From Aquirhabdus parva (GTDB lineage Bacteria; Pseudomonadota; Gammaproteobacteria; Pseudomonadales; Moraxellaceae): a stretch of 64,000 nucleotides of DNA. Of the stretch, positions 1 through 64,000 are shown one piece after another (position 1 is the stretch's first letter; each line of letters begins with the position of its first letter). The stretch spans positions 3,392,207 through 3,456,206 of the forward strand of contig NZ_CP031222.1 in assembly GCF_003351745.1 (NCBI RefSeq), given 5' to 3'. A program made the translations under genes and the position numbers. A model generated the notes under the pieces. That model worked only from the letters and a program-made list of their open reading frames with translations. It did not search any database and was not told the DNA's origin.

Positions 1-89
1 ATCCGACGCAGGCAGAACGCTACCGTGAATCGGGTTTTGAAGCCTTTTGGCATGCCGTGGTAGAACATGAGACACCTGCATTACCGTAA
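1..89 (+). CDS. 3' end of an unrecognised protein (partial)
   Basis: The third forward frame is open from the window edge to a TAA at 87-89 and encodes 28 residues ending in HETPALP. The other two forward frames hit stops within this stretch, so a coding tail is plausible. Too little is present to name a family. It lies on the same strand as the MBL-fold hydrolase, about 95 bases upstream of that start. Confidence 0.45.
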   Translation, partial: PTQAERYRESGFEAFWHAVVEHETPALP

Positions 90-183
90 AACAAAGGGGG
101 CGACAACCGTCCCTGTTTTTAAAGATATCGATGAGTGATTAATCATTCATTTTAAATACTATTTGATGACGAGGATAAGCAGC

Positions 184-1263
184 ATGATCAGTGACGTACT
201 CAGTCCCAATACCTCATCCAGTCTAGAGACCGCTTCCGATTTGAAAACGGAACGTGACCCTAAGCCCACTCTACTGTCTTCACAGCAGCGTGATGGACGT
301 TTCTGGAATCTACGCCCCAACCTGCACAAGACCACCTTGTGGAAAACCCTGCAGTTGATGTGGCGATTCGCCTTCAACAAACCTGCAGGCACAGTGCCTA
401 GCCAGCCTATCCCAGTGCTTACCATCACGCAGGCACAATTGCTTGCCGCACCAGATCGGTCGTTGTTTCGCCTCGGACACTCGACCATGTTGGTTAAGCT
501 ACGCGGTGAGTTCTGGCTGACGGACCCTGTGTTTTCCAAACGCGCCTCACCTTTCCAGTGGATCGGACCAAAACGCTTTCATCAACCGCCGATCAGTATT
601 GCGGACCTCCCACCGATCAAAGGGGTGATCCTGTCGCATAACCACTATGATCACCTCGACTATGACGCAGTCATGCAGCTTAAAGATAAAGTCGAACACT
701 TTCTAACGCCGTTGGGTGTTGGCGATACACTAGTCAAGTGGGGTGTGCCTGCAAGCAAAGTCCAGCAACTGGACTGGTGGCAAGAGACCCAAGTCGAAGG
801 ATTAAAGTTTGCGGCTACGCCTGCACACCACTTTTCAGGGCGCGGATTATCAGATAGCAATGCCACCCTATGGGCATCTTGGGTGATTATCGATAATGAT
901 TTGCGCGTGTTTTTCAGTGGCGATACGGGTTATTTTGATGGCTTTAAAGAGATCGGTAACCGCTATGGCCCATTTGATGTGACCATGATTGAAACTGGCG
1001 CTTATGGTCAGGACTGGCCAGATGTCCACATGCAGCCCGAACAAACCCTACAAGCCCATGTGGACTTAAAAGGCAGAGCTTTGCTGCCTGTGCATAACGG
1101 CACGTTTGATCTGGCATTGCATGTCTGGAATGATCCGTTTGAGCGCATTGTGGCACTGGCGGAGCGTCATGGCATAGCGGTCAGTACACCGCAGATGGGT
1201 GAGCCTTTAAATCTTAATGAACCCCGAGCTGAGGTCCGCTGGTGGCGTGCCCAGCCGGTCTAA
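184..1263 (+). CDS. MBL-fold metal-dependent hydrolase (NAPE-PLD/UlaG-like)
   Basis: Metallo-beta-lactamase-fold hydrolase of about 359 residues. The metal-binding HxHxDH motif is visible as SHNHYDHLDYD near residue 152, with later ligand motifs around PAHHFSGRG, FFSGDTGYFDG and LLPVHNGTFDL. This arrangement matches the NAPE-PLD/RomA-like branch, in which bacterial substrates are mostly unknown; membrane lipid or phosphodiester substrates are inference. I chose the ATG at 184 because GAGG lies 9 bases upstream; a TTG/ATG pair at 163-168 is open but has no comparable site. The last 50 bases overlap tail-to-tail with the sensor kinase gene on the other strand. Confidence 0.85.
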   Translation: MISDVLSPNTSSSLETASDLKTERDPKPTLLSSQQRDGRFWNLRPNLHKTTLWKTLQLMWRFAFNKPAGTVPSQPIPVLTITQAQLLAAPDRSLFRLGHSTMLVKLRGEFWLTDPVFSKRASPFQWIGPKRFHQPPISIADLPPIKGVILSHNHYDHLDYDAVMQLKDKVEHFLTPLGVGDTLVKWGVPASKVQQLDWWQETQVEGLKFAATPAHHFSGRGLSDSNATLWASWVIIDNDLRVFFSGDTGYFDGFKEIGNRYGPFDVTMIETGAYGQDWPDVHMQPEQTLQAHVDLKGRALLPVHNGTFDLALHVWNDPFERIVALAERHGIAVSTPQMGEPLNLNEPRAEVRWWRAQPV

Positions 1264-2716
1264 GCCAGAGACGGATCGTGAAGGTGATCTGCTGTCCTTC
1301 GGAACGGACTTCAATATCACCGCCATGCATCTGCACAATTGACTTGGTGATCGCAAGGCCAAGACCCGTGCCTTCGTCAGTCCGCTGCTGTGCACTCGCA
1401 CTGCGATAGAAGCGGTCAAAGAAATGCATCAATTGTTCAGCAGGTACTGGGGCAGCGTCGTTTTGTACAATAATGGTGGCGAAATTCAGGCTTTGAGACA
1501 GATCGATCAAAATTGTACTGTCTCGGGTGCCATAACGAATGGCATTTGAAATCAGATTACTCAGAGCTCGGCGCAACATCAGTTGATCACCATGCACAAT
1601 AGCACGGCCAGACAGCTTAAGCTGCATGCCCTTCTCTTCAGCCAGTGCGTCATAGTACTCATACAACTCAAAAGCTTCTTTGCCGATATCAACATCTTTA
1701 GCATGAAAAAGATTAATACCGTGATCCGCTTGGGCAAGTAGCAGCATATCGGAAATCATGCGTGATAAGCGCTCATATTCCTCTAAATTGGAATAGAGAA
1801 TTTCCTGATAAGTCTGATTGTCCCTTGGCTGTGTTAAACAGACCTGGGTTTGGGTCATCATATTATTGATCGGTGCACGCAGCTCATGCGCAAGATCAGA
1901 AGAAAACTCTGAAAGCCGGATAAAAGTGAGTTTGAGTCGATCCAGCATCTCATTAAAAGAATTGGCCAGCGGTAGCAGTTCCGTTGGTGCATGATCCGTA
2001 TCTAGTCGCTCAGTCAGATTATGTGCCGAAATCTGTTCTGCTACACCGACCATGGACTGAGCACTCGACAAGCCTTTTCGCGTTGCATACCAGCCAAGCA
2101 ACATTAGACAGAGGGTCCCAAGACCACCCACTGCAAGTAACAATTCGCGAAAGTGATGAAGAAAACGGGTGTGCTTTCGCACCTCAAGACCGATCATGAT
2201 GCGATAATTGGTGGCTTGATCGACCGTATTCTGTTGTGTCAGGAGCATGAACAAATAGCGCTTTTGATTAATCGGCCACTCTTGCTGCTCTAAGGTTTTG
2301 TCCTGTGTAATCAACAAGACCTTACCCTCTTTCTGATGATCTTGCCACTCTTGCAAAGTTGGTCCTTGACTGACGACAGGCTGGCTCGGCGAAGATTGCA
2401 GATTTTCGGTGGTAAACAGCGGGGTTCCAATCGGACGCTCAATGCGGACTATGGGTTTACGGCGACTGATAAACGCAGACTTTAATTCGTTAATGGTATT
2501 CTGGCTGTTGCCGGGGTGGTCTTTTAAAATACTTTCGACCTCAGACATACGCATTTCAAGTCTTTCGCGATCAATCGCAATCAGTTGCTGCGTCACTAAA
2601 TGATCAATCACCAGCCCCATGATCAAAAAGATAATCAATGTGCATAGCGAAAAAATGAGACTGATGCGGACGCTCAGAGACCTAACGATTTTCCTCAATT
2701 TCAGTTTCCAAGACAT
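1214..2716 (-). CDS. Heavy-metal sensor histidine kinase (CusS-like)
   Basis: Inner-membrane sensor kinase of 500 residues. A first membrane helix lies near residues 15-37, a periplasmic sensing region of about 140 residues follows, and a second helix lies near residues 185-205, followed by HAMP. The H-box contains [15 protein letters not shown], where E-L-R replaces the usual pattern after the phospho-acceptor His. The N-box has [10 protein letters not shown] and the G-box has [10 protein letters not shown]. It overlaps the upstream response regulator gene by 35 bases, so the two are translationally coupled. Length and domain order fit the CusS/CopS/IrlS heavy-metal sensor family; copper or silver as the signal is inference, supported by the copper-box half-sites at 3757-3789. 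Confidence 0.85.
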
Positions 2717-3368
2717 AGCCCATACCGCGTATCGTTTTTATCAGCTTCGGATGAAAATCCTGATCGATTTTATTGCGTAATCGCTTGATAGCAACTTCGA
2801 CCACATTGGTATCACTTTCAAAATTCATATCCCATACTTGGGATGCGATCAATGAGCGAGGCAGTATCTCACCTTGCTTACGCATAAACAGCTCTAATAA
2901 CAAAAATTCTTTTGCAGTAAGGTCGATTCGGCGGCCTGCGCGTGTAACTCGACGACGGCGTAAATCGAGTTCAATGTCAGCTACCGTGATCACATCATTC
3001 TCTTGCTGCTGACTGCGCCGCAAAAGGCTCTTAATCCGTGCAAGCAATTCAGTAAAGGCAAAGGGCTTAATCAGATAATCGTCTGCTCCGAGCTCTAAAC
3101 CTCGGATCCGATCATCTAGATGACTTTGTGCTGTAAGGAAAAGTACTGGCATCCAATATTCTGCCTTACGGATCGTAGACAATAAGGTCCAGCCATCCAT
3201 TTTGGGCAACATCACATCTAAAATCAGCAGATCATAGCTATCGGTCAATACTTGATTCAATGCCGATTGGCCGTCACTCACCCAATCGACTGTATATCCC
3301 GCTTCAGTAAGACCTTGCTTGAGGTACTCTCCAGTCTTGGATTCATCTTCAGCAATTAAAATTTTCAA
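2682..3368 (-). CDS. Heavy-metal response regulator, OmpR family (CusR-like)
   Basis: Two-domain response regulator of about 228 residues. The receiver domain starts KILIAEDE, has the phospho-acceptor Asp in [14 protein letters not shown], and the conserved Lys-Pro in YLIKPFAF. The C-terminal winged helix ends with [11 protein letters not shown] chose a TTG start at 3368 because it gives the family's usual N-terminus and GGGG lies about 10 bases upstream; an ATG at 3404 would add 12 residues, and the frame stays open to 3494. It is the first gene of a two-gene operon with the sensor kinase. Family knowledge points to copper/silver or another heavy metal as signal. No efflux genes (CusCBA) are next to it in this window. 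Confidence 0.85.
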
Positions 3369-3494
3369 ACGTTGGTGTCCCCGTATTAGCTGCCAAATCC
3401 GCATCACGCGTTCATGGAGTGTAAAGTCACGTCCATTATAATGAGTTGTTTTAATATGGCAAAGCAAGCACGTTATAACACCTGACGAAAACAA

Positions 3495-3851
3495 AAACGT
3501 TGCAATATACGCACAATATATTACTAACCTATGACAATTTTAATAAAAAATTTACCCTAGCGCAATATATAAGTACATCAAGTAATATTTTTACTTATGA
3601 AAAATATAAATTATTATTTAATAAATAAATAATATACATTAAAAACAAATATTTGATTGTATTTTCAATTTAAATTATCAAACTTATATCTCACCTACAA
3701 AATACACACACGCATATATACATATTTATTTTTTAAAAAAAATTTCAACTGACACCAAAATGACGCCAAGATTACTTTTTTGTCATTTTGTGGATTTTAA
3801 AACATAAAGACGCATATTATGGATATTAAATGAACACGAGCAATTAATATC
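3495..3851. other. AT-rich intergenic control region
   Basis: About 350 bases without a gene between the response regulator and the relic ORF. It is markedly A/T-rich with several poly-A and poly-T runs. The only structured element I can point to is the copper-box-like half-site pair at 3757-3789. Confidence 0.6.
3757..3789. promoter_or_regulatory. CusR copper-box half-sites with widened spacer
   Basis: AAAATGAC at 3757-3764 and its inverted partner GTCATTTT at 3782-3789 equal the two half-sites of the E. coli CusR copper box, AAAATGACAA-N2-TTGTCATTTT. The gap here is 17 bases instead of 6, that is 11 more, about one helical turn. It could serve the regulator on the minus strand and/or the relic ORF on the plus strand. 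Confidence 0.5.
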
Positions 3852-4094
3852 ATGAAGGCTTTTTTAATTGAACATCAAAACATGACCAGAGAATATCCGA
3901 GTTCATCACTCATACCAGTCGAAAATGAAGTGGCGCATATTGCCGATTTGGAGTTTAATTTGAGTCAGGGCTCGATTAAAAAGTCTGGACAGGAAATCAA
4001 TGTCACTGCAAGACAGTATGCCTTGCTGGAACGCTTTATTCAGGCCCGCACAGAATCACAAAACGCCTATCTCGATATTTCATGTGATACTTGA
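3852..4094 (+). pseudogene. Truncated response-regulator DNA-binding domain relic
   Basis: An 80-residue ORF whose middle part resembles the start of an OmpR-type winged helix. IADLEFNLSQGSIKKSGQ followed by INVTARQYALLERFI lines up with [18 protein letters not shown] followed by [15 protein letters not shown] of the neighbouring CusR-like protein. The receiver domain is missing, and the recognition helix and wing are missing, so it cannot be a working regulator of that type. The upstream ribosome-binding site is poor. It may be a decayed duplicate or a small peptide that kept the fold's N-terminal beta sheet. I saw no continuation of the domain in the bases after 4094. Confidence 0.5.
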
Positions 4095-4396
4095 TTGAAA
4101 TGGTCGCGCTTAGATCGCGCCTATTCACTCTACTTCCATGAAATAAAACTGTGCATTGAATGGGACAAAGTCTCCCTTATATCTTGATCCTAAAGCACTA
4201 GCTTAGAAGTAATTTCGTCCGCAACACCGCTCTCTGCAGCAGAGATAACTCAATAATACATGAACCAAGTCACAATAATCGACAAATTTACGATAGATTT
4301 GTATAGAAAATAGAGTACGCTCTCTGCTAATCATTCCTTAGCATGTCCGGATGACGGATCAATTCTTTACATTCTGTGACCAGTTTGAGATCTCTC

Positions 4397-5440
4397 ATGA
4401 ATAACCCGATTCAATTTCCCAATGCTCACCTCCCAGAAAGCATGACCGAAATCAGCATCACTCATCCAGGAAAACCTGAGGTGTTGGTGCCGCATCAAAC
4501 TGCAATCCCTGTACCCGCTGCGGATGAGTTACTGATTCAAGTTTTTGCCGCTGGCGTGAATCGGCCTGACGTCATGCAGCGCCAAGGCATCTATCCGATG
4601 CCCGCTGGTGTTAATCCTGTTCCTGGACTTGAGATCTCAGGACTGGTCGTCGCGAAAGGTGCCAATGTCAGCGGATTTTCACTCGGTGATCGGGTATGCG
4701 GACTAACCAATGGTGGCGGCTATGCCGAGTATTGCGTGCTCCCAGCTTCACAAGCGCTGCCTATCCCCAAAGGGGTCACGTTTATTCAAGCGGCCGCCAT
4801 CCCTGAAACCTTCTTTACAGTTTGGGCCAATCTCTTTCAAATCGGCAAGGCCAAAGCAGGAGATCGCGTTCTGATTCATGGTGGTAGCAGCGGAATCGGT
4901 ACGACTGCCCTGATGCTGTGTAAGGAGTTGGGCATAGAGAGTTTTGCAACCGTGGGGAGCGCAGAAAAATGTCATTCAATTGCTCACCTTACCCAACCGA
5001 TTAATTATCGTGAGCAAGATTTTGCGACCGTGGTTTTACAGCAAACCCAACAACAAGGTGTTGATGTGATTTTGGACATCGTTGGAGGGTCTTATTTTGC
5101 ACAGAACCTGCATGCTCTTGCGCGTGATGGTCGTTTGGTGATTATCGGCTTTATGGGCGGGGTCACAGCTAAAGACGTCAACCTGCAAGAATTGGTGTTA
5201 AAGCGCGCTATCGTCACCGGCTCCACCATGCGGGCAAGAACCCGTGCTGAGAAAGCGGAAATTACCCAAGCGCTACTTGAGCATGTCTGGCCACTATTGG
5301 CTGCGGGCAAATTTTTGCCGATGATTCATGCGGCCTTTTCACTGTGTGAAGTGGTCAAGGCACACGAAATGATGGAAGCAGGTGATCATGTCGGCAAGAT
5401 CATCCTCACCGTACCTCATAAAGATGTGCCAAATCCCTAA
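4397..5440 (+). CDS. NAD(P)H quinone oxidoreductase, PIG3/zinc-type MDR family
   Basis: Medium-chain dehydrogenase/reductase of about 347 residues that likely reduces quinones or enones with NADPH in the cytoplasm. The N-terminal GroES-like domain shows AAGVNRPDVMQRQGIYP and PGLEISG. The Rossmann domain has the nucleotide loop HGGSSGIGTTA, and DVILDIVGG follows. The pattern PGKPEVLV near the start is typical of the PIG3/QOR branch, which usually lacks catalytic zinc. The start is uncertain: the frame is open from a GTG at 4376; ATGs at 4397 and 4442 are both possible, the latter matching the family's normal N-terminus. It appears to be monocistronic. Confidence 0.85.
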   Translation: MNNPIQFPNAHLPESMTEISITHPGKPEVLVPHQTAIPVPAADELLIQVFAAGVNRPDVMQRQGIYPMPAGVNPVPGLEISGLVVAKGANVSGFSLGDRVCGLTNGGGYAEYCVLPASQALPIPKGVTFIQAAAIPETFFTVWANLFQIGKAKAGDRVLIHGGSSGIGTTALMLCKELGIESFATVGSAEKCHSIAHLTQPINYREQDFATVVLQQTQQQGVDVILDIVGGSYFAQNLHALARDGRLVIIGFMGGVTAKDVNLQELVLKRAIVTGSTMRARTRAEKAEITQALLEHVWPLLAAGKFLPMIHAAFSLCEVVKAHEMMEAGDHVGKIILTVPHKDVPNP

Positions 5441-5474
5441 TTGGTCTATTTGCTCAAATGAAACAGCTCATCGG

Positions 5475-6782
5475 CTAAAAATTAACATTGGTTTTCAACC
5501 CAAAAACCAATGCGTTTTTATTGTCAGTAGTACCGCCCGGATGGATCACATACTGTAGATCTGGCGCAATCGACACGGAATGGATCAAACCAATGTTATA
5601 GATCGCTTCAAGCACATATTCATTGTGCTTGGGTGCGACCTCGGCCTTGTTATGCACGGCATTGCTTTGATCAACAAAAGTGTTATAGCGATCATTGGTA
5701 TGCAGTGCGCCAAAGGTGAGTCCAAAGTAGTCATCTGGACGGTCAAAAGCACCCACGTATTTAGCACCCACGTTGATCACCCGATCAGTCTGTGAGGTCG
5801 CCTGATCCGCAAAAGCCGAGCGCCAGAATAGCGATAAACCCTGACCTTTGGCCACACCAGTAATTTGCTGATCAATGTTCTGATAGCTGCCATAGCGACT
5901 ATTGCGCTGCATCGGCTCGCCACCACTTACAGCTAGAGGTTGACCTTGGGTATTCAGCAGCAGATCATCTCCCCCTGCGTTGTTATACCAAAAGCCCAGC
6001 CGATAGCTGGCCGGATAACCCGCAACTGTGGGCAACCAACCGAGCTCCAGAGGAAAGACTGCTCCGCGCGTGCCTTTTGGATTATCAGGTCGCCAGCCGT
6101 AGTCTTCTGCATAAGCCGTGGTGCCGATCACCGGATTGACCTGATAAACGCCCAATTGCGCATAGGTCTCCGCAGTGGTTTTGACTTTAAGACGCGCCGC
6201 CCAGACACTCACCGGATAGGTAAACCAATAGCTGCTCACGATCTTGCCCGGTACTGAGCCGCAGATCATATTGTTCTGGAAGTCACACGGAAAGCTTGAG
6301 AAGTCATCGCTTAAGGTTAAGCGTCCAATCCGCAATGCGACCGTGTCGCCCCACAGTTTCTGATCCAAATAGAAACGGGTTAGACGCCACGTTTCTCCGC
6401 GACCATAGATTTCCTGCACTTGTTGCAAGGTACCTAAGTGTGCATCATTACTGGTGCTTTCCCCACCGCGCTTGCTATAGGTGATCTGAAAGCTCCCACC
6501 CTGCCAGCCTAGTAGGCGATCCAAATCCAGCGTGGTGCCGAGTGCAAATTGATCAGCATAGTCCGAGACGTGAGAGGTACCACCGCGAAAGTTATGCGCA
6601 AACTCGCCTGTATAACCCAGACTAAACGTCACACCATCTTGTGCCAACTGGGTCCGCACGCCTCCCCAATCACCCAATAAATATGGACGTGTTTGCAAGT
6701 TTTGATCGCCGTTATCTGCTGAGGCGTAACCAGAAACAAGCAGACTCATCGCGGTGATGAGATAGGCGGCACGTTTTATCAT
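5475..6782 (-). CDS. Carbohydrate-selective porin, OprB family
   Basis: Outer-membrane porin of about 435 residues. The start at 6782 gives a clean signal peptide (MIKRAAYLITAMSLLVSGYA, then SA-D), with GAGAGAT as ribosome-binding site; the frame stays open to 6836. The mature protein begins near the OprB signature LLGDWGGVRTQLAQDGV, and long beta-strand-rich stretches end in an aromatic residue (NVNF), as expected for barrel insertion. It is the last gene of an operon with a periplasmic FAD/cytochrome c dehydrogenase. The context suggests it brings the sugar or sugar acid into the periplasm for oxidation by that enzyme. Confidence 0.88.
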   Translation of the reverse strand: MIKRAAYLITAMSLLVSGYASADNGDQNLQTRPYLLGDWGGVRTQLAQDGVTFSLGYTGEFAHNFRGGTSHVSDYADQFALGTTLDLDRLLGWQGGSFQITYSKRGGESTSNDAHLGTLQQVQEIYGRGETWRLTRFYLDQKLWGDTVALRIGRLTLSDDFSSFPCDFQNNMICGSVPGKIVSSYWFTYPVSVWAARLKVKTTAETYAQLGVYQVNPVIGTTAYAEDYGWRPDNPKGTRGAVFPLELGWLPTVAGYPASYRLGFWYNNAGGDDLLLNTQGQPLAVSGGEPMQRNSRYGSYQNIDQQITGVAKGQGLSLFWRSAFADQATSQTDRVINVGAKYVGAFDRPDDYFGLTFGALHTNDRYNTFVDQSNAVHNKAEVAPKHNEYVLEAIYNIGLIHSVSIAPDLQYVIHPGGTTDNKNALVFGLKTNVNF

Positions 6783-6850
6783 GATAGATCTCTCATGCAA
6801 ATAAGCTTGCGACGCTCTCCCACACGGGATATCCATGCGGGAGCCTTGGA

Positions 6851-8440
6851 TTAGATTTCGCGACTGATGATGTCACCGATACGCAGTGCAAGGGCATAGC
6901 CAGTCAGTGTTGGATTGACCACCGTTGAACTGGCATGCACACTGGTACTGGCGATAAACAGATTGGCATGATCATGAGTACGACACTCGTGATTCACCAC
7001 GGAGTCTTTGGGATTAGCCCCCATAATAGTTGTACCCATGATATGGGAACTGGGAACCCAATCGTCAGGATTGCTCAGCACTTCAGTGGCCGCAAAGACG
7101 GTACGGAACTGATCATAGTCCTGAAACAGGCGTGGCAGCGCGGCCAGTGAATACGGTGTCATGCGAAAATCGGTCTTCGGCTTGGCAATGCCCAGCGCAT
7201 CGACCTGACTGCTGAGTTGTACGCGATTGATGGGATCAGGTAACACTTCAACATATGAGGCGATCTTCAGATAGCGCGCCGCATCGTGACGGATGGCTTC
7301 ATCCAGTGCAGGCCCCACCACGCCTTTATCAATCAGACGTTTAGTGATCAACTCGTTAGGTACGGTATTGTCCAAAAAGTGGCGAATTGAGCCATGTTCT
7401 TTGCGGAACTCCCCATCGCGCCAAGTATTGATACTACCCTGCTGCGTTGGACCACGACCTGCCCACACCGGATCCTTGACCAGCATCGAAATCGACTTGC
7501 CGATATGCCCCATATAATTACGTCCGACTTGGTCGGAGGAATTGGCAATGTTAGAGATCAAAAGTAGTTTCGGAATCTCCACCCCATGTGCCGCCAGAAT
7601 AAAATACTTGGCGGTCAGACGTGTAGATTTGCCGTCTGGGGTCTTGTAGTGAATCGCAACGATCTTACCGTCATTGCCTTTTTCAATCTTGTACACCACA
7701 GCATTGGTCAGAAGTTTAGCACCATTCTCACGTGCCCATCTCACTGGCATATCGCCAGAGAACTGCGCGCCGATCGGGCAGATCGGAGCACAGTTATTAT
7801 TGCCCGCGCAGATCGGACGACCGTTATATGGACGGGTGGCACGTGCATTGGGCTCATCAACAAAGTGATGACCGACACTACTGGTTTTGCTGGCGACCTG
7901 CTGGGTCAGATAGGTCCATGCCTGCATTTGCATCGGATAGGGTTTGGAGCGCGGTGGGAACGGCTTACCGCCCTGTCCACTTTGGTCATCTGTATCTGAA
8001 CCCGACACCCCAATTTCCTCTTCTGCCTGCTGGTACCAAGGCTCAAGGTCATCATAGGAGATCGGCCAGTCACGCCCTTGTCCGTATAACGATTGCAGCT
8101 TGAAGTCGCTCGGCAGGTTACGCCATGTGGCGCCGCCCCAATGCCAAGTCGTGCCGCCGACTAAACGGAGATAAGCAGGCTTTTGGACAATGGGTCCGAC
8201 GCTTTCAATATAATTAGGTGTCGATGACTTGGACGCCCATGGCTGCTCTGGGTATGGGCCGTTGTAGTCCGATTTATTACCAAAATTGCGGAAAGAATTG
8301 AGGATTTCAGCGCGCTTCACTTCAGGACCCGCTTCCAAAATCAGCACGGCGTGCTTCTTCTTGGCCAGTGCATTGGCGACTGCGCCGCCTAGGATTCCTG
8401 CACCTACTACTATTACATCTGCATCGTATTCAGTTGCCAT
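6851..8440 (-). CDS. GMC-family FAD dehydrogenase large subunit (gluconate 2-dehydrogenase type)
   Basis: FAD-binding catalytic subunit of 529 residues, GMC oxidoreductase superfamily. The dinucleotide-binding motif VVGAGILGGAVA lies at the N-terminus, the ribityl/ADP region includes LILEAGPEV, and the C-terminal GMC signature reads VVNPTLTGYALALRIGD. Several Cys residues cluster in CAGNNNCAPICPIGAQ, a feature also found in gluconate/sorbitol/2-ketogluconate dehydrogenases. It has no signal peptide; the usual solution in this family is export as a complex with the Tat-targeted small subunit encoded just upstream. Electrons should pass to the tri-haem cytochrome subunit. The exact substrate (gluconate, 2-ketogluconate, sorbitol or another polyol) cannot be read from the sequence. 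Confidence 0.87.
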   Translation of the reverse strand: MATEYDADVIVVGAGILGGAVANALAKKKHAVLILEAGPEVKRAEILNSFRNFGNKSDYNGPYPEQPWASKSSTPNYIESVGPIVQKPAYLRLVGGTTWHWGGATWRNLPSDFKLQSLYGQGRDWPISYDDLEPWYQQAEEEIGVSGSDTDDQSGQGGKPFPPRSKPYPMQMQAWTYLTQQVASKTSSVGHHFVDEPNARATRPYNGRPICAGNNNCAPICPIGAQFSGDMPVRWARENGAKLLTNAVVYKIEKGNDGKIVAIHYKTPDGKSTRLTAKYFILAAHGVEIPKLLLISNIANSSDQVGRNYMGHIGKSISMLVKDPVWAGRGPTQQGSINTWRDGEFRKEHGSIRHFLDNTVPNELITKRLIDKGVVGPALDEAIRHDAARYLKIASYVEVLPDPINRVQLSSQVDALGIAKPKTDFRMTPYSLAALPRLFQDYDQFRTVFAATEVLSNPDDWVPSSHIMGTTIMGANPKDSVVNHECRTHDHANLFIASTSVHASSTVVNPTLTGYALALRIGDIISREI

Positions 8441-8504
8441 AATACACCGTCACTCTCATATTCATCTTGTGGGTAAGTCGCCATGCCTGCAAGGGATATC
8501 GTCT

Positions 8505-9062
8505 CTAGACACCCGTGAGTAATGGCGTCGCCGTCCAATATTCTGGTCGCCCGCGGATATAGGTTGGAATCACCGTCACATCTTTGGTGGTATCAAACAT
8601 CAGCGCCATCTCGTAAGCGACGGCCTTCGCAGTCGCACCGCGCCCGACATTGCCGGTATAAAACGTTTCAATGATCAATAGACAGGTTTTACGCACTGCT
8701 TGATCAGCCTCGGTAAAGCCTGCAAAAAGCTGCGTGACATCGGGTGCTTGGAAGCGTTTTACGGTATCCAACACCGCCTGTAACTGCGGTGCAAAATCAG
8801 GGATATTTTTTTTCAGTGCCGAAAAAACCGCTGCAGCATAGGGCGCAGACAACTGAGGCTTTGCCACCAAAAAGGTCGCAAGACTATAAAAGTCGGTGGT
8901 ACTGGTGTCAGGACTTGGTGCCGCACTGGCGATCAAACCCGACGCCAACAGCACTGAACTGCTCAAGACACTGAGTTTAATAAAGTGTCTGCGACTTGGC
9001 ACACTGCCCACCTTTTGCGATTCAAGTTGATTCGACTGGTGTTGATTAGACATCGTCATCAT
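8505..9062 (-). CDS. Dehydrogenase small subunit with Tat signal (gluconate 2-dehydrogenase subunit 3 type)
   Basis: Protein of 185 residues with a twin-arginine signal (SRRHFIKLSVLSSS) and a following hydrophobic stretch ending near ASAAP, so it is exported folded through Tat. Length and position fit the small 'subunit 3' of membrane-bound FAD gluconate/sorbitol dehydrogenases, which escorts the FAD subunit to the periplasm. It lies 8 bases after the cytochrome subunit gene and about 65 bases before the large subunit gene on the minus strand. Start ATG at 9062; alternative ATGs at codons 2 and 4 give the same mature protein. Confidence 0.83.
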   Translation of the reverse strand: MMTMSNQHQSNQLESQKVGSVPSRRHFIKLSVLSSSVLLASGLIASAAPSPDTSTTDFYSLATFLVAKPQLSAPYAAAVFSALKKNIPDFAPQLQAVLDTVKRFQAPDVTQLFAGFTEADQAVRKTCLLIIETFYTGNVGRGATAKAVAYEMALMFDTTKDVTVIPTYIRGRPEYWTATPLLTGV

Positions 9063-9070
9063 GATTCTCC

Positions 9071-10414
9071 TTAGTGGGCGGGTCTGAGTTTTTTAACATC
9101 ATGCGCAGAGACCGTACCTGCCCCATGCCCAAAAGTCACGGTGACATAATTCGCCAGTGTCGCCAGTTCCTCATCATTTAACTCACCCGCAAATGCCGGC
9201 ATAAAGTAGTGGTCTTTACCATTCTCCACTTCTGCGCCATTGAGCATGACTTGAATCAGGTTATGCGCATCTTTAGCACCCAGCACACTGTTATGCACCA
9301 TCGAAGGATAGTAGCCATCTGAGGTGCCGACACCGGTTTTGCCATGACAGCTGGCGCAGTGATTCAAGTAAAGCTCAGCACCCGTTGGAGCGGCCTTACC
9401 GCCTTGTGCTGCAAAACGAACATCCTGATAGTCGGTAGTGGGTTTACCAAAGCTTGAGCGTGCGGCGGTTTGTTGATCTTGATAGGCGGGTACGGTTACG
9501 AGATAAGTCGCCATCGCCTGTAAGTCGGCATCAGACATCTTGCTAAAACTATGGGTAATCGCCTCAGCCATGCCCCCTGCGGCCTGCGCCTTGTTGGGAA
9601 CATTGCCTGTGCGCAGATACTGCACAATCTCAGCTTTAGTCCATGTGCCAATGCCGGAGTGCGGATCACTGGTGATGTTATAGGCTTGCCAGCCGCCTAA
9701 CGCTGCACCCGCAAGATAGTGCTTGCTGGTTTCATCATAAGCTTTTTCTTGCATTGCCAGACCACGCGGGGTATGGCAGGTTCCACAGTGCGCTGCGCCT
9801 TGAACCAGATACGCGCCGCGATTCCACTCCGCACTTTGCTCAGGTTTATTTTGGTAAACCCCTTTGCTCAAAAACAATTGATTCCACACTTTTAACGGGA
9901 AGCGTAAAGTCAGTGGCCATGGAAAATCAGGTTTGCGATTCTCCTGCGCCACAGCAGGTACGCCCTGCATAAAGTAGGCATAGAGACTTTGGATATCATC
10001 CGGCGTAAGCTTAGCGTATGCGGTATAAGGCATTGCGGGGTATAGATTACCCCCATCACGGCGAATGCCATATTGTACTGCGCGTTGAAACTCTTGCAGG
10101 CTGTAGTGACCAATGCCGTGATCTTTGTCTGGCGTGATATTGGTGCTATAGATATTGCCCATCGGTAAGGGCATCGGCAGACCACCAGCAAAGGGTTTGC
10201 CGCCTGTGGTACTGTGGCAAGCGACACAGTCGGAGGCTATTGCAAGTGCTTTACCCTGTTCGATTCGTTCTGGGGTGATTACAAGAGGAGCTGAGATCAG
10301 TGCGTCACTGTCTTTCGCTTCGGAGTGCCAGATGAATATAGCACCCAGTAAAACTATCAGCAGGGGCAGACCTAAGAACGTCACAATAATTTTTGAGCGT
10401 CTTCGTAGGGGCAT
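9071..10414 (-). CDS. Membrane-anchored tri-haem cytochrome c subunit of the dehydrogenase
   Basis: Cytochrome c of 447 residues with three haem-binding CXXCH motifs: CVACH near residue 60, CGTCH near residue 210 and CASCH near residue 350. A basic N-terminus and one hydrophobic segment (IIVTFLGLPLLIVLLGAIFI) anchor it in the inner membrane with the haem domains in the periplasm. This three-haem layout is that of the cytochrome subunits of gluconate, sorbitol and alcohol dehydrogenases, which pass electrons to ubiquinone. It is first in the operon, followed by the small subunit, the FAD subunit and the porin; in many gluconate dehydrogenase operons the cytochrome is last. Confidence 0.88.
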   Translation of the reverse strand: MPLRRRSKIIVTFLGLPLLIVLLGAIFIWHSEAKDSDALISAPLVITPERIEQGKALAIASDCVACHSTTGGKPFAGGLPMPLPMGNIYSTNITPDKDHGIGHYSLQEFQRAVQYGIRRDGGNLYPAMPYTAYAKLTPDDIQSLYAYFMQGVPAVAQENRKPDFPWPLTLRFPLKVWNQLFLSKGVYQNKPEQSAEWNRGAYLVQGAAHCGTCHTPRGLAMQEKAYDETSKHYLAGAALGGWQAYNITSDPHSGIGTWTKAEIVQYLRTGNVPNKAQAAGGMAEAITHSFSKMSDADLQAMATYLVTVPAYQDQQTAARSSFGKPTTDYQDVRFAAQGGKAAPTGAELYLNHCASCHGKTGVGTSDGYYPSMVHNSVLGAKDAHNLIQVMLNGAEVENGKDHYFMPAFAGELNDEELATLANYVTVTFGHGAGTVSAHDVKKLRPAH

Positions 10415-10807
10415 AATGAATCACTCTTTTTAAAGCCAATCCACGATCTACTTTAAGCCGAACGATGGAGGAGATGGCATGTCATTCGACATCAAACCAA
10501 ATCCTGCTATTGATCGATTCGGCCAAAATAAACCAAAAAAATATCATCTATCGAGATCACGCATCTAAAGACAATAATCGACCTGATTTCATTGTGTATT
10601 GAACCGAGTATAAGCAACCTGTCGGACCATGAAATGATTTAGAATCCATAGAATCATTGCAATCGTCCACAACATTTGAAAACATCGGAGATCACATTTT
10701 GATTTGCCGTGATAAACACGGTATATCAAGAAAAAAAAACACTGCCCACAACTGAAGCAGTGTTTATAAATGTGGGCGTATGCCCACCGCTGCGGAACGC
10801 ATTGGCG
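10415..10807. other. Intergenic region upstream of the dehydrogenase operon
   Basis: About 390 bases with no convincing gene. It should hold the operon promoter. A short palindrome, ATGTC-ATTC-GACAT at 10479-10492, lies about 65 bases before the cytochrome start and might be an operator. The other end holds the terminator at 10737-10765 and a small hairpin, GTGGGC-GTAT-GCCCAC, at 10772-10787. Confidence 0.5.
10737..10765 (-). terminator. Rho-independent terminator after the HhH gene
   Basis: AAACACTGC at 10737-10745 pairs with GCAGTGTTT at 10757-10765. On the minus strand the stem is followed by a run of T (the A-run at 10731-10739), as expected for a terminator of the gene ending at 10808. 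Confidence 0.75.
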
Positions 10808-11104
10808 TTACTCGTTACTTGCCGGTAAATGGAGCACCGGAAAGCTCAAGTCAACATTTGACTGGTCATCGTCCAGCTCTGAAATGGCTGTGCCGATGGT
10901 GTAACCGTGATACTGAAGTTGGCGATTAAGGATTTCCAAACCCGCGGGGCCTATGCCCTGTGTAGCCAGACGCTCTAACGTCCAATGCTCAAAATCGCGA
11001 ATGGTTTCGATACCCGCAGCCTGCAACAAACCGATATATTTTGGATGGATATTCAACTGATCCACGGACGTATCTGGACTCATACGTTTCGATGCAACTT
11101 TCAT
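10808..11104 (-). CDS. Small helix-hairpin-helix protein resembling the RNA polymerase alpha C-terminal domain
   Basis: A 98-residue protein. Its central part, LNIHPKYIGLLQAAGIETI then LATQGIGPAGLEILNRQL, follows the pattern of the RNA polymerase alpha-subunit C-terminal domain (L-x-hydrophobic...L..AGI.T...L....G.G...L..I...L), a helix-hairpin-helix DNA-binding fold. No N-terminal assembly domain is present. A strong ribosome-binding site (GAGGTGAT) precedes the ATG at 11104. It is divergent from a LysR regulator with about 165 bases between them. Role unknown; DNA binding or interaction with transcription factors is inference. Confidence 0.65.
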   Translation of the reverse strand: MKVASKRMSPDTSVDQLNIHPKYIGLLQAAGIETIRDFEHWTLERLATQGIGPAGLEILNRQLQYHGYTIGTAISELDDDQSNVDLSFPVLHLPASNE

Positions 11105-11269
11105 TGGATCACCTCTATCTCAAGTTCAAGGTGCAGAGACACCCTGTCAAACTTTCACCATCCTGTTATACCCATCCTATCGCCTCAATATTAAGTTGCC
11201 ATCTTAGTGATTGTGCCCAAAGTGCACAAGATGTAAAATTTACGACACTCTATTGCGAATTTAGCACCA

Positions 11270-12145
11270 ATGGACCTAAACCATCTGCAATTGTTTATTG
11301 AAGTCGCCAAAGCCGGCAGTTTTTCTGCAACCGCCAAGAAGCTCAACGTCGAGCGGTCATCCATCAGCCGCAACATAGCCGCTCTTGAAAAAGCTTTAGG
11401 GGTACAGCTCTTAAGTCGCACCACGCGCCAAGTTGCTTTGACCACCGCCGGTGAACAGTTGTATCGCCAAATTTCGCCACATCTCGATTCACTGCAAGAG
11501 GCAGTCACTGCCCTGCCTGAGCGCGAGGAACAACCCGCAGGGCTGATCCGCGTCACGGTACTTGGTGATATTGCGATTAAATTTTTGGCTGGGGCGTTGG
11601 CAGGATTCACCGCACGTTACCCTGCGATTCAAGTCGAAGTGCATATCAGCAACCATCTGGTTGATCTGGTGAATGACGGTATTGATGTCGCTCTACGAGT
11701 CGTGAAATCCAAGCTGAATGACTCCTCTTTGATCGCCCGCCCCCTGACAAACATCGATATGCATGTCTACGCAGCACCTGGTTATTTGGCGCGCGCAGGC
11801 ATACCGCGCACGCTCATCGAAGCGGCAGATCATCAATGGTTGATTTTTCGAGATATGCGCATTCCCCAACTCGTACAGCCTACACAAAAACCTGCGGTGA
11901 CGGGTGATGACATGTTGTTTTTACAGGAAGCTGCCAAGGCTGGCATCGGTATCGCAGCCTTACCAACTTTTTTGGCACGTCATGATGTCGCGGCAGGTAA
12001 TCTGGTCCGTATCCTGCCGGAGATATCCATTACCATCGGTGTGTTGAATATCATGCATCCGCCTGCAAAACAATTGTCACGAAAAGTGCGGGTTTTTCGG
12101 GAATATTTGGTGGATTATCTGAGTGTGCATCCGCTGGTGGGATAA
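11270..12145 (+). CDS. LysR-family transcriptional regulator
   Basis: Regulator of 291 residues. The N-terminal winged helix-turn-helix is clear (MDLNHLQLFIEVAKAGSFSA, then AAKKLNVERSSISRNIAALE-like spacing), and a periplasmic-binding-protein-like effector domain follows (VTVLGDIAIKFLAGAL onward). The branch with TTRQVALTTAGEQLY resembles the CrgA/AaeR-like group. Divergence from the HhH gene and convergence with an alpha/beta hydrolase gene 30 bases downstream give no firm target. Its ligand is unknown. Confidence 0.9.
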   Translation: MDLNHLQLFIEVAKAGSFSATAKKLNVERSSISRNIAALEKALGVQLLSRTTRQVALTTAGEQLYRQISPHLDSLQEAVTALPEREEQPAGLIRVTVLGDIAIKFLAGALAGFTARYPAIQVEVHISNHLVDLVNDGIDVALRVVKSKLNDSSLIARPLTNIDMHVYAAPGYLARAGIPRTLIEAADHQWLIFRDMRIPQLVQPTQKPAVTGDDMLFLQEAAKAGIGIAALPTFLARHDVAAGNLVRILPEISITIGVLNIMHPPAKQLSRKVRVFREYLVDYLSVHPLVG

Positions 12146-12146
12146 G

Positions 12147-12168
12147 TTTTGCGTTCTTAACCGCAAAA
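12147..12168. terminator. Hairpin between convergent genes (possible terminator)
   Basis: TTTTGCG at 12147-12153 pairs with CGCAAAA at 12162-12168 around an 8-base loop. It sits in the 30-base gap between the LysR gene and the convergent hydrolase gene. There is no clear T tract beyond the stem on either strand, so the call is tentative. Confidence 0.35.
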
Positions 12169-12175
12169 AAAGCCT

Positions 12176-12970
12176 TTAAGCCTCACCCAAAAAACACACC
12201 ACTTCCCGAATGACTTCAGCATCCGCAAGCAAACGACGATGACCAAGCCCCGTGAGCGGCACAAAGCGACTCCCCGCCCACGCAGCCGCCACACTTTGCG
12301 CCGCAATTATCGGAATCACCCGATCATCATCTGAGTGCAGGATCAAAGCAGGGATCGTGAGGTGCGTTGCAGACTTTTGCAGATCAACATGGACTGGGTC
12401 CACGCCAAATTCCCGCAGCGTATCAATCATCTCTTGCCGAGCCATCTCGTCATAACCCAGTTGAGCCGCCGTCATGTCTATCCCATCCATAAAGCGACGG
12501 GGCGGTGAGATGAGTACGACTTTGCCTGCGACGAGTCCACGCTCAAGTGCATCGCCGCTAATGCCTGCTCCCAATGAATGCGCAACAACCACATAAAAAT
12601 CTTGCCCCAACCCAGCCTGAATCTCTAATAGCGCCTTCGCACATGCGGGAATTGAAGTCCGCTTCCCCTCTGAGCGACCATGTGCTGGAAGGTCAATTGC
12701 CGCAACGCTAAAACCCTGTGCAAGAGTCGCCATAATCAACGGTTCAAAATCCAGAATACTGCCTTCCCAGCCATGCACAAACATCACCAAGGGTCCCTGC
12801 CCCGCACTGGAGACATGCACCTGCCCGGCTTGGGTTGTGATCATACGCGTGCTTTCCACCCAATTGCCTAACTGACTTACAGCAGCTTGTTTACGTGGAT
12901 CAGGGGTTAAAAAGCGCATGGCAATGTCTCGGGGGCTGAAACGCTGTGGCGTGATGCTGGCGTTATTCAT
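12176..12970 (-). CDS. Alpha/beta hydrolase, possibly Fur-regulated
   Basis: Cytoplasmic alpha/beta hydrolase of about 264 residues. VMFVHGWEGS is the oxyanion-hole strand, VVAHSLGAGIS contains the nucleophile elbow (A-H-S-L-G), and the acid and His lie near LHSDDDRVIP and GLGHRRLL. The start at 12970 has AGGAG 8 bases upstream; the frame runs on to 13021 without a second site. Upstream, 13004-13022 matches 14 of 19 bases of the Fur consensus and a perfect 14-base palindrome lies at 13036-13049, so iron control is plausible. Substrate unknown. Confidence 0.8.
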   Translation of the reverse strand: MNNASITPQRFSPRDIAMRFLTPDPRKQAAVSQLGNWVESTRMITTQAGQVHVSSAGQGPLVMFVHGWEGSILDFEPLIMATLAQGFSVAAIDLPAHGRSEGKRTSIPACAKALLEIQAGLGQDFYVVVAHSLGAGISGDALERGLVAGKVVLISPPRRFMDGIDMTAAQLGYDEMARQEMIDTLREFGVDPVHVDLQKSATHLTIPALILHSDDDRVIPIIAAQSVAAAWAGSRFVPLTGLGHRRLLADAEVIREVVCFLGEA

Positions 12971-13003
12971 GGCGACTCTCCTTCTTTGGCCTTGACGAAT
13001 ATT

Positions 13004-13022
13004 ATAAATGATTATCATCATA
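13004..13022 (-). promoter_or_regulatory. Fur-box-like operator
   Basis: Read on the minus strand, the 19-mer agrees with GATAATGATAATCATTATC at 14 positions, including an unbroken GATAATCATT core. It lies about 35 bases before the start codon of the alpha/beta hydrolase. A second element, the perfect palindrome ATGATGATCATCAT at 13036-13049, lies just further upstream. Confidence 0.5.
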
Positions 13023-13138
13023 TATAATTAATCTTATGATGATCATCATGTAAAAACAAGACTCAAGGAATGTCATTGTTTGAATGTCGATTTAAAAAAA
13101 TATTTGTCGCTTAGAAAGTAAGCCTTCAAAATAAAAAA

Positions 13139-13171
13139 CGGACAATCAACGCAGTCATTCGTTGTCGTCCG
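13139..13171 (-). terminator. Rho-independent terminator
   Basis: CGGAC...CAACG pairs with CGTTG...GTCCG, with a small internal bulge. On the minus strand the stem is followed by TTTTTTATTTT. It suits the alpha/beta hydrolase gene ending at 13208. Confidence 0.65.
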
Positions 13172-13207
13172 TCAGTTTGCAATCATACTTTAAAACTAAA
13201 TCAGTCC

Positions 13208-13903
13208 TTAGACATAACCCAGTGCATGTGCCGCTTCATCGATCAGATCAGTGACTTGTACAGGCTGTGAGGCGAGTGAAGCATGACTAGAATTCAAAGT
13301 AATCACTTTACGTGCGCCTAAGCGTGCTGACATCCGCTGCTGATTTTCAGGGGCAATCATGCGGTCTTCACTGGAAATCTGATACCACGATGGCTTATTT
13401 TTCCACGCTGGAGCTGTGATCGCATCGCCAAAGGTGCTTGCCAACGGTGCTTTCTGCGTCACAGCCATCACCAGCCCCTCATCAGAGGTCAAATCCTGAC
13501 AGAAGCTTTCACGAAACAGCTCTGGCTTGATCCACAAGTAGCCGTCGCTATCGGGTGCCAGATTAGCTGCGGCAACAGGAGGATGCTCTTGGGTGATGCC
13601 TCCGGGGCTCTCGCCAGCATCGGGTGCAAAGGCTGCAATATAGACCAGCCCGATCACATTCGTTTGATCGCCCGCTTCCGTAATCACGGCGCCGCCATAC
13701 GAGTGGCCAACCAGTAGAACAGGACCTGCTTGCTGAGCAATCATCTTGCGGGTACGCTCGGCGTCTTCGGCCAGCGAGGTAAGCGGAAGCTCTACAGCTT
13801 TGATCGAGGTATAGCCTTTTTTGGCCAGTTCCACGATCACTTTACTCCAGTGGGCAGCGCCGCCCCAAAACCCATGAACGAGTATAATTGTTGGTTTTCT
13901 CAT
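13208..13903 (-). CDS. Alpha/beta hydrolase (salicylate esterase/pyrethroid hydrolase-like)
   Basis: Hydrolase of about 231 residues. IILVHGFWGGAAHW forms the oxyanion strand, LLVGHSYGGAVI holds the nucleophile Ser, and a late His in NSSHASLASQP completes a likely triad. The compact size and the 'HGFWGGAAHW' type opening match the EstC/salicylic-acid-binding-protein-2-like esterases common in proteobacteria. The ATG at 13903 has GGAG 9 bases upstream; a GTG at 13924 is also in frame. It is followed by its own terminator. Physiological substrate unknown. Confidence 0.8.
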   Translation of the reverse strand: MRKPTIILVHGFWGGAAHWSKVIVELAKKGYTSIKAVELPLTSLAEDAERTRKMIAQQAGPVLLVGHSYGGAVITEAGDQTNVIGLVYIAAFAPDAGESPGGITQEHPPVAAANLAPDSDGYLWIKPELFRESFCQDLTSDEGLVMAVTQKAPLASTFGDAITAPAWKNKPSWYQISSEDRMIAPENQQRMSARLGARKVITLNSSHASLASQPVQVTDLIDEAAHALGYV

Positions 13904-14020
13904 GATTGTTGCTCCATTTGACACCTCAATGTGTGTCCTGAGATTAATCTTCCACCTACGGCCTGCCCAGTAGTCGATTGTTGTCGATGCGCGAACATTG
14001 CGTAACCAGAGCCCACGAAC

Positions 14021-14824
14021 TCAACCTTTAGCTAAGCGATCTTTGAGCCGTTTATCTCGCTTACGGAAATAGGGCTGCATTGCTTTGATCACCACGCTAG
14101 GCATCGCAGCCAAAGCCACCTCCCCCATAACGCCAACCGGGCTACTGACCCGAACAGGACGCTTTTCCACAGCCTCAACAATCCAGCCCGCCGCACGCTC
14201 AACCGTCATCATCCGCTCATGTTTATAAATGGCAGTACGTGACGACATCGGGGTGCGCACCAAGGGGAAATACACCACAGTCGTGGTGATGCCTTTATGC
14301 GCAAACTCGGCCAGCAGAGAACGCGAAAAGGACTCCAGCGCCATTTTGCTGGCGATATAAGCGGAGAACAGTGGGATGGGGAACTGCGACGACATGGTCG
14401 AAATATTCACCACATGACCGCTGCCTTGCTCAATAAAACGCGGTAGGATGCGCAACGTCAAGCGCACGGCGCTCAGATAGTTCAATTGGATAGTCCGCTC
14501 GTAGTCATGTGGACGATCCAAAGAATCTTGTATCGAACGACGAATGGAGTGTGCCGCGTTATTGACCAGCGCATCAATCCTGGGGTGCGCTTGTAAGATC
14601 GCTTCGGCACAGGCATTGACCGAAGCAGGCTCGGACAGATCGCACGGATAAACCCAAGCCTCACCGCCTTTGACCCGAATCGCGTCTGCAACACGTTCAA
14701 GCTCCTCAGTGCGTCTAGCGACGAGACATAAGCGTGCCCCGAGATCTGATAATTGATAGGCGGCTTGCTCACCAATCCCGCTGGATGATCCCGTCAAAAT
14801 AATGGTTTGTCCATGTAGCTTCAT
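14021..14824 (-). CDS. Short-chain dehydrogenase/reductase
   Basis: Classical SDR of 267 residues. The cofactor loop TGSSSGIGEQ lies near residue 12, the NNAAHS motif near residue 90, and the catalytic Tyr and Lys in YIASK, with Ser in NISTMSS before it. The Arg-rich stretch after strand 2 (LVARRTEEL) suggests NADP(H). The C-terminal tail (residues 240-267) is basic and may sit at the membrane, as in lipid-metabolising SDRs, but substrate is unknown. It is monocistronic. Confidence 0.85.
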   Translation of the reverse strand: MKLHGQTIILTGSSSGIGEQAAYQLSDLGARLCLVARRTEELERVADAIRVKGGEAWVYPCDLSEPASVNACAEAILQAHPRIDALVNNAAHSIRRSIQDSLDRPHDYERTIQLNYLSAVRLTLRILPRFIEQGSGHVVNISTMSSQFPIPLFSAYIASKMALESFSRSLLAEFAHKGITTTVVYFPLVRTPMSSRTAIYKHERMMTVERAAGWIVEAVEKRPVRVSSPVGVMGEVALAAMPSVVIKAMQPYFRKRDKRLKDRLAKG

Positions 14825-15032
14825 CCCTAACCTCTCCCTATCGATACACCTGTTTTAAAGTCCCGAGCCTTAATTAATACCTCGGCTTAAAAAAGCATAC
14901 GCCACATCCAGCGGAGCACCATTGACCTTGAATCTCTTTTTTAAGGTCAATAAATGCAATTTTGGGTCAATGAGGCAAACTATCCCAAGCTTTTTCTGTG
15001 TTAATCTTTCAACTTGGGGAGAGGTAGAGGTT

Positions 15033-15539
15033 ATGGAGATGGTTCTAATCGTCATTGCAGTGCTGATTGTCTGTGCAATCGCGTATCTTGCAATTCGGTC
15101 AATTAAAAAACACGTCGATTTTTTTCAGACGACAGCATCGATCTATAAAATCACGGGTTACAAAGAATTTGATTTTGAAATTGTGGGGGAGCATAGCTAT
15201 CAGCAAGCGCTGAAACGCATCGCAGGTGCAAAAACGGAAACGCCTAAAGAACACTATGCCGTTGCCACCTTAAATCACGAACCCAATAACCCCCATGATC
15301 CCGAAGCGTGCGTGGTCAAGATCAATACCGAAACCGTCGGTTATCTCTCCAAACAAGAAGCCTTCGACTTTCTGGATGAACTGGATACCTTAAACATTGC
15401 CCGCAGCACCTTCTTTTTAGTCGATGCCGTAATTATCGGTGGCTGGAAAAACAAAGACAGCGAAGGCAGTTATGGCGTCAAACTCGATATGCCCTTTAAT
15501 ATGGGTGACTTGAGTGAGAGACTTAAAAGAATGGATTAA
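15033..15539 (+). CDS. Membrane-anchored HIRAN-domain protein
   Basis: A 168-residue protein with one N-terminal membrane helix (residues 3-20, VLIVIAVLIVCAIAYLAI) and a soluble domain. That domain matches the HIRAN pattern: FDFEIVGEHSYQQAL, then NHEPNNPHDPEACVVK, then TVGYLSKQEAFDFL. HIRAN domains normally bind DNA 3' ends or appear in SWI/SNF and DNA-repair proteins; a stand-alone membrane-tethered form is less usual and its job is unknown. The ATG at 15033 has GGGGAGAGG 8 bases upstream; ATG 15039 is an equal choice, and the frame is open to 14922. Confidence 0.7.
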   Translation: MEMVLIVIAVLIVCAIAYLAIRSIKKHVDFFQTTASIYKITGYKEFDFEIVGEHSYQQALKRIAGAKTETPKEHYAVATLNHEPNNPHDPEACVVKINTETVGYLSKQEAFDFLDELDTLNIARSTFFLVDAVIIGGWKNKDSEGSYGVKLDMPFNMGDLSERLKRMD

Positions 15540-15737
15540 CCTCTGCTTGATGTTAATCCACAACAGCATGCCACACGAAAATCCCACTGCTCTCCATCAA
15601 AAATAAAGATAAATCCTACAAGATGGCGTATGGTTAGCGTATCTGATCCTGCTATGATCCAGCGATAACATCAGAAAAAATGCCAGCGGCGACAATAATT
15701 TTATTTCATCAACGATGACGTTTGGGTAGTCAACATC

Positions 15738-17618
15738 ATGACCGAATCCACCATAAAATCACCGCATACATCCATGATGGCGCTCGGCGCTCTAGGCGTC
15801 GTTTTTGGCGATATCGGCACCAGTCCGCTATACGCTTTGACGACCTGCTTTCATAGCGATGGCGGCATACCGATCGATCATGCCAATGTACTTGGGATTC
15901 TGTCTCTGATCTTCTGGTCACTCATGATTGTCGTGTCCTTGAAGTTTGCCATCATCATTATGCGGGCGGACAACAAAGGCGAAGGTGGCATCATGGCTCT
16001 GCTGGCGCTTAATCTACACAATCCTAAATTCGGTCCAAAAATGCGTAACATCCTGATCGCATTGGGGCTCTTTGGTGCGGCATTGTTTTTTGGTGATGGA
16101 ATCATTACCCCTGCAATCTCGGTGTTGTCGGCAGTTGAAGGTTTATCAGTTGGGACCTCCGTTTTCACGCCTTATATTCTCCCCATCACCATCAGCGTAT
16201 TGATCGCATTGTTTATGATTCAGCGCAGAGGAACAGCCGCCGTGGGGCGCTATTTTGGGCCGATCATGCTGTTGTGGTTTATCACCATTGGTTTGATTGG
16301 ACTCAATAAAGTTATTGAGCATCCGGCTATTCTCGCACTGGTCAATCCGTACTGGGCTATCCATTTTTTTGTTATCCACCCCATGACTGCCTTTATCACT
16401 ATGGGGGCAATCGTTCTGACCATCACGGGTGCTGAAGCACTCTATGCCGATATGGGGCACTTTGGTCGCAGACCCATTCAGTGGGCATGGTTTATTGTCG
16501 TTCTCCCTTGCCTCGTTTTAAATTATGCTGGGGAAGGCGTACTGGTGCTACAGAACCCAGCGGCAATTGAAAATCCGTTTTATCTGCTGGTACCAAAAAT
16601 GCTGATGTACCCGATGATTGTACTGGCCACCATCGCTACCGTAATTGCCTCACAGGCTGTCATTTCGGGCGTCTTTTCGATGATCAGACAGGCGATGCAA
16701 CTGGGCTATTTACCACGCATGACGATCCTGCATACCTCCGAATCGGAGATTGGGCAGATTTATATCCCTGTATTGAATTGGCTACTGCTCATCCTGATCG
16801 TGATTCTAGTGGCCATGTTTAAGTCCAGCGCAAGTCTGGCATCAGCTTATGGCATAGCCGTCACGATCACCCTGTTTTGTGACACGCTGCTGGTGGCCTG
16901 TCTCATGTATTACGCATGGAACTGGTCTTTGCCCAAAATGCTGTTGGTTGCGATTCCATTCTTAGTCCCAGACCTACTGTTCCTGACGTCCAACATGCTT
17001 AAGATTACCGATGGTGGCTGGTTCCCGCTGTCTGTTGGCGTCATCGCCTTTACCATCATGATGACCTGGAAGCGGGGCCGAACACTTGTTCTAGAGAAGT
17101 TAAAAGCAGGCTCTCCGCCGCTCGACATCTTTATCCAAAGCGTATCTAAGCATGCCTTTAAGGTCTCGGGTACGGCGGTATTTCTCACCACCAATCAAAA
17201 TATTGTGCCCAACGCCCTGATGCATAACTTAAAACATAACAAAGTCTTGCATGAAAAAAATATTCTACTCACCGTGGTCGCAGAAGACGTGCCCTATGTT
17301 GATGTCGAATCGCGAGTACGCGTGGAGCAGATTGATGATCACTTTTATCGTTTGGTAGCGTGCTATGGCTTTAAAGAGAGCCTCAATGTGCCGCATGCGC
17401 TAGAGCAAGGTCTCGCCTTGCTGCGCCTGCCCTGTGATTTTATGCAGATCAGCTTTTTTATCTCTCGCGAACGCATCCTGCATACCGTGGGTTCTGGCAT
17501 GGCGCCTTGGCGTGAAAAGCTATTTATCTCAATGACGCGTAACACCTCTGCTATCAGCGACTACTTCCAGATTCCGCCTAATCGCGTTGTGGAGATCGGC
17601 AGTCAGATCGAGATTTAA
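15738..17618 (+). CDS. kup: Low-affinity potassium uptake protein Kup
   Basis: K+:H+ symporter of 626 residues, close to the 622 of E. coli Kup. The signature [15 protein letters not shown] lies at residues 18-32; about twelve hydrophobic helices follow, and a soluble C-terminal domain of about 150 residues ends the protein. Motifs such as [11 protein letters not shown] and [17 protein letters not shown] are those of the family. It moves K+ into the cytoplasm across the inner membrane. The gene stands alone; 200 bases upstream show no obvious leader structure. Confidence 0.95.
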
Positions 17619-17695
17619 AAACGGATGAATAAAGCGATCCTTGTGCACACCATGTAGATTATGTGCAAAGGAGTGTCACTGAATTACTACTAGTT

Positions 17696-18391
17696 TTAAA
17701 CATGTGTCCCGAACAATGAACCAATCCAAGCCGTGACCAGCATAGCCAAAATCCCGCCGATGGTCACGCGAACAATCCCTTTATACAGTGGTACGCCGCC
17801 AGCATAACTGGATAATCCCCCTGAGATCATCAGCGCCAACGTACTCACAATGCCAACAACTAGGGCTGCGATATGCGCTGGGCTCAACCATGCAGCCACA
17901 ATGGGAAAAATCGCACCTACAGTGAATGACAGCGCTGACGCCATCGCCGCATGAATCGGCTGCGCGGCCAGCGTTTCGGAGAGTCCAATCTCATCCCGAG
18001 CATGTGCCTCTAAAGCGTTCTTTTCCGTCAGTTGCACCGCAACCTCATGGGCAAGCGTGGGGGTTAAGCCACGCTCAACATAAATCTGAGTCAGCTCTTT
18101 TAGCTCAAATTGCGGATTACGCTTGAGTTCAGCTTGCTCTTTGACAAGATCGGCTTGTTCCGTATCGGCTTGCGACTGAACTGAAACATACTCCCCAGCC
18201 GCCATAGACAACGCACCAGAGACCAGACCCGCAATACCCGTAAGCAACACCACAGAAGGCGCAGCACCACTGGCTGCCACACCAATCACAAGGCTCGCTA
18301 CGGACAGAATGCCATCATTCGCCCCCAAGACCGACGCGCGCAGCCAGCCCGTGCGATTGCTATAGTGAACTTCGTGATGAGCATGCGACAT
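17696..18391 (-). CDS. VIT/CCC1-family Fe2+/Mn2+ transporter
   Basis: Inner-membrane transporter of 231 residues with a cytosolic metal-binding insert between helices 2 and 3. Typical stretches are LRASVLGANDGILSVASLV in helix 1 and SMAAGEYVSVQSQAD at the end of helix 2; the latter begins the helical cap that binds metals (multiple Glu/Gln). VIT-family proteins export iron or manganese from the cytosol. AGGAG lies before the ATG at 18391. It is divergent from the NRAMP-related gene, so the shared region of about 570 bases controls two metal transport units. Confidence 0.88.
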   Translation of the reverse strand: MSHAHHEVHYSNRTGWLRASVLGANDGILSVASLVIGVAASGAAPSVVLLTGIAGLVSGALSMAAGEYVSVQSQADTEQADLVKEQAELKRNPQFELKELTQIYVERGLTPTLAHEVAVQLTEKNALEAHARDEIGLSETLAAQPIHAAMASALSFTVGAIFPIVAAWLSPAHIAALVVGIVSTLALMISGGLSSYAGGVPLYKGIVRVTIGGILAMLVTAWIGSLFGTHV

Positions 18392-18565
18392 GATGACTCC
18401 TTATTGAATCTTACGAATTAGGCTTCGCGATATTGGGTGATCTCTTTTACCGTTTCTCAAGTAATCTTAAATACACTTAGATGACCAAATGATATCGAAA
18501 TATAAAGATCTTTTGTCACCTTAACATACTCCCCCCCACTATAGGGTAAAACAACAGTTTTTTGC

Positions 18566-18594
18566 TTGACACTCCAAAAAACGAGGCATATAGT
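18566..18594 (+). promoter_or_regulatory. Sigma-70 promoter for the NRAMP-related/MgtC operon
   Basis: TTGACA at 18566-18571, a 17-base spacer, then TATAGT at 18589-18594: a near-perfect housekeeping promoter. Transcription should begin around 18601, leaving a 5' untranslated leader of about 360 bases before the ATG at 18962. Confidence 0.75.
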
Positions 18595-18600
18595 CCGCTT

Positions 18601-18961
18601 GTTTTCATTACATAGGAGTCCTACGTGGATACTTGTTCGTCGTGTTGGTGTAGCCAAAGACTTTGGCACTGACCCGGTAAGATCACGCAGGATTCCTCTT
18701 GCCACTATCTTGCCGCGGGCAGATGGTGGTTCATTCCATGATTGATGTGCTGATGTCTAGCCATAAATCGTCTGTTGTACCTCCTACATCATCTTGAGTC
18801 GTCACTGTTTTGGTTTGACCACCAAAATTGCGGGCAGCATTCAACCTTAATTTCTTGCAGATCGAACTGATCTGCGAACCGTGCCGTGATGTCTTCTGCA
18901 CACGATAAGGCTGTATGAGCAAGCATTGACGTAGGGCTCTCTAGCAATCGCGGAGAGTACC
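18601..18961 (+). ncRNA. Long structured 5' leader, candidate riboswitch or attenuator
   Basis: The leader contains several stem-loops: GCCAAAG-A-CTTTGGC near 18660; TTTTGGT/ACCAAAA at 18808-18827; GCAGATC/GATCTGC at 18857-18875; and CTCTC at 18937-18941 pairing with GAGAG at 18953-18957, which would cover the ribosome-binding site GGAGAG of the transporter gene. A small ORF with two adjacent Pro codons sits in the middle (18738-18797). I could not fit it to the M-box, yybP-ykoY or NiCo consensus. Metal control, by ion binding or by leader-peptide translation, is inference from the genes downstream. Confidence 0.5.
18738..18797 (+). CDS. Leader ORF with Pro-Pro codons
   Basis: A 19-codon ORF reading MIDVLMSSHKSSVVPPTSS; an in-frame ATG at 18723 would add 5 residues. 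GGTGG lies 8 bases before the ATG at 18738. It ends 10 bases before the hairpin at 18808-18827. Pro-rich leader peptides control Mg2+ transporter genes such as mgtA and mgtCBR in enterobacteria, so a similar translation-sensing role is possible. Translation itself is not shown. Confidence 0.35.
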   Translation: MIDVLMSSHKSSVVPPTSS

Positions 18962-20611
18962 ATGTCTACCAATACCCCTTTAAAAATGACCCCAGTCGAT
19001 CATGGCGCGGTGCTGGATAACGCCCATGTCGGTGATATCCACGGTGCCTTCGGTTCCATCCGAGCACATCACCCAAACCACAAACTCGGTTGGAAAGGCC
19101 GACTCACCACACTGCTGGCCATCATCGGTCCCGGCCTGATCGTGATGGTTGGCGATAATGACGCCGGGGCATTCGGCACCTATACCCAAGCCGGTCAGAA
19201 CTACGGCACCACACTGCTCTGGACCCTGCTGCTCCTGATCCCCGTTCTATATATCAATCAGGAAATGGTGTTGCGCCTTGGTGCTGTCACTGGCGTGGGT
19301 CATGCACGCCTGATCTTTGAACGCTTCGGCAAGTTCTGGGGCGCATTTAGCGTCGTTGACCTATTCATCCTCAATGCCTTGACGATCGTGACGGAGTTTA
19401 TCGGCATCAGTCTGGGTCTGGATTATCTCGGCGTACCTAAAGTTGCAGGCCTCATCGCCGCCGCCATCATCATCATGCTGGCAGCAACTACAGGCAGTTT
19501 TCGCCGATTTGAGCGCTTTGCCATGTTTTTGGTGCTGGGCAGCTTGCTGCTGATCCCTGTCTTGCTTATGGTTCATCCACCAATGAGTCAGATTGCTCAT
19601 GATTTTGTCACCCCTGCCATGCCTGCTCATAGCAAGCTTAGCGAAGTAATGCTGCTCATCATCGCCATAGTCGGTACCACCATTGCGCCATGGCAATTGT
19701 TCTTTCAACAAAGCTATCTGATCGACAAACGCATTACCCCACGCTATATCAAATACGCCCGTATCGACCTGTGGCTCGGCATCATCATCGTGATCATTGG
19801 CGCAGTGGCAATGATGGCGTTTTGTGCACAGACCTTTGCGGGTACGCCAGAGTTTGGCAACTTTGTTGACGCAGGTGCTGTTGCACACGGCATTGAAAAA
19901 TACGTGGGGCATCTACCTGGCGTGCTCTTTGCCATCGCCCTAATTGATGCCAGCATTATCGGTGCCGCAGCGGTCTCACTCTCTACAGCCTATGCCCTAG
20001 GAGATGTCCTGTCGATCAAACATTCCTTGCATCGCAAGGCCAGCGATGCCAAAGGCTTCTATGCGGTGTTCTGCGGTTTGATCGCCATCGCTGCGACTTT
20101 GGTATTGACCCCACATGTGCCGCTCGGCTTACTCACCAATCTCGTGCAAACCCTAGCAGGGGTGCTGCTGCCCAGTGCCACTGTTTTTCTCTTGCTGCTC
20201 TGCAATGACCGCGCAGTGCTCGGACCATGGGTCAACTCGCACGCAATCAATCTCTTCTCTGGTGCAGTTGTGGCGGTGCTGGTTATGCTTTCGATAATTT
20301 TGACGGCATCGGTGTTGTTTCCAGCGATCACTGGGTCTCAGATCGTGTGGATTCTGGTGATTGGCAGCAGCGCCACACTGCTTTCTGTCATCAGCGTGAA
20401 AAGCTATGAGCGTATAAAAGGCGTGTCACCTGCAACAAAATTCACCTACAGCAAAGTCCTGCAGGAAACATGGCGTATGCCACCGCTGCATGAACTGTCG
20501 CCCGCAAAAATCAGTTTACTGAGCCGAATCTGGATGATCGTACTACGGAGTTATCTCGTGGTCGCAGCAGGCATGCTCATCTTCAAAATGATCATGCTGG
20601 CCATCGGTTAA
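18962..20611 (+). CDS. NRAMP-related divalent cation transporter, divergent metal site (possible Mg2+ type)
   Basis: Inner-membrane transporter of 549 residues with the LeuT-like NRAMP fold. The first helix begins [20 protein letters not shown], aligning with the NRAMP GPGFLVAVGYIDPGNFAT pattern: the metal-binding Asp is kept but DPGN has become DAGA. Helix 6 reads [12 protein letters not shown] where Mn/Fe transporters have the MPHN motif, so the soft Met ligand is gone. Loss of Asn and Met is what one expects for NRAMP-related Mg2+ transporters. MgtC 38 bases downstream supports Mg2+. Residues 1-50 form a hydrophilic His-containing tail. Mn2+ or another ion cannot be excluded. Confidence 0.8.
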
Positions 20612-20649
20612 TACAAGTTTCCCCCTCTTCACATTTAGGAGACCTGCAT

Positions 20650-21366
20650 ATGCATAGCTGGCAACTGGTGAACCTCACCGATACTTTGGATTCCTTTATC
20701 TGCCTGACGGCAGCCTTTATCTTGGGTTCGCTAATTGGCTATGAGCGGCAATATCGACAACGTACCGCTGGCTTACGCACCAATACACTGGTCGCGGTTG
20801 CTGCGGCATCCTTTGTCGATCTTGCCATGCATCTCAATGGCAATATCGGCGCAGCCCAAGTAACGGCCTATGTCGTCTCGGGTGTCGGTTTTTTAGGTGC
20901 GGGAACCATTATGAAAGAAGGGCTTAATGTGCGCGGTTTAAATACCGCGGCAACCCTATGGGGCTCTGCGGCCGTGGGTGCCTGTGCTGGGGCACATCTG
21001 ATCGACCACGCCGTATTGATTGCTGTGTTTGTACTGGCTGCCAACACGTTACTGCGTCCCGTCGTGAACTCGATTAACCGTAAACCGATCAATGATCAAT
21101 CCAGTGAAGTGACCTATCAATTGCATGTGATCGTGGCGAACGAGGAACAGCGTTTTGCCATGATTACAGTTGAACACTTACTGGACCATGCCGAGTATCC
21201 CCTCGCGCATATCGATGTCGAGTCATTTAATGAAGACGATGTGGAAATCACTGCAACCCTGCTGTCCACCTCGGCAGAGTCGCAAACGCTGGATCAGATT
21301 ACCGCACGGCTGGTGGACAAGCCCTATGTCAAACATGCATTCTGGAACTCAAGCATTACCGAGTAG
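20650..21366 (+). CDS. mgtC: MgtC/SapB-family protein
   Basis: A 238-residue membrane protein, near the 231 of Salmonella MgtC. The N-terminal part holds about five helices with the signature [32 protein letters not shown] and [17 protein letters not shown]; the C-terminal 90 residues form a soluble ACT-like domain. MgtC helps growth in low Mg2+ and modulates the F1Fo ATPase in Salmonella. AGGAG precedes the ATG, and the gene follows the NRAMP-related transporter within 38 bases, so they probably share the promoter and leader upstream. Confidence 0.9.
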
Positions 21367-21477
21367 TGCTTAGAAGTGTAGCGAGCAATGTGCTTTGTCA
21401 GCTGCATTAAAAAGGCATTGACATTGTGCATGGCTCAGCCTAAATTGGTGTACAAGTGTTCACTAAAAGATATCATC

Positions 21478-22692
21478 ATGAATGCACCGGCACTGATTCC
21501 CCAAGAACAACAATCACCCAATCCGTATCGCGGCGCACTCAATATTGCAGGTGCCGTGCTGCATCTTGCCATGCGTAGCGCGCAAGAAGTCACCCACCTT
21601 GCGGCAGAAGTGCATAGCACCATCACCGACATGCCTGCGCCATTGAACCAGACCCATCGTGCCAATCCGCGCCGTGCACCATTGGCATATCGCATAGTAG
21701 CCAGTAGCTTTGCGCTGCTGGCCCGCTTTAGTCATCTGCTCACCACCCAGCAAACCGAGTTTAATCAACTACCAACCTTACGCAGCCAAGCCGCATTGAA
21801 TGGTGTATGCGGCGACAAACTTGAAGCATGGGCCAGCCCTTTTGCGCTTACACTGACCTTGCGTGGCGAGCGCGGCAGGCTTATGGATGCCGCAGAGTGG
21901 GCATCGCCTTCGGAAAAGGGGCATGTGTTGTTTCTGCACGGTCTCTGCCATAACGATCTGGAATGGCAGCAATCTGCGCATCATCAAGTGTTTTATCAAG
22001 AATTAGAAGCCGCAGGCTATCGCGTCGCATGGCTTCGCTACAACACCGGACGCGCGATCCATGTCAATGGGCAGGCACTTGCCGAGTTGCTTGAGCAGTA
22101 CTTTGCCGATCACGGTCAACCGCTCTGGCTGATTGGACATAGCATGGGGGGCTTGCTCATTCGCAGTGCCAGCCATTGGGCAGAGACACATCAGCATCGT
22201 TGGCTCAATCGCCTGAGCCATGCCGCCTATCTAGGCTCACCGCACCTGGGGGCGCCGTGGGAAGTTGTGGGCAATAAACTGAATAATATTTTGGGCATTA
22301 CACCCTACACGCGTCCTTTTATGCGCTTGGGCGACATTCGCAGTCGCGGTATCAAAGACCTGCGCGGCGCACATATCACCGCTGATCAAAACATGCCGCC
22401 CTTAGTCGAAGGCGTCAATCACTTACTACTCGCCACCGCTTGGAGTGCGGCCCATACCGACAACTGGATTGGGGATGGCATCGTGCCTGTATCCAGTGCG
22501 CTGGCACAGGATGCCCAAGGGGATCGTTTGCACGCGCCGAAACTTAAGCGCGTACTGTTGAATGATATCCATCACATCGCTATCTTGGACGATGTGCGGG
22601 TTTATCAAGAACTACGGCAGTGGCTGGGCATTGAAATGAATGCTAAACCACAGCCTCCTCTTCTGCTGGCATGGCATCCACAGCAACCTTAG
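21478..22692 (+). CDS. Alpha/beta hydrolase, lipase/PGAP1-like
   Basis: Hydrolase of about 404 residues. VLFLHGLCHNDLEW is the oxyanion region, LIGHSMGGLLIRSA the nucleophile elbow with Ser, and GDGIVPVSSAL with NDIHHIAIL a likely acid/His region. The closing part resembles triacylglycerol lipase or PGAP1-like proteins with a preference for lipid substrates. The first 100 residues are a non-conserved helical region. The ATG at 21478 is preferred over the upstream open frame from 21388 on protein pattern; its ribosome-binding site is weak. The last 50 bases overlap tail-to-tail with the molybdopterin oxidoreductase gene. Confidence 0.75.
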   Translation: MNAPALIPQEQQSPNPYRGALNIAGAVLHLAMRSAQEVTHLAAEVHSTITDMPAPLNQTHRANPRRAPLAYRIVASSFALLARFSHLLTTQQTEFNQLPTLRSQAALNGVCGDKLEAWASPFALTLTLRGERGRLMDAAEWASPSEKGHVLFLHGLCHNDLEWQQSAHHQVFYQELEAAGYRVAWLRYNTGRAIHVNGQALAELLEQYFADHGQPLWLIGHSMGGLLIRSASHWAETHQHRWLNRLSHAAYLGSPHLGAPWEVVGNKLNNILGITPYTRPFMRLGDIRSRGIKDLRGAHITADQNMPPLVEGVNHLLLATAWSAAHTDNWIGDGIVPVSSALAQDAQGDRLHAPKLKRVLLNDIHHIAILDDVRVYQELRQWLGIEMNAKPQPPLLLAWHPQQP

Positions 22693-25042
22693 CCACAGCT
22701 GTCAACTGACAGCGCACGTATTTTAATGCAGGGATCGCGGTGTATTTATCGCGATCATTGACATCGGACAGCTCATTTAACGTCACACCAGTACGCGTTG
22801 GTTTACCGGTAACAGGGTCTGGATACTGCATATCAAAGATATTGGGCAAATGTAGATGTCCTTTCCGTGTGCTGGTATCGACTTTCACTGGTACGGTCAC
22901 TTCGCCGCGCTTGGTGGTTAGTTTGACCATATCGCCGGAAGCAACACCCACCAGCTCGGCATCCTCAGGATGAATGAGCATCGCATAGTGGATATCTCGC
23001 CCTTTACGCCATGACGGATCGCGCACGATGGTATTGGCGGTCCACCCCGTACGCATGCCTGCATCCAACACAAAAGGATAATCCGTGACTGCATCTTCCT
23101 GCCCCATGAGCACTTCTAAGTCAGCAATGAAGTCCGCCTGATATAAGCGTGCTTTCTTATCGAAGTAATGACAGAAATCCTCAAAATTACGCGCTTCATC
23201 CATCAGACCCAAAACCACCCCTTCCGGATGTTCATTGATCAGATCAAAGACTTTTTGACCGATAGCAAAGGGATTTTTGATCGACTTAAACTCAGGGAAC
23301 TGTAAATCAAACTGCTTACGACGCGTTAGTGCATAACCCATTGAAAGCAACCAGACATAGGCCATCAATGGATTTTTAAGCTGTGGTCCGAGCGTTTCAT
23401 ACAAGGTAAAGAACAAGCGACCGACTGTGGCAAGTACTCCTTCTTTGCTGAGTTTGCCTTTGAATGAAAGCGCACCTATCGCCGCCAAATAGGCTGGCGC
23501 ATAAAGCGGGTTGGTAGCCTTTGCAGCCAGGCGATATATGAGCTTGGATGCAGGTTTTACGATGCCCATCGCAAGTGCCAGACGATGATAAATTTCGATC
23601 TCAGGCAATGCATCAGGTGAACCACTCACCACAGGTGGCCGGACTTGGGCATAGATCACATCTTTGGGAAATACTGCCATTTCCCATTTTTCATAACCGG
23701 CTGGTGTCGGCAAGACATAATCCGCCGCCTGTGCGGTTTCAGTCATATTCGGCTCTATCACCACCAGCAGATCAAGCTGGGCAAACGCTTCGCGGAAACG
23801 TTTGGTATCTACATAACTGACCAGTGGATTCGCACCATCGACGATCAACGCTCGGATGCGATGCGGATGTGAGGATAGGATCTCTTCGGGAATCAGATTA
23901 GGGGAAAACTGCATCATCGGTGCAATCAATGCCGAGGCAATGATGTCGGACTCCAGAGGCTTTTGCAGACGCGGCAGAATGGGAAACTTCGGACCAAACT
24001 GCTGTACGAAAACATTACCGCCGCGTACACCGGTATTCCCTGTGATCAAAGACAGCATCCGAATCAGGTAGCTATTGAGCGTGGTATTGATGCCGTGATC
24101 GACACCGAGGTCATAACAGATCGCCGCTGTTGGTGCCGCGGCAAACGCGCGTGCTACCGCCTCGATATCTTCAATGGCAAGCTCAGTACGTCGTGCCATA
24201 TCTTCACGATCGACTTTTTTCAGCATGGCCGCGACTTGCTCGAAGCCTTTCACTTTTTTGGCAATAAAGTCGCGATCATAAAGTTCTTCCTGCACAATGA
24301 TGGCATTAATCGCTAACATCAAATACACATCTTGCGCGGGTTTGATACAGAGATGGAAGTCCGAACGGCGAGCTGTTTCGGTCAGACGTGGGTCCACCAC
24401 TGCAATCTGACGGTTCGGATCTTTAACGATTTCTTTGATGGTGTCGGTGGCATTCACCCCGCGATTACTAATCAGCGGATTGGTGCCCAAGTACAAAACA
24501 AAATCAGCCTTATGCTCATCCCCTGCCAGATAGTGGTCATGACCGGCTTTAAACAAACGCCCATCGACCAGCGGATGTTGGATTTTCTCCTGACCCAGCG
24601 CATTGAAGAACGATCCGGAACCAATGGCATAGAGCAGCGGTAATGCGCCAAACACATTGGAGTGGTTACCCTGCCCACCTATGCCAGCTACCGCGACTGC
24701 GCGCGGGGCATAGGTATGACGAATATGGTTCAGCTTGGCGGCAATTTCTGAGATCGCCTGATCCCAAGAAATTTGTGCAAACGTACCATCCGGCATTTTC
24801 TTGAGTGGGTGTTCTACACGCTGCTTATGGTGGACGCTGTTCGGGATCGCAAAGGCTTTATTACAGATATAGCCTTTGGTAGTCGGATTGGTTTTATCGG
24901 CTTTGACTTTGACGATGATATTGTCTTCGATATCCAGCTTCACCCCACAGTTATGCGAGCAGAGGATACAAACACTGGATAGATCAGTGGCATTAGGCGG
25001 TACATGTGCGGCGCCTTGTTGAACTTTGGCTGAGGTCGTCAT
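22643..25042 (-). CDS. Molybdopterin-dependent oxidoreductase (formate dehydrogenase/nitrate reductase superfamily)
   Basis: Protein of about 799 residues of the DMSO-reductase superfamily. An N-terminal 4Fe-4S site is visible as CILCSHNC plus a later GYICNKAF. The molybdopterin domain shows PDG-type and GVRGGNVFVQQFG, with the C-terminal dinucleotide-binding domain containing MLIHPEDAELVGVASGDMV. In the region that usually holds the Cys or SeCys that ligates Mo (around SFFNALGQEKIQHPLVDG) I see no Cys, so the Mo ligand may be another residue. No Tat signal is evident, so it is cytoplasmic. Substrate and electron partner are unknown. The start at 25042 has GGAAA upstream. Confidence 0.82.
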   Translation of the reverse strand: MTTSAKVQQGAAHVPPNATDLSSVCILCSHNCGVKLDIEDNIIVKVKADKTNPTTKGYICNKAFAIPNSVHHKQRVEHPLKKMPDGTFAQISWDQAISEIAAKLNHIRHTYAPRAVAVAGIGGQGNHSNVFGALPLLYAIGSGSFFNALGQEKIQHPLVDGRLFKAGHDHYLAGDEHKADFVLYLGTNPLISNRGVNATDTIKEIVKDPNRQIAVVDPRLTETARRSDFHLCIKPAQDVYLMLAINAIIVQEELYDRDFIAKKVKGFEQVAAMLKKVDREDMARRTELAIEDIEAVARAFAAAPTAAICYDLGVDHGINTTLNSYLIRMLSLITGNTGVRGGNVFVQQFGPKFPILPRLQKPLESDIIASALIAPMMQFSPNLIPEEILSSHPHRIRALIVDGANPLVSYVDTKRFREAFAQLDLLVVIEPNMTETAQAADYVLPTPAGYEKWEMAVFPKDVIYAQVRPPVVSGSPDALPEIEIYHRLALAMGIVKPASKLIYRLAAKATNPLYAPAYLAAIGALSFKGKLSKEGVLATVGRLFFTLYETLGPQLKNPLMAYVWLLSMGYALTRRKQFDLQFPEFKSIKNPFAIGQKVFDLINEHPEGVVLGLMDEARNFEDFCHYFDKKARLYQADFIADLEVLMGQEDAVTDYPFVLDAGMRTGWTANTIVRDPSWRKGRDIHYAMLIHPEDAELVGVASGDMVKLTTKRGEVTVPVKVDTSTRKGHLHLPNIFDMQYPDPVTGKPTRTGVTLNELSDVNDRDKYTAIPALKYVRCQLTAVAKVAVDAMPAEEEAVV

Positions 25043-25232
25043 GGCAGATTTCCGTGGCTTTGGGGTCAACTGACCCATCTATGATGTATATCGTTTGAGT
25101 GAAGAATGTTTACACAAGACACATTCATAGTAAGTACAAAAATGGAACTTGTCAATTTTGATGAATGATACCAATCCACGTCTATTGATTATCCATGTTT
25201 ATATTGAATAATTTGTTTATAGAATTTTGTTT

Positions 25233-25655
25233 CTACTTCTTAGAAATAATCAGCAGCCCCAGTACAATGCATGCTGCACCAACAACCATACGGAGGGTGA
25301 TCACCTCCCGCAGGATCAACCACGCAAGCAGAATCGCCACCACCGCACTGCCCTTATCGATCAGTGCAATGGTCGATACTTCACCGAGTTTGAGAGCTTT
25401 GTAGTAGTAGATCCAAGACAAGGTCGTGGTGATACCAGACAGACCCAGCCAGAATAGATTCTTGCTATTGACCTGAGCCAGCTCCTGACTGGAGACAAAG
25501 CATAATGCAAAGCCCAAGACGAACACCGACACAAACACTGTGCGAATGGTGAGCCCAAGCTCACCCGAAATCCCCACCAAGCCCTGCTTAGCGATGACCG
25601 AGGTGAAGCCGGCAAAGAACATAGAAATAAAAGCAAAGAAGACCCAGTTTTTCAT
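25233..25655 (-). CDS. Small EamA/DMT-family transporter
   Basis: A 140-residue membrane protein with four to five helices, half the size of a normal EamA transporter (YdcZ/RhaT type). Half-length DMT proteins are common and act as dimers. The start at 25655 gives MKNWVFFAFISMFF; the frame is open to 25682. The C-terminal stretch LREVITLRMVVGAACIVLG is the conserved second motif. Substrate unknown. It lies just upstream on the minus strand of the SDR gene's end, but with 75 bases between. Confidence 0.78.
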   Translation of the reverse strand: MKNWVFFAFISMFFAGFTSVIAKQGLVGISGELGLTIRTVFVSVFVLGFALCFVSSQELAQVNSKNLFWLGLSGITTTLSWIYYYKALKLGEVSTIALIDKGSAVVAILLAWLILREVITLRMVVGAACIVLGLLIISKK

Positions 25656-25729
25656 CACTGCACTCAACGCTAAAGACCTCAAGCAGAAATAGGTGAACCT
25701 ACCTCACAAACTTAAACCCTCACATTCGC

Positions 25730-26575
25730 TCAATGCTTCTGCGCATAATCCTTCAGTTTGCGAAAAGGCTTACTGCGCTGCACAACATCAATGAGTGATG
25801 GCGTAAAACGCTTGCCCGCATACATCGCCCATGCTTCAGGACTCACCGGCACAACCGCGCGGTTATGAATGATTGCGCCGACAATCGCCTCTGCCACCAG
25901 TTCTGGACCATAGTTCCGCTTACGATAGATATCGGCAATCTTTGCTTGGGCTTGCTCTGCAGCACCATGCGCGCGCATGACATTGACAATGTTGGTATTA
26001 ATTACACCGGGACAGATAGCGCTGACACCGATGTTATACTCCGCAAACTCGATACGTAACGACTCGCTGAGCCCCATAACCGCATGCTTGCTGGCAGAAT
26101 ATGCCGCCATCTCAGGCGCGGCGTAGTAGCCTGCCATAGAAGCAAGATTCACAATATGACCAGATTTCCGCTCAGCCATCTTCGCCCCGAATGCCTTACA
26201 ACCATGCACGACACCCATGACATTGATATCCAGCAACCAGCGCCAATCTTCTATTGGCGTACTTAAAAAATCACCAGAGCTCGCAACACCCGCATTATTC
26301 ACTAGCACATCCAGCACACCGTGCTGGGCATGAACCCGATCGGCCAGCCACTGCATCGCCTGCCAATCCGACACATCGGCAATCTCTAAAACCGGATAAT
26401 TGTCTTTTTGAATAAGCAGTTGAGCAGTCTCTTCCAATGCTGCCAAGTGGCGGTCACAGATCACGAGCTTTGCACCCAGATCCGCAAACTTAAGTGCAGT
26501 AGCACGACCAATCCCTGAACCCGCGCCAGTGACTAGAACCAATTTATTGTTAAAATCTTTCAGGTGATGACTCAT
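25730..26575 (-). CDS. Short-chain dehydrogenase/reductase
   Basis: SDR of 281 residues. The cofactor loop TGAGSGIGRATA lies at residues 16-27, NNAGVA near 92, and the catalytic Ser/Tyr/Lys in NLASMAGYY and YSASKHAV. Asp in CDRHLAAL after strand 2 points to NAD(H) preference. The C-terminal 40 residues are basic, as in SDRs tied to membrane lipids. It sits next to the wax-ester synthase gene on the same strand (127 bases apart), so an alcohol or aldehyde supply role is possible but is inference. Confidence 0.85.
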   Translation of the reverse strand: MSHHLKDFNNKLVLVTGAGSGIGRATALKFADLGAKLVICDRHLAALEETAQLLIQKDNYPVLEIADVSDWQAMQWLADRVHAQHGVLDVLVNNAGVASSGDFLSTPIEDWRWLLDINVMGVVHGCKAFGAKMAERKSGHIVNLASMAGYYAAPEMAAYSASKHAVMGLSESLRIEFAEYNIGVSAICPGVINTNIVNVMRAHGAAEQAQAKIADIYRKRNYGPELVAEAIVGAIIHNRAVVPVSPEAWAMYAGKRFTPSLIDVVQRSKPFRKLKDYAQKH

Positions 26576-26702
26576 GACTGCCCCAGCGCGATAAATAAAA
26601 AGTGGCGTTCAAATCGTAACGCCTATACAGACCAGTCTAATTCAAACTACGCCAGAAAAATACATGATTCAGCAACGATATATGCCAACTCAACCACCCT
26701 AT

Positions 26703-28103
26703 TCACGCGGGGATGACGCCAAAGACCGTTTCGAGCTCAGTTAAAGCCTCTCCCGCATAGACAGCCATTTTTTGTAATCCGGGCAAACTGTCACGGCTGC
26801 CGGTAAAGCCAACATTGAGCTGCCCTGCATAACTAACACACGTGATGTTGAGCGCCTGCCCTTGCACAGGGATCGAAATCGGAAATGTCGCCTCAAGCTT
26901 CGCACCATTCAGATATAAAATATGCTCAGGGCCCGGCACATTGGAAATCGTGAGATTCATGGGTGGCCTGACCTTGGCACCAAGCCCACTCATCAGTACT
27001 AATGCTGTGGGCATACTGGTCAGCAAGGTAAATGCAATACGCGCTTGCTGGGGCAAACTTTTCAGGTGATTTTTTGAGACTTCCATGGAGGCACGGATTG
27101 CAGCGAAACGTTCTTTAGGATCGCTCAGCTCCGTCCCCAACGCAGCCCATAAAAAGCCGATGGCATTACTCATCGAGTCATCCCCCGCCTCGCGCAAACT
27201 GACAGGCACGCCAGCAATCAAGGAACGATCGGGCAAGGCATTCTGACTCTGCAGATGCCGTCTTAGCGCAGAGCTACAAACCGCAAGAAAGACGTCATTC
27301 AGCGACCCGCCAGCGGCTTTAGCAACCCGTTTCATCCGCTCCATATCGAGCTGCTGGGTTGCAACCCGACGCGCGCAGGTCACCTCGCCATTCAAAATCG
27401 AAGGCGGTGCTTCAAAAGGTCGTAGTACAGACTCACTCCCCGGCTCACGCTTGAACATGGGCTGAAAGGCCTGCTTCATAATCTGTGGCCACTCCCGTGC
27501 GGTCAGCTTTGCAGCGACCGTGCGCGCCTGATCATGAGTCCGTTTACGTTTATGCGTCGGCTCGCGATGCTCCCATGCAGGAAACCACTCGCCATCAGGT
27601 TCAGTCGATAACGCACGGGCACTGAGTCGCATCGCACTGATGCCATCGGCAAGGGCATGATGCATTTTGGAGTAAATAGCAAAGCGATTATTTTGCAGCC
27701 CTTCAATCACATGACAAGTCCATAGGGGTCTGGAGCGATCAAGCAGTTGACTATGTAGATGTGACACCAACTCACCCAGTTCACGCTCACCACCCGGATC
27801 AGGGAGTGCCGAATGACGCACGTGGTAAGACAAGTCGATGCGATCATCATCGACCACGATCATGGACGGAGCAATCCGCGCCCAAAGCGTCTTTTCCAGT
27901 TTCATATTAAAAGGACGACCAACCTTGGCAGTATTGCGGAAGCGGCGAACAATATTTTTAACAAAATCTGGCGGTGCGTTTGGCGGTAATGAAAAAATCT
28001 GTAAGCCCCCGATATGCATCGGCGTATCGCGTGTTTCTACATTGACAAAGGCAGTATCCAGCAGTGACATCCGTCTTGTGGCTTGGCGCGTGGTCGTCGT
28101 CAT
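26703..28103 (-). CDS. Wax ester synthase/diacylglycerol acyltransferase (WS/DGAT)
   Basis: Bifunctional acyltransferase of about 466 residues that joins acyl-CoA to fatty alcohols or diacylglycerol to make wax esters or triacylglycerol at the membrane. The active-site motif HHxxxDG is present as KMHHALADGISAMRL near residue 150; the second signature region includes NLTISNVPGPEHILYLNGA. Size and motifs match the Acinetobacter AtfA family. The ATG at 28103 has AAGGAGA 6-8 bases upstream, better than the open frame to 28127. Storage lipid formation is typical of Acinetobacter and relatives. Confidence 0.92.
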   Translation of the reverse strand: MTTTTRQATRRMSLLDTAFVNVETRDTPMHIGGLQIFSLPPNAPPDFVKNIVRRFRNTAKVGRPFNMKLEKTLWARIAPSMIVVDDDRIDLSYHVRHSALPDPGGERELGELVSHLHSQLLDRSRPLWTCHVIEGLQNNRFAIYSKMHHALADGISAMRLSARALSTEPDGEWFPAWEHREPTHKRKRTHDQARTVAAKLTAREWPQIMKQAFQPMFKREPGSESVLRPFEAPPSILNGEVTCARRVATQQLDMERMKRVAKAAGGSLNDVFLAVCSSALRRHLQSQNALPDRSLIAGVPVSLREAGDDSMSNAIGFLWAALGTELSDPKERFAAIRASMEVSKNHLKSLPQQARIAFTLLTSMPTALVLMSGLGAKVRPPMNLTISNVPGPEHILYLNGAKLEATFPISIPVQGQALNITCVSYAGQLNVGFTGSRDSLPGLQKMAVYAGEALTELETVFGVIPA

Positions 28104-28590
28104 TGTTATTCTCCTTGACTTACACATCCCATGATATTCAGTCGATCTTTATTGTTTTGGCGTGCCAGTGACGTCATCGACTTTGGCGATATTTTAGTTT
28201 ACTGCGCTTTACTGCTGATCTGGGACATGATCAGGTATCGTTTATGTTGTAACAGCCCTCTTCATCTTACCTCCCTAAATCTAAGGTTCTCGATCTTTTT
28301 TAAATGGAGGGCATCACACTTCATGTAAAATAAGGTTCTAAATTGGCACGCAATGATAATGATCTGGCGCGAAATGAACTATTTCCATAGAGCAAAAATC
28401 AAGAGAATAGTAAACTCAGTAAGTCGATTAAACTTATGATATTCAATCATATAATATGACCATGTGAATCAATGCATATGCCCATGCGTTATTGCTATTG
28501 AACTGAACACCTGCATATCTCGACTCTCAACCTGACACTTCTCAGTTGTATTTTTACCAACGCTCCAATCGTTCGATGCTCTTTTTTTGC
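28104..28590. other. Intergenic region, wax-ester synthase to zinc-ribbon gene
   Basis: About 490 bases. ORFs here (such as 28131-28328) lack a ribosome-binding site and family resemblance. It must hold promoters for two divergent genes, but I found no clear operator or leader structure. Confidence 0.5.
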
Positions 28591-28863
28591 ATGGAGAAAT
28601 ACGTGGACAATCTTGTTGAATTTCAATGCCTCAGTTGTGATGCAATTCATCACGAAAAGCTGACTCAGATTCTCCTCAACAAATCATATTTATTTTGCTC
28701 CATCTGTCCCAGTTGTGGACAGGTGATCGGCAGTGAAACTAAAGGCGCGCAATTAGAGGATTATCTCAATACGCACTTTGTCTTGAATGATACAGCGACC
28801 AATCTTCCTGATGCATTTCAACAAATCACTTCAGGCTCTTATAAACGACGCGCTGCTCATTAA
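28591..28863 (+). CDS. Mini zinc-ribbon protein of unknown function (paralogue A)
   Basis: A 90-residue protein with two CxxC pairs: FQCLSCDAIHHEKL and CSICPSCGQVIGSETKG. After these comes a short region with LEDYLNTHF and a basic C-terminus ending in KRRAAH. The pairs should bind one Zn2+ as in transcription-factor or rubredoxin-like ribbons. A second, similar protein is encoded at 51279-51521. The start may be the ATG at 28591 or the GTG at 28603, which has GGAG 6 bases upstream. The last 38 bases overlap the AraC-type gene tail-to-tail. Function unknown. Confidence 0.6.
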   Translation: MEKYVDNLVEFQCLSCDAIHHEKLTQILLNKSYLFCSICPSCGQVIGSETKGAQLEDYLNTHFVLNDTATNLPDAFQQITSGSYKRRAAH

Positions 28864-29911
28864 AAATGCTCCCTTGACCTATATATTGACCCGGAGTCTT
28901 TTGCGTCCAACGTTTAAAGGCACGGCTAAAACTGGCATTTGTGGCATAGCCCAGCTTGATTGCAATCTGATTTAATGACAAATCTCCCCGCTGAATCATC
29001 ATCCGTGCAGTTTGTTCCCGAGTCTGGTCATATAGGGCATTAAAATTCTGATTCGCATTTTTGAGCAAACGCTGCAATGTACGTTTAGATAGACGCAGCT
29101 TTGCAGCAACAACTTCGATTGATTGCAATCCATCCTTTTCACAATAAATCAGTTCTCGAACCAAAACCGTGATATCTCTTTTGGCCTGTATAAAATCCAA
29201 TTGCTGCTGACACATTTTCCGCAAACGCCTAGCGGTAGATGGATCAGAAAACTTCAGGGGTAAATCCAGATAATGGGCAGGAAAGGCAATCCTGGATTCA
29301 GGTTGACCAAAGCGTACACGAGCCATCGTACTGCTCAAGATACCCTCAAAGCGATCAATATAATCAGGACGTTTAAAAGAAAAATCAACCTCAGGCTTCA
29401 CGGCTTGTCCTGATAGCATCGGGATGATCTCTATACTGACCAATACGGCATAAATCGCCCCGACCTCGTACAACATGCGATCCATTTCTTTATTCAAATC
29501 GAGCCATGCACATCCAAAATACAGATAGGCAGTCTCGGTCTGCAACTCCAAACGTACTCGCGCAAAAGGAATTCGGATAAGCAGGAACTGCTCGATCACA
29601 TCAATCAGTTCACGCAAGGTACTGGTGACCATGGCTGCATAGGCGACCAAACCGAAACTACTGAACTTCATTTTGCGACCAATCAAGAATCCCAAACCCG
29701 GCTCTTGTGTCAGTTGGATAGCGCGGTAGTGCAACTGAATAAAGACTGCATAGTCCACGCTGAAATGATTATCTTCTAATGCCTTAAGCGTGATTCCGGT
29801 GCCTTGTAGTAAGGTTTCAGGTGCAACTTTCCAATCTGCAACGGTTTCAAGCAGCACCTTGATAAAAATCACAGGCATTCTTGGGCGATCTAGCGCAGGA
29901 GCTACACTCAT
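28826..29911 (-). CDS. AraC-family transcriptional regulator (OruR/VirS type)
   Basis: Regulator of 361 residues. The N-terminal 200 residues match the AraC-binding domain type that is common in Acinetobacter and Pseudomonas (signature near GLGFLIGRKMKFSSFGLV). The C-terminal double helix-turn-helix is clear: SIEVVAAKLRLSKRTLQRLL and LSLNQIAIKLGYATNASFSR, followed by FKRWTQKTPGQY. Target genes are not evident from the neighbours. Confidence 0.9.
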   Translation of the reverse strand: MSVAPALDRPRMPVIFIKVLLETVADWKVAPETLLQGTGITLKALEDNHFSVDYAVFIQLHYRAIQLTQEPGLGFLIGRKMKFSSFGLVAYAAMVTSTLRELIDVIEQFLLIRIPFARVRLELQTETAYLYFGCAWLDLNKEMDRMLYEVGAIYAVLVSIEIIPMLSGQAVKPEVDFSFKRPDYIDRFEGILSSTMARVRFGQPESRIAFPAHYLDLPLKFSDPSTARRLRKMCQQQLDFIQAKRDITVLVRELIYCEKDGLQSIEVVAAKLRLSKRTLQRLLKNANQNFNALYDQTREQTARMMIQRGDLSLNQIAIKLGYATNASFSRAFKRWTQKTPGQYIGQGSIFNEQRVVYKSLK

Positions 29912-30033
29912 AGCAGTTATTTTTAGTCAGCGTTTGGGGTGGAAATCTATTTTTTTTATATCGATTTCAAAAAGATCACATACCCGAATCAGTCATTCAA
30001 TCCATTTTTGTATGATTAGCGAGCACCGCTAAA

Positions 30034-30660
30034 TCATGAGGTTTTTCTGATGCCTTTGTATAGGGGGTTGATAATATTTTTTTTTGCGTTATTCGCCTCT
30101 TCAACAAACAAGATTGGCGAACCTGAAAACTGCTGTTGAAATGCTTGGCTCGGTATCGGACAGACTGCACCGTTGGTATAAAGCAGATATTTATACTGTG
30201 CGGTCGATGCAAAAAGCAATGCCATCAGGGCTTGATTGGCGACCGTTTGACGATCGACCAAAAAAGCAATCTTGCCAGAGGTATCCTTTAGCTCTGTTGG
30301 GCTTTCCATTTGAAAGCCATAAGCATCATAACCCAGCCTACGGATTGTGTTTCTGACGTCAATTAAATTTCTACGGTCATATTGCAAAGGGGGTTCCATT
30401 ACCGCTGCGACATCGCGAACACGGATATCACTGCCGTTTTTTTGATGTAATGCCACGGCAATCAGGATTGATATTCGCGTAGAGTCACTGAGTACATCGT
30501 TCGGATTAACCTGATCTAAAAAAGAGCGTAACGGTTCCAGCACCCCAATTTCTGGTTTGGCGCAGCCATCCACGATTCTGATCGGCTCAGCATGAGTCAT
30601 GGCAGACAAAGATAAGCTCAAACTCCACAAGATGACTTTAGCTGACTGTAGATAATCCAT
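30034..30660 (-). CDS. Exported protein resembling a C39-type peptidase domain without catalytic residues
   Basis: A 208-residue protein with a signal peptide ending near SAMTHAEP. The middle has the layout of a papain-like C39 peptidase domain: a helix after DSTRISILIAVAL where the catalytic Cys normally follows DC-G, then RRLGYDAYGFQM, then VANQALMALLF and the closing SQAFQQQFSGSPILFV. At the catalytic positions Ser/Thr replaces Cys and the His of the usual HF/HY motif is absent. It is therefore probably non-catalytic, as in C39-like accessory proteins. This is pattern reading only; a different fold remains possible. Confidence 0.45.
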   Translation of the reverse strand: MDYLQSAKVILWSLSLSLSAMTHAEPIRIVDGCAKPEIGVLEPLRSFLDQVNPNDVLSDSTRISILIAVALHQKNGSDIRVRDVAAVMEPPLQYDRRNLIDVRNTIRRLGYDAYGFQMESPTELKDTSGKIAFLVDRQTVANQALMALLFASTAQYKYLLYTNGAVCPIPSQAFQQQFSGSPILFVEEANNAKKNIINPLYKGIRKTS

Positions 30661-31086
30661 GATGAGATGTCCTTAGACGATATTCAAATGATGCAGCCTT
30701 ACATTCATTTGCGTTATAACGTCCAATGTTGCAGCAATTGTGAAGCGATGACTGCGCGCGTGACGACTGATTTTTATCCTTGGGCGCCAATCAAGTGAAT
30801 CTTTTATCCATCCCGTACCCCATTCAAGCATCAGGCGGACATTTCTTATGGAATAGGCAAGTGCCGTAATTCAATACTGCTATCTTTATATTATGAGAAT
30901 TAAAAGTTTAGCGATCACTGATCAATAACGCTAAAAATTTATCTGAAGCGAGTTGAACAGACAGCTCAACTGTAATAATATAACATTTCCAAAGACTCTT
31001 AGAGTGCGTGCACCAGACTCTACCCTTGTATACAGATGATGCTGATTTAGCCCCCTTGCCCGTTTTCCATCCTTTTGAGACTCGCC
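30661..31086. other. Intergenic region upstream of TonB receptor 1
   Basis: About 425 bases between the divergent C39-like gene and the TonB-dependent receptor gene. I found no Fur-box or Pho-box match that I would defend, no riboswitch pattern and no ORF with a good ribosome-binding site. Confidence 0.5.
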
Positions 31087-33252
31087 ATGCGCCCTAGCTC
31101 AACACGCCATCCCGTTCATCCGCTGTCTTTTGCCATTGCACTCCTTTTCACTGCACCGCTCTCTATGTCGGTTTTTGCCGCAGCCGATGCAGACAACACC
31201 GGATCAGACTCGAGTATCACACCCACATCCGCGCAAGATAAAGTGGCTCAGGTTGAGGTTAAGGCCAAGCGTCTGGATCAAGCACGTAACGGACTTTCTG
31301 TGGAAACAGGCGGGAGTAGCTATCGCATCAGTGAAAAAGATATCGCCAATATGCCACAAGGTGATAGCACCCCGATGAATCAGGTGCTGCTCCAAGCACC
31401 AGGTGTGGCGCAAGACTCTTACGGGCAATTGCATGTACGCGGCGATCATGATGATTTGCAGTATCGAATCGATGGAGTTATTTTGCCAGAGAGCATCTCA
31501 GGTTTTGGTCAGACGCTGGATCCCAGCTTTATCAAAAGCGTTAATCTGCTGACAGGTACGCTACCCGCCCAGTATGGCTATCGCACCGCTGGCGTGGTCG
31601 ATATCCAGACAAAAACCGGTGCAGTAGATACTTCCGGCAGCCTCGGGGTGTCGATGGGTAGTAATAACACCCGTGAAGTCATGGGCAGTGTGAGCGGCAG
31701 TCAGGGCAATCTCAACTATTTTCTGAACGGCTCGTTTCTGACCAACAACATCGGTATCGAAAATCCGACCTCATCCAAAAGTCCGATCCATGACACTACC
31801 GATCAATTTAAGGGCTTTGGCTATTTTTCCTATCTCGTTGGGGATGCATCACGGGTCAGCCTGATTTTAGGCAGTACCGATAGCCGCTTTCAGATCCCCA
31901 ATAGCCCGGGACAGCCGATGAACTTTCAGTTGGCAGGCGTAGCTAATTATCCATCTGAGAACCTCACAGAAAGTCAGGATGAAATCACGCACTATGGTGT
32001 GCTGTCATTCCAAAGTTCAATCGGCGATCAGTTTGATTATCAGCTCTCGGCATTCTCCCGCTATACCTCAGTCAACTTTAATCCGGATAATATTGGTGAC
32101 CTGATCTATACGGGCGTTGCCTCACAAATTGCACGTAGCGGCTGGGCGAATGGCCTGCAAGCCGATGGCAGCTATCATCTAAACCCCGAACATACCATTC
32201 GTGTTGGTGCGTTCTATAGCCGTGAGGGTCTGGATAACCAATCCAACGTACTGACTTTCCCCGCTGATGATAGTGGCAATCAAACGTCGGATCAGCCCGT
32301 CCCCTATAACGTCACGAATAAGAAAACCGCGTATCTAGAAGGCATCTATCTGCAAGATGAATGGAAGGCTACCGACAAGCTGACCATCAACTATGGCGGG
32401 CGCTATGATCATGTCGATGCCTATGTGACAGGCGATCAATTCAGTCCAAGACTCGGTGCCGTCTATCAGTTGTCCCCTGAAACCATAATCCATGCAGGCT
32501 ATGCACGCTATTTCACCCCACCACCGATGGAACTGGTGAGTAACGATACGATTGCCGCATCAGTCGGCACAACCAATGCACCAGCCAATACGCTCAATGA
32601 TCCGGTGAAGTCGGAAAGCTCCAATGCCTATGACATCGGGGTTAGCCATAAATTCACGCCGCAATTAACCATGGGTGTCGACAGCTACTACAAGCAAGTC
32701 ACCAATCTGCTGGATGAAGGTCAGTTTGGTTCAGCACTGCTCTATACGCCGTTTAACTATGCCAAAGGCAAAGTCTATGGCGTGGAGCTAACCGCCAATT
32801 ATCACGACAAGAATTTCTCAGCTTATGGCAATTTGGCACGTGCAACCGCACTGGGCAAGGACATCACCTCCAGTCAATATACTTTTGACAATGATGAACT
32901 GGCATATATCTCCTATCATGATGTGCATTTAGATCACGACCAGATGCTGACGGCATCCGCAGGCATGTCCTATCAATGGCATGGCACCACATGCAGTGCG
33001 GACGCCCTCTATGGCAGCGGACTGCGTAGTGGCTTTGCCAATACCGAGCACCTACCCTCTTATGTGGTCATGAATGCAGGCGTCTCTCATGATTTCCATA
33101 CGCGTGAATTTGGGGAAGTCGAAGGACGTTTCAGTGTTGTAAATCTATTTGATCGCGTCTATGAGATCCGCGATGGCTCAGGAATCGGGGTCGGCGCACC
33201 GCAGTATGGGGCTCGACGCGAATTGTTATTTGCCGTCTCGAAGAAGTTTTAA
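31087..33252 (+). CDS. TonB-dependent outer-membrane receptor 1
   Basis: Outer-membrane receptor of about 721 residues with a signal peptide ending near SVFAAAD. The plug domain begins around QVEVKAKRLDQARNGLSVET and includes DGVILPESISGFG and GYRTAGVVDIQTKTG; the beta barrel ends in an aromatic residue (SKKF). No ligand can be named: there is no siderophore or vitamin gene beside it, and no ion-starvation operator seen upstream. The start at 31087 (ATG) is used rather than a TTG at 31075. A bidirectional terminator follows. Confidence 0.85.
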   Translation: MRPSSTRHPVHPLSFAIALLFTAPLSMSVFAAADADNTGSDSSITPTSAQDKVAQVEVKAKRLDQARNGLSVETGGSSYRISEKDIANMPQGDSTPMNQVLLQAPGVAQDSYGQLHVRGDHDDLQYRIDGVILPESISGFGQTLDPSFIKSVNLLTGTLPAQYGYRTAGVVDIQTKTGAVDTSGSLGVSMGSNNTREVMGSVSGSQGNLNYFLNGSFLTNNIGIENPTSSKSPIHDTTDQFKGFGYFSYLVGDASRVSLILGSTDSRFQIPNSPGQPMNFQLAGVANYPSENLTESQDEITHYGVLSFQSSIGDQFDYQLSAFSRYTSVNFNPDNIGDLIYTGVASQIARSGWANGLQADGSYHLNPEHTIRVGAFYSREGLDNQSNVLTFPADDSGNQTSDQPVPYNVTNKKTAYLEGIYLQDEWKATDKLTINYGGRYDHVDAYVTGDQFSPRLGAVYQLSPETIIHAGYARYFTPPPMELVSNDTIAASVGTTNAPANTLNDPVKSESSNAYDIGVSHKFTPQLTMGVDSYYKQVTNLLDEGQFGSALLYTPFNYAKGKVYGVELTANYHDKNFSAYGNLARATALGKDITSSQYTFDNDELAYISYHDVHLDHDQMLTASAGMSYQWHGTTCSADALYGSGLRSGFANTEHLPSYVVMNAGVSHDFHTREFGEVEGRFSVVNLFDRVYEIRDGSGIGVGAPQYGARRELLFAVSKKF

Positions 33253-33278
33253 GACAGTCGCCAATCCAACAAACTCAT

Positions 33279-33311
33279 AAAAAAAGCCCCTCAATACGGT
33301 GGCTTTTTTTT
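33279..33311. terminator. Bidirectional rho-independent terminator
   Basis: An A-run and GCC at 33279-33288 pair with GGC and a T-run at 33301-33311. It lies between the converging TonB receptor and DUF333 genes and can serve both. Confidence 0.75.
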
Positions 33312-33328
33312 TATGATCGAAAATCATT

Positions 33329-33580
33329 TTATTGAATACTGCGATGGTCACGTCTAAACAGCGCCCATGAATCCAATCGTTCACCGCTGGGGAGAATACA
33401 GTCCGAGCGCTGACCTTCTGGGGTATCGATGAGGACTTCTTTGCCCTCCAACTTGGCACAATACACTGAAGCCGGATTTGCCATCCCAACAGATTGATCA
33501 GGATATGGCATTAGATTTTTGCATCCTGCGAAACAAACAATTCCTACACTGCCGATACTGATTATAATGGCTTTTTTCAT
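33329..33580 (-). CDS. DUF333-family lipoprotein (copy 1)
   Basis: An 83-residue protein. A signal sequence ends in the lipobox CFAGC (Cys at residue 20), so it is a lipoprotein. The remainder has ANPASVYCAKLEGKEVL and SDCILPSGERLDSWALFRR, matching DUF333 proteins. These are small, secreted, disulfide-containing proteins of unknown function. A close paralogue follows at 33750. AGGAAT precedes the ATG at 33580. Confidence 0.8.
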   Translation of the reverse strand: MKKAIIISIGSVGIVCFAGCKNLMPYPDQSVGMANPASVYCAKLEGKEVLIDTPEGQRSDCILPSGERLDSWALFRRDHRSIQ

Positions 33581-33749
33581 CGTTATTATTCCTTGGTTTT
33601 TCTTTTATTGAAGTGACGGTCTTACACGATTGAGACTACCACTTATTTATCCTTTCAGCGACGCTCATGATCAAAAATTAAAATCATTTCCTCACTTCAC
33701 CGATAGCCGTTGAACAATGAAATATAGGCATTGCACACCGATCAATTTA

Positions 33750-33998
33750 TTAAATACTTTTATGATTTCGGCTAAACATTGTCCACTCATTCAACCGCTC
33801 AACGCTGGGTAAAATGCAATCAGCCCCCCGAGATTCGAACGAATTGTTAATCACACTTTTACCCCCTAACTTGGCACAATACACAGAGGCAGGATTGACC
33901 GCTTCCACAGCTTGATCTGGATGCGACATGAGATTGCTGCACCCTGCTAAATCAACGACTCCAAGAGTATACAAACTTAATATCATCAATTTTTTCAT
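33750..33998 (-). CDS. DUF333-family lipoprotein (copy 2)
   Basis: An 82-residue protein with lipobox VDLAGC and the same NPASVYCAKLGGK and DCILP-x-VERLNEW pattern as the neighbouring copy. The Ser-Gly of the first copy (LPSGERL) is Ser-Val here, and the last motif is FSRN instead of FRRD. The two genes are tandem on the minus strand with about 170 bases between, so they arose by duplication and each has its own ribosome-binding site. Confidence 0.78.
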   Translation of the reverse strand: MKKLMILSLYTLGVVDLAGCSNLMSHPDQAVEAVNPASVYCAKLGGKSVINNSFESRGADCILPSVERLNEWTMFSRNHKSI

Positions 33999-34186
33999 CG
34001 CAATTGCTCTTTATAGCGTTTGAGCCGCTCATAGAATCATCAAAAAAACTTTCTGTTCGATATTCGCGCATTTGAGTCGAGAAGTCGATGAAAAAGCATC
34101 TAACGTTAATAAACCCACCGTACTAAAACCACCAAAAATAATAGTAACTTATGAAAATAAATTCTTAATTATCTGAAATTTAAAAT

Positions 34187-34219
34187 AAAAAATGACTCAC
34201 TATTTAAGGAGTCATTTTT
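34187..34219 (-). terminator. Terminator after the 25-residue membrane peptide gene
   Basis: AAAAAATGACTC at 34187-34198 pairs with GAGTCATTTTT at 34209-34219. On the minus strand the stem ends in a T-run. Confidence 0.7.
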
Positions 34220-34254
34220 AAAGATCAGACATTAGTATGCGTTAATGAATACGC

Positions 34255-34332
34255 TTAATGAAAAAAGAAATACGCAATCACCAAGACGATACCCGGTACA
34301 CCCAGTACCCAAGCAAGCAAATATTTTCCCAT
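34255..34332 (-). CDS. 25-residue single-helix membrane peptide
   Basis: Reads MGKYLLAWVLGVPGIVLVIA followed by YFFFH, one hydrophobic helix with a Gly-x-Pro-Gly turn. GGAG lies 8 bases before the ATG, and terminators flank it on both sides (34187-34219, 34385-34419), so it is an independent transcription unit. Small peptides of this MGK-LLAW type occur in other proteobacteria; function unknown. Confidence 0.6.
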   Translation of the reverse strand: MGKYLLAWVLGVPGIVLVIAYFFFH

Positions 34333-34384
34333 TTTGAATCTCCAATTTCTTTTAGAAAAATGAACACACACTGACTCAAGGGAT

Positions 34385-34419
34385 AAAAAGCATGCCCCCT
34401 TCAGAGGAACATGCTTTTT
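34385..34419. terminator. Terminator between CsbD and small peptide gene
   Basis: AAAAAGCATG at 34385-34394 pairs with CATGCTTTTT at 34410-34419. On the minus strand it follows the CsbD-family gene. Confidence 0.7.
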
Positions 34420-34492
34420 ACGAAGTAACGATCAATTGACTGATGACAGAAATCTAGATATCAAAGCAGTCTACGATCTATTGAAAACAAAT

Positions 34493-34708
34493 TTAGACTT
34501 TACGGTCTGGGTCATTTTTATCCCAGAAAGCTTGAACTTGCTCGTGCGCTTGTTCTTTGGTTTTGCCGTAGCGCTCTTGCACGACGCCAACCAGATGATC
34601 TTTACCCGCTTCGGCTTTTTTCAGATCGTCATCAGTGAGGTCTGCCCATTCCGCTTTTGCTTTGGCAACCACTTGTTTCCATTTTCCAGCGATAATATCG
34701 GTATTCAT
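34493..34708 (-). CDS. CsbD-family stress protein
   Basis: A 71-residue hydrophilic, helix-rich protein beginning MNTDIIAGKWKQVVAKAKAE with the CsbD pattern of repeated GK/KA-rich helices and Y-G-K-T-K. CsbD proteins accumulate in stress in Bacillus and in many proteobacteria; biochemical role unknown. AAGGAT precedes the ATG at 34708; the frame is open to 34750. Confidence 0.85.
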   Translation of the reverse strand: MNTDIIAGKWKQVVAKAKAEWADLTDDDLKKAEAGKDHLVGVVQERYGKTKEQAHEQVQAFWDKNDPDRKV

Positions 34709-34929
34709 AATCAATATCCTTCTTAATCGATTGTCAGATGGCCACGACATTGTGACGTTACTGCCTAATCACTATAGCAAGAGATACTGTTTTGATGAGG
34801 CGGCTTCTTGTCGGCGTTTAACCGGGCTTCCGCCCTATTGCTGTAACAACCGTAAATTATTGAAACATCAGGGGCACAATTCGTACAACCCCTTTTTTAT
34901 CTCAGTACACCAATTTGAATGCTGTTGGG

Positions 34930-35340
34930 CTAGTTTTTGGGATCATCTTCGCGTGTATCTTGTTGATCTGATCCACCACGCGCTGAGGTTCCCATGGTTT
35001 GATACTTCGCATTCATCTCTTTAAGTTTTTGGTCATCTAGATCTTCCACATCCAGTAACGCATTAGCAGCACCTTTAGTCGCACATATGAGTTCATCGAG
35101 TTTGAGCTGAATCGCTTGGGTATCCCGATTTTGTGAGTTTTGAATCACAAAGACCATAAGAAAGGTGATGATCGTGGTAAAGGTATTGATGACCAGTTGC
35201 CAAGTATTGCTATAGTGAAACATGGGACCCGTGATAATCCAAACCAAGATCAGTACGACCGCTGCAATAAACACTTTTGGTTGACCACAAAAGTTAGAAG
35301 CCCATTTTGCAAAACGGGTATATATCGATTTATTTTGCAT
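34930..35340 (-). CDS. Low-affinity iron permease-family membrane protein
   Basis: A 136-residue membrane protein with two helices: residues 25-45 (VFIAAVVLILVWIITGPMF) and 55-75 (TFTTIITFLMVFVIQNSQ), then a soluble tail ELICATKGAANALLDVEDL. This matches the bacterial branch of the low-affinity iron permease family, where transport has not been shown. GGAGAGG precedes the ATG at 35340; the frame runs to 35373. Confidence 0.8.
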   Translation of the reverse strand: MQNKSIYTRFAKWASNFCGQPKVFIAAVVLILVWIITGPMFHYSNTWQLVINTFTTIITFLMVFVIQNSQNRDTQAIQLKLDELICATKGAANALLDVEDLDDQKLKEMNAKYQTMGTSARGGSDQQDTREDDPKN

Positions 35341-35623
35341 TTTTCCTCTCCAACGGTCTTTGTATGCAGGCATTGATCATTATTCATACTGTGCAGTAGA
35401 GATACGGTGCTTTGGTAACAATCACGTTACGGGGCGATACGTTATGTTGATCTTAGATAGGTATCGTTATTTGACGAATCATCACATCTTCACAAAACTG
35501 TATAAAATACAAATCATTATTAATTAGCATTCTGTTAGCCAGCTTACATCTCATACAGTCCACCCCCAGAGGTGATCAAATAACGTGCTACGATTTTTCT
35601 TTTATAAGTAGGAGAATAACGCG

Positions 35624-35824
35624 ATGACTGAAGAATATAAAACCGCGCCGCCCGAGAGGAAAAAGGATAAACGCGTAGCCTATGCTTTACTCTTTACTAT
35701 TGTGGCGATCATGCTGGCAGCCATTATCATTGGCTTTAATCTGTGGGAACATCCAAAACCTTCGGAAAAACTTGTTCTGCCACCCGCTGTGGCAGAGAGC
35801 AATACAGGTACAGCTGCTAAATAA
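35624..35824 (+). CDS. Small single-helix membrane protein, unknown
   Basis: A 66-residue protein with a basic N-terminus (PPERKKDKR), one membrane helix (residues 20-41) and an acidic/Ala-rich exported tail. AGGAGAA lies before the ATG and a perfect 12-bp hairpin terminator follows it, so it is an independent gene. I do not recognise the family. Confidence 0.6.
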   Translation: MTEEYKTAPPERKKDKRVAYALLFTIVAIMLAAIIIGFNLWEHPKPSEKLVLPPAVAESNTGTAAK

Positions 35825-35843
35825 AAGATGCATTGATATAAAG

Positions 35844-35871
35844 AAATCGCCGCCCATAAGGGCGGCGATTT
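35844..35871. terminator. Bidirectional terminator
   Basis: AAATCGCCGCCC at 35844-35855 and GGGCGGCGATTT at 35860-35871 form a perfect 12-bp stem with loop ATAA. It lies between the small membrane gene and the converging hemerythrin gene. Confidence 0.8.
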
Positions 35872-35891
35872 TAATGGACTAAACGACCTTT

Positions 35892-36353
35892 CTAAACCAC
35901 CATTTTCTTCACTTTTTGCAGCTCAATGGCAAGTTCTTCAAAATCCAAATCCACATGTTCGAGTAGCGGGAAAATATAATTTTCTTCTTCCTCGATGTGA
36001 TAACACATGAGTTCTGCAAGTTTTTTGAAGGTACAGTCATAAAGAGGATCAAAAGGGCTCATGCCGCCTAACTTCTGAATCAGATGCCGCGCACGATCAT
36101 GCTCAACAATCGACTCACTGACCAATGCCGGACCATGCGGAAGATGTTTAGCAATCAGCGGATAGAGGACATTCTCTTCGGCAACCAGATGCGTCATTAA
36201 ATCCAGAGCCATCTGTTTCATCACTTTTTCTTTGATTTTAAAGTCCAGATCACCAAGAGCCGCGAAATAGTCGAAGCATTCTTTGGCTTTAAAATGGTCG
36301 ATTTTTAAGAGATCAATAACGGTTGTAGGTATCATTTTTACTGGCGCATTCAT
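35892..36353 (-). CDS. Hemerythrin-domain protein
   Basis: A 153-residue cytoplasmic protein of the hemerythrin HHE cation-binding family. The His/Glu ligand pattern of a di-iron four-helix bundle is visible: KIDHFKAKECF, LMTHLVAEENVLYPLI, SIVEHDRARHLI and MCYHIEEEENYIFPLLE. These proteins bind O2 or NO or sense iron/redox. AGGAG precedes the ATG at 36353; the frame runs on to 36392. It forms no operon. Confidence 0.85.
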   Translation of the reverse strand: MNAPVKMIPTTVIDLLKIDHFKAKECFDYFAALGDLDFKIKEKVMKQMALDLMTHLVAEENVLYPLIAKHLPHGPALVSESIVEHDRARHLIQKLGGMSPFDPLYDCTFKKLAELMCYHIEEEENYIFPLLEHVDLDFEELAIELQKVKKMVV

Positions 36354-36617
36354 GATAGAACTCCTTGGCCGATTACCAGCCAGATGAGCCAAAATTGCTC
36401 AAATCTTGTTCAACTTTATTTTACATCTGCGAAGCGTTGTTATGGGTGTTGTTGTCGATGTTGTTCTGTGTTGTTATGAAATATTGCGTATCTCAATGTT
36501 TAGATCGCACGCTTATGCAGAAGCCTAGGCAAAAAAAATTGTCGCCGATCTTCATCAAATCTCAATTGAGGGGTGCTAGCATCGAGCCTTTCGTGACTTC
36601 ACTATAGATGCTGTGCA

Positions 36618-37463
36618 ATGAACCTACTCCATGTTTTTATTCTCGCCCTCATCCAGGGGATTGCAGAACTACTGCCTGTCTCAAGCTCGGCCCATGTCAT
36701 CCTGGCTGAGAAACTGATGGGGCTAGACCCGTCATCTCCTGAAATGACTTTCCTGCTCGTGATGTTGCATACCGGCACCATGTTTGCGGTGATCGTGTAC
36801 TTCTGGCAATCATGGCGCACCTCGTATTTCTCCTCGTGGCGCACCTTTCGCGACAACCTGGCTTTTGTCTTATTTGCTACCGCGATCACCGGTGTGATTG
36901 GTCTTGCACTGCTTTACATCATCAAGCATGTGTTCTTTGCTAACTCGCCAAGTTTTGAGATTGAGCACTTATTTAATAACTCCAAACTGATGGCTACCGC
37001 ATTGGCCGCCAGTGGCGTATTGATCATCGCCTCTTCACGTATGCAAGGGAGCGAAGATAAGCCATTATCTATCCGTCGCTCTCTGGTCATTGGTGCGGTA
37101 CAGGCGCTGTGCTTACCATTCCGTGGCTTCTCGCGCTCAGGCGCAACCATTTCCACTGGCCTATTCTTGGGCATTTCACGCAAAAAAGCCGAAGAGTTCA
37201 GTTTTGCGCTTGCGGTCGTGCTTACACCCGCTGTCATTGCCAAAGAATTCCATCGTCTCTATACCGCCTATCATGCAGCGCCTGTCGCCCACAGCACCGA
37301 CTTTATGAGCTTAGTTGCGCCGAGCTTATTTGGCATGGTGTGCAGCTTCCTGGCGGGTCTCTTAGCACTCCGCTGGTTATCATCATGGCTGGACAGCGGT
37401 CGCTGGTATCTGTTTGGTGGTTACTGCCTAGTGTTTTCGGTCGTGGTTCTGGTTCTGACTTAA
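36618..37463 (+). CDS. uppP: Undecaprenyl-diphosphate phosphatase (BacA/UppP family, divergent)
   Basis: Membrane protein of 281 residues that should recycle undecaprenyl-pyrophosphate to the monophosphate carrier for peptidoglycan and O-antigen. The active-site motifs are LIQGIAELLPVSSSAHVIL and FRGFSRSGATISTGL. In most BacA proteins the first motif reads G-x-T-E-F-L-P-x-S-S-S-G-H; here Ala-Glu-Leu and Ser-Ala-His replace it, a branch variation. No clear ribosome-binding site precedes the ATG at 36618. A terminator follows at 37478-37503. Confidence 0.88.
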   Translation: MNLLHVFILALIQGIAELLPVSSSAHVILAEKLMGLDPSSPEMTFLLVMLHTGTMFAVIVYFWQSWRTSYFSSWRTFRDNLAFVLFATAITGVIGLALLYIIKHVFFANSPSFEIEHLFNNSKLMATALAASGVLIIASSRMQGSEDKPLSIRRSLVIGAVQALCLPFRGFSRSGATISTGLFLGISRKKAEEFSFALAVVLTPAVIAKEFHRLYTAYHAAPVAHSTDFMSLVAPSLFGMVCSFLAGLLALRWLSSWLDSGRWYLFGGYCLVFSVVVLVLT

Positions 37464-37477
37464 ATCCTGCACGTAAA

Positions 37478-37503
37478 AAAAAGCCCCGATAGTGGGGCTT
37501 TTT
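37478..37503. terminator. Bidirectional terminator
   Basis: AAAAAGCCCC and GGGGCTTTTT flank a 6-base loop between the converging uppP and GNAT genes. Confidence 0.8.
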
Positions 37504-37509
37504 CATGTT

Positions 37510-38115
37510 TTAATTTAAGGGGCTAATGGTTTCATTTGCTTCGAGATGCAGCATATTTTCTAAATGAGCCTTCACCTCTAGCCACTCATCATCAATGATA
37601 CTAAAGCGCACCGAGTTGCGTTTTCGTCCATCAGGCATGATCCGTTCATGACGTACAATTCCTTCCTGCTTGGCGCCGATCCTTAAGATCGCTGTACGCG
37701 ACTTGGCATTGATTTCATCGGTGGTAAACTGCACCCGCACACAATTCAAGTGTTCAAAGGCATAGCGCAGCATCAGGTATTTGGCTTCCGTGTTGACGAA
37801 AGTCCGCTGCTGCGACGCGGACAACCACGTACTGCCGATCTCAAGTTTGCGGTTGTGACGGTCAATTTTCCAGAAGCGCGTTGAACCAATCACCTGATTA
37901 TTTTCACGCAGTACGATGACAAAAGCCATGACTGTCCCCGCCGCCATGCCTTGCAGTGCGTGAAGTACATAATCATGGACCGTGTCACTCGAGGGGACCA
38001 CAGTGAAAGGCAACTGCCATAACTCCCCATCACTCGCTGCATCCACCAGCGCATTGGCATCGTTTTCAGTTAATAGCCGCAATTGAATGCGATCACTGCT
38101 CAGTGCATTCCTCAT
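37510..38115 (-). CDS. GNAT-family acetyltransferase
   Basis: A 201-residue protein of the RimJ/RimL-like GNAT group. The acetyl-CoA-binding region IGSTWLSASQQRTFVNTEAK and the following QFTTDEINAKSRTAILRIG are the recognisable elements, ending with HERIMPDGRKRNSVRFSI. Ribosomal protein N-termini or small amines are the usual substrates of this branch. It is convergent with uppP and divergent from the dienelactone hydrolase. Confidence 0.85.
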   Translation of the reverse strand: MRNALSSDRIQLRLLTENDANALVDAASDGELWQLPFTVVPSSDTVHDYVLHALQGMAAGTVMAFVIVLRENNQVIGSTRFWKIDRHNRKLEIGSTWLSASQQRTFVNTEAKYLMLRYAFEHLNCVRVQFTTDEINAKSRTAILRIGAKQEGIVRHERIMPDGRKRNSVRFSIIDDEWLEVKAHLENMLHLEANETISPLN

Positions 38116-38363
38116 AGATCTATATTCTTTTTTAATCCCATGCGCTTAGATTAGGATAAATGATAGGGCTTTGGGGAGTAGCCTTTTGTATATCCCCGTT
38201 GAGTTTCATCGCTAGTGAGCTGATTAAAGACTATTTTAAAATGCGGTGCATGCCGATACTTCCATCGAATAAAGCCATAAACCTTTCAATCTGGGCAGTG
38301 ATACTATCAAGCGCACTTGAAACCGCATCACTGGATGGCTCACTCATTCGCTGGAGATTGAAG

Positions 38364-39044
38364 ATGGAAATCAAACAGATCACGCTCGGTACACGCACCA
38401 TTGATGTCGAGGTTTATGCACCCGACACCCCGACATCTGCTCCGGGTATCCTCATGCTCCACGAGCTGTTTGGGGTACTGAACTTCTATCGTGAGGATGC
38501 GGCTGACCTTGCTGCACGTGGCTATCTGGTCTATGTACCCAATCTCTTCACCGATGGTGCACTGCGCTACTGTATCCGCGCCATGGTTACCGAAGCTGGA
38601 CGCCTGAACCGCGCCAACAGTGAGCTAAATCAAGAGATGCATGCGCTGCTGGATGCCCTCAAAGCCGATCCGCGCTGCAATGGTCGTCTGGGGATGCTGG
38701 GTCAATGTTTAACAGGCGGTTTTGTACTGCAAATGGCGAAGCGCGATGACCTGTTGGCCCCCGTGCTTTACCATCACTCGCTGGGGCTTCAAGGCTCAGG
38801 TATTCCTGACGAAGAGTCACTGGATGGTATCCGTCTACTACAAGGTCACTGGTCCACCATCGACCCGATCTGCCCAGCCAGTAAACGCGAGAAAGTCATT
38901 AAAGGACTCGGACAGCGCGTCGAAGCCTATACCTACGCCATGCCGCATGGCTTTCGCAGCCTTAGTCGTGCATTGCCGGGTGCCAAAGTGGTCTGGCAGC
39001 GCACCGTGGATTTCTTTGATCGGGAATTGAAGCAAGCCTCGTAA
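38364..39044 (+). CDS. Dienelactone hydrolase family protein
   Basis: A 226-residue alpha/beta hydrolase. The Cys nucleophile lies in MLGQCLTGGFVL, which has one more residue than the usual G-x-C-x-G-G elbow, and the His in AMPHGFRS. Strand 1 and the HELFG motif (ILMLHELFGVL) match the family. Members open lactone rings in chloro-aromatic breakdown or hydrolyse carboxyl esters; the present substrate is unknown. The ATG at 38364 has GGAG 7 bases upstream; the 68 residues of open frame before it show no conserved pattern. Confidence 0.82.
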   Translation: MEIKQITLGTRTIDVEVYAPDTPTSAPGILMLHELFGVLNFYREDAADLAARGYLVYVPNLFTDGALRYCIRAMVTEAGRLNRANSELNQEMHALLDALKADPRCNGRLGMLGQCLTGGFVLQMAKRDDLLAPVLYHHSLGLQGSGIPDEESLDGIRLLQGHWSTIDPICPASKREKVIKGLGQRVEAYTYAMPHGFRSLSRALPGAKVVWQRTVDFFDRELKQAS

Positions 39045-39146
39045 AACCAAAGTTCTCATCCTCCAATGCATGATTGCTTGGAGGACCCCTCCTCCTTTCC
39101 TCAATCATCGAATAAAGCGCTCACATATCGTCTCCTTAAAATTTAA

Positions 39147-39188
39147 TTGACAACTTCGCTTATTATCTGTACGGTACGGTTTCGTACA
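39147..39188 (+). promoter_or_regulatory. tetR-type promoter with palindromic operator
   Basis: TTGACA at 39147-39152, 17-base spacer, weak -10 TACGGT at 39170-39175. The palindrome TGTACG-N9-CGTACA at 39168-39188 overlaps the -10 region and start of transcription, as expected for an autoregulated TetR operator. Confidence 0.5.
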
Positions 39189-39209
39189 CTTAACATTAGA
39201 AGAAAAATC

Positions 39210-39815
39210 ATGAGTCGAGGCAAGCCGCGTGAAATCGCCATCCTCAATGCCACTATTGAACTGTTGCAAATGCATGGCTATCAAGCCCTGACGATCGACA
39301 GTGTCGCAGCGCATGCACATGCCAGCAAGGCGACCATCTATCGCCGCTGGCGCAATCGGGTGGAGCTGGTCAAAGCGGCCATTGATGCCTTCGATCAACA
39401 GCGCAATGAGTCGATCCCGGATACGGGCAAACTGCGTAGCGACTTAATCGCTGTACTAGAAACCTTACGCGATACCTCTACGGCTCCTTATCTGGCCATG
39501 ATCAACGACCTGATCGCCGCATCTAAACATGATCGGGAGCTGGCAGCAGCACTACAGGTACATGTCAGTGATGAGGCTCTTTCCCCATTTCGGCGTGTGC
39601 TCGCGCGAGCCATGGCGCGTGATGGCCTAGAAGCCGCTGGGTGCGAAGACCTGATCCATGACGTGGCAGAAGCCATGATCATCCGTCAAGTTCAGCTTGA
39701 ACGCCCTTTCGATGATGCGTTTATCTTCCGCGTCGTCGATGACATTCTCCTGCCTCTGCTTGAGATCTATCTTCGTCCAGGGAACTCTCTATATAAAAAG
39801 GATCCCCCTTTATGA
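39210..39815 (+). CDS. TetR-family transcriptional regulator
   Basis: A 201-residue repressor. The N-terminal helix-turn-helix is clear (ATIELLQMHGYQALTIDSVA, then ASKATIYRRWRNRVELV), and the C-terminal domain matches the group with a TetR_C_16-like fold. It overlaps the following MFS gene by ATGA, so it probably controls that pump. The operator at 39168-39188 supports autoregulation. The ATG at 39210 is used although its ribosome-binding site is weak; the frame is open to 39147. Confidence 0.88.
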   Translation: MSRGKPREIAILNATIELLQMHGYQALTIDSVAAHAHASKATIYRRWRNRVELVKAAIDAFDQQRNESIPDTGKLRSDLIAVLETLRDTSTAPYLAMINDLIAASKHDRELAAALQVHVSDEALSPFRRVLARAMARDGLEAAGCEDLIHDVAEAMIIRQVQLERPFDDAFIFRVVDDILLPLLEIYLRPGNSLYKKDPPL

Positions 39816-41002
39816 AAAATAATAAACTGTGGCTGGTCATCGCCATGACCGTCTTAAATTCGATGGGGCTAACGATTGTCATGCCCCTCTTCCCATTCCT
39901 TTTAGGGCAATACCTTACCAACAACCAAGTGGTGATTGGTCTTAGCATCCTGCTCTCGGTTTTTTCTGTGTGTCAGTTTCTATCTTCGCCTGTCCTTGGT
40001 GCCATTAGTGACCGTTTTGGTCGTCGCCCGATTCTGGTCATCAGTATCTTGGGTTCCGCCATTGGTTATGCCGTAATGGGTGTGGGCGGTGCACTCTGGG
40101 TACTGTTTCTTGGACGCATCATTGATGGTCTGACTGCGGGCAATATGAGCACATTATTTGCCTATATTGCTGATAGCACTGCAGCCCATGAGCGCACCAA
40201 GTGGTTTGGCTATATGGGTGCGGCTATCGGCATTGGCTTTATCACCGGTCCTGCCATTGGTGGACTACTTGGAAGCGCCTCCTTGCAACTGCCTTTCTAT
40301 ATTGCAGCAGGGATTTCATTGTTTGCCGCTATCGCAACCCAACTCGTCTTGCCAGAATCCCTGCCATTGGAAAAACGCTCTAGCCATTTTTCATGGCAAC
40401 ATCTGAATACCTTTGCCCATTTCAAAGATGTGCTCAGCCTAGGTGCAGCACGCCCGTTCATTCTTATGGGATTGCTATTTGGCTCTGCGATGTTTCTTTA
40501 TCAAAGTAATATCACGGTCTTTTTGAAAGATATTTATCTGCTCGGTCCCGCAGGAATCGGGGTGATTCTCACCCTGATCGGTGTTTGCGATATCCTCTCG
40601 CGTGCGATCTTACTGCCACGCCTTATCAAAATCTGGACGGAAGTCATTGTGGGTAGAATCGGTCTGACACTGACCATTGTGGGCTTTGGCTTAGTGGCAC
40701 TCTGTGCTTTTGAAACCTATCTGCCATTAGTCTATGGTGCAGTGGTCTGTATCACGATTGGAGAAGGACTGTTTGAGCCTACCTTAAACAGCATGTTATC
40801 TACTGCGGTGAGCGAGGATCAGCAAGGCAAGCTTCAAGGCGCGAATCAAAGCTTCCTGTCTTTAAGCCGTGCCATTACCCCGCTGATCGCAGGCGGCATT
40901 TATGTCTACAGCCAAAGTGCGGTTTATGCCTTGTCTGCATTTTTGATGGCCTGCGCGCTGATCCTCTTTAGCCGATTAGCTACGGTACGGGTCTACTCCT
41001 AA
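39812..41002 (+). CDS. MFS drug-type exporter (TetA-like)
   Basis: Twelve-helix major facilitator of 396 residues. The A-like motif GAISDRFGRRPILVISILG follows helix 2 and the C-motif is near the glycine-rich helix 5. It resembles TetA/multidrug exporters of the DHA1 group. The ATGA overlap with the TetR gene makes them one regulated pair. Substrate unknown. Confidence 0.85.
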   Translation: MKNNKLWLVIAMTVLNSMGLTIVMPLFPFLLGQYLTNNQVVIGLSILLSVFSVCQFLSSPVLGAISDRFGRRPILVISILGSAIGYAVMGVGGALWVLFLGRIIDGLTAGNMSTLFAYIADSTAAHERTKWFGYMGAAIGIGFITGPAIGGLLGSASLQLPFYIAAGISLFAAIATQLVLPESLPLEKRSSHFSWQHLNTFAHFKDVLSLGAARPFILMGLLFGSAMFLYQSNITVFLKDIYLLGPAGIGVILTLIGVCDILSRAILLPRLIKIWTEVIVGRIGLTLTIVGFGLVALCAFETYLPLVYGAVVCITIGEGLFEPTLNSMLSTAVSEDQQGKLQGANQSFLSLSRAITPLIAGGIYVYSQSAVYALSAFLMACALILFSRLATVRVYS

Positions 41003-41037
41003 ATGCTGTACTAAGCACTTTAGATAAACCTTTACGA

Positions 41038-42342
41038 TTAATCCGCTTCAACCACCATCGCCGCGCCAATACCACCCGCAGCACAAGCCGTGGTCAGTGC
41101 AATCCCGCCCCCGCGACGTTTTAATTCATAGAGGGCTTGGCTGACCACACGCGCACCCGTGGCACCAAAGGGATGACCAAAAGCGATCGACCCGCCATTG
41201 ACGTTGAGAATCTTGCGATCCACTTCACCGACAGCTTTGGTTCGATTCAAAGTAGTGCGGGCATAGTCGAGTGATTCCAGCCCTTTCAGGTTACAGGCTA
41301 GCTGTCCCGCAAACGCCTCATGCATATCCACAAGACTAAGCTCCTGCAGCGTGATGCCCGCACGATCCAAAGCGATCGGAGCTGCCAGTACAGGTCCCAT
41401 CAAGAGATCATCTTTAGGCGTCTTAGCCGCAAACGCAAAAGAACGAATATAGCCAATCGGCTCAAGTCCCAGCGCTTTGGCTTTGGCTTCACTCATCAGC
41501 AGGACAGCTGAAGCGCCATCGGTCAGTGAACTGGCATTGCCCGCAGTGACCGAACCAGCCCCAGAAAAATCAAAGCATGGTTTTAGCTTGTCATAGGCAC
41601 TACGCTCTGGATTTTTGCGCACCAGATTATCGTCTTTTAAGGTTTTACCATTGCCGAGTGCCACCGACATGACCTGATCATCCAGATAGCCATCTTTCCA
41701 AGCACGAGCCGCATTGTGGTGTGAGGCATAAGCCAGATCATCTTGTTCGGCGCGGCTTACGCCCCACTTTTTCACCATCTTTTCACAGCTTTGTCCCATA
41801 GTTTCACCGACCGAGAACTCCGTAATCGAAGGCTCTAGTGGCAAAATATCTTTGGGACGTAAAGAAGACAATAAGCGCACACGATCTTTGAATGTCTTGG
41901 CAAAATTAACATCACGTAACGTCGAGGAAAACTTCTGTGACATCGGCAAACGCACACTGCTGGTTGAATCAGTGCCCCCTGCAATCACGATCTCGGCATT
42001 ACCTGCCAAGATGCTCTCGGCGGCACTGGCGATGGTTTGAAAACTGGTGGCACAGGCACGCGTGATGCTATAGGCATCGACATCATCCAATCCACAGGCC
42101 AGCGCGACTTCACGAGCGATAAATGGCGCTTCAGGAATCATTACGGTCATGCCGAAAACCAGTTGATCAATCTGTTTAGGCTTGAGGTCGTTGCGTTTGA
42201 TCAGTTCGTTCACCACAAAGCTGCCCAGATCTATGGCACTCAAGTCACGATAGTGCGTTGCGATCCGTGCAAAAGGCGTTCGTACACCATCGACGATGGC
42301 GATTCGTCCATTTTGATTGGAGAGATTAACGGTACTGCTCAT
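41038..42342 (-). CDS. fadI: Acetyl-CoA acyltransferase FadI (thiolase)
   Basis: A thiolase of 434 residues, almost the same length as E. coli FadI (436), that cleaves 3-ketoacyl-CoA in fatty-acid beta-oxidation. The nucleophile Cys lies in ITRACATSFQTIASA, the His in GGSIAFGHPFGATGA and the second Cys in TACAAGGIGAAM. No fadJ is beside it in this window. Two inverted repeats at 42521-42552 upstream may be an operator. Confidence 0.9.
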   Translation of the reverse strand: MSSTVNLSNQNGRIAIVDGVRTPFARIATHYRDLSAIDLGSFVVNELIKRNDLKPKQIDQLVFGMTVMIPEAPFIAREVALACGLDDVDAYSITRACATSFQTIASAAESILAGNAEIVIAGGTDSTSSVRLPMSQKFSSTLRDVNFAKTFKDRVRLLSSLRPKDILPLEPSITEFSVGETMGQSCEKMVKKWGVSRAEQDDLAYASHHNAARAWKDGYLDDQVMSVALGNGKTLKDDNLVRKNPERSAYDKLKPCFDFSGAGSVTAGNASSLTDGASAVLLMSEAKAKALGLEPIGYIRSFAFAAKTPKDDLLMGPVLAAPIALDRAGITLQELSLVDMHEAFAGQLACNLKGLESLDYARTTLNRTKAVGEVDRKILNVNGGSIAFGHPFGATGARVVSQALYELKRRGGGIALTTACAAGGIGAAMVVEAD

Positions 42343-42520
42343 GGGGTTCTCCTGACGCGTAAGGAAAGAAATGATCTCAATCGCATCAGAATATAAGCGC
42401 AGATAAAAGGCGTCACATTGGCTTAAGCAACGGAGAAAAATGTCAGATGGGTGATTTAGGCAAGAAAACCCTCAAAAAGAAGTGACACCCAAAAGGCAAT
42501 ATCTTATATTAACACTTATT

Positions 42521-42552
42521 ATGTTACGATATAACATTACAAAAATGTAATG
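42521..42552. promoter_or_regulatory. Two overlapping inverted repeats upstream of fadI
   Basis: ATGTTA-CGATA-TAACAT at 42521-42537 and CATTACA-AAAA-TGTAATG at 42535-42552 share three bases. They lie about 180 bases before fadI and 75 before the small peptide ORF. They do not fit the FadR or PsrA consensus as I know it. Binding protein unknown. Confidence 0.4.
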
Positions 42553-42624
42553 AATAGACCTTATATCGCATAAACATCTACAAGGATACCCGAATTTAAT
42601 TTTGACTAATGGGAAATTTTTTTT

Positions 42625-42702
42625 ATGCACTGCTTACTGGCAATTACCTTAAGTTTGATGGCGCTCATGATGCTCATACTCCTCATTGAAAGTATGTTAT
42701 AA
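42625..42702 (+). CDS. Possible 25-residue membrane peptide
   Basis: Reads MHCLLAITLSLMALMMLILL then IESML, nearly all hydrophobic, in the fadI-hydrolase gap. A GGGA lies about 10 bases before the ATG. No family is recognised, and it could be non-coding; I list it because its composition is that of a membrane peptide. Confidence 0.35.
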   Translation: MHCLLAITLSLMALMMLILLIESML

Positions 42703-42771
42703 AAATCAAAACAGCGGCACGCGGTTCTCTTTTACCCCAAGACTTCAATCTGCGTCATGCAAGCGCAGCCA

Positions 42772-43707
42772 TTAATCCCCCAGTAGATCACCATTGTGCT
42801 TGAGCCAAGCCAGAAATAAGGCCGGCCATGCAGTAGTCTGAGTATTCGTCTGACCAAGCCCCCAACCGTGTCCTCCTGTTTGAAACACATGCAGCTCAGT
42901 GGGTACATGATGAGCACGTAATGACGCGAACATCAAAACACTATTATCCACTGGCGAAATGGGGTCATCCAGTGCTTGAGCGAGAAAAGTCGGCGGCGTC
43001 TGATCTAGGGTCTGCATATTGACCGAATACGTTTGGCTTTGTGCAAGTGTTGGATGATCGCCCACAAGCTCTCGGCGTGTACTGGTATGGTCAAAAGGGG
43101 GCATTAACGTGATCACAGGATAGATCAATCCCGCAAAGTCTGGACGTGCAGAAGTCTGGTCTGCAGCATCCACAGCCTTATAAAGTGGTGCTGTGGTAAC
43201 CGCAGTCATACCCGCCAAATGTCCTCCAGCGGAAAACCCCAATATGCCGATATGATTGCTTTGAACTTGATAGTTGACTGCCTGAGCGCGGATCAAATGC
43301 ATCGCACGCTGAGCATCCTGAAAACTGGCGGAAACAGGCCAATCTGTCGGCAATCGATAAATGAGTTCAAAAGTGGTGATGCCTTGTGCCTGTAGCCAAC
43401 GTGCCGCAGGAATGCTCTCTTTACCGCGCTCGATCTGTTTATAACCACCTCCTGCAATCACTAAAACAGCAGTGCCATTGGGGTGTGCTGGCCGATAGAC
43501 AACCAAGCGTGGCACGGCAACATGACTGACTGCACCATGTTTACTCAGTTGTTCGGGAACGTGAGGTAAAACCTCAGTGAGTGGCGGTTTCGCCCAAAGT
43601 GAAATGATTTCTTCTTGGACTGACTGATTCTGAGGCGCAGAGTCCGCCCATACAGGAGTACTCAAACAGTAGATAGATCCCAGTAGCACACGAGAAAAAC
43701 GAAGCAT
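42772..43707 (-). CDS. Exported alpha/beta hydrolase (BD-FAE/carboxylesterase-like), Fur-box upstream
   Basis: A 311-residue hydrolase with signal peptide MLRFSRVLLGSIYCLSTPVW then ADS. VIAGGGYKQIE is the oxyanion region; the nucleophile Ser lies in HIGILGFSAGGHLAG, the acid near ALDDPISPVDN and His in TGGHGWGLGQ. The family includes BD-FAE feruloyl/acetyl esterases. A Fur-box match at 43812-43830 and the adjacent siderophore locus suggest iron control, perhaps hydrolysis of a siderophore or its ester; inference. GGGGG precedes the ATG at 43707. Confidence 0.75.
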   Translation of the reverse strand: MLRFSRVLLGSIYCLSTPVWADSAPQNQSVQEEIISLWAKPPLTEVLPHVPEQLSKHGAVSHVAVPRLVVYRPAHPNGTAVLVIAGGGYKQIERGKESIPAARWLQAQGITTFELIYRLPTDWPVSASFQDAQRAMHLIRAQAVNYQVQSNHIGILGFSAGGHLAGMTAVTTAPLYKAVDAADQTSARPDFAGLIYPVITLMPPFDHTSTRRELVGDHPTLAQSQTYSVNMQTLDQTPPTFLAQALDDPISPVDNSVLMFASLRAHHVPTELHVFQTGGHGWGLGQTNTQTTAWPALFLAWLKHNGDLLGD

Positions 43708-43811
43708 GATGACATCCCCCATCCCAGATTAAAGCCATACAATACTGTGAGTGCTTTGATCACTCAGGTTCAAGCCTGACTTTGGGGTCAGTTTGTGTAA
43801 AATCCCGCATC

Positions 43812-43830
43812 GAAAATGATCATTAAAATC
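43812..43830 (-). promoter_or_regulatory. Fur-box-like operator of the exported hydrolase
   Basis: The 19-mer GAAAATGATCATTAAAATC agrees with GATAATGATAATCATTATC at 14 of 19 positions. It is 105 bases before the hydrolase ATG and just after the end of the PepSY reductase gene. Confidence 0.5.
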
Positions 43831-43848
43831 GCCTTCCCCCTGAATCGC

Positions 43849-45039
43849 TCATAAACTCCGGCTTGGCTTACGTTTCCTGTGCCACATCAGCCAGCCCGTC
43901 ACCGCAAAGAACAGCGGCATCAGTCCAAACAGACTAATAAAGACGCGTCCCAATAGCCCAAAAGCCTCGCCTGAATGCAGTGGAAACATCCAGCTTAAAA
44001 ACACATCTCCAGAGGTACCCCTTAAAGGATCACGTACCTGCAAGATCTGTCCGCTATATGCGTCGATCTTGATCCGTGTTGCGCCATCATTTTCTTGAAT
44101 CTCAGTGGGTTGCCGCGCACGAATCTCATACGGATCGCTGCTTTTTTTGGGGAGGACAATACGCGAGAGACGTGCAGTCGGATATCGGTCTTGAGCGTAC
44201 TGCATGGCTTCAGCAACCGTCAACATGGCGGCCTCTTTGCTCACAGGGTAATTGGTCACTTTGTCATTTTTCGATACCGTCATGACGCGCTTCACTACAG
44301 GTAGCGTCCAATCTGGTTGATTGAAATACAACCCAGAGAAAGCTAGGACAATCAGTACAGGGGCGGCAAAAAAACCCAGAACCCGATGCGCTGAAACCTG
44401 TAAACGCGCCATGGACCCCGCATAATGAATTCGAAACGCGGCACATAGTGCACTGAATTCGGCACGCGGAAACCACAATATGAGACCCGTGATCGCCATG
44501 ATCAAGAATGCACAGGCGGTTATCCCACTGATGGTTTTGCCCGTTATCCCAAGCAAGAGATAGCGATGTAAATAAAAGATCGTCGGCATCAGTTGAGTCT
44601 TGGATAGACCTGCCTGCCCCCATAACCGCTCACCTTTGATCTCGTCGGTCTTGGGGTCAATCATGACTTGCCGAGTGACATCCGAACGAAAAAGATCGGA
44701 CGTGCCTTTTTCTGTGGGGATTTTATATGACACCACATAGACATCATCGGCTGTCTCGGGCAGTGTCAACTGACTCGGTTTGCCATAGCTCGGTTGCTGA
44801 CTTAATGTGTCAATGATCTGCTGCACCCGCTGCGGCGTAACCCGAAAAGGCAGGGTTGACTCATCCCCCGACTCGGGTTGTGATGCCACCAACAACTCAG
44901 GATTCAGTGCACGATCCAGCTCTGGCAGCCACGCGATCACGGTACCGGTCAGGCCTAGGAGCACAAAAATAACGCCAAAGACCAGCGCAATCGAAAGATG
45001 CAGCGTCTTAAATAGACGTCGAACCCTACCTTTGATCAT
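43849..45039 (-). CDS. PepSY-associated membrane protein (iron-siderophore reductase type)
   Basis: A 396-residue inner-membrane protein with four helices: near residues 15-37, 148-170, 195-225 and 350-385, with PepSY-like periplasmic sections. Conserved His in FKTLHLSIALV and YLHRYLLLG and in SAHRVLGFF likely bind haem, as in PiuB/FsqB-like reductases. Such proteins reduce ferric siderophores in the periplasm. It is last in the siderophore operon, 135 bases after the TonB receptor gene. Confidence 0.8.
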   Translation of the reverse strand: MIKGRVRRLFKTLHLSIALVFGVIFVLLGLTGTVIAWLPELDRALNPELLVASQPESGDESTLPFRVTPQRVQQIIDTLSQQPSYGKPSQLTLPETADDVYVVSYKIPTEKGTSDLFRSDVTRQVMIDPKTDEIKGERLWGQAGLSKTQLMPTIFYLHRYLLLGITGKTISGITACAFLIMAITGLILWFPRAEFSALCAAFRIHYAGSMARLQVSAHRVLGFFAAPVLIVLAFSGLYFNQPDWTLPVVKRVMTVSKNDKVTNYPVSKEAAMLTVAEAMQYAQDRYPTARLSRIVLPKKSSDPYEIRARQPTEIQENDGATRIKIDAYSGQILQVRDPLRGTSGDVFLSWMFPLHSGEAFGLLGRVFISLFGLMPLFFAVTGWLMWHRKRKPSRSL

Positions 45040-45174
45040 CGTAGTTTACTCATCATTGCCATCACTCGCCCTGTTAATCCGCCCGTAGAATCAAGAACAT
45101 CTCGATGCCAAAAATCCACTCCAACCTGATAATCGGGCTGAAATGGATTTTCTCGTTGGCATAAAGCACGCTAT

Positions 45175-47304
45175 TTAAAAACGATAACGTGCGCCTACTG
45201 TCAGTGTCACCGGTGCGCCGGGCAGATTATAGTCATTCGCCCCGCTATGTCCGGCAACAAAATATTTGCGATTCAGCACATTTTGTAGTGTTGCATTGAT
45301 ATCAAACTTCGCCGATTCATAACCCGCTCCCAGATTCATCACGCCATAACCGGGCAATGTGGTCAGATCATCCGCTGAAGCAAAGCGGGACGACTCTGCC
45401 TTAGCCCCAGCCGCAACATAGAATCCATCATCCAGTTTATGTTTGATCCAGAGATTAAAACTGTTACGCGGAGTCAACGAGGCTTCATTGCCATTGAATG
45501 ATTTACCAGTCGAAGTCTTGGCCGTTGAGCTTAAGATTTCGCTTTTCATATAAGAATAACCCGCAAGGACATCCCACTGCGGCGCGATCTTACCAGTAAA
45601 CGATAACTCCAGCCCACGGGTGCGCTGCTCACCAATTGGCACAGCAAGCAGTGGATTCAGCGGGTCTTGATTCTGGATATTGGTTTGTGACATCTCAAAC
45701 AGGGATGTCGTCAGACTGGCTTGCTGAGTCAGATCCCACTTCACCCCGACTTCTTTGTTCTTGGTTTCGGTCGGTTTAAGCTGATCACTGTTGGCATAGA
45801 AGGTAAAGGCATCGGCTATCGGCTGATACGATTTGCTGTAGGACGCATAGAGCGATACCGCCTCAATCGGCTGATACACCAAACCAATGCGCGGTGAGAC
45901 CGTGTTATCGGTGCGATCCAAATCAAGGTTAGCTTTGGTACGATCATCACGATTCTGCTCAATGCGATCAAAACGTGCCCCAGCAAGCAGCTTCCATTCA
46001 GGTGTGATCGTTACGAAGTCCTGTAAATAGAGACCATAGATATCAAACTGGCTCTTATTGTCATTACTGGCTGGCGTATTGTGCGGAATCGGTGGTAGAT
46101 CGACCAGTACGGGCGCAAATAGGTTATAGGTCGCCACATTTTTAACCGTGTACAATCGCTCGCTCTTGTCTTGATGCCCCACTTCAAGCCCATACAAAAT
46201 CTCATGTTTGACACTGCCCCAATTCAAAATCTGTGACAGTTCATTTTGCAAGTACACGCCTTTCTCATCACGCACACGTTTGGTTTCGGCAATTGCGACC
46301 TTAGCGGTTTTTTCATTCACCGTTGGGGTGGTGTAGTTGCGATCCAGTGAATAGTCATACGCACGCAATACCGAATGCAATTTAAGTGTATCGCTAAACC
46401 GATGATCTACCGTAATCGCGCTGCTCAGCACTTCGGATTCGACATAGGCGCGATCCCGACCATTGGCTGCACCGTAGTAAGTTTTGATTGGGACATCGAC
46501 AGGACGACCGTGATAACTTGGCACACCTTGATCCGCCAAGCGTTTATCATGCAAATAATCGGCTTGCACCATGACTGTAGTATCGGGTGAAATCTTGAAC
46601 AGTGCTGATGGCGCAATGGCTTGACGATCTAAGAAATAACCATCCCGAAAGCTGGATGAACTTTCCACCGCGCCAGTCAAGCGAAACTGCATGTCTTTAT
46701 CACTGGTGGTCGTACCCAAATCAAACTCACCACGTTTTTGCCCTCGTGAACCAAACGTCACACCGACCTCCTCGACTGGATTGGCACTCGGTTTCTTGGT
46801 AACACGATTGACAATCCCACCTGCAGAACCACGACCATAGACCACTGCTGCAGGGCCTTTCAGGACTTCAATCTGTTCGATATTGGATAGATCACGAAAA
46901 TAGAGTGCATCATCACGCACGCCATCAACAAACTGATCCGTGATGTTTAAGAACCCCCGAATCACCGTCTGATCACGCTGACCATCTCCCACACTGGCAC
47001 TCAAACCCGGCACATTGATCAAGGCATCTTGCACAGATGCCGCGTTCTGATCGCGCATCACCGTTTTATTCACCACACTCACGGTTTGCGGTACGTCATG
47101 CAGCTGTGCTGCGGTCTTGGTTGCTGTGCTTGAGACTTTGACCTGATAGCTGGGCTCTGCTTTCTTAGCATTGACCACAATCGTGGGCAAGCTGGATTCC
47201 GTAGGCGTGGATGATGTCTCTGCCATGGCAGGAGATGCAAACACTGCACAAGAAACGGCCATCATCGGTAGAGAGTGTGTGGTAAGTATACGGATCACGT
47301 TCAT
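45175..47304 (-). CDS. TonB-dependent siderophore receptor
   Basis: Outer-membrane receptor of about 709 residues of the siderophore (FhuA/FecA) class. A signal peptide ends at ASPAMAET. The plug shows LPTIVVNAKKAEPS and the siderophore-type stretch GRGSAGGIVNRVTKKPS, and the barrel ends in Phe (ARYRF). It follows the MFS exporter gene by 40 bases. Ligand: probably the siderophore made by the NIS synthetase of this locus. The ATG at 47304 is used, 8 residues after the longest possible start. Confidence 0.88.
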   Translation of the reverse strand: MNVIRILTTHSLPMMAVSCAVFASPAMAETSSTPTESSLPTIVVNAKKAEPSYQVKVSSTATKTAAQLHDVPQTVSVVNKTVMRDQNAASVQDALINVPGLSASVGDGQRDQTVIRGFLNITDQFVDGVRDDALYFRDLSNIEQIEVLKGPAAVVYGRGSAGGIVNRVTKKPSANPVEEVGVTFGSRGQKRGEFDLGTTTSDKDMQFRLTGAVESSSSFRDGYFLDRQAIAPSALFKISPDTTVMVQADYLHDKRLADQGVPSYHGRPVDVPIKTYYGAANGRDRAYVESEVLSSAITVDHRFSDTLKLHSVLRAYDYSLDRNYTTPTVNEKTAKVAIAETKRVRDEKGVYLQNELSQILNWGSVKHEILYGLEVGHQDKSERLYTVKNVATYNLFAPVLVDLPPIPHNTPASNDNKSQFDIYGLYLQDFVTITPEWKLLAGARFDRIEQNRDDRTKANLDLDRTDNTVSPRIGLVYQPIEAVSLYASYSKSYQPIADAFTFYANSDQLKPTETKNKEVGVKWDLTQQASLTTSLFEMSQTNIQNQDPLNPLLAVPIGEQRTRGLELSFTGKIAPQWDVLAGYSYMKSEILSSTAKTSTGKSFNGNEASLTPRNSFNLWIKHKLDDGFYVAAGAKAESSRFASADDLTTLPGYGVMNLGAGYESAKFDINATLQNVLNRKYFVAGHSGANDYNLPGAPVTLTVGARYRF

Positions 47305-47344
47305 AGTATTAAAAAGCTCAAGAATCAAAAATTTAAATATAAAG

Positions 47345-48583
47345 TTACGACGGGTTGGTTAACGATGCCGAGGGAGTCGGACTAAACACTTGTGGCTTTA
47401 AACGCAACAGGCGAATCCCCAGCGCAGCAACGCCATAGGTCACCACCACAGGCCAAAATAAATAAGCGACAGGAAGCCAAATCATGGTGACTGCGCCAAC
47501 TCCTATCCCGATCAGCGCGCCGGCTTTGGCAGCACTATTACCTAAGCCCAACACATGACCTTGCTGATGATCTGCTGCAGCTTTGGATAACAAGCTATAA
47601 AACACGGGGAGCAACGCACCGAGGCAAATCCCCCATACCACGCGCGCCACAATAAAAATGACGATGTTGCTGCTCATCGCTTGTGCCATCACCACCAGTA
47701 CGCAAACCCATGTGATCCACTCCACTTGCTGGAGGACTTGCGACTGACTCTGATGGGCAAAGCGTTTACCCCAGATCGGCGCAGCCACACATAGCCCTAC
47801 TGCAACAGCGCCATAGCACAACCCCACGACGGTTGCGCTGGCATGTAGCGTTTGCTCGGCAAAAATGCCAAAGAAGGCTTGCGGCATCATCTTGCCCGCT
47901 TGAACCAGCACGATGCCGAGCAATAACCCAAAGAACGCCGCGAACGGCAGTGACACCTCCGTAGTCGCCTCTGACGATTTAGATACTTTTTTCACCTGCG
48001 TTGCAGGCAGCAGCCACCACGCTGCCAGAGCACAGCCAAAGCAGATCAATGCGGCAATGAGGTTGAGCCACGCAAAGCTATAAAAATCAAAGATAATGCC
48101 ACCAAGTAAGGGACCAATCATCGAACCCATCGCTGTTGCCACCTGAAGCTTGGCCATGAGCGCTGAGCGCCCCTCGCGATTGACCAGCGTCGTACCGTAG
48201 GCTTGTGATGCGGCAATAAACCCCGCCAAGCCACCTTGAACTAAACGCATTACTAAAATACTGAAGGTATCGTTCAACCATGCGATACACAGCTGCGTCA
48301 GCGCCAGTGCAAATAGCGCTCGCAGCAGCATCGGTTTGTGTCCATAGCGATCTCCGAGTCGTCCCCAAAGTGGCGTGAAGCACATTGCCATCACCATTGG
48401 GCCTGCATAAGCAACCCCACTGGCAATGGCCAGCCAATGTGCTGATAGTTGCCCCGTCGCCTTGAAATGCAACGCCCAAAAAGGCGCACTCATCTCCATT
48501 GCACCCATGGAGAGCATCTGAACAATAAATAGCCACAGCAATGGATGGCGCACATTTTTCCCATGCAAACGACGCTCAGTCAC
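47345..48583 (-). CDS. MFS siderophore exporter
   Basis: Twelve-helix major facilitator of 412 residues. The conserved loop after helix 2 reads PLWGRLGDRYGHKPMLL. It starts 1 base after the NIS synthetase stop, so the two genes are tightly coupled. In LbtAB of Legionella and FslAB of Francisella, a single NIS synthetase is paired with an MFS protein that exports the siderophore. Export of the siderophore made here is therefore the best inference. Confidence 0.82.
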   Translation of the reverse strand: MTERRLHGKNVRHPLLWLFIVQMLSMGAMEMSAPFWALHFKATGQLSAHWLAIASGVAYAGPMVMAMCFTPLWGRLGDRYGHKPMLLRALFALALTQLCIAWLNDTFSILVMRLVQGGLAGFIAASQAYGTTLVNREGRSALMAKLQVATAMGSMIGPLLGGIIFDFYSFAWLNLIAALICFGCALAAWWLLPATQVKKVSKSSEATTEVSLPFAAFFGLLLGIVLVQAGKMMPQAFFGIFAEQTLHASATVVGLCYGAVAVGLCVAAPIWGKRFAHQSQSQVLQQVEWITWVCVLVVMAQAMSSNIVIFIVARVVWGICLGALLPVFYSLLSKAAADHQQGHVLGLGNSAAKAGALIGIGVGAVTMIWLPVAYLFWPVVVTYGVAALGIRLLRLKPQVFSPTPSASLTNPS

Positions 48584-48584
48584 A

Positions 48585-50450
48585 TCAGATCGCCTTCAAA
48601 GGATTCGGCATCTGACCATGCACATCCTCCTGCGTATTGGACAAGCGCATGCGTAAGAACGCTTTGGCAGGCCAAGGTAACTCCAAAAACGCCTCACGCT
48701 CGGCCTCCCACCGTTCTGGGTTAGTACGTGGCCGCAGGGCATCAAAAACTTGAATGGTTTGCTCGCGCAGTACCGTCCAGAAGATCAGTGCCGATTGTTG
48801 TGTGGTCCGTGCCAGAAGCAGCGCCATCTCACTCAAATGACAGAGCATGACTGCATGTAAAATCTTGTCGCGTACGGGCATGTGATCGTCATACACGGTA
48901 TGACCTGCACGGAAAGGATCAAGCGTGTACTGCATCTTCTCAAGCGTTGAGGCATGCACACGGACATCCCCAAAATCGCGAGCCAGCAAACACACCGGAC
49001 GGTAGGCCTGATCAACCAGCATGAAACTGTTTTGTTGATGTGCCTCAAAGGCGATACCATAAATGAGGTAGGCACTTAAAGTCGCAGTCAACACGGTCTG
49101 GGTATATTGCTGGAAAAACTCCGCCGCCGCAGTGTCATGGCCGCCATAACCCAATGCAACCAACTCGGCAATCAAAGGACGTTTGGCATAGGCAGAACTG
49201 GAAAATAACGCACCAACAGGCAGTGGAAACAGTGCATCGGTGCGTTTGTTCAGGGGATTTTGACGATACAAGACGGCCAGATGACGTGAACGGTTATCAT
49301 CTTGGTTCGGATCCAGATAATGGACTCCAACATCTTCCCCGACGATTTCAAGACGCTGACCAAAACCCTGCTCTACCGCCAAAATACGGCGTAACAACTG
49401 AGTAATGCGCGGCCCCATCACGGCTGATTTTGGCGAGACAGTACGCTCGACACTGGTCAATCGCAACGACACCGGCAACTTCATATGCGGCATAGCGTCT
49501 GAATGCTCTGGAACCACTGTCCTAAACGACATGGTCGGTGACGCAGGAATAGAGACATTGTCCAGAAGCACGAGCGTGCCTTGGGCAATCTCAGCAGCAA
49601 ACTCATCATCGATAAATCGCTCTGCCTGATAAGGATGTATCGGCAAAGGCACCCAGTCATCAGGGGCGTATCCTCTTTGGGTCAGAGCCTCTTGCCAATG
49701 GGCAAAAGCATTTGGAAACTGGCGTGCAAACCAAACGCTATACGATATATCAGAAGAGGGATCCGTCGCTTCTAACTGTAATTCTGCATGAACCTGGTCT
49801 TTTTTGATTGCAGCAATCGTAATCTTCAGCTCCGCCTGAAACTCAGGGGACATCCGCATCACATCCACCGCACTCAAACCCAGTTTGGTCTTGTATGTGG
49901 GGTGCCAGGGATGACCTATCGTGCCCCACTGCTCTAGTGTCAGCAGTGGATTAGCCAAGTTACTGGTGCGTAAAAACGTCAGGAAATAGCGATGATCACC
50001 CCGGCTGCGCAAGAGCTCCCGACCCCACTTTTCACGATAGGTCAGGCATAAAGCATCATTATCAATGCTGTTTTCCAGTTCCAGACACAGACGCTCAAGA
50101 TCTGCCAAACTGACGGGCATGGGCAATGCATCGGCAACAGCGCGCAGGAGTGCTGAAGGGGTTTTAATCGGATAAGGTCGATTGCCCGTTTTATGACAGG
50201 TGATGCCACCAACCAGTTGGCAACTGCCGATGCGACCAAGCTCTAAGCCCTCAAAGCGCAGTAATGTTTTTTGGCTCCAGAGCGGCAACCATGCGATAGA
50301 ACCTTCGACCACCAAGTGACTGGCATCGAGTAACTTCTCACGAAATAAGGCTTGAAGGGTGCGTACCAAACCTTGCTGACAGGCTTGTGCATACTGTGCA
50401 TCCGTACTTGATATCGCTGTGACAGTAGGGTGCAATTGCTGCATGTCCAT
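48585..50450 (-). CDS. NIS siderophore synthetase (IucA/IucC family)
   Basis: ATP-dependent condensing enzyme of 621 residues that links a carboxylic acid (often citrate) to an amine or alcohol. Motifs include GHPWHPTYKTKLGL (ATP binding), HPYQAERFI, SPTMSFRTVVP and AHQQNSFMLVDQ, all typical of IucA/IucC proteins. Only one such gene is present in this window, as in rhizoferrin systems; there is no hydroxylase or decarboxylase beside it. A strong Fur box lies 58 bases before the start. It is the first gene of the operon synthetase, exporter, receptor, reductase. Confidence 0.92.
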   Translation of the reverse strand: MDMQQLHPTVTAISSTDAQYAQACQQGLVRTLQALFREKLLDASHLVVEGSIAWLPLWSQKTLLRFEGLELGRIGSCQLVGGITCHKTGNRPYPIKTPSALLRAVADALPMPVSLADLERLCLELENSIDNDALCLTYREKWGRELLRSRGDHRYFLTFLRTSNLANPLLTLEQWGTIGHPWHPTYKTKLGLSAVDVMRMSPEFQAELKITIAAIKKDQVHAELQLEATDPSSDISYSVWFARQFPNAFAHWQEALTQRGYAPDDWVPLPIHPYQAERFIDDEFAAEIAQGTLVLLDNVSIPASPTMSFRTVVPEHSDAMPHMKLPVSLRLTSVERTVSPKSAVMGPRITQLLRRILAVEQGFGQRLEIVGEDVGVHYLDPNQDDNRSRHLAVLYRQNPLNKRTDALFPLPVGALFSSSAYAKRPLIAELVALGYGGHDTAAAEFFQQYTQTVLTATLSAYLIYGIAFEAHQQNSFMLVDQAYRPVCLLARDFGDVRVHASTLEKMQYTLDPFRAGHTVYDDHMPVRDKILHAVMLCHLSEMALLLARTTQQSALIFWTVLREQTIQVFDALRPRTNPERWEAEREAFLELPWPAKAFLRMRLSNTQEDVHGQMPNPLKAI

Positions 50451-50507
50451 ACTATTTTTACCAAATGATCAATGTGCAATTAGTCTAGAGCAGATGCTAA
50501 TGGGATG

Positions 50508-50526
50508 TCAATCGATAATCATTATC
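50508..50526 (-). promoter_or_regulatory. Fur box of the siderophore operon
   Basis: GATAATCATTATC at 50514-50526 matches the last 13 bases of the Fur consensus exactly; 14 of 19 bases in all agree. It lies upstream of the NIS synthetase gene on the minus strand. Confidence 0.8.
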
Positions 50527-50623
50527 AATTACAATTAAATGGGCATGCGCTCTACCAATTGCTTAGAATTAGTTTTTAATATTTATTATTCAGATATTTA
50601 AAAAATTTCTGGGTAGCTTTTTA

Positions 50624-51178
50624 TTAAAACAGCCCCATCTGCTGGGACTCCATATGCGATTTCGTCCGCAATTTAGGCAGTGCATGGATTGCATCGGGGA
50701 TATACCCTTCCAGCCGCAGCAGCAATTCTTTGGCTTTCAGTCCACCGGCAAACCCAGTCAGATCACCCGATGCCCCAATCACCCGATGACACGGCGCGAT
50801 AATTGAAATCGGATTACGACCATTGGCCGCACCCACTGCACGTACCGCTTTGACATTGCCAATTTGCTCGGCAATGTCGCGATAACTCCGGGTTTCCCCA
50901 AACGGGATAGTCAACAGTGCCTGCCATACTGCTTTTTGAAAATCGGTGCCCTCAAAATCAAGAGGCAAGTCAAAATGCTTTCGCGTACCCGCAAAATACT
51001 CAGTCAGTTGCTGCTGGGTTTCAAGCAAGGTAGGGTGCTGCTGATCTTCAGTCATTTCACCAAGTGGCACCCGATTGGGGCGGTCTTCTTCCCAGAGGAT
51101 TGCAACAAGTCTTGCCCCTTTGGCAACCAGCGTTAATGAACCAACAGGCGAGTCCATCATGGTATAGACATAAGGCAT
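50624..51178 (-). CDS. ogt: Methylated-DNA-protein-cysteine methyltransferase (Ogt)
   Basis: A 184-residue DNA repair enzyme that moves an alkyl group from O6-alkylguanine to its own Cys. The acceptor is in PCHRVIGASGDLTGFAGG; the DNA-binding helix-turn-helix precedes it (QAVWQALLTIPFGETRSY). The C-terminal 25 residues (IPDAIHALPKLRTKSHMES onward) extend past the normal family end. Start at 51178 gives MPYVYTMMDSPVGSLTLVA, the usual N-terminus. Confidence 0.92.
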   Translation of the reverse strand: MPYVYTMMDSPVGSLTLVAKGARLVAILWEEDRPNRVPLGEMTEDQQHPTLLETQQQLTEYFAGTRKHFDLPLDFEGTDFQKAVWQALLTIPFGETRSYRDIAEQIGNVKAVRAVGAANGRNPISIIAPCHRVIGASGDLTGFAGGLKAKELLLRLEGYIPDAIHALPKLRTKSHMESQQMGLF

Positions 51179-51278
51179 GGCTTGAGTTCTCTGGCAATAG
51201 ATATAATCTTGTTCTGTTGTACCCCAGATGCCCCTCCACGTCTAGGCGCTTTTCTTACCTCGTCATACGGAACAAAAG

Positions 51279-51521
51279 CTAATGTCCAATGGCAGAATGA
51301 GCACGGCTCGGTGATGATAGCAATGATGCAATCACTTGATCACTATTGATAATTTTGGTGAGTAGAAAGTCATCGCGTTGACGCCGCTTGGTTTGAGCAG
51401 TGATGATCTGACCACAATAAATACACAATGATCCTGCTGCATAAAGCATAGTCGATGAAGTGCGCGTATCCAGCTGTACAGCATGGCAGCTTTGACATAT
51501 CAAGCTAAAACACTCATACAT
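51279..51521 (-). CDS. Mini zinc-ribbon protein of unknown function (paralogue B)
   Basis: An 80-residue protein with two Cys pairs in LICQSCHAVQLDTRT and LCIYCGQIITAQTKRR. The layout (CxxC, about 25 residues, CxxCGQ+I..+TK, then a short helical tail ending in H) is the same as in the protein encoded at 28591-28863. They are paralogues by pattern. The Zn2+ site is expected to be complete. No partner or pathway is evident. It lies between ogt and a COG4705 gene. Function unknown. Confidence 0.6.
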   Translation of the reverse strand: MYECFSLICQSCHAVQLDTRTSSTMLYAAGSLCIYCGQIITAQTKRRQRDDFLLTKIINSDQVIASLLSSPSRAHSAIGH

Positions 51522-51785
51522 GACGCCTCCTTACACGCGTGCAGATCGAATACTTCTCACCTCTATATAAGCAAACTTCAAACCAGATGGTTAAATATTT
51601 ACCAAACTACATCAGATTGATTCTTTGCTATTCACATCGCCACCTCACTGCCATCAATGTGGAAAAATCTGGCGTATTATTTTTTACTTTTTCCCACCAT
51701 CTATGCTTGGGATAAGTCTTCCTCGTCATAGTGCAACACATCATGTTCATCTCGATTGGCATCGCGTTTGGGATTTCTAAAAATA

Positions 51786-52559
51786 ATGCACACCTCACTT
51801 ATCGTTCCACCTTCTCCTTTGCTCAATAAGGTTCCGGAAGTCACACTCTTCTTCTGGATTATCAAAGTCATGTCTACAACAGTTGGGGAAACTGCTGCGG
51901 ATTTTTTGATTTTCAATTTGAAATTTGGCCTCACCATCACCTCACTGCTGATGGGTGGTTTACTGTTGATTGTCCTATGGATTCAGCTCAAATCCCGTCA
52001 GTACACCCCTTGGAAGTATTGGCTTGCTGTGGTCTCGATCAGCATCTTTGGGACATTGCTGACGGATAATCTGAGCGACCATTTTGGCGTGCCTTTAATC
52101 CTAACAACCAGCCTGTTTACAATCGCTCTCATCATCACTTTTGTCCTATGGTATCGTTCAGAGCACACGCTCTCGATCCAGAGTATTCATACTCGACGGC
52201 GTGAAATACTGTATTGGATTGCCATTTTATTCACCTTTGCACTGGGTACTGCGGCTGGTGATCTGGTGGCCGAAGGCTTTAGACTAGGTTATCTGACATC
52301 AGGACTCATCTTTGGATCACTGATCGGAGTCATTGCCCTTCTGTATTATGTTTTCCAGCGCAATGCCATCGCATCATTTTGGGTAGCCTATATATTGACT
52401 CGTCCCTTTGGTGCATCATGGGGGGACTACCTTTCCCAGCCAGTCGGTAGCGGTGGACTGGGCTTAGGCACGTTTGGAACCAGTACGTTGTTCCTTGTTG
52501 TCATCGTGGGGTTAGTGAGTTATTTGAGCATCAGCCATCAGAAATGGATCTCGCAATGA
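51786..52559 (+). CDS. COG4705-type multi-helix membrane protein
   Basis: A 257-residue protein with about seven helices. The repeat-like blocks KVPEVTLFFWIIKVMSTTVG then ETAADFLIFNL and GTAAGDLVAEGFRLGYLTSG mark the COG4705 family of uncharacterised membrane-anchored proteins. It is followed 23 bases later by a response regulator and its kinase, so these three form an operon and it may be the sensor partner or effector of that system. The start at 51786 is based on the common family N-terminus; the frame is open to 51756. Confidence 0.7.
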   Translation: MHTSLIVPPSPLLNKVPEVTLFFWIIKVMSTTVGETAADFLIFNLKFGLTITSLLMGGLLLIVLWIQLKSRQYTPWKYWLAVVSISIFGTLLTDNLSDHFGVPLILTTSLFTIALIITFVLWYRSEHTLSIQSIHTRRREILYWIAILFTFALGTAAGDLVAEGFRLGYLTSGLIFGSLIGVIALLYYVFQRNAIASFWVAYILTRPFGASWGDYLSQPVGSGGLGLGTFGTSTLFLVVIVGLVSYLSISHQKWISQ

Positions 52560-52582
52560 AGAAGAACGATAGAGACTAAACC

Positions 52583-53245
52583 ATGCGCGTATTACTCGTC
52601 GAAGATGACAAGATGATCGGGGAAGCCATTGAGCAATCTCTCAAAGATGCCACCTATGCCGTCGATTGGGTACGTGATGGCAACACCGCCCTGACAAGCC
52701 TGGGATGCCAGCACTATGATGTCGTACTTCTTGATTTAGGACTACCCAAGAAAGATGGCTTAAGCGTCTTACGCAGCATCCGATCAGCAGGCAATGATGT
52801 TGCCGTATTAATCATTACCGCACGGGATGCCCTAGATGATCGCATACTGGGTTTAGATGCTGGTGCAGATGATTATCTGCTCAAAAGCTTTGAAATGGCT
52901 GAACTTCTAGCACGGATGCGCGCCGTAATCCGGCGCAAAGGCGGACTTGCCGCACCCGTACTCAGTAATGGCGTGATGTCATTAGATCCCTCGACACACG
53001 AGGTTAATCTAGCGGGAGAAACTACGCGACTGTCCAAACGTGAATTTGCCTTGCTCCATGCCCTCATGATCCGCCCAGGCGCAATCTTATCTCGCTCGGA
53101 TATCGAAGACCGCATTTATGGCTGGAATGAAGAAGTAGAAAGTAATGCGGTGGAATTTTTGATCCACGCATTGCGTAAAAAGCTAGGCAGTCATGCTATC
53201 AAAAATGTTCGAGGTGTGGGATGGATGGTGCCCCAAGAAAAATAA
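52583..53245 (+). CDS. OmpR-family response regulator with altered Lys-Pro motif
   Basis: A 220-residue regulator. The receiver has DD near the N-terminus (VEDDKMIG), the phospho-acceptor in VVLLDLGLPKKDG, and IITARDALDDRI. The conserved Lys-Pro at the end of strand 5 is Lys-Ser here: YLLKSFEMAELLA. The winged helix ends with KNVRGVGWMV. It belongs to the QseB/PmrA-like group. The sensor kinase gene overlaps it by 25 bases. Signal unknown; the COG4705 protein upstream may be involved. Confidence 0.85.
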   Translation: MRVLLVEDDKMIGEAIEQSLKDATYAVDWVRDGNTALTSLGCQHYDVVLLDLGLPKKDGLSVLRSIRSAGNDVAVLIITARDALDDRILGLDAGADDYLLKSFEMAELLARMRAVIRRKGGLAAPVLSNGVMSLDPSTHEVNLAGETTRLSKREFALLHALMIRPGAILSRSDIEDRIYGWNEEVESNAVEFLIHALRKKLGSHAIKNVRGVGWMVPQEK

Positions 53246-54582
53246 GACAATCGCTGCAATTTAAGCTGTCCATGCGTTTATCCGTGGTCATTCTACTGAC
53301 CGCTTTAATCGCCGGAATTCTGTCTTTTGTTTCAGCTTTTCGCGAAGCCAATGAACTGCAAGACGATCAGCTTAAGCAAGTGGCTGAGCTCATCAATCAT
53401 CATCACTTTTCGCTCTCCGTGACTGACGCCCAAGATGGTGTGCCCGATATCGACCCTGAGTCACGCGTCGTAGTGCAAGTCGTGCCGACCCGCCAACCCA
53501 CTCGTCCCTATGATGCAGGCGCACTCGCTCTTCCACTGAATCTGCCCGATGGACTGCAAACTGTGACAATCAATCAGGAGACATGGCGCCTCTTTGTGAG
53601 AAAGTTGGACACCGGCATCCGTGTCGCGGTCGGTCAGCAAACCATTGTCCGTGATGAGGTCGCACAAGACAGTGCCATCAGAACCTTATTACCCTTGATC
53701 ATCCTGATCCCGATTCTCGTATTGTTGGTTGCGGATCTCATTTATCAGATGTTTAAACCCCTAAAAAAACTGGCACTGAATATAGAAGATCGATCCGATA
53801 ACGATCTGGATGCTGTCAGTGAGCAAAACTTGCCGTCTGAAATACGACCTTTTGTGGTGGCGATTAATCGCTTGTTTGCCCGGGTTGCCCAATCCGTTGC
53901 CACTCAGCGACGATTCTTGGCGGATGCCGCACATGAGATGCGCTCTCCTCTCATGGCGCTGTCGTTACAGACTGACCGCTTAAGTGCCAGCGACATGTCA
54001 GAGGAAGCTCAAGTCCGCTTGGCGACGCTACGCACTGGACTACAACGCACCAAAGTATTATTGGATCAAATGCTCACGCTCGCACGTCTGCAGGAAGACA
54101 GGACGGAACGTAGAAAGTCTGTCGCCATGCAGCAGGCTTTTAGACATGTCGTTGAAGACCTGCTTCCGCTTGCAGAAGCTAAGGAGATTGATCTGGGTGT
54201 CGTGGGGAATGCCGATGCGACCCTCATTACTCAAGCGCTGGATCTACACATCATGCTCAAGAATCTGGTCGAAAATGCGATTAAATACACCCAGCATGGC
54301 GGCAAAGTTGATTTGTCGCTACAAATCAAGCCAGATCAGATTCAGTTGATTGTCGAAGACAATGGTCCGGGTATCCCGCTGGATGAACTGGAGCGGGTCT
54401 TTGATCCTTTTTATCGTGTCCTAGGTAATGATGAAATCGGATCAGGATTGGGTCTTTCGATTGTCCAAACCATCGCGAGCCGCATCGGCGCAACCATCCA
54501 TCTTGATTCATCGAATGGCATGGACGGCAGAGCCAGCGGACTGCGCGTCATCGTCAGCTTTACTGTGCCGTTGCCCGCTTAA
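53221..54582 (+). CDS. Sensor histidine kinase
   Basis: A 453-residue two-helix sensor kinase. Helix 1 is near residues 18-38 (VVILLTALIAGILSFVSA), a periplasmic domain of about 100 residues follows, and helix 2 lies near 158-175. The H-box reads FLADAAHEMRSPLMALSL, the N-box VENAIKYT and the G-box GSGLGLSIVQTI. It is the cognate partner of the response regulator. It converges with the metallophosphoesterase gene, 12 bases apart. The ligand is unknown. Confidence 0.87.
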   Translation: MDGAPRKIRQSLQFKLSMRLSVVILLTALIAGILSFVSAFREANELQDDQLKQVAELINHHHFSLSVTDAQDGVPDIDPESRVVVQVVPTRQPTRPYDAGALALPLNLPDGLQTVTINQETWRLFVRKLDTGIRVAVGQQTIVRDEVAQDSAIRTLLPLIILIPILVLLVADLIYQMFKPLKKLALNIEDRSDNDLDAVSEQNLPSEIRPFVVAINRLFARVAQSVATQRRFLADAAHEMRSPLMALSLQTDRLSASDMSEEAQVRLATLRTGLQRTKVLLDQMLTLARLQEDRTERRKSVAMQQAFRHVVEDLLPLAEAKEIDLGVVGNADATLITQALDLHIMLKNLVENAIKYTQHGGKVDLSLQIKPDQIQLIVEDNGPGIPLDELERVFDPFYRVLGNDEIGSGLGLSIVQTIASRIGATIHLDSSNGMDGRASGLRVIVSFTVPLPA

Positions 54583-54594
54583 AATCCATCACCA

Positions 54595-56064
54595 TCACTT
54601 CACCCGCGCCACATCACAAACCGAGTTCTTGCCATCAATATGGCACGTATTCACTTGTTTGCCATGGCGATCCCAAACCTTGACCAGCCATTGATTATTA
54701 TCGGTGCTGGTGCGTTCCATGGTCATAAAACCAAAACCACTCACCCATGAACTAAAGTGGTCGACCACAGCGCCCACCGCAGGTGTTGCACCGACTGGCA
54801 AGGTCTCAGGTAGCGGCACGACATCCTCTTCGGTGCCTGAGAATCCTGCGATAAACTGCGTCGGATGCGGCGTCGAAAAACTCACCTCTTGCCACAAATG
54901 GACATGACCCGATAGCATCGCATTAATGCGTGGTGGCAAGAGTAATGGGTTAATCGCCGACAATACTGATTGCAAACCCTGATTTCCGGGCAATAGCATG
55001 ACATTGCCTTGTTTATCTTTTTTCGCGGTAAAGCCCAAGATCGGATGATGATTCACCCCAATGTTGTACGCAGCATCCTGCGATAAAGTCTCCATCTGAT
55101 GGTACATGTCGCGATACTTGGTCTCACGGATGTCGCCCGCGGGAACGGGTTTACCCGCTGTATTGGCCGTATCCAACATAATCAACTGTGCGTTACCGCC
55201 GATCGGCACCGCATAAGGATCACTATAATCGCCGACATCGTCATGAGCAGCAAGGTTACAATCTCTACCGACTTGCAAGGGACGTGGATCGACGAAGCGC
55301 CACCAGCCTTGTCCAGCTCGCGCGCATGACTCATGATTACCACGCGCCATCGCCCACGGTGCGGCTTGCAACAGTGCCCGACCCGGTGTAAAGAAATCAG
55401 CATCCCACGCATCCCAACCATAGCCCCATGGACTGCCGGTACAGCCTGCATTCCCTTCTGGACAAGCGGTTTCCCGATAGAGCAAATCGCCCACATGGAT
55501 CACGAGGTCCGGATGCTGCGCAGCGGCTTGAGCAGCTACTTGAGCAAAAGGATATTGCTCAGGATCATTACAAGCCTGATAGGCATGGTCTGATTTTTTC
55601 ATGCGACAACCCGTATCGCCGATAACCACGATCCGATTGACTAATGTTTTGGGTAGCGGTAAAGCCTGGCCATTTATACTGGCTGACAACGCACCTTTAG
55701 GAATCACTTTTTCACAGGTCAAGATCGGAAAGGCGGAGGGCTTTGATTCGCTCGGATCGGAAATGGTAGGCCGCTGTGCAACCGTTTCTGGCTTTGCACG
55801 GACATCCATAGGCAATGCTTGGCCATCCACCAACAGCACGGGACACTGATCAGCATGGGTCAACGCCCGTGCAATGGGTTGGCCTTTCTCACCCAAGATC
55901 ACAAACGCAGCGACATCAGTAGATATTCCTAGCACTGTATGAGCAGAAGTTTGTGGCGTTGATCCGCAGCCCATTAGCGTCAAAGACATGGCCAAAGGCA
56001 GCATCAGCGCACGGCTAGCCACGTTGACCTGCACGGATACCAGTTTAGGCATAAACGATTTCAT
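54595..56064 (-). CDS. Lipoprotein metallophosphoesterase (calcineurin/purple acid phosphatase type)
   Basis: A 489-residue lipoprotein with lipobox SLTLMGCGS. Catalytic motifs of a two-metal phosphoesterase are all present: VVIGDTGCRM, VIHVGDLLYRE, MARGNHESCA, VNHHPILG and LSGHVHLWQ. The enzyme should cleave phosphate esters at the cell surface or in the periplasm. It is the last gene of an operon with a TonB receptor and ExbB-ExbD-TonB, behind a Pho box, so release of phosphate from organic esters is likely. GAGG lies 8 bases before the ATG at 56064. Confidence 0.87.
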   Translation of the reverse strand: MKSFMPKLVSVQVNVASRALMLPLAMSLTLMGCGSTPQTSAHTVLGISTDVAAFVILGEKGQPIARALTHADQCPVLLVDGQALPMDVRAKPETVAQRPTISDPSESKPSAFPILTCEKVIPKGALSASINGQALPLPKTLVNRIVVIGDTGCRMKKSDHAYQACNDPEQYPFAQVAAQAAAQHPDLVIHVGDLLYRETACPEGNAGCTGSPWGYGWDAWDADFFTPGRALLQAAPWAMARGNHESCARAGQGWWRFVDPRPLQVGRDCNLAAHDDVGDYSDPYAVPIGGNAQLIMLDTANTAGKPVPAGDIRETKYRDMYHQMETLSQDAAYNIGVNHHPILGFTAKKDKQGNVMLLPGNQGLQSVLSAINPLLLPPRINAMLSGHVHLWQEVSFSTPHPTQFIAGFSGTEEDVVPLPETLPVGATPAVGAVVDHFSSWVSGFGFMTMERTSTDNNQWLVKVWDRHGKQVNTCHIDGKNSVCDVARVK

Positions 56065-56109
56065 ACGTGATTCCTCGATATTCAACAGACAAACCTCTGC
56101 GGCCCGTGA

Positions 56110-56796
56110 CTACTGACAATTTAAATCAACCCACGTCTGATAGTTACGCAAGCTGCCCTTCATCTCTGCGGGTGGCTCAGGAATGCGCGCATCCAGCACC
56201 GCATGACGCGCCGCCTCATCAATCGCGGTCACATGACTACCGACCAGAATTCGAATACTGCTGGGATCGGTATTACTCAAACTAAAAGCAACCCGTACGC
56301 GCCCACTAAATTGCACCCCATCTGGACAGTGCGTTGCGGCTTGCACCGCCGCCAGCAATTTTGCCGCATAGCTACTGACCACATGTGGGTCCACGTCGCT
56401 TTTCACCACTGGAGGTGTCACTGGCGCAGGCGGCGTCGGCTCGGTTGCTGCGGTTGGTGTTGCTACTGGTGTGGGTAGCGCTTTTTCTTCTGCAGGGATC
56501 GGCTTGGGCGGCGTTGGCTGAACAGGTTTCGGCTCTACCTTTTGCTTCACCAGTTTTGGCGGGTCAAGTGGCTTGGGTTTGGGCTTCGGCGGTTCGACTT
56601 TGGGTTTGATCTCAGGCTTTACTTCCGGTTTCACCTCTGGGGTGGTCTCCGTCAGTGTGATCATCGCCTCCGACTTCACGTGTTCATAGCTGACATGATT
56701 GACACCATAAATCACCACCGCCGCGATGAGTCCGACCTCGATCAACAGCGCAAAGCCAAACGCCTGCACAGACGGATTTTTGAAATCAACCTTCAT
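56110..56796 (-). CDS. tonB: TonB energy transducer
   Basis: A 228-residue protein with an N-terminal membrane helix (residues 12-30, AFGFALLIEVGLIAAVVIY), a periplasmic Pro/Lys-rich spacer with repeats such as EVKPEVKPEIKP and VEPPKPKPKP, and a small C-terminal domain of about 90 residues that should contact the receptor's TonB box. The C-terminus lacks the typical YPxxA motif in obvious form, so it is a divergent TonB. It overlaps exbD by 4 bases. Confidence 0.85.
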   Translation of the reverse strand: MKVDFKNPSVQAFGFALLIEVGLIAAVVIYGVNHVSYEHVKSEAMITLTETTPEVKPEVKPEIKPKVEPPKPKPKPLDPPKLVKQKVEPKPVQPTPPKPIPAEEKALPTPVATPTAATEPTPPAPVTPPVVKSDVDPHVVSSYAAKLLAAVQAATHCPDGVQFSGRVRVAFSLSNTDPSSIRILVGSHVTAIDEAARHAVLDARIPEPPAEMKGSLRNYQTWVDLNCQ

Positions 56797-57194
56797 GGTG
56801 CTGGCGCCGCATGGCTGGCTGAGAGTGCCACTTCGGTCGCCCCTCCCTGTTTAACCGCATCGATCACACTCATCACCGTTTGCAGAGACGCATTCTGATC
56901 ACCGGCAATGGTAACCACGGTTTTTTTGCTGTCACGGCTCTTCAGCAATGCGGTCAGTTGTGGCAAAGTCATCGTATGATTCTCAACCACGACATCCTGA
57001 TCCAGCGTGATCTCCACCAACAGCTTGGTTGGCGGAATCGTAACAGCTGTTGAACTGGTTGGCAGCTTGGTCAGATGTCCCGATGTCGGAATCATCTTCA
57101 GCGTCATCATGGCAAAAAACACCAGTAAAAACAGCATAATGTCGATCATCGGAATGATCTCAATCCGTGCCTTTTTGGTTTCAAGATAACGCAT
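56793..57194 (-). CDS. exbD: ExbD biopolymer transport protein
   Basis: A 133-residue protein with one helix near residues 14-34 (IPMIDIMLFLLVFFAMMTL) containing the Asp that carries protons, and a periplasmic domain. It is translationally coupled with tonB (ATGA overlap) and follows exbB by 2 bases. Confidence 0.9.
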   Translation of the reverse strand: MRYLETKKARIEIIPMIDIMLFLLVFFAMMTLKMIPTSGHLTKLPTSSTAVTIPPTKLLVEITLDQDVVVENHTMTLPQLTALLKSRDSKKTVVTIAGDQNASLQTVMSVIDAVKQGGATEVALSASHAAPAP

Positions 57195-57196
57195 CT

Positions 57197-57883
57197 TTAG
57201 ATTCCTACTTGCACAGGCTGAGCGTTTGAAGCAACACGAGACTCCGTCACCGCCAATTTAACAGGCGCTTGCTTCAACTGTTCATGGCGATTCACGAGCA
57301 TGATTTTGATCGTTTCAAGCTGATGTAGCACGATGCGTACACGCGTATGCAGCGCATTAAAAAATACCAAACCAATAATCGCAATAAACAAACCCGATGC
57401 CGTGGCAATTAATGCCTCAGCAATACCGCCAGTGATTTCTGGGGTACCATTCTGGATATCACCCATCACACTAAACGCATTAAACATGCCGATAATCGTG
57501 CCAAACAATCCCAGTAAAGGCGCAAGTGTAATCACCGTGTCCAATACCCAAAGCGACTTATCCAATGTCGGCACTTCATGCATCAAAGCCTCTTCCAAAT
57601 GATCGCCCAATACTTGGGAGCTGACATTAGCCGGTTCATGGCTCAGCACATTCAATAAGCGTGCTTGAGGCAATTGTTTGAGCTTGGCTGGCAAATCGTG
57701 CAACTGCTGGGAGCTAGGGTTGCTTCTTAAGAGCGCGATAATTTTCTCGCCGCCTTGCAGCATGGAAGATAGATAACGCGTCCGTTCGATGATGACGGTC
57801 AAAGCCACAAGCAGTAGGACCACCATGAGATACAGTGTGCCACCGGAATCATTCGCTAATTGGATGAGATGAGAGATATGCAT
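57197..57883 (-). CDS. exbB: ExbB/TolQ-type proton channel protein
   Basis: A 228-residue three-helix protein of the MotA/TolQ/ExbB family. The first helix (residues 19-36) is followed by a cytoplasmic loop, then two helices near residues 115-135 and 155-180 with the family signature APLLGLFGTIIGMFNAF and GIAEALIATASGLFIAI. It forms the energising complex with ExbD and TonB. The start at 57883 is used; a GTG at 57901 is also in frame. It follows the receptor gene by about 115 bases, where a hairpin lies. Confidence 0.9.
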   Translation of the reverse strand: MHISHLIQLANDSGGTLYLMVVLLLVALTVIIERTRYLSSMLQGGEKIIALLRSNPSSQQLHDLPAKLKQLPQARLLNVLSHEPANVSSQVLGDHLEEALMHEVPTLDKSLWVLDTVITLAPLLGLFGTIIGMFNAFSVMGDIQNGTPEITGGIAEALIATASGLFIAIIGLVFFNALHTRVRIVLHQLETIKIMLVNRHEQLKQAPVKLAVTESRVASNAQPVQVGI

Positions 57884-57999
57884 AAGATCACTTTTAGGCA
57901 CGAGGCCTGGTTAAAAAATAAAAAGAGAGAAGCGCGCTAAAAAACGCGACTCCTCTGAGGAGAAACTAATGGGTATCAATAATTCCAATGTCCAAAGAC

Positions 58000-60267
58000 T
58001 TAGAAGTTCTGGGTCACGGTGAAGGTAAAGCTACGTGGCGCAGTTACAGTCAACTGATCATCTGGTGATGCTGTAAATGCGCTGGTCTTGGTTGGCGCAT
58101 TGGCAGGAGATACACCCACGACATTCTGTTGGCTGAACAAGTTATTGATCGCAAACTGGAACTTGGTTGATAGCGATGGATGAGCAGAGCCCCATGGCAT
58201 GGTGTAGTTCGCAGTGACATTCGCCACGTTATAGGACTGAATCTTGACCGCTTCTGGAATAGCGCCATTTTGATTCCACATTGAACCAATGCGTTTATCT
58301 GTGATGCCAACATTCCAGTTGCCTTGGGCATAGTTAATGCCCAACGCTTCAGTATCGGTCGGGGCTTGAGCCGCTGACTGATCTTTCAGCACGCCGCTGT
58401 TGTACTTGTTGGTGCCGTAGGTGGCGTTCAAGTAGAGACTGATGCCATTGCCCAGCAGAATATTACTTTCCGCTTCGATCCCTTGTGCAGTTGATGAACC
58501 CGCTGAATAGTAGTTGGTTTCGCCAGACTTTGGATCAAAAGACGAGGTATATGCATTGTCAAAACTGACATGGTAGATATCCACATCCAAGGTATAGCGA
58601 TCTGATTTCCATACCGTCCCGATTTGAGCAGTTTTGCTTAAGGTAGGCTTTGGATTAGTCAGGACTTTAGAGCCCGTCACATCGAATACACTCGATAGCG
58701 GGATGATATCGCCATAGGCATACTGCGCATACACCGACCAGTTTTTGTCCAGTAGATAATGCACATCAATCGATGGTTGCCAATCGCTATAGGTCGCTGA
58801 CGTTTTGATATACGGCAGACCACCCAAGTTGCCTTGAATCTTGCCCGGATACTGAGTGAAATCCTGATCGTAGTGCGCATATTTCACACCCGGTGTCATT
58901 TTCAAAGCATCTGTGACATTGAATGCGTATTCCACATACGGTTGTAGAATTTTGGTCGTAAAGGCTTGATCAAACTTCTGTGGGAAGGTATCCACCAGCG
59001 TCACAGGATTCGATGGAATCTGATGACGGTTGGTATCCGCTTGTTCTGCCCACAGGCCTAGACGCAAGGTGCCGTAACGCGAATCTTGACTCACACGCAG
59101 GATATCGCCAAAGGTGTGATACGCGTTTAACTTATCGATCGCGCTGGTTGGACCAATCGCGTTTTTAGTACCGGGCAACGCACTATCATAGTATTGGGTA
59201 TTATGATAATCATAGCCGTACAGTTTGTTGTCCAGCTTCCAGCCGGCGCCCAGATCAGAGACCAAACCTAAATATTCAAAGTCAGTATGAACGCGGTAGA
59301 AGTTATAGCCAACATAGTTCGGCTGACTAGGATCATCGACAAGATAGTAGTTATCGCCAAACTTATCCAACTGTGAGCGTGTGGGTGAACCATTCGCGGT
59401 ATTGGCTTTGACTTCTTCGGTTGTACCGAACAAGGTCAGAATGGTGTTTTCAGTCAGTGCGTATTGGTACTTTGCAGCTAGATTCTGACGTTGCTGGTCG
59501 TTCTGGGTCTCATAGCCATTGGAGTTCATCTGGCTGGCATTGATCATCAAGTTAGATGAACCATCAGGACCAAAGTTACCCGTATCGACTTTCGCGCCAA
59601 ACAAACGGGTATTCCATGTGCCATACGATGCGGTGACACTGCCACTTGGATCAGGCGTCAAATCGTTGGACAGTAAATTGATTGAACCGCCAAAGTTGGC
59701 AGGTCCAAGTGTTGATGCACGGCCCGGGCTACGGTCAACAACCGCACCGCCGATAATCTGACCGGGAAAGAAAACCCATGAGTGGTGTGTCGGCGAGTTG
59801 GTATCCTGAAATGGAATCCCATCATAGGTCATGGTGTAATTGCCGTCAGAGAAACCGCGGAAGAAGGTACTGGATTGACCCAATCCCGGACCATTAGGGC
59901 TAAAGCTAAAGGTTCCCGGCGTCATTTGAATCACTTGCGCAAAGTCAGCGTTTGGCGTCAGCATATTTTGAATATAAGACGTGCTGACTGCAGACTGTGC
60001 CGATGCGGCCTCTAATGAACCTTGTGAAATGGCTGCCTTGGCTGCGGCAGGCAAGTCTTTTTGTTTGTCGACTTGAGTCTTGCTTAAGCGGTCTGTATTC
60101 GTCGGTTGCACAGGTTGTGCAGCACGTGTTGCACTTACCGTCCCCAGATCAATTACATCTTCTGCAAACACACTGCTGCTCATCGTCGCGCATACACAAT
60201 AGGTTAAAACGGACAATGCAAATCCATTTGAAACCTTGCCACCCCGTAAATCATTCAAAATTTTCAT
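58000..60267 (-). CDS. TonB-dependent receptor, Pho-box controlled
   Basis: Outer-membrane receptor of 755 residues. A signal peptide ends near SSSVFAED. The following IDLGTVSATRAAQPV is a candidate TonB-box region, the plug shows PTHHSWVFFPGQIIGGA and GPANFGGSINLLSND, and the barrel ends in Phe (TVTQNF). It is first in an operon with its own ExbB-ExbD-TonB and a lipoprotein phosphoesterase, all on the minus strand. A PhoB-box match 68 bases upstream points to phosphate limitation as the signal. Ligand: a phosphate ester or similar compound is inference. Confidence 0.87.
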   Translation of the reverse strand: MKILNDLRGGKVSNGFALSVLTYCVCATMSSSVFAEDVIDLGTVSATRAAQPVQPTNTDRLSKTQVDKQKDLPAAAKAAISQGSLEAASAQSAVSTSYIQNMLTPNADFAQVIQMTPGTFSFSPNGPGLGQSSTFFRGFSDGNYTMTYDGIPFQDTNSPTHHSWVFFPGQIIGGAVVDRSPGRASTLGPANFGGSINLLSNDLTPDPSGSVTASYGTWNTRLFGAKVDTGNFGPDGSSNLMINASQMNSNGYETQNDQQRQNLAAKYQYALTENTILTLFGTTEEVKANTANGSPTRSQLDKFGDNYYLVDDPSQPNYVGYNFYRVHTDFEYLGLVSDLGAGWKLDNKLYGYDYHNTQYYDSALPGTKNAIGPTSAIDKLNAYHTFGDILRVSQDSRYGTLRLGLWAEQADTNRHQIPSNPVTLVDTFPQKFDQAFTTKILQPYVEYAFNVTDALKMTPGVKYAHYDQDFTQYPGKIQGNLGGLPYIKTSATYSDWQPSIDVHYLLDKNWSVYAQYAYGDIIPLSSVFDVTGSKVLTNPKPTLSKTAQIGTVWKSDRYTLDVDIYHVSFDNAYTSSFDPKSGETNYYSAGSSTAQGIEAESNILLGNGISLYLNATYGTNKYNSGVLKDQSAAQAPTDTEALGINYAQGNWNVGITDKRIGSMWNQNGAIPEAVKIQSYNVANVTANYTMPWGSAHPSLSTKFQFAINNLFSQQNVVGVSPANAPTKTSAFTASPDDQLTVTAPRSFTFTVTQNF

Positions 60268-60334
60268 CAGTTCAAACCTTATTAGTCGATCATTCGAAGA
60301 CGTGTTGTTAAGGTGGTCAAACTACAGCCAAAAT

Positions 60335-60352
60335 ATGACACCTAAATGACAT
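60335..60352 (-). promoter_or_regulatory. Pho box upstream of the TonB receptor operon
   Basis: On the minus strand, ATGTCAT-TTAG-GTGTCAT is two direct 7-mers spaced by 4 bases, matching the PhoB consensus CTGTCAT-N4-CTGTCAT at 12 of 14 defined positions. A weak -10-like TAGTTT follows about 10 bases downstream, and the start codon lies 68 bases away. Confidence 0.7.
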
Positions 60353-60746
60353 ATTAAAAATTAAATTCAATGAATTTAAATACTTAGCTGAAACTTAGCA
60401 AACAACTAATTGGTAGATGTAAACGATGGTTTTTTAAAGGGTTCTTGAAGGGAAATATCAAAGAGAATGGAGCGGCTATAAGCTGTTTTATGACACAATT
60501 CTACTTTCACGACCAAGGCTCATTTACACCTATAATAATCATTAAAACAATAAGTTAAATTATTTCTTTCAATCAATATAAAATAGATTTTAAGCCCACG
60601 CACTGATGATGCCATCAGAGAATAAAACGTAAGCTCCCTGTTGAATGATCACCAAATACAATGTAAGTTCCATTACGAAACTTATACTACTCTAGTAATC
60701 CATCGCGTGATTTAAATACCGCCATTTAACGAATCGAGCCCTCATC
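60353..60746. other. AT-rich intergenic region
   Basis: About 390 bases between the Pho box and the SRPBCC gene. A/T-rich, no ORF with a good ribosome-binding site and no repeat that I would report. Confidence 0.5.
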
Positions 60747-61199
60747 ATGTCAGTCACCTCCCGTGCCTCACTCTATATGCCTTTTTCAGTCGCACGTGTT
60801 TTTAATGCGATGACCGATCCATCGACTTACGAAAAGCTGCCTCTAGTAGACCAAACCTCAGTCGTGCTCGCCGCGCCAGATGGGTCATTCAATGGCATCG
60901 GAGCTATTCGAGAACTGCATATCAAAGGCATGGTGATTCAAGAACAGATCACAGGACTTGAGATCAATCAGCGTATGGACTATCTCTTTATTCTCTGGCC
61001 ACTTCCTCTTATCCATCTGGGGGGTAGCATGATCTTTACGCCTTACAAGAAAGGCACTTTCGTAGAATGGGTATCAACGATTGACAGTAACCAACCTTTA
61101 ATTCAAAAAACACTGCCGATCATCAAACTGCAAGCCGACTTGGGCCTCAAATTTATGCTGTATCAATTTAAAAAAATCATAGCGGCGCAAGAGGCTTAA
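60747..61199 (+). CDS. SRPBCC-family (polyketide-cyclase-like) protein
   Basis: A 150-residue protein with the START/SRPBCC helix-grip pattern: SRASLYMPFSVARVFNAMTD at the N-terminus, strands around GIGAIRELHI and MDYLFILWPLPL, and a C-terminal helix (KLQADLGLKFMLYQFKKII). These bind lipids or hydrophobic ligands. A terminator follows at 61239-61269. Ligand unknown. Confidence 0.75.
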   Translation: MSVTSRASLYMPFSVARVFNAMTDPSTYEKLPLVDQTSVVLAAPDGSFNGIGAIRELHIKGMVIQEQITGLEINQRMDYLFILWPLPLIHLGGSMIFTPYKKGTFVEWVSTIDSNQPLIQKTLPIIKLQADLGLKFMLYQFKKIIAAQEA

Positions 61200-61238
61200 T
61201 TTAAGGATTTCACTATCAATAGTAGATTGAAAAACCTC

Positions 61239-61269
61239 AAAAAAGCCTGCGATATGAGCAGGCTTTTTT
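61239..61269. terminator. Bidirectional terminator
   Basis: AAAAAAGCCTGC at 61239-61250 and GCAGGCTTTTTT at 61258-61269 form a perfect 12-bp stem between the SRPBCC gene and the converging small basic protein gene. Confidence 0.85.
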
Positions 61270-61272
61270 ATA

Positions 61273-61410
61273 TCATTTTTTTGTTTTCTTGGTCGTAAGC
61301 AATTGCTCAAAGTGCAATTTATGCCAGTGTGTGAGATCACTTTTTTTCTTATTCGCACTGTTTGAATGAGACGGTATGACTGACTGCGATTGACGTTGAT
61401 TGTTGCTCAT
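61273..61410 (-). CDS. Small basic protein, unknown
   Basis: A 45-residue protein rich in Lys, Ser and Gln, starting MSNNQRQSQSVIPSHSNS and ending LTHWHKLHFEQLLTTKKTKK. GAGGTGA lies 8 bases before the ATG at 61410, and a terminator follows. No family recognised; composition suggests nucleic-acid contact but that is only a guess. Confidence 0.5.
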   Translation of the reverse strand: MSNNQRQSQSVIPSHSNSANKKKSDLTHWHKLHFEQLLTTKKTKK

Positions 61411-61469
61411 TTTCTTCACCTCAAGGCTATGTAAAAAAGATGACAATATCACTTGATTCAAACAACGCG

Positions 61470-61493
61470 AAAAAAAGCCCCGCTGTGAGGGGC
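61470..61493 (-). terminator. Terminator of the rtcBA operon
   Basis: GCCCC at 61477-61481 pairs with GGGGC at 61489-61493. On the minus strand the stem is followed by seven T. It is about 110 bases after the rtcA stop. Confidence 0.7.
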
Positions 61494-61505
61494 CGCTGAA
61501 TCAGC

Positions 61506-61549
61506 TAAATCGAATTACCATACGTAGAGGTGTATGGCCATTCGATTTA
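61506..61549 (-). repeat. Long imperfect inverted repeat in the rtcBA 3' region
   Basis: TAAATCGAA at 61506-61514 pairs with TTCGATTTA at 61541-61549, and inside it CCATAC at 61518-61523 pairs with GTATGG at 61532-61537. The transcript would form a two-part stem-loop between rtcA and its terminator. It could be an RNA element or a stability stem. Confidence 0.6.
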
Positions 61550-61601
61550 AACAGGTGTTTATGAATAACGTATGACAAGACTTTGGATTTTTAAGCTGTT
61601 G

Positions 61602-62615
61602 TTAAACCTCAACCCGAACAACATAATAATCCCGCTGCTCCCCCTCCTCAATCCGAATCTTCGCTGTCAAAAACGTCTCAATCATGAGTGCTTGTGTGCG
61701 GGTATGATCCGTAATCTCACGGCAACTAAACTCACCGCCTACGCCAAGCGCCAGAGGCAAAAGTAACTGATCCGCAAGGTGCTCATCGACTGCACAAGTT
61801 GCCATCAAATAGCGCTTAACCTCATTAGCCAGTTTCTTGGCGACTTGCTCTGCGGTACGTCCCATCTCGCCAAGTGCCGTAAACACTTCAGTGTGATGCT
61901 TGCTTACGACTTCAACAAACGCAGTATTCCCCTGTCCTCGTCCACTCAAATGCAGATAACCTTGGTTGCTCAATGTCAACATCTGGTCAAGAACTGCAAG
62001 CTCACGTTCGACAATATGCCCATCTAGGTTCAAGACGCCAGCATAGGCATTCGACTCACGTAACGCACCACGATCAAGCAAGCTCAATGGCTTACGATCC
62101 ACCCATGGCTGAATGGTCACGTTAATAAGCCCGCCACCGACAGGAAAGAATCCCACTTGCTCACTGAATACCTCTGCCTGTACACCGATCTTAGCCAGTG
62201 CAGGTAAAAAACTGCGCTGCACAAAATCCAAGGTCGGCGCCATCGGATTATGAGTCCCGCCTTCGATCTTGAAGGTACTCGGCTGATCTTGCATCATCAA
62301 GACAGGCAAGAGCGTTTGCAACACCAACATCGTACTGCCCGCCGAGCCAATCGGAAAATGATAATGCCCCGCCTGTACCGTATGGGGAGTAAAGGTCAGT
62401 TCAGTACTGTGCAAATGGTCGCCAACCACAGTCGCGTGTCCTATGGCTTTTGCCGCTTGGACACAGACCAGATGCTGACGCATCAATCCCGGCTTTTTAC
62501 GTCCTGCACGGATATTGCTCAGGTGAAAAGGCTTACCTGTCAAGAGTGACAGACTGAGCGCCGTCCGCAAAATTTGTCCACCGCCTTCGCCGATGGAACC
62601 GTCTAGTTGAAGCAT
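61602..62615 (-). CDS. rtcA: RNA 3'-terminal phosphate cyclase RtcA
   Basis: Cyclase of 337 residues that converts RNA 3'-phosphate ends to 2',3'-cyclic phosphates through an RNA-AMP intermediate. Motifs: DGSIGEGGGQILRTALSLS at the N-terminus, GSAGSTMLVLQTLLPVLM, SGRGQGNTAFVEV and the catalytic His in EITDHTRTQALM. It follows rtcB by 61 bases on the minus strand, forming the RNA repair operon. Confidence 0.95.
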   Translation of the reverse strand: MLQLDGSIGEGGGQILRTALSLSLLTGKPFHLSNIRAGRKKPGLMRQHLVCVQAAKAIGHATVVGDHLHSTELTFTPHTVQAGHYHFPIGSAGSTMLVLQTLLPVLMMQDQPSTFKIEGGTHNPMAPTLDFVQRSFLPALAKIGVQAEVFSEQVGFFPVGGGLINVTIQPWVDRKPLSLLDRGALRESNAYAGVLNLDGHIVERELAVLDQMLTLSNQGYLHLSGRGQGNTAFVEVVSKHHTEVFTALGEMGRTAEQVAKKLANEVKRYLMATCAVDEHLADQLLLPLALGVGGEFSCREITDHTRTQALMIETFLTAKIRIEEGEQRDYYVVRVEV

Positions 62616-62676
62616 TTTTTTTACTCAATAAAAAAGGAACATACTGTTAGTGCAAGGTGATTATGAAGGAGTAACC

Positions 62677-63939
62677 TTACCCCTTCACACACACCACCTG
62701 ACGCAGCGTATACACCACTTCCACCAGTTCACGTTGTGCAAACATCACGGCATCGATGTCTTTATACGCCGATGGGATCTCATCGATCACCCCTTCGTCT
62801 TTCCGACATTCCACCCCTTCCGTCTGCGCCACTTGATCGGCCACGGTATAACGCTTCTTCGCTTCAGTACGGCTCATTACGCGTCCTGCACCATGCGAGC
62901 AGGAGCAAAACGATTGCTCATTTCCCAGACCACGGACGATAAATGACTTCGCACCCATTGATCCCGGGATAATCCCATACTCACCCAGACGCGCCCGCAC
63001 CGCACCTTTACGTGTTACCAATACCTCTTCACCGAAGTGCAGCTCACGGTCCACATAGTTATGATGACAGTTCACTGCTTCAACACGGGCATCAAAGGCA
63101 CGCGGAATCACATTGCGTAGGGCCTTCAAGGCGTTTTCCATCATGATCTCACGGTTGGTCATCGCGAAGCGCTGTGCCCAACCTACCGCAAACCAGTAGT
63201 CATCAAAGTGCTCGGTCCCTTCTGGGAAGTACGCCAAGTCTCGATCAGGCAGGTTGATAAAATGCGTTTGCATATCTTTCCGCGCCTGCTCAATGAAATG
63301 GTTTCCAATCGCGTTCCCCACCCCACGCGACCCTGAGTGCAGCATGATCCACACTGAATCGTGCTCATCCAGACACACTTCAACAAAGTGGTTACCCGTT
63401 CCCAGTGTCCCCAGATGCTTACGGTTGTTAGTGTTTTTCAGCTTCGGATTCTTCGCGCAGATGAGATCGAAGTCATCAGCCAATCCCGCCCAAGCCTGAT
63501 CTACACGCTCAGGTGCGTCATGCCATGATCCCCGATCGCGTCCACTACGCTTCGGCGTCATTCCGTGTGGAATCAAACGCTCAAGCTCTGTCCGCAGACC
63601 AGACAAGTTATCGGGTAGATCTGATGCAGTCAGGCTAGTTTTCACCGCCATCATTCCACATCCGATATCCACACCCACCGCAGCAGGAATAATCGCGCCT
63701 TTAGTCGGGATCACACTCCCGATCGTGGCACCAATTCCCACATGCACGTCCGGCATCACGGCCATCCACTTATAGATAAAAGGCATCTTTGCCGCTTTGA
63801 TCAGTTGGCTCTTGGCACCCTCTTCAACAGGCACGCCTTGCGTCCACATCTTGATCGGCACACCGCCTTCAGCCTGCATCACATCGTGCAGACGTTCAGC
63901 GGGCATATGGGTCGCTGTTTCAATCATCGAGGTGTTCAT
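62677..63939 (-). CDS. rtcB: RNA-splicing ligase RtcB
   Basis: GTP- and Mn2+-dependent ligase of 420 residues that joins RNA 3'-phosphate (or cyclic phosphate) with 5'-OH ends. Metal site motifs are VGVDIGCGMMAVKT and GTGNHFVEV, and HSGSRGVGNAIGNHF lies in between; the guanylylated His is in CSCSHGAGRVMSR. It is first in the operon, with AAGGA 8 bases before the ATG at 63939 (ATG 63948 is also in frame). A sigma-54-type promoter at the window edge suggests RtcR control. Confidence 0.95.
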   Translation of the reverse strand: MNTSMIETATHMPAERLHDVMQAEGGVPIKMWTQGVPVEEGAKSQLIKAAKMPFIYKWMAVMPDVHVGIGATIGSVIPTKGAIIPAAVGVDIGCGMMAVKTSLTASDLPDNLSGLRTELERLIPHGMTPKRSGRDRGSWHDAPERVDQAWAGLADDFDLICAKNPKLKNTNNRKHLGTLGTGNHFVEVCLDEHDSVWIMLHSGSRGVGNAIGNHFIEQARKDMQTHFINLPDRDLAYFPEGTEHFDDYWFAVGWAQRFAMTNREIMMENALKALRNVIPRAFDARVEAVNCHHNYVDRELHFGEEVLVTRKGAVRARLGEYGIIPGSMGAKSFIVRGLGNEQSFCSCSHGAGRVMSRTEAKKRYTVADQVAQTEGVECRKDEGVIDEIPSAYKDIDAVMFAQRELVEVVYTLRQVVCVKG

Positions 63940-63983
63940 TTTCTTCATCCTTATTCATATCTAATTGATTACACCATTATCAT

Positions 63984-63999
63984 TGCCAGAGGCGTGCCA
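63984..63999 (-). promoter_or_regulatory. Sigma-54 promoter of rtcBA
   Basis: On the minus strand TGGCACGCCTCTGGCA has the exact GG-N10-GC spacing of a -24/-12 promoter (consensus TGGCACG-N4-TTGCW). Transcription would begin around 63973, about 34 bases before the rtcB start. This is the arrangement expected for RtcR-activated rtcBA. Confidence 0.75.
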
Positions 64000-64000
64000 A

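Follow-up and report, generated by a model that had tools for sequence, protein, structure and literature searches.

A predicted Pho-box-associated TonB-dependent transport module with its own energiser and phosphoesterase in Aquirhabdus parva

Introduction

The PusCD/PUS clusters of Flavobacterium unite outer-membrane TonB-dependent transport with periplasmic phosphatases and are induced in Flavobacterium by phosphate depletion; they belong to Bacteroidetes, are built on SusC/SusD pairs, have other phosphatases than the one considered here, and the term 'ExbB' is absent from the main text of the paper (PMC8115612). The PUMA3 system of Pseudomonas aeruginosa (phdA, pdtB, exbB2D2, tonB4, PA0696-0701) includes an extra ExbBD-TonB set that is expressed through PhoB, but it is co-controlled by the ECF sigma factor VreI, its CSS receptor VreA has no barrel, and the accessible part of the source names no enzyme of the purple acid phosphatase (PAP) type (PMC4971064). 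According to the sections available, the organophosphate hydrolase-TonB complex of Sphingobium fuliginis joins a membrane-bound phosphoesterase to ExbBD-TonB for phosphate acquisition, although the enzyme is of a different, phosphotriesterase kind and the complex is a protein association rather than a conserved five-gene operon (PMC7142613).

The window analysed here, a stretch of 64,000 nucleotides taken as a whole, contains a module that differs from the PUS clusters in its predicted make-up: the receptor, of the PqqU class, stands alone, and with it come a PAP-fold enzyme and an ExbBD-TonB set of its own. A scan of ten proteins around the receptor found no SusD-type lipoprotein partner and, unlike in PUMA3-type systems, no ECF sigma or anti-sigma factor. 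Within the accessible text of the open-licence PMC literature, no paper was recognised as describing such an operon or its relatives.

Gene layout and distribution

Five co-directional ORFs (60267-54595, minus strand) were found exactly as the original prediction had placed and named them:

58000..60267, minus strand: TonB-dependent receptor of the PqqU/YncD-like class (Pfam, profile against the PDB, AF2, Foldseek)
57197..57901, minus strand: ExbB (PF01618, 101.8 bits)
56793..57194, minus strand: ExbD (PF02472, 80.9 bits)
56110..56796, minus strand: TonB with a proline-rich middle and a divergent C-terminus (TIGR01352, 20.7 bits against a cut-off of 27.1; position; sequence)
54595..56085, minus strand: lipoprotein phosphoesterase, predicted purple-acid-phosphatase fold (PF00149, ligand alignment, AF2, Foldseek/VIA)

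The spacings from receptor through ExbB, ExbD and TonB to the phosphoesterase are 98, 2, -4 and 24 bp. Pfam models were matched above their cut-offs by the receptor (Plug and barrel), ExbB (MotA_ExbB), ExbD and the phosphoesterase (Metallophos). TonB, which matched no Pfam model, was named from its position, membrane anchor and proline-rich region, and with this protein, below its model cut-off as it is, the energy-transduction set of receptor, ExbB, ExbD and TonB is complete. Consensus scans returned nine promoter-like sites against 8.9 in shuffled sequences, which is no excess, and nine terminator-like sites against 6.9, which is little.

The comparison covered 80 loci containing relatives of the phosphoesterase. 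Left out of the counts were L046, which shares a contig with L039, and ten weak ExbB matches (33-38 bits) in Massilia-type loci (L058, L059, L060, L064, L071, L072, L078, L081, L092, L097), found about 4 kb off on the opposite strand. A search for the five-gene order found it unchanged in eight of the 80 loci, and receptor and energiser occur in a different order in three more. The ExbB-ExbD-TonB triad adjoins the phosphatase in 13 loci and a receptor of the PqqU/YncD-like family is linked to it in 27, while in 53 the available DNA, sometimes cut by contig ends, contains no receptor of the family; the enzyme is thus often without one. The linkage of receptor, energiser and phosphatase, which the original prediction had called unusual, is real but is not confined to this genome, and, as judged from sequence, the module occurs in scattered other proteobacteria. 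The five genes had also been taken as the whole module, which leaves out a two-component system that often accompanies them and a DUF347 gene present in some loci:

53221..54582, plus strand: histidine kinase (PF00512/PF02518), a recurrent neighbour
52583..53245, plus strand: PmrA/QseB-type response regulator (best models PmrA and QseB, both below their cut-offs)
51756..52559, plus strand: DUF347 membrane protein (PF03988)

The histidine kinase gene is convergent with the phosphoesterase gene, with 12 bp between the ORF ends, and the DUF347 gene lies 23 bp ahead of the response regulator, which recurs in 11/80 loci at 48-56% identity.

The phosphoesterase

The phosphoesterase gene starts with TTG at 56085 or ATG at 56064-56062, and its product has a lipobox, LMGC, by pattern. 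In Pfam the protein falls into superfamily PF00149 only, and neither phmmer nor a profile produced a useful match to a solved PAP in the PDB. The AF2 model (pLDDT 92), however, has a PAP fold with an N-terminal beta domain; its best Foldseek match is wheat purple acid phytase (6gja, E 4.4e-13, TM 0.52), VIA gave a Z of 28.2 and an rmsd of 2.9 over 336 aa against kidney bean PAP, and the best rows of both programs are PAPs. The earlier claim that all metal motifs are present holds: D157, D200, Y203, N250, H346, H394 and H396 are invariant in 54/54 aligned sequences and make up the seven-ligand PAP set, charge-transfer tyrosine included. The likeness to plant purple acid phosphatases and phytases (1kbp, 6gja) consists in the two-domain fold and the full set of seven metal ligands, whereas identity in the Foldseek alignments is 11-16% and the present enzyme is a bacterial lipoprotein. 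It is a predicted PAP-fold enzyme that plausibly fits phosphomonoesters or phytate. The lipobox, scored by a rough pattern, is not linked to the private motor, since it occurs in 8/14 enzymes with an energiser, 6/13 with a receptor only and 16/27 others.

The receptor and its ligand class

Profiles and folds were needed to place the receptor, as phmmer with the single sequence gave no useful match in the PDB. The profile matched YncD (E 4e-34) and PqqU (5e-34), then FecA (1e-21), and Foldseek put PqqU at the top for the AF2 model, with iron receptors among the matches. The predicted receptor is nearest to PqqU/YncD, an anion-binding class; its fold does not fix the ligand, because VIA ranks BtuB, PqqU and FecA alike.

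With PqqU/YncD as the nearest solved structures, and with a YncE-like propeller (profile built without L080) near the enzyme in several relatives' loci, just as yncE adjoins pqqU, the receptor might import PQQ like its E. coli counterpart, and the phosphatase would then be incidental. Against this, one of the three PQQ signature residues is missing. In 25 aligned receptors (those of L049, L052, L053 and L101, cut by contig ends, were left out), the equivalent of PqqU R365, R414 in the window, is invariant, but that of R304 is N in 18 and H in 7, and the position of Y99 is a loop gap in all 25; in 24, by eye, Y or F stands within a few residues of it. Compared with E. coli PqqU, as described in the available text (PMC12124388, PMC7193533), R365 is thus kept, R304 is lost and the Y99 loop is shortened, and a private energiser and a phosphatase are added. 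PQQ dehydrogenase family TIGR03074 and PqqD have no match in the genome, and a second such family, TIGR03075, has one below its cut-off only. Given these residues, the two dehydrogenase families and PqqD, PQQ as the ligand is not supported, and we consider it most improbable.

Alternatively, the receptor might be of the ordinary iron-siderophore kind and perhaps serve a nearby rhizoferrin-type locus, 4 kb off, with its FslA-like synthetase (48585-50450); this would agree with the iron receptors among the Foldseek matches. That locus, however, has a receptor of its own (45175-47328), for which reason service to it was set aside; moreover, a neighbour survey, not profile-based, noticed no synthetase among the relatives' recurrent neighbours, and the linkage of the family receptor to the phosphatase in 27/80 loci tells against it too. 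A siderophore as the ligand is therefore very unlikely.

A variant TonB box

The receptor has a TonB box of unusual form:

60136..60150, minus strand: variant TonB box DLGTV, residues 40-44 of the receptor, near the likely mature N-terminus (cleavage site by eye)

A box of the form D[LV]GxV is present in 13/13 receptors with a private ExbBD-TonB and in 0/12 without, and the predicted variant box is tied to the private motor. If the channel reading set out below is true, the DLGxV box and the private TonB would offer a natural test of the separation of TonB circuits inside one cell.

Control of the operon

Upstream of the receptor gene lie:

60335..60352, minus strand: Pho-box-like site ATGTCATTTAGGTGTCAT (2 mismatches in 14)
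60321..60326, minus strand: -10-like hexamer TGTAGT (by eye; absent from the list of the promoter consensus scan)

The search pattern is that of the E. coli Pho box. The match of 12/14 originally reported was recovered; it ends 67 bp from the receptor ATG, at promoter distance, the hexamer follows 8 nt past it, and CTGTAGTTTG is common to the window and its relative L039 (by eye). None of 100 first-order Markov sequences matched as well as this upstream region. In the whole genome, which encodes PhoB and PhoR (both over cut-off), 36 sites have at most two mismatches against nine for the reversed pattern, so that about a quarter may be due to chance; such sites also lie upstream of phoB, a PitA-like gene and ppk1, and 12 of 30 inspected fall within ORFs. 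In the window, nine matches with at most three mismatches compare with 7.3 expected, and a second two-mismatch site, at 53948, is inside the histidine kinase gene.

Pho-box-like sites are also enriched upstream of the relatives when the window is excluded, at up to four mismatches (29/74 versus 99/709 other genes, p 5e-7) and at up to three (8/74 versus 19/709, p 0.002); a composition-controlled Fisher test with the window included gave p 6e-4, with controls at 0.87-1.0. It should be noted that these p values are too small, because the loci are related. A good box is present in just two of the five-gene loci, the window (2 mismatches) and L119 (3); the best site of the nearest relative, L039, has four mismatches, and the aligned place keeps the second half-site only, while no box was found in L055 (best 6 mismatches) or L057 (5). 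PhoB control, as first proposed, stays plausible for the window from its box and the PhoB/PhoR pair, but the box is missing from several relatives, L039 included; predicted Pho control is not a constant trait of the module, and boxes mark some members only.

It is conceivable, if rather doubtful, that the adjacent two-component system runs the operon instead of PhoB and that the Pho-box match arose by chance, a view that departs from the main reading on regulation only. The regulator pair stands beside the module in 11/80 loci, and a 17-bp direct-repeat element is found upstream of 7/10 lead receptor genes in loci with the pair, but of 0/64 other leads and 2/722 other genes, one of these two being a second family receptor. 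However, this element was derived from those same promoters, the window lacks it, and the window's Pho-box is joint best among the 76 regions scanned. In relatives, a local regulator may outweigh PhoB. A perfect direct repeat, GCTAAG-N5-GCTAAG (60383-60399), was rejected as an operator: with at most one mismatch, the genome has 10 copies against 18 of the reversed control, as by chance, and three other copies inspected have dissimilar settings, one within a tolQ-like gene.

Metals as an alternative theme

The DUF347 protein is a putative metal exporter; a Frankia study, in the part available, proposed such a protein to act as a metal exporter together with the phosphatase UppP (PMC4531530). 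This leads to a different explanation, in which the receptor imports a metal complex or the module defends against one; the metal would be sensed by the two-component system and exported by DUF347 or an RND pump, and phosphate released by the phosphatase would precipitate it. In line with it, DUF347 occurs in the window and in 5/80 relatives' loci, the other DUF347 gene of the genome is at a CzcCBA-CzcD-type locus (CzcA 1512.9 bits, Cation_efflux 153 bits), RND genes lie in the enzyme's stretch in, for example, L039, L051, L068, L079, L091, L117 and L118, and L079 has a nickel/cobalt exporter. However, the five tested RND permeases of the recurrent kind fall between the CzcA and drug-pump models, below both cut-offs (the one tested from L048 is MdtB-like), no RND-like ORF was evident by eye near the operon in the window, and the Pho-boxes enriched across the family point elsewhere. 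Metal handling as the main function therefore appears unlikely.

Proposed mechanism

The best reading, which we hold to be somewhat more probable than not, is an insulated TonB channel, inducible by PhoB, through which a phosphorylated anion enters. When the cell is starved of phosphate, PhoB~P would bind at 60335-60352 and switch on receptor, ExbB, ExbD, TonB and phosphatase. The receptor would bind a ligand that is compact, anionic and carries phosphate, either phytate or some other organophosphate and perhaps complexed with a metal; the private TonB, powered by the private ExbBD, would recognise the DLGTV box and the ligand would be pulled into the periplasm, where the lipid-anchored PAP-type enzyme would free phosphate for uptake by an inner-membrane carrier, for which the genome has a candidate in a PitA-like gene. 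The adjacent two-component system and DUF347 would probably sense and handle something that arrives with the substrate. The scavenging machine for a phosphate ester or polymer originally envisaged is thus partly backed by the linked genes, the Pho-box, the PAP-type fold and the anion-binding receptor class; that the ligand bears phosphate, we infer.

A bolder version is speculative and, in our view, improbable: an orthogonal TonB circuit with its own box code and motor might bring complexes of a metal and a phosphate ester, such as metal phytate, to a periplasmic purple-acid-type phytase, while sensor and exporter (two-component system, DUF347, RND pumps in relatives) dispose of the metal, and in this lineage control of the circuit might have passed from the local regulator to PhoB. 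Against the plain channel reading, the DUF347 and RND neighbours suggest a link with metals.

If the channel reading is true, proteobacteria would have their own counterpart to the phosphate utilisation systems of Bacteroidetes, a motor-driven and self-contained way to take up phosphorylated compounds that porins cannot handle because of their size or scarcity, and the PqqU/YncD/FecA receptor branch would gain a new ligand class. In favour of that reading, the enzyme gene in L048 is preceded by a type I phosphodiesterase gene.

Gene content and spread of the module

The five genes and the Pho-box-like site of the original prediction were all present as described, as judged by open reading frames, Pfam domains and a pattern scan. 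The features discussed here are:

58000-60267, minus strand, TonB-dependent receptor (TBDR), followed by ExbB, ExbD and TonB
54595-56085, minus strand, lipoprotein phosphoesterase
60335-60352, Pho-box-like site
52583-53245, response regulator
53221-54582, histidine kinase
43849-50450, minus strand, rhizoferrin-type siderophore locus (PepSY_TM protein, TonB-dependent receptor, MFS transporter and FslA-like NIS synthetase, the last at 324 bits, below its model cut-off)

The intergenic gaps from receptor to phosphoesterase (98, 2, -4 and 24 bp) would suit a single transcript. A scan of genome_contigs (84,980 species) for the phosphoesterase yielded 344 stretches, 301 of which encode relatives, and the best 80 loci were kept. 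The predicted order receptor, ExbB, ExbD, TonB, phosphoesterase recurs in eight of these 80 (L046, L047, L050, L051, L052, L055, L057 and L119); the nearest named relative here is the metagenome-assembled 'Gammaproteobacteria bacterium REEB393', on whose contig L046 lies, and the window itself stems from a complete genome of 3.78 Mb (G000). Other arrangements are TBDR-enzyme-ExbB-ExbD-TonB (L065 and L066; L067 is cut), enzyme-TBDR-ExbB-ExbD-TonB (L111), and the triad with the enzyme where a receptor was not found (L080, L123), so that the full ExbB-ExbD-TonB triad accompanies the enzyme in 13 of the best 80 loci. A receptor of the same PqqU/YncD-like family lies near the enzyme in 27 of the 80 and was not found in 53, some of which end at contig ends.

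Of 199 genomes searched in the family, A. parva included, 2 encode the phosphoesterase, and of 398 in the phylum at least 4 do (E <= 1e-50; a lower bound, with at most four candidates scored per genome). In a tree of 54 enzymes (that of the window and 53 of 79 usable ones, L051 not among them), the window sequence groups with mostly betaproteobacterial ones (15 rows, support 99/96), and this group includes every five-gene row in the tree except L119. We infer a horizontal gain.

The phosphoesterase

Seven metal ligands of the kind found in purple acid phosphatases (PAPs) are invariant in 54/54 aligned sequences. The PDB gave no useful match by sequence (single query and profile). A Foldseek search with the AF2 model (pLDDT 92) placed wheat phytase 6gja first (E 4.4e-13, TM about 0.5) and PhoD further down; VIA also ranked a PAP first, that of kidney bean, with which the model shares 336 aligned residues, N-terminal domain included, at an rmsd of 2.9 (Z 28.2). 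A lipobox is found in the window enzyme and, in total, in 30 of the 54 aligned sequences. The A. parva genome encodes a second copy with 45% identity, upstream of which no Pho-box was found at up to three mismatches; its gene shares a 4-bp overlap with the start of a gene for an MbnH/MauG-like di-heme enzyme (L040:8910-11752 for the pair; G000:C1:1156909-1159751).

The receptor and its ligand

A profile of 25 receptors matched YncD (4e-34) and PqqU (5e-34) best, with FecA next (1e-21). With the AF2 model (pLDDT 79), Foldseek put PqqU on top (E 1.1e-34, 17% identity), and VIA ranked BtuB, PqqU and FecA alike (Z 34-35). According to PMC12124388, the PQQ signature of PqqU includes R365, R304 and Y99, with K274 and R536 less conserved. 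The equivalent of R365 is retained in 25/25 receptors, that of R304 is lost from all 25, the Y99 position falls in an alignment gap in all 25 (by eye, 24 of them have a Y or F within a few residues), that of K274 is lysine in 13 of 25, and that of R536 is glutamate in the window receptor. Import of PQQ itself is very improbable: profile searches of the A. parva genome, which covered some quinoprotein families, gave no TIGR03074 or PqqD match and only below-cut-off matches to TIGR03075. A YncD paper predating PQQ as the known ligand names phosphate-bearing molecules among possible substrates (PMC7193533). Taken together, the residues, these searches and that paper make a compact anion the likely ligand and PQQ an unlikely one; as the receptor is linked to the enzyme and a Pho-box, the anion would be phosphorylated. 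In relatives, a gene for a YncE-like beta-propeller is repeatedly found close to that of the enzyme (L048:3751-4824, L050, L051, L055, L057, L068, L091, L117, L118), much as yncE is a neighbour of pqqU in E. coli.

A probable private motor

D[LV]GxV was found near the mature N-terminus of 13/13 receptors from loci with ExbBD-TonB, and canonical-looking TonB boxes, judged by eye, in 12/12 from loci without, which suggests that box and private TonB are paired. The automated score gave 12/13 (Fisher p 2.7e-6), having missed the L047 receptor, which a spurious early plug motif had cut short; ATDLGAV can be read in its aligned sequence. It should be noted that the motor label needs two changes on the receptor tree (a 12-row clade and L111), and thus only two independent events may underlie the association. 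Elsewhere, the A. parva genome has at least two ExbB, another ExbD and two TonB-like genes by Pfam.

Most likely, low phosphate would lead to binding of PhoB~P at 60335-60352 and thereby to expression of the five genes, the receptor would capture a phosphorylated anion, the private TonB circuit would drive its import, the PAP-type lipoprotein would hydrolyse it, and an inner-membrane carrier would take up the freed phosphate. Related ideas are known from Flavobacterium (the PUS clusters), from P. aeruginosa (exbB2D2-tonB4 under PhoB control) and from the complex of TonB with an organophosphate hydrolase. The parts of their descriptions consulted show no operon that brings together a receptor of the PqqU class, an ExbBD-TonB set of its own and an enzyme with the PAP fold, and a search of open-licence PMC papers found no recognisable description of such an operon or its relatives.

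Possible phosphate regulation

The E. coli Pho-box pattern (14 scored positions) has signal in the A. parva genome, with 36 sites at up to two mismatches versus 9 for the reversed control; on the other side, 12 of 30 sites inspected lie inside ORFs. The 36 include one site 132 bp upstream of phoB and one each before the genes for a PitA-like transporter and ppk1 (PhoB and PhoR score above their model cut-offs, the PitA-like protein below its own, and ppk1 is named from three Pfam domains), and a gene for a phosphocholine-specific phospholipase C has a three-mismatch site in front of it. Within the window, sites at up to three mismatches number 9 versus 7.3 expected, which also speaks against a signal; the two mismatches upstream of the receptor were reached by 0/100 Markov sequences.

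Among 74 lead genes, whose upstream DNA was scanned (window and near-duplicate L051 excluded, L040 included), 29 have a site at up to four mismatches, compared with 99 of the 709 remaining genes in these loci (p 5e-7), and 8 versus 19 at up to three (p 0.002), the starts of the comparison genes being set mechanically, so that their upstream DNA is partly coding. A composition-matched Markov test of 76 leads, window included (82 loci minus 6 without upstream DNA), gave a Fisher's combined p of 6e-4 (0.0012 for 16 receptor leads, 0.023 for 60 enzyme leads), whereas control patterns scored 0.87 to 1.0 in every lead set; the enrichment p values are optimistic because the loci are related. Among five-gene loci, the best site has two mismatches in the window, three in L119, four in L039 (taken as the same contig as L046), L047, L050 and L051, five in L057 and six in L055; L052 is cut. 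By eye, L039 aligns with the window gap-free over the -10 region and second half-site, and the first half-site is gone.

A two-component system and possibly metal-linked neighbours

A regulator-kinase pair and a DUF347 gene are neighbours of the module absent from the original prediction. A PmrA/QseB-type regulator, 48-56% identical to that of the window, lies with a kinase beside the module in 11 of the best 80 loci, in most directly upstream of the receptor. Of the ten receptor leads in such loci, which include that of the window, seven have a 17-bp element, TTTMAY-N5-NWTAAG, upstream; none of the 64 other leads has it, and it precedes 2 of 722 further genes, of which one encodes the second receptor of L057. 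As the pattern was drawn up after these promoters had been viewed, only the background rate tests it. It was not found in the window, L079, L091, L080 or L123. L057:1516-8251 has one regulator-kinase pair between two family receptors, then a single ExbBD-TonB-phosphatase set, and the element at both receptors. A perfect GCTAAG-N5-GCTAAG repeat upstream of the window receptor (60383-60399, minus strand), one of two perfect genome copies, was rejected as an operator, with counts no higher than control.

The DUF347 gene adjoins the regulator in the window, and DUF347 shares a stretch with the enzyme in L047, L048, L050, L051 and L066, at 4 bp to 1.8 kb. In Frankia, DUF347 has been proposed as a metal exporter acting with a phosphatase (PMC4531530). 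An RND pump also recurs on the enzyme's stretch (L039:13835-19523, L051:13395-18864, L068, L079, L091), its permease scoring between heavy-metal and drug-pump models and below both cut-offs. The other DUF347 gene of A. parva adjoins a CzcCBA-CzcD-type heavy-metal efflux locus (L142:1004-9669 for gene and locus).
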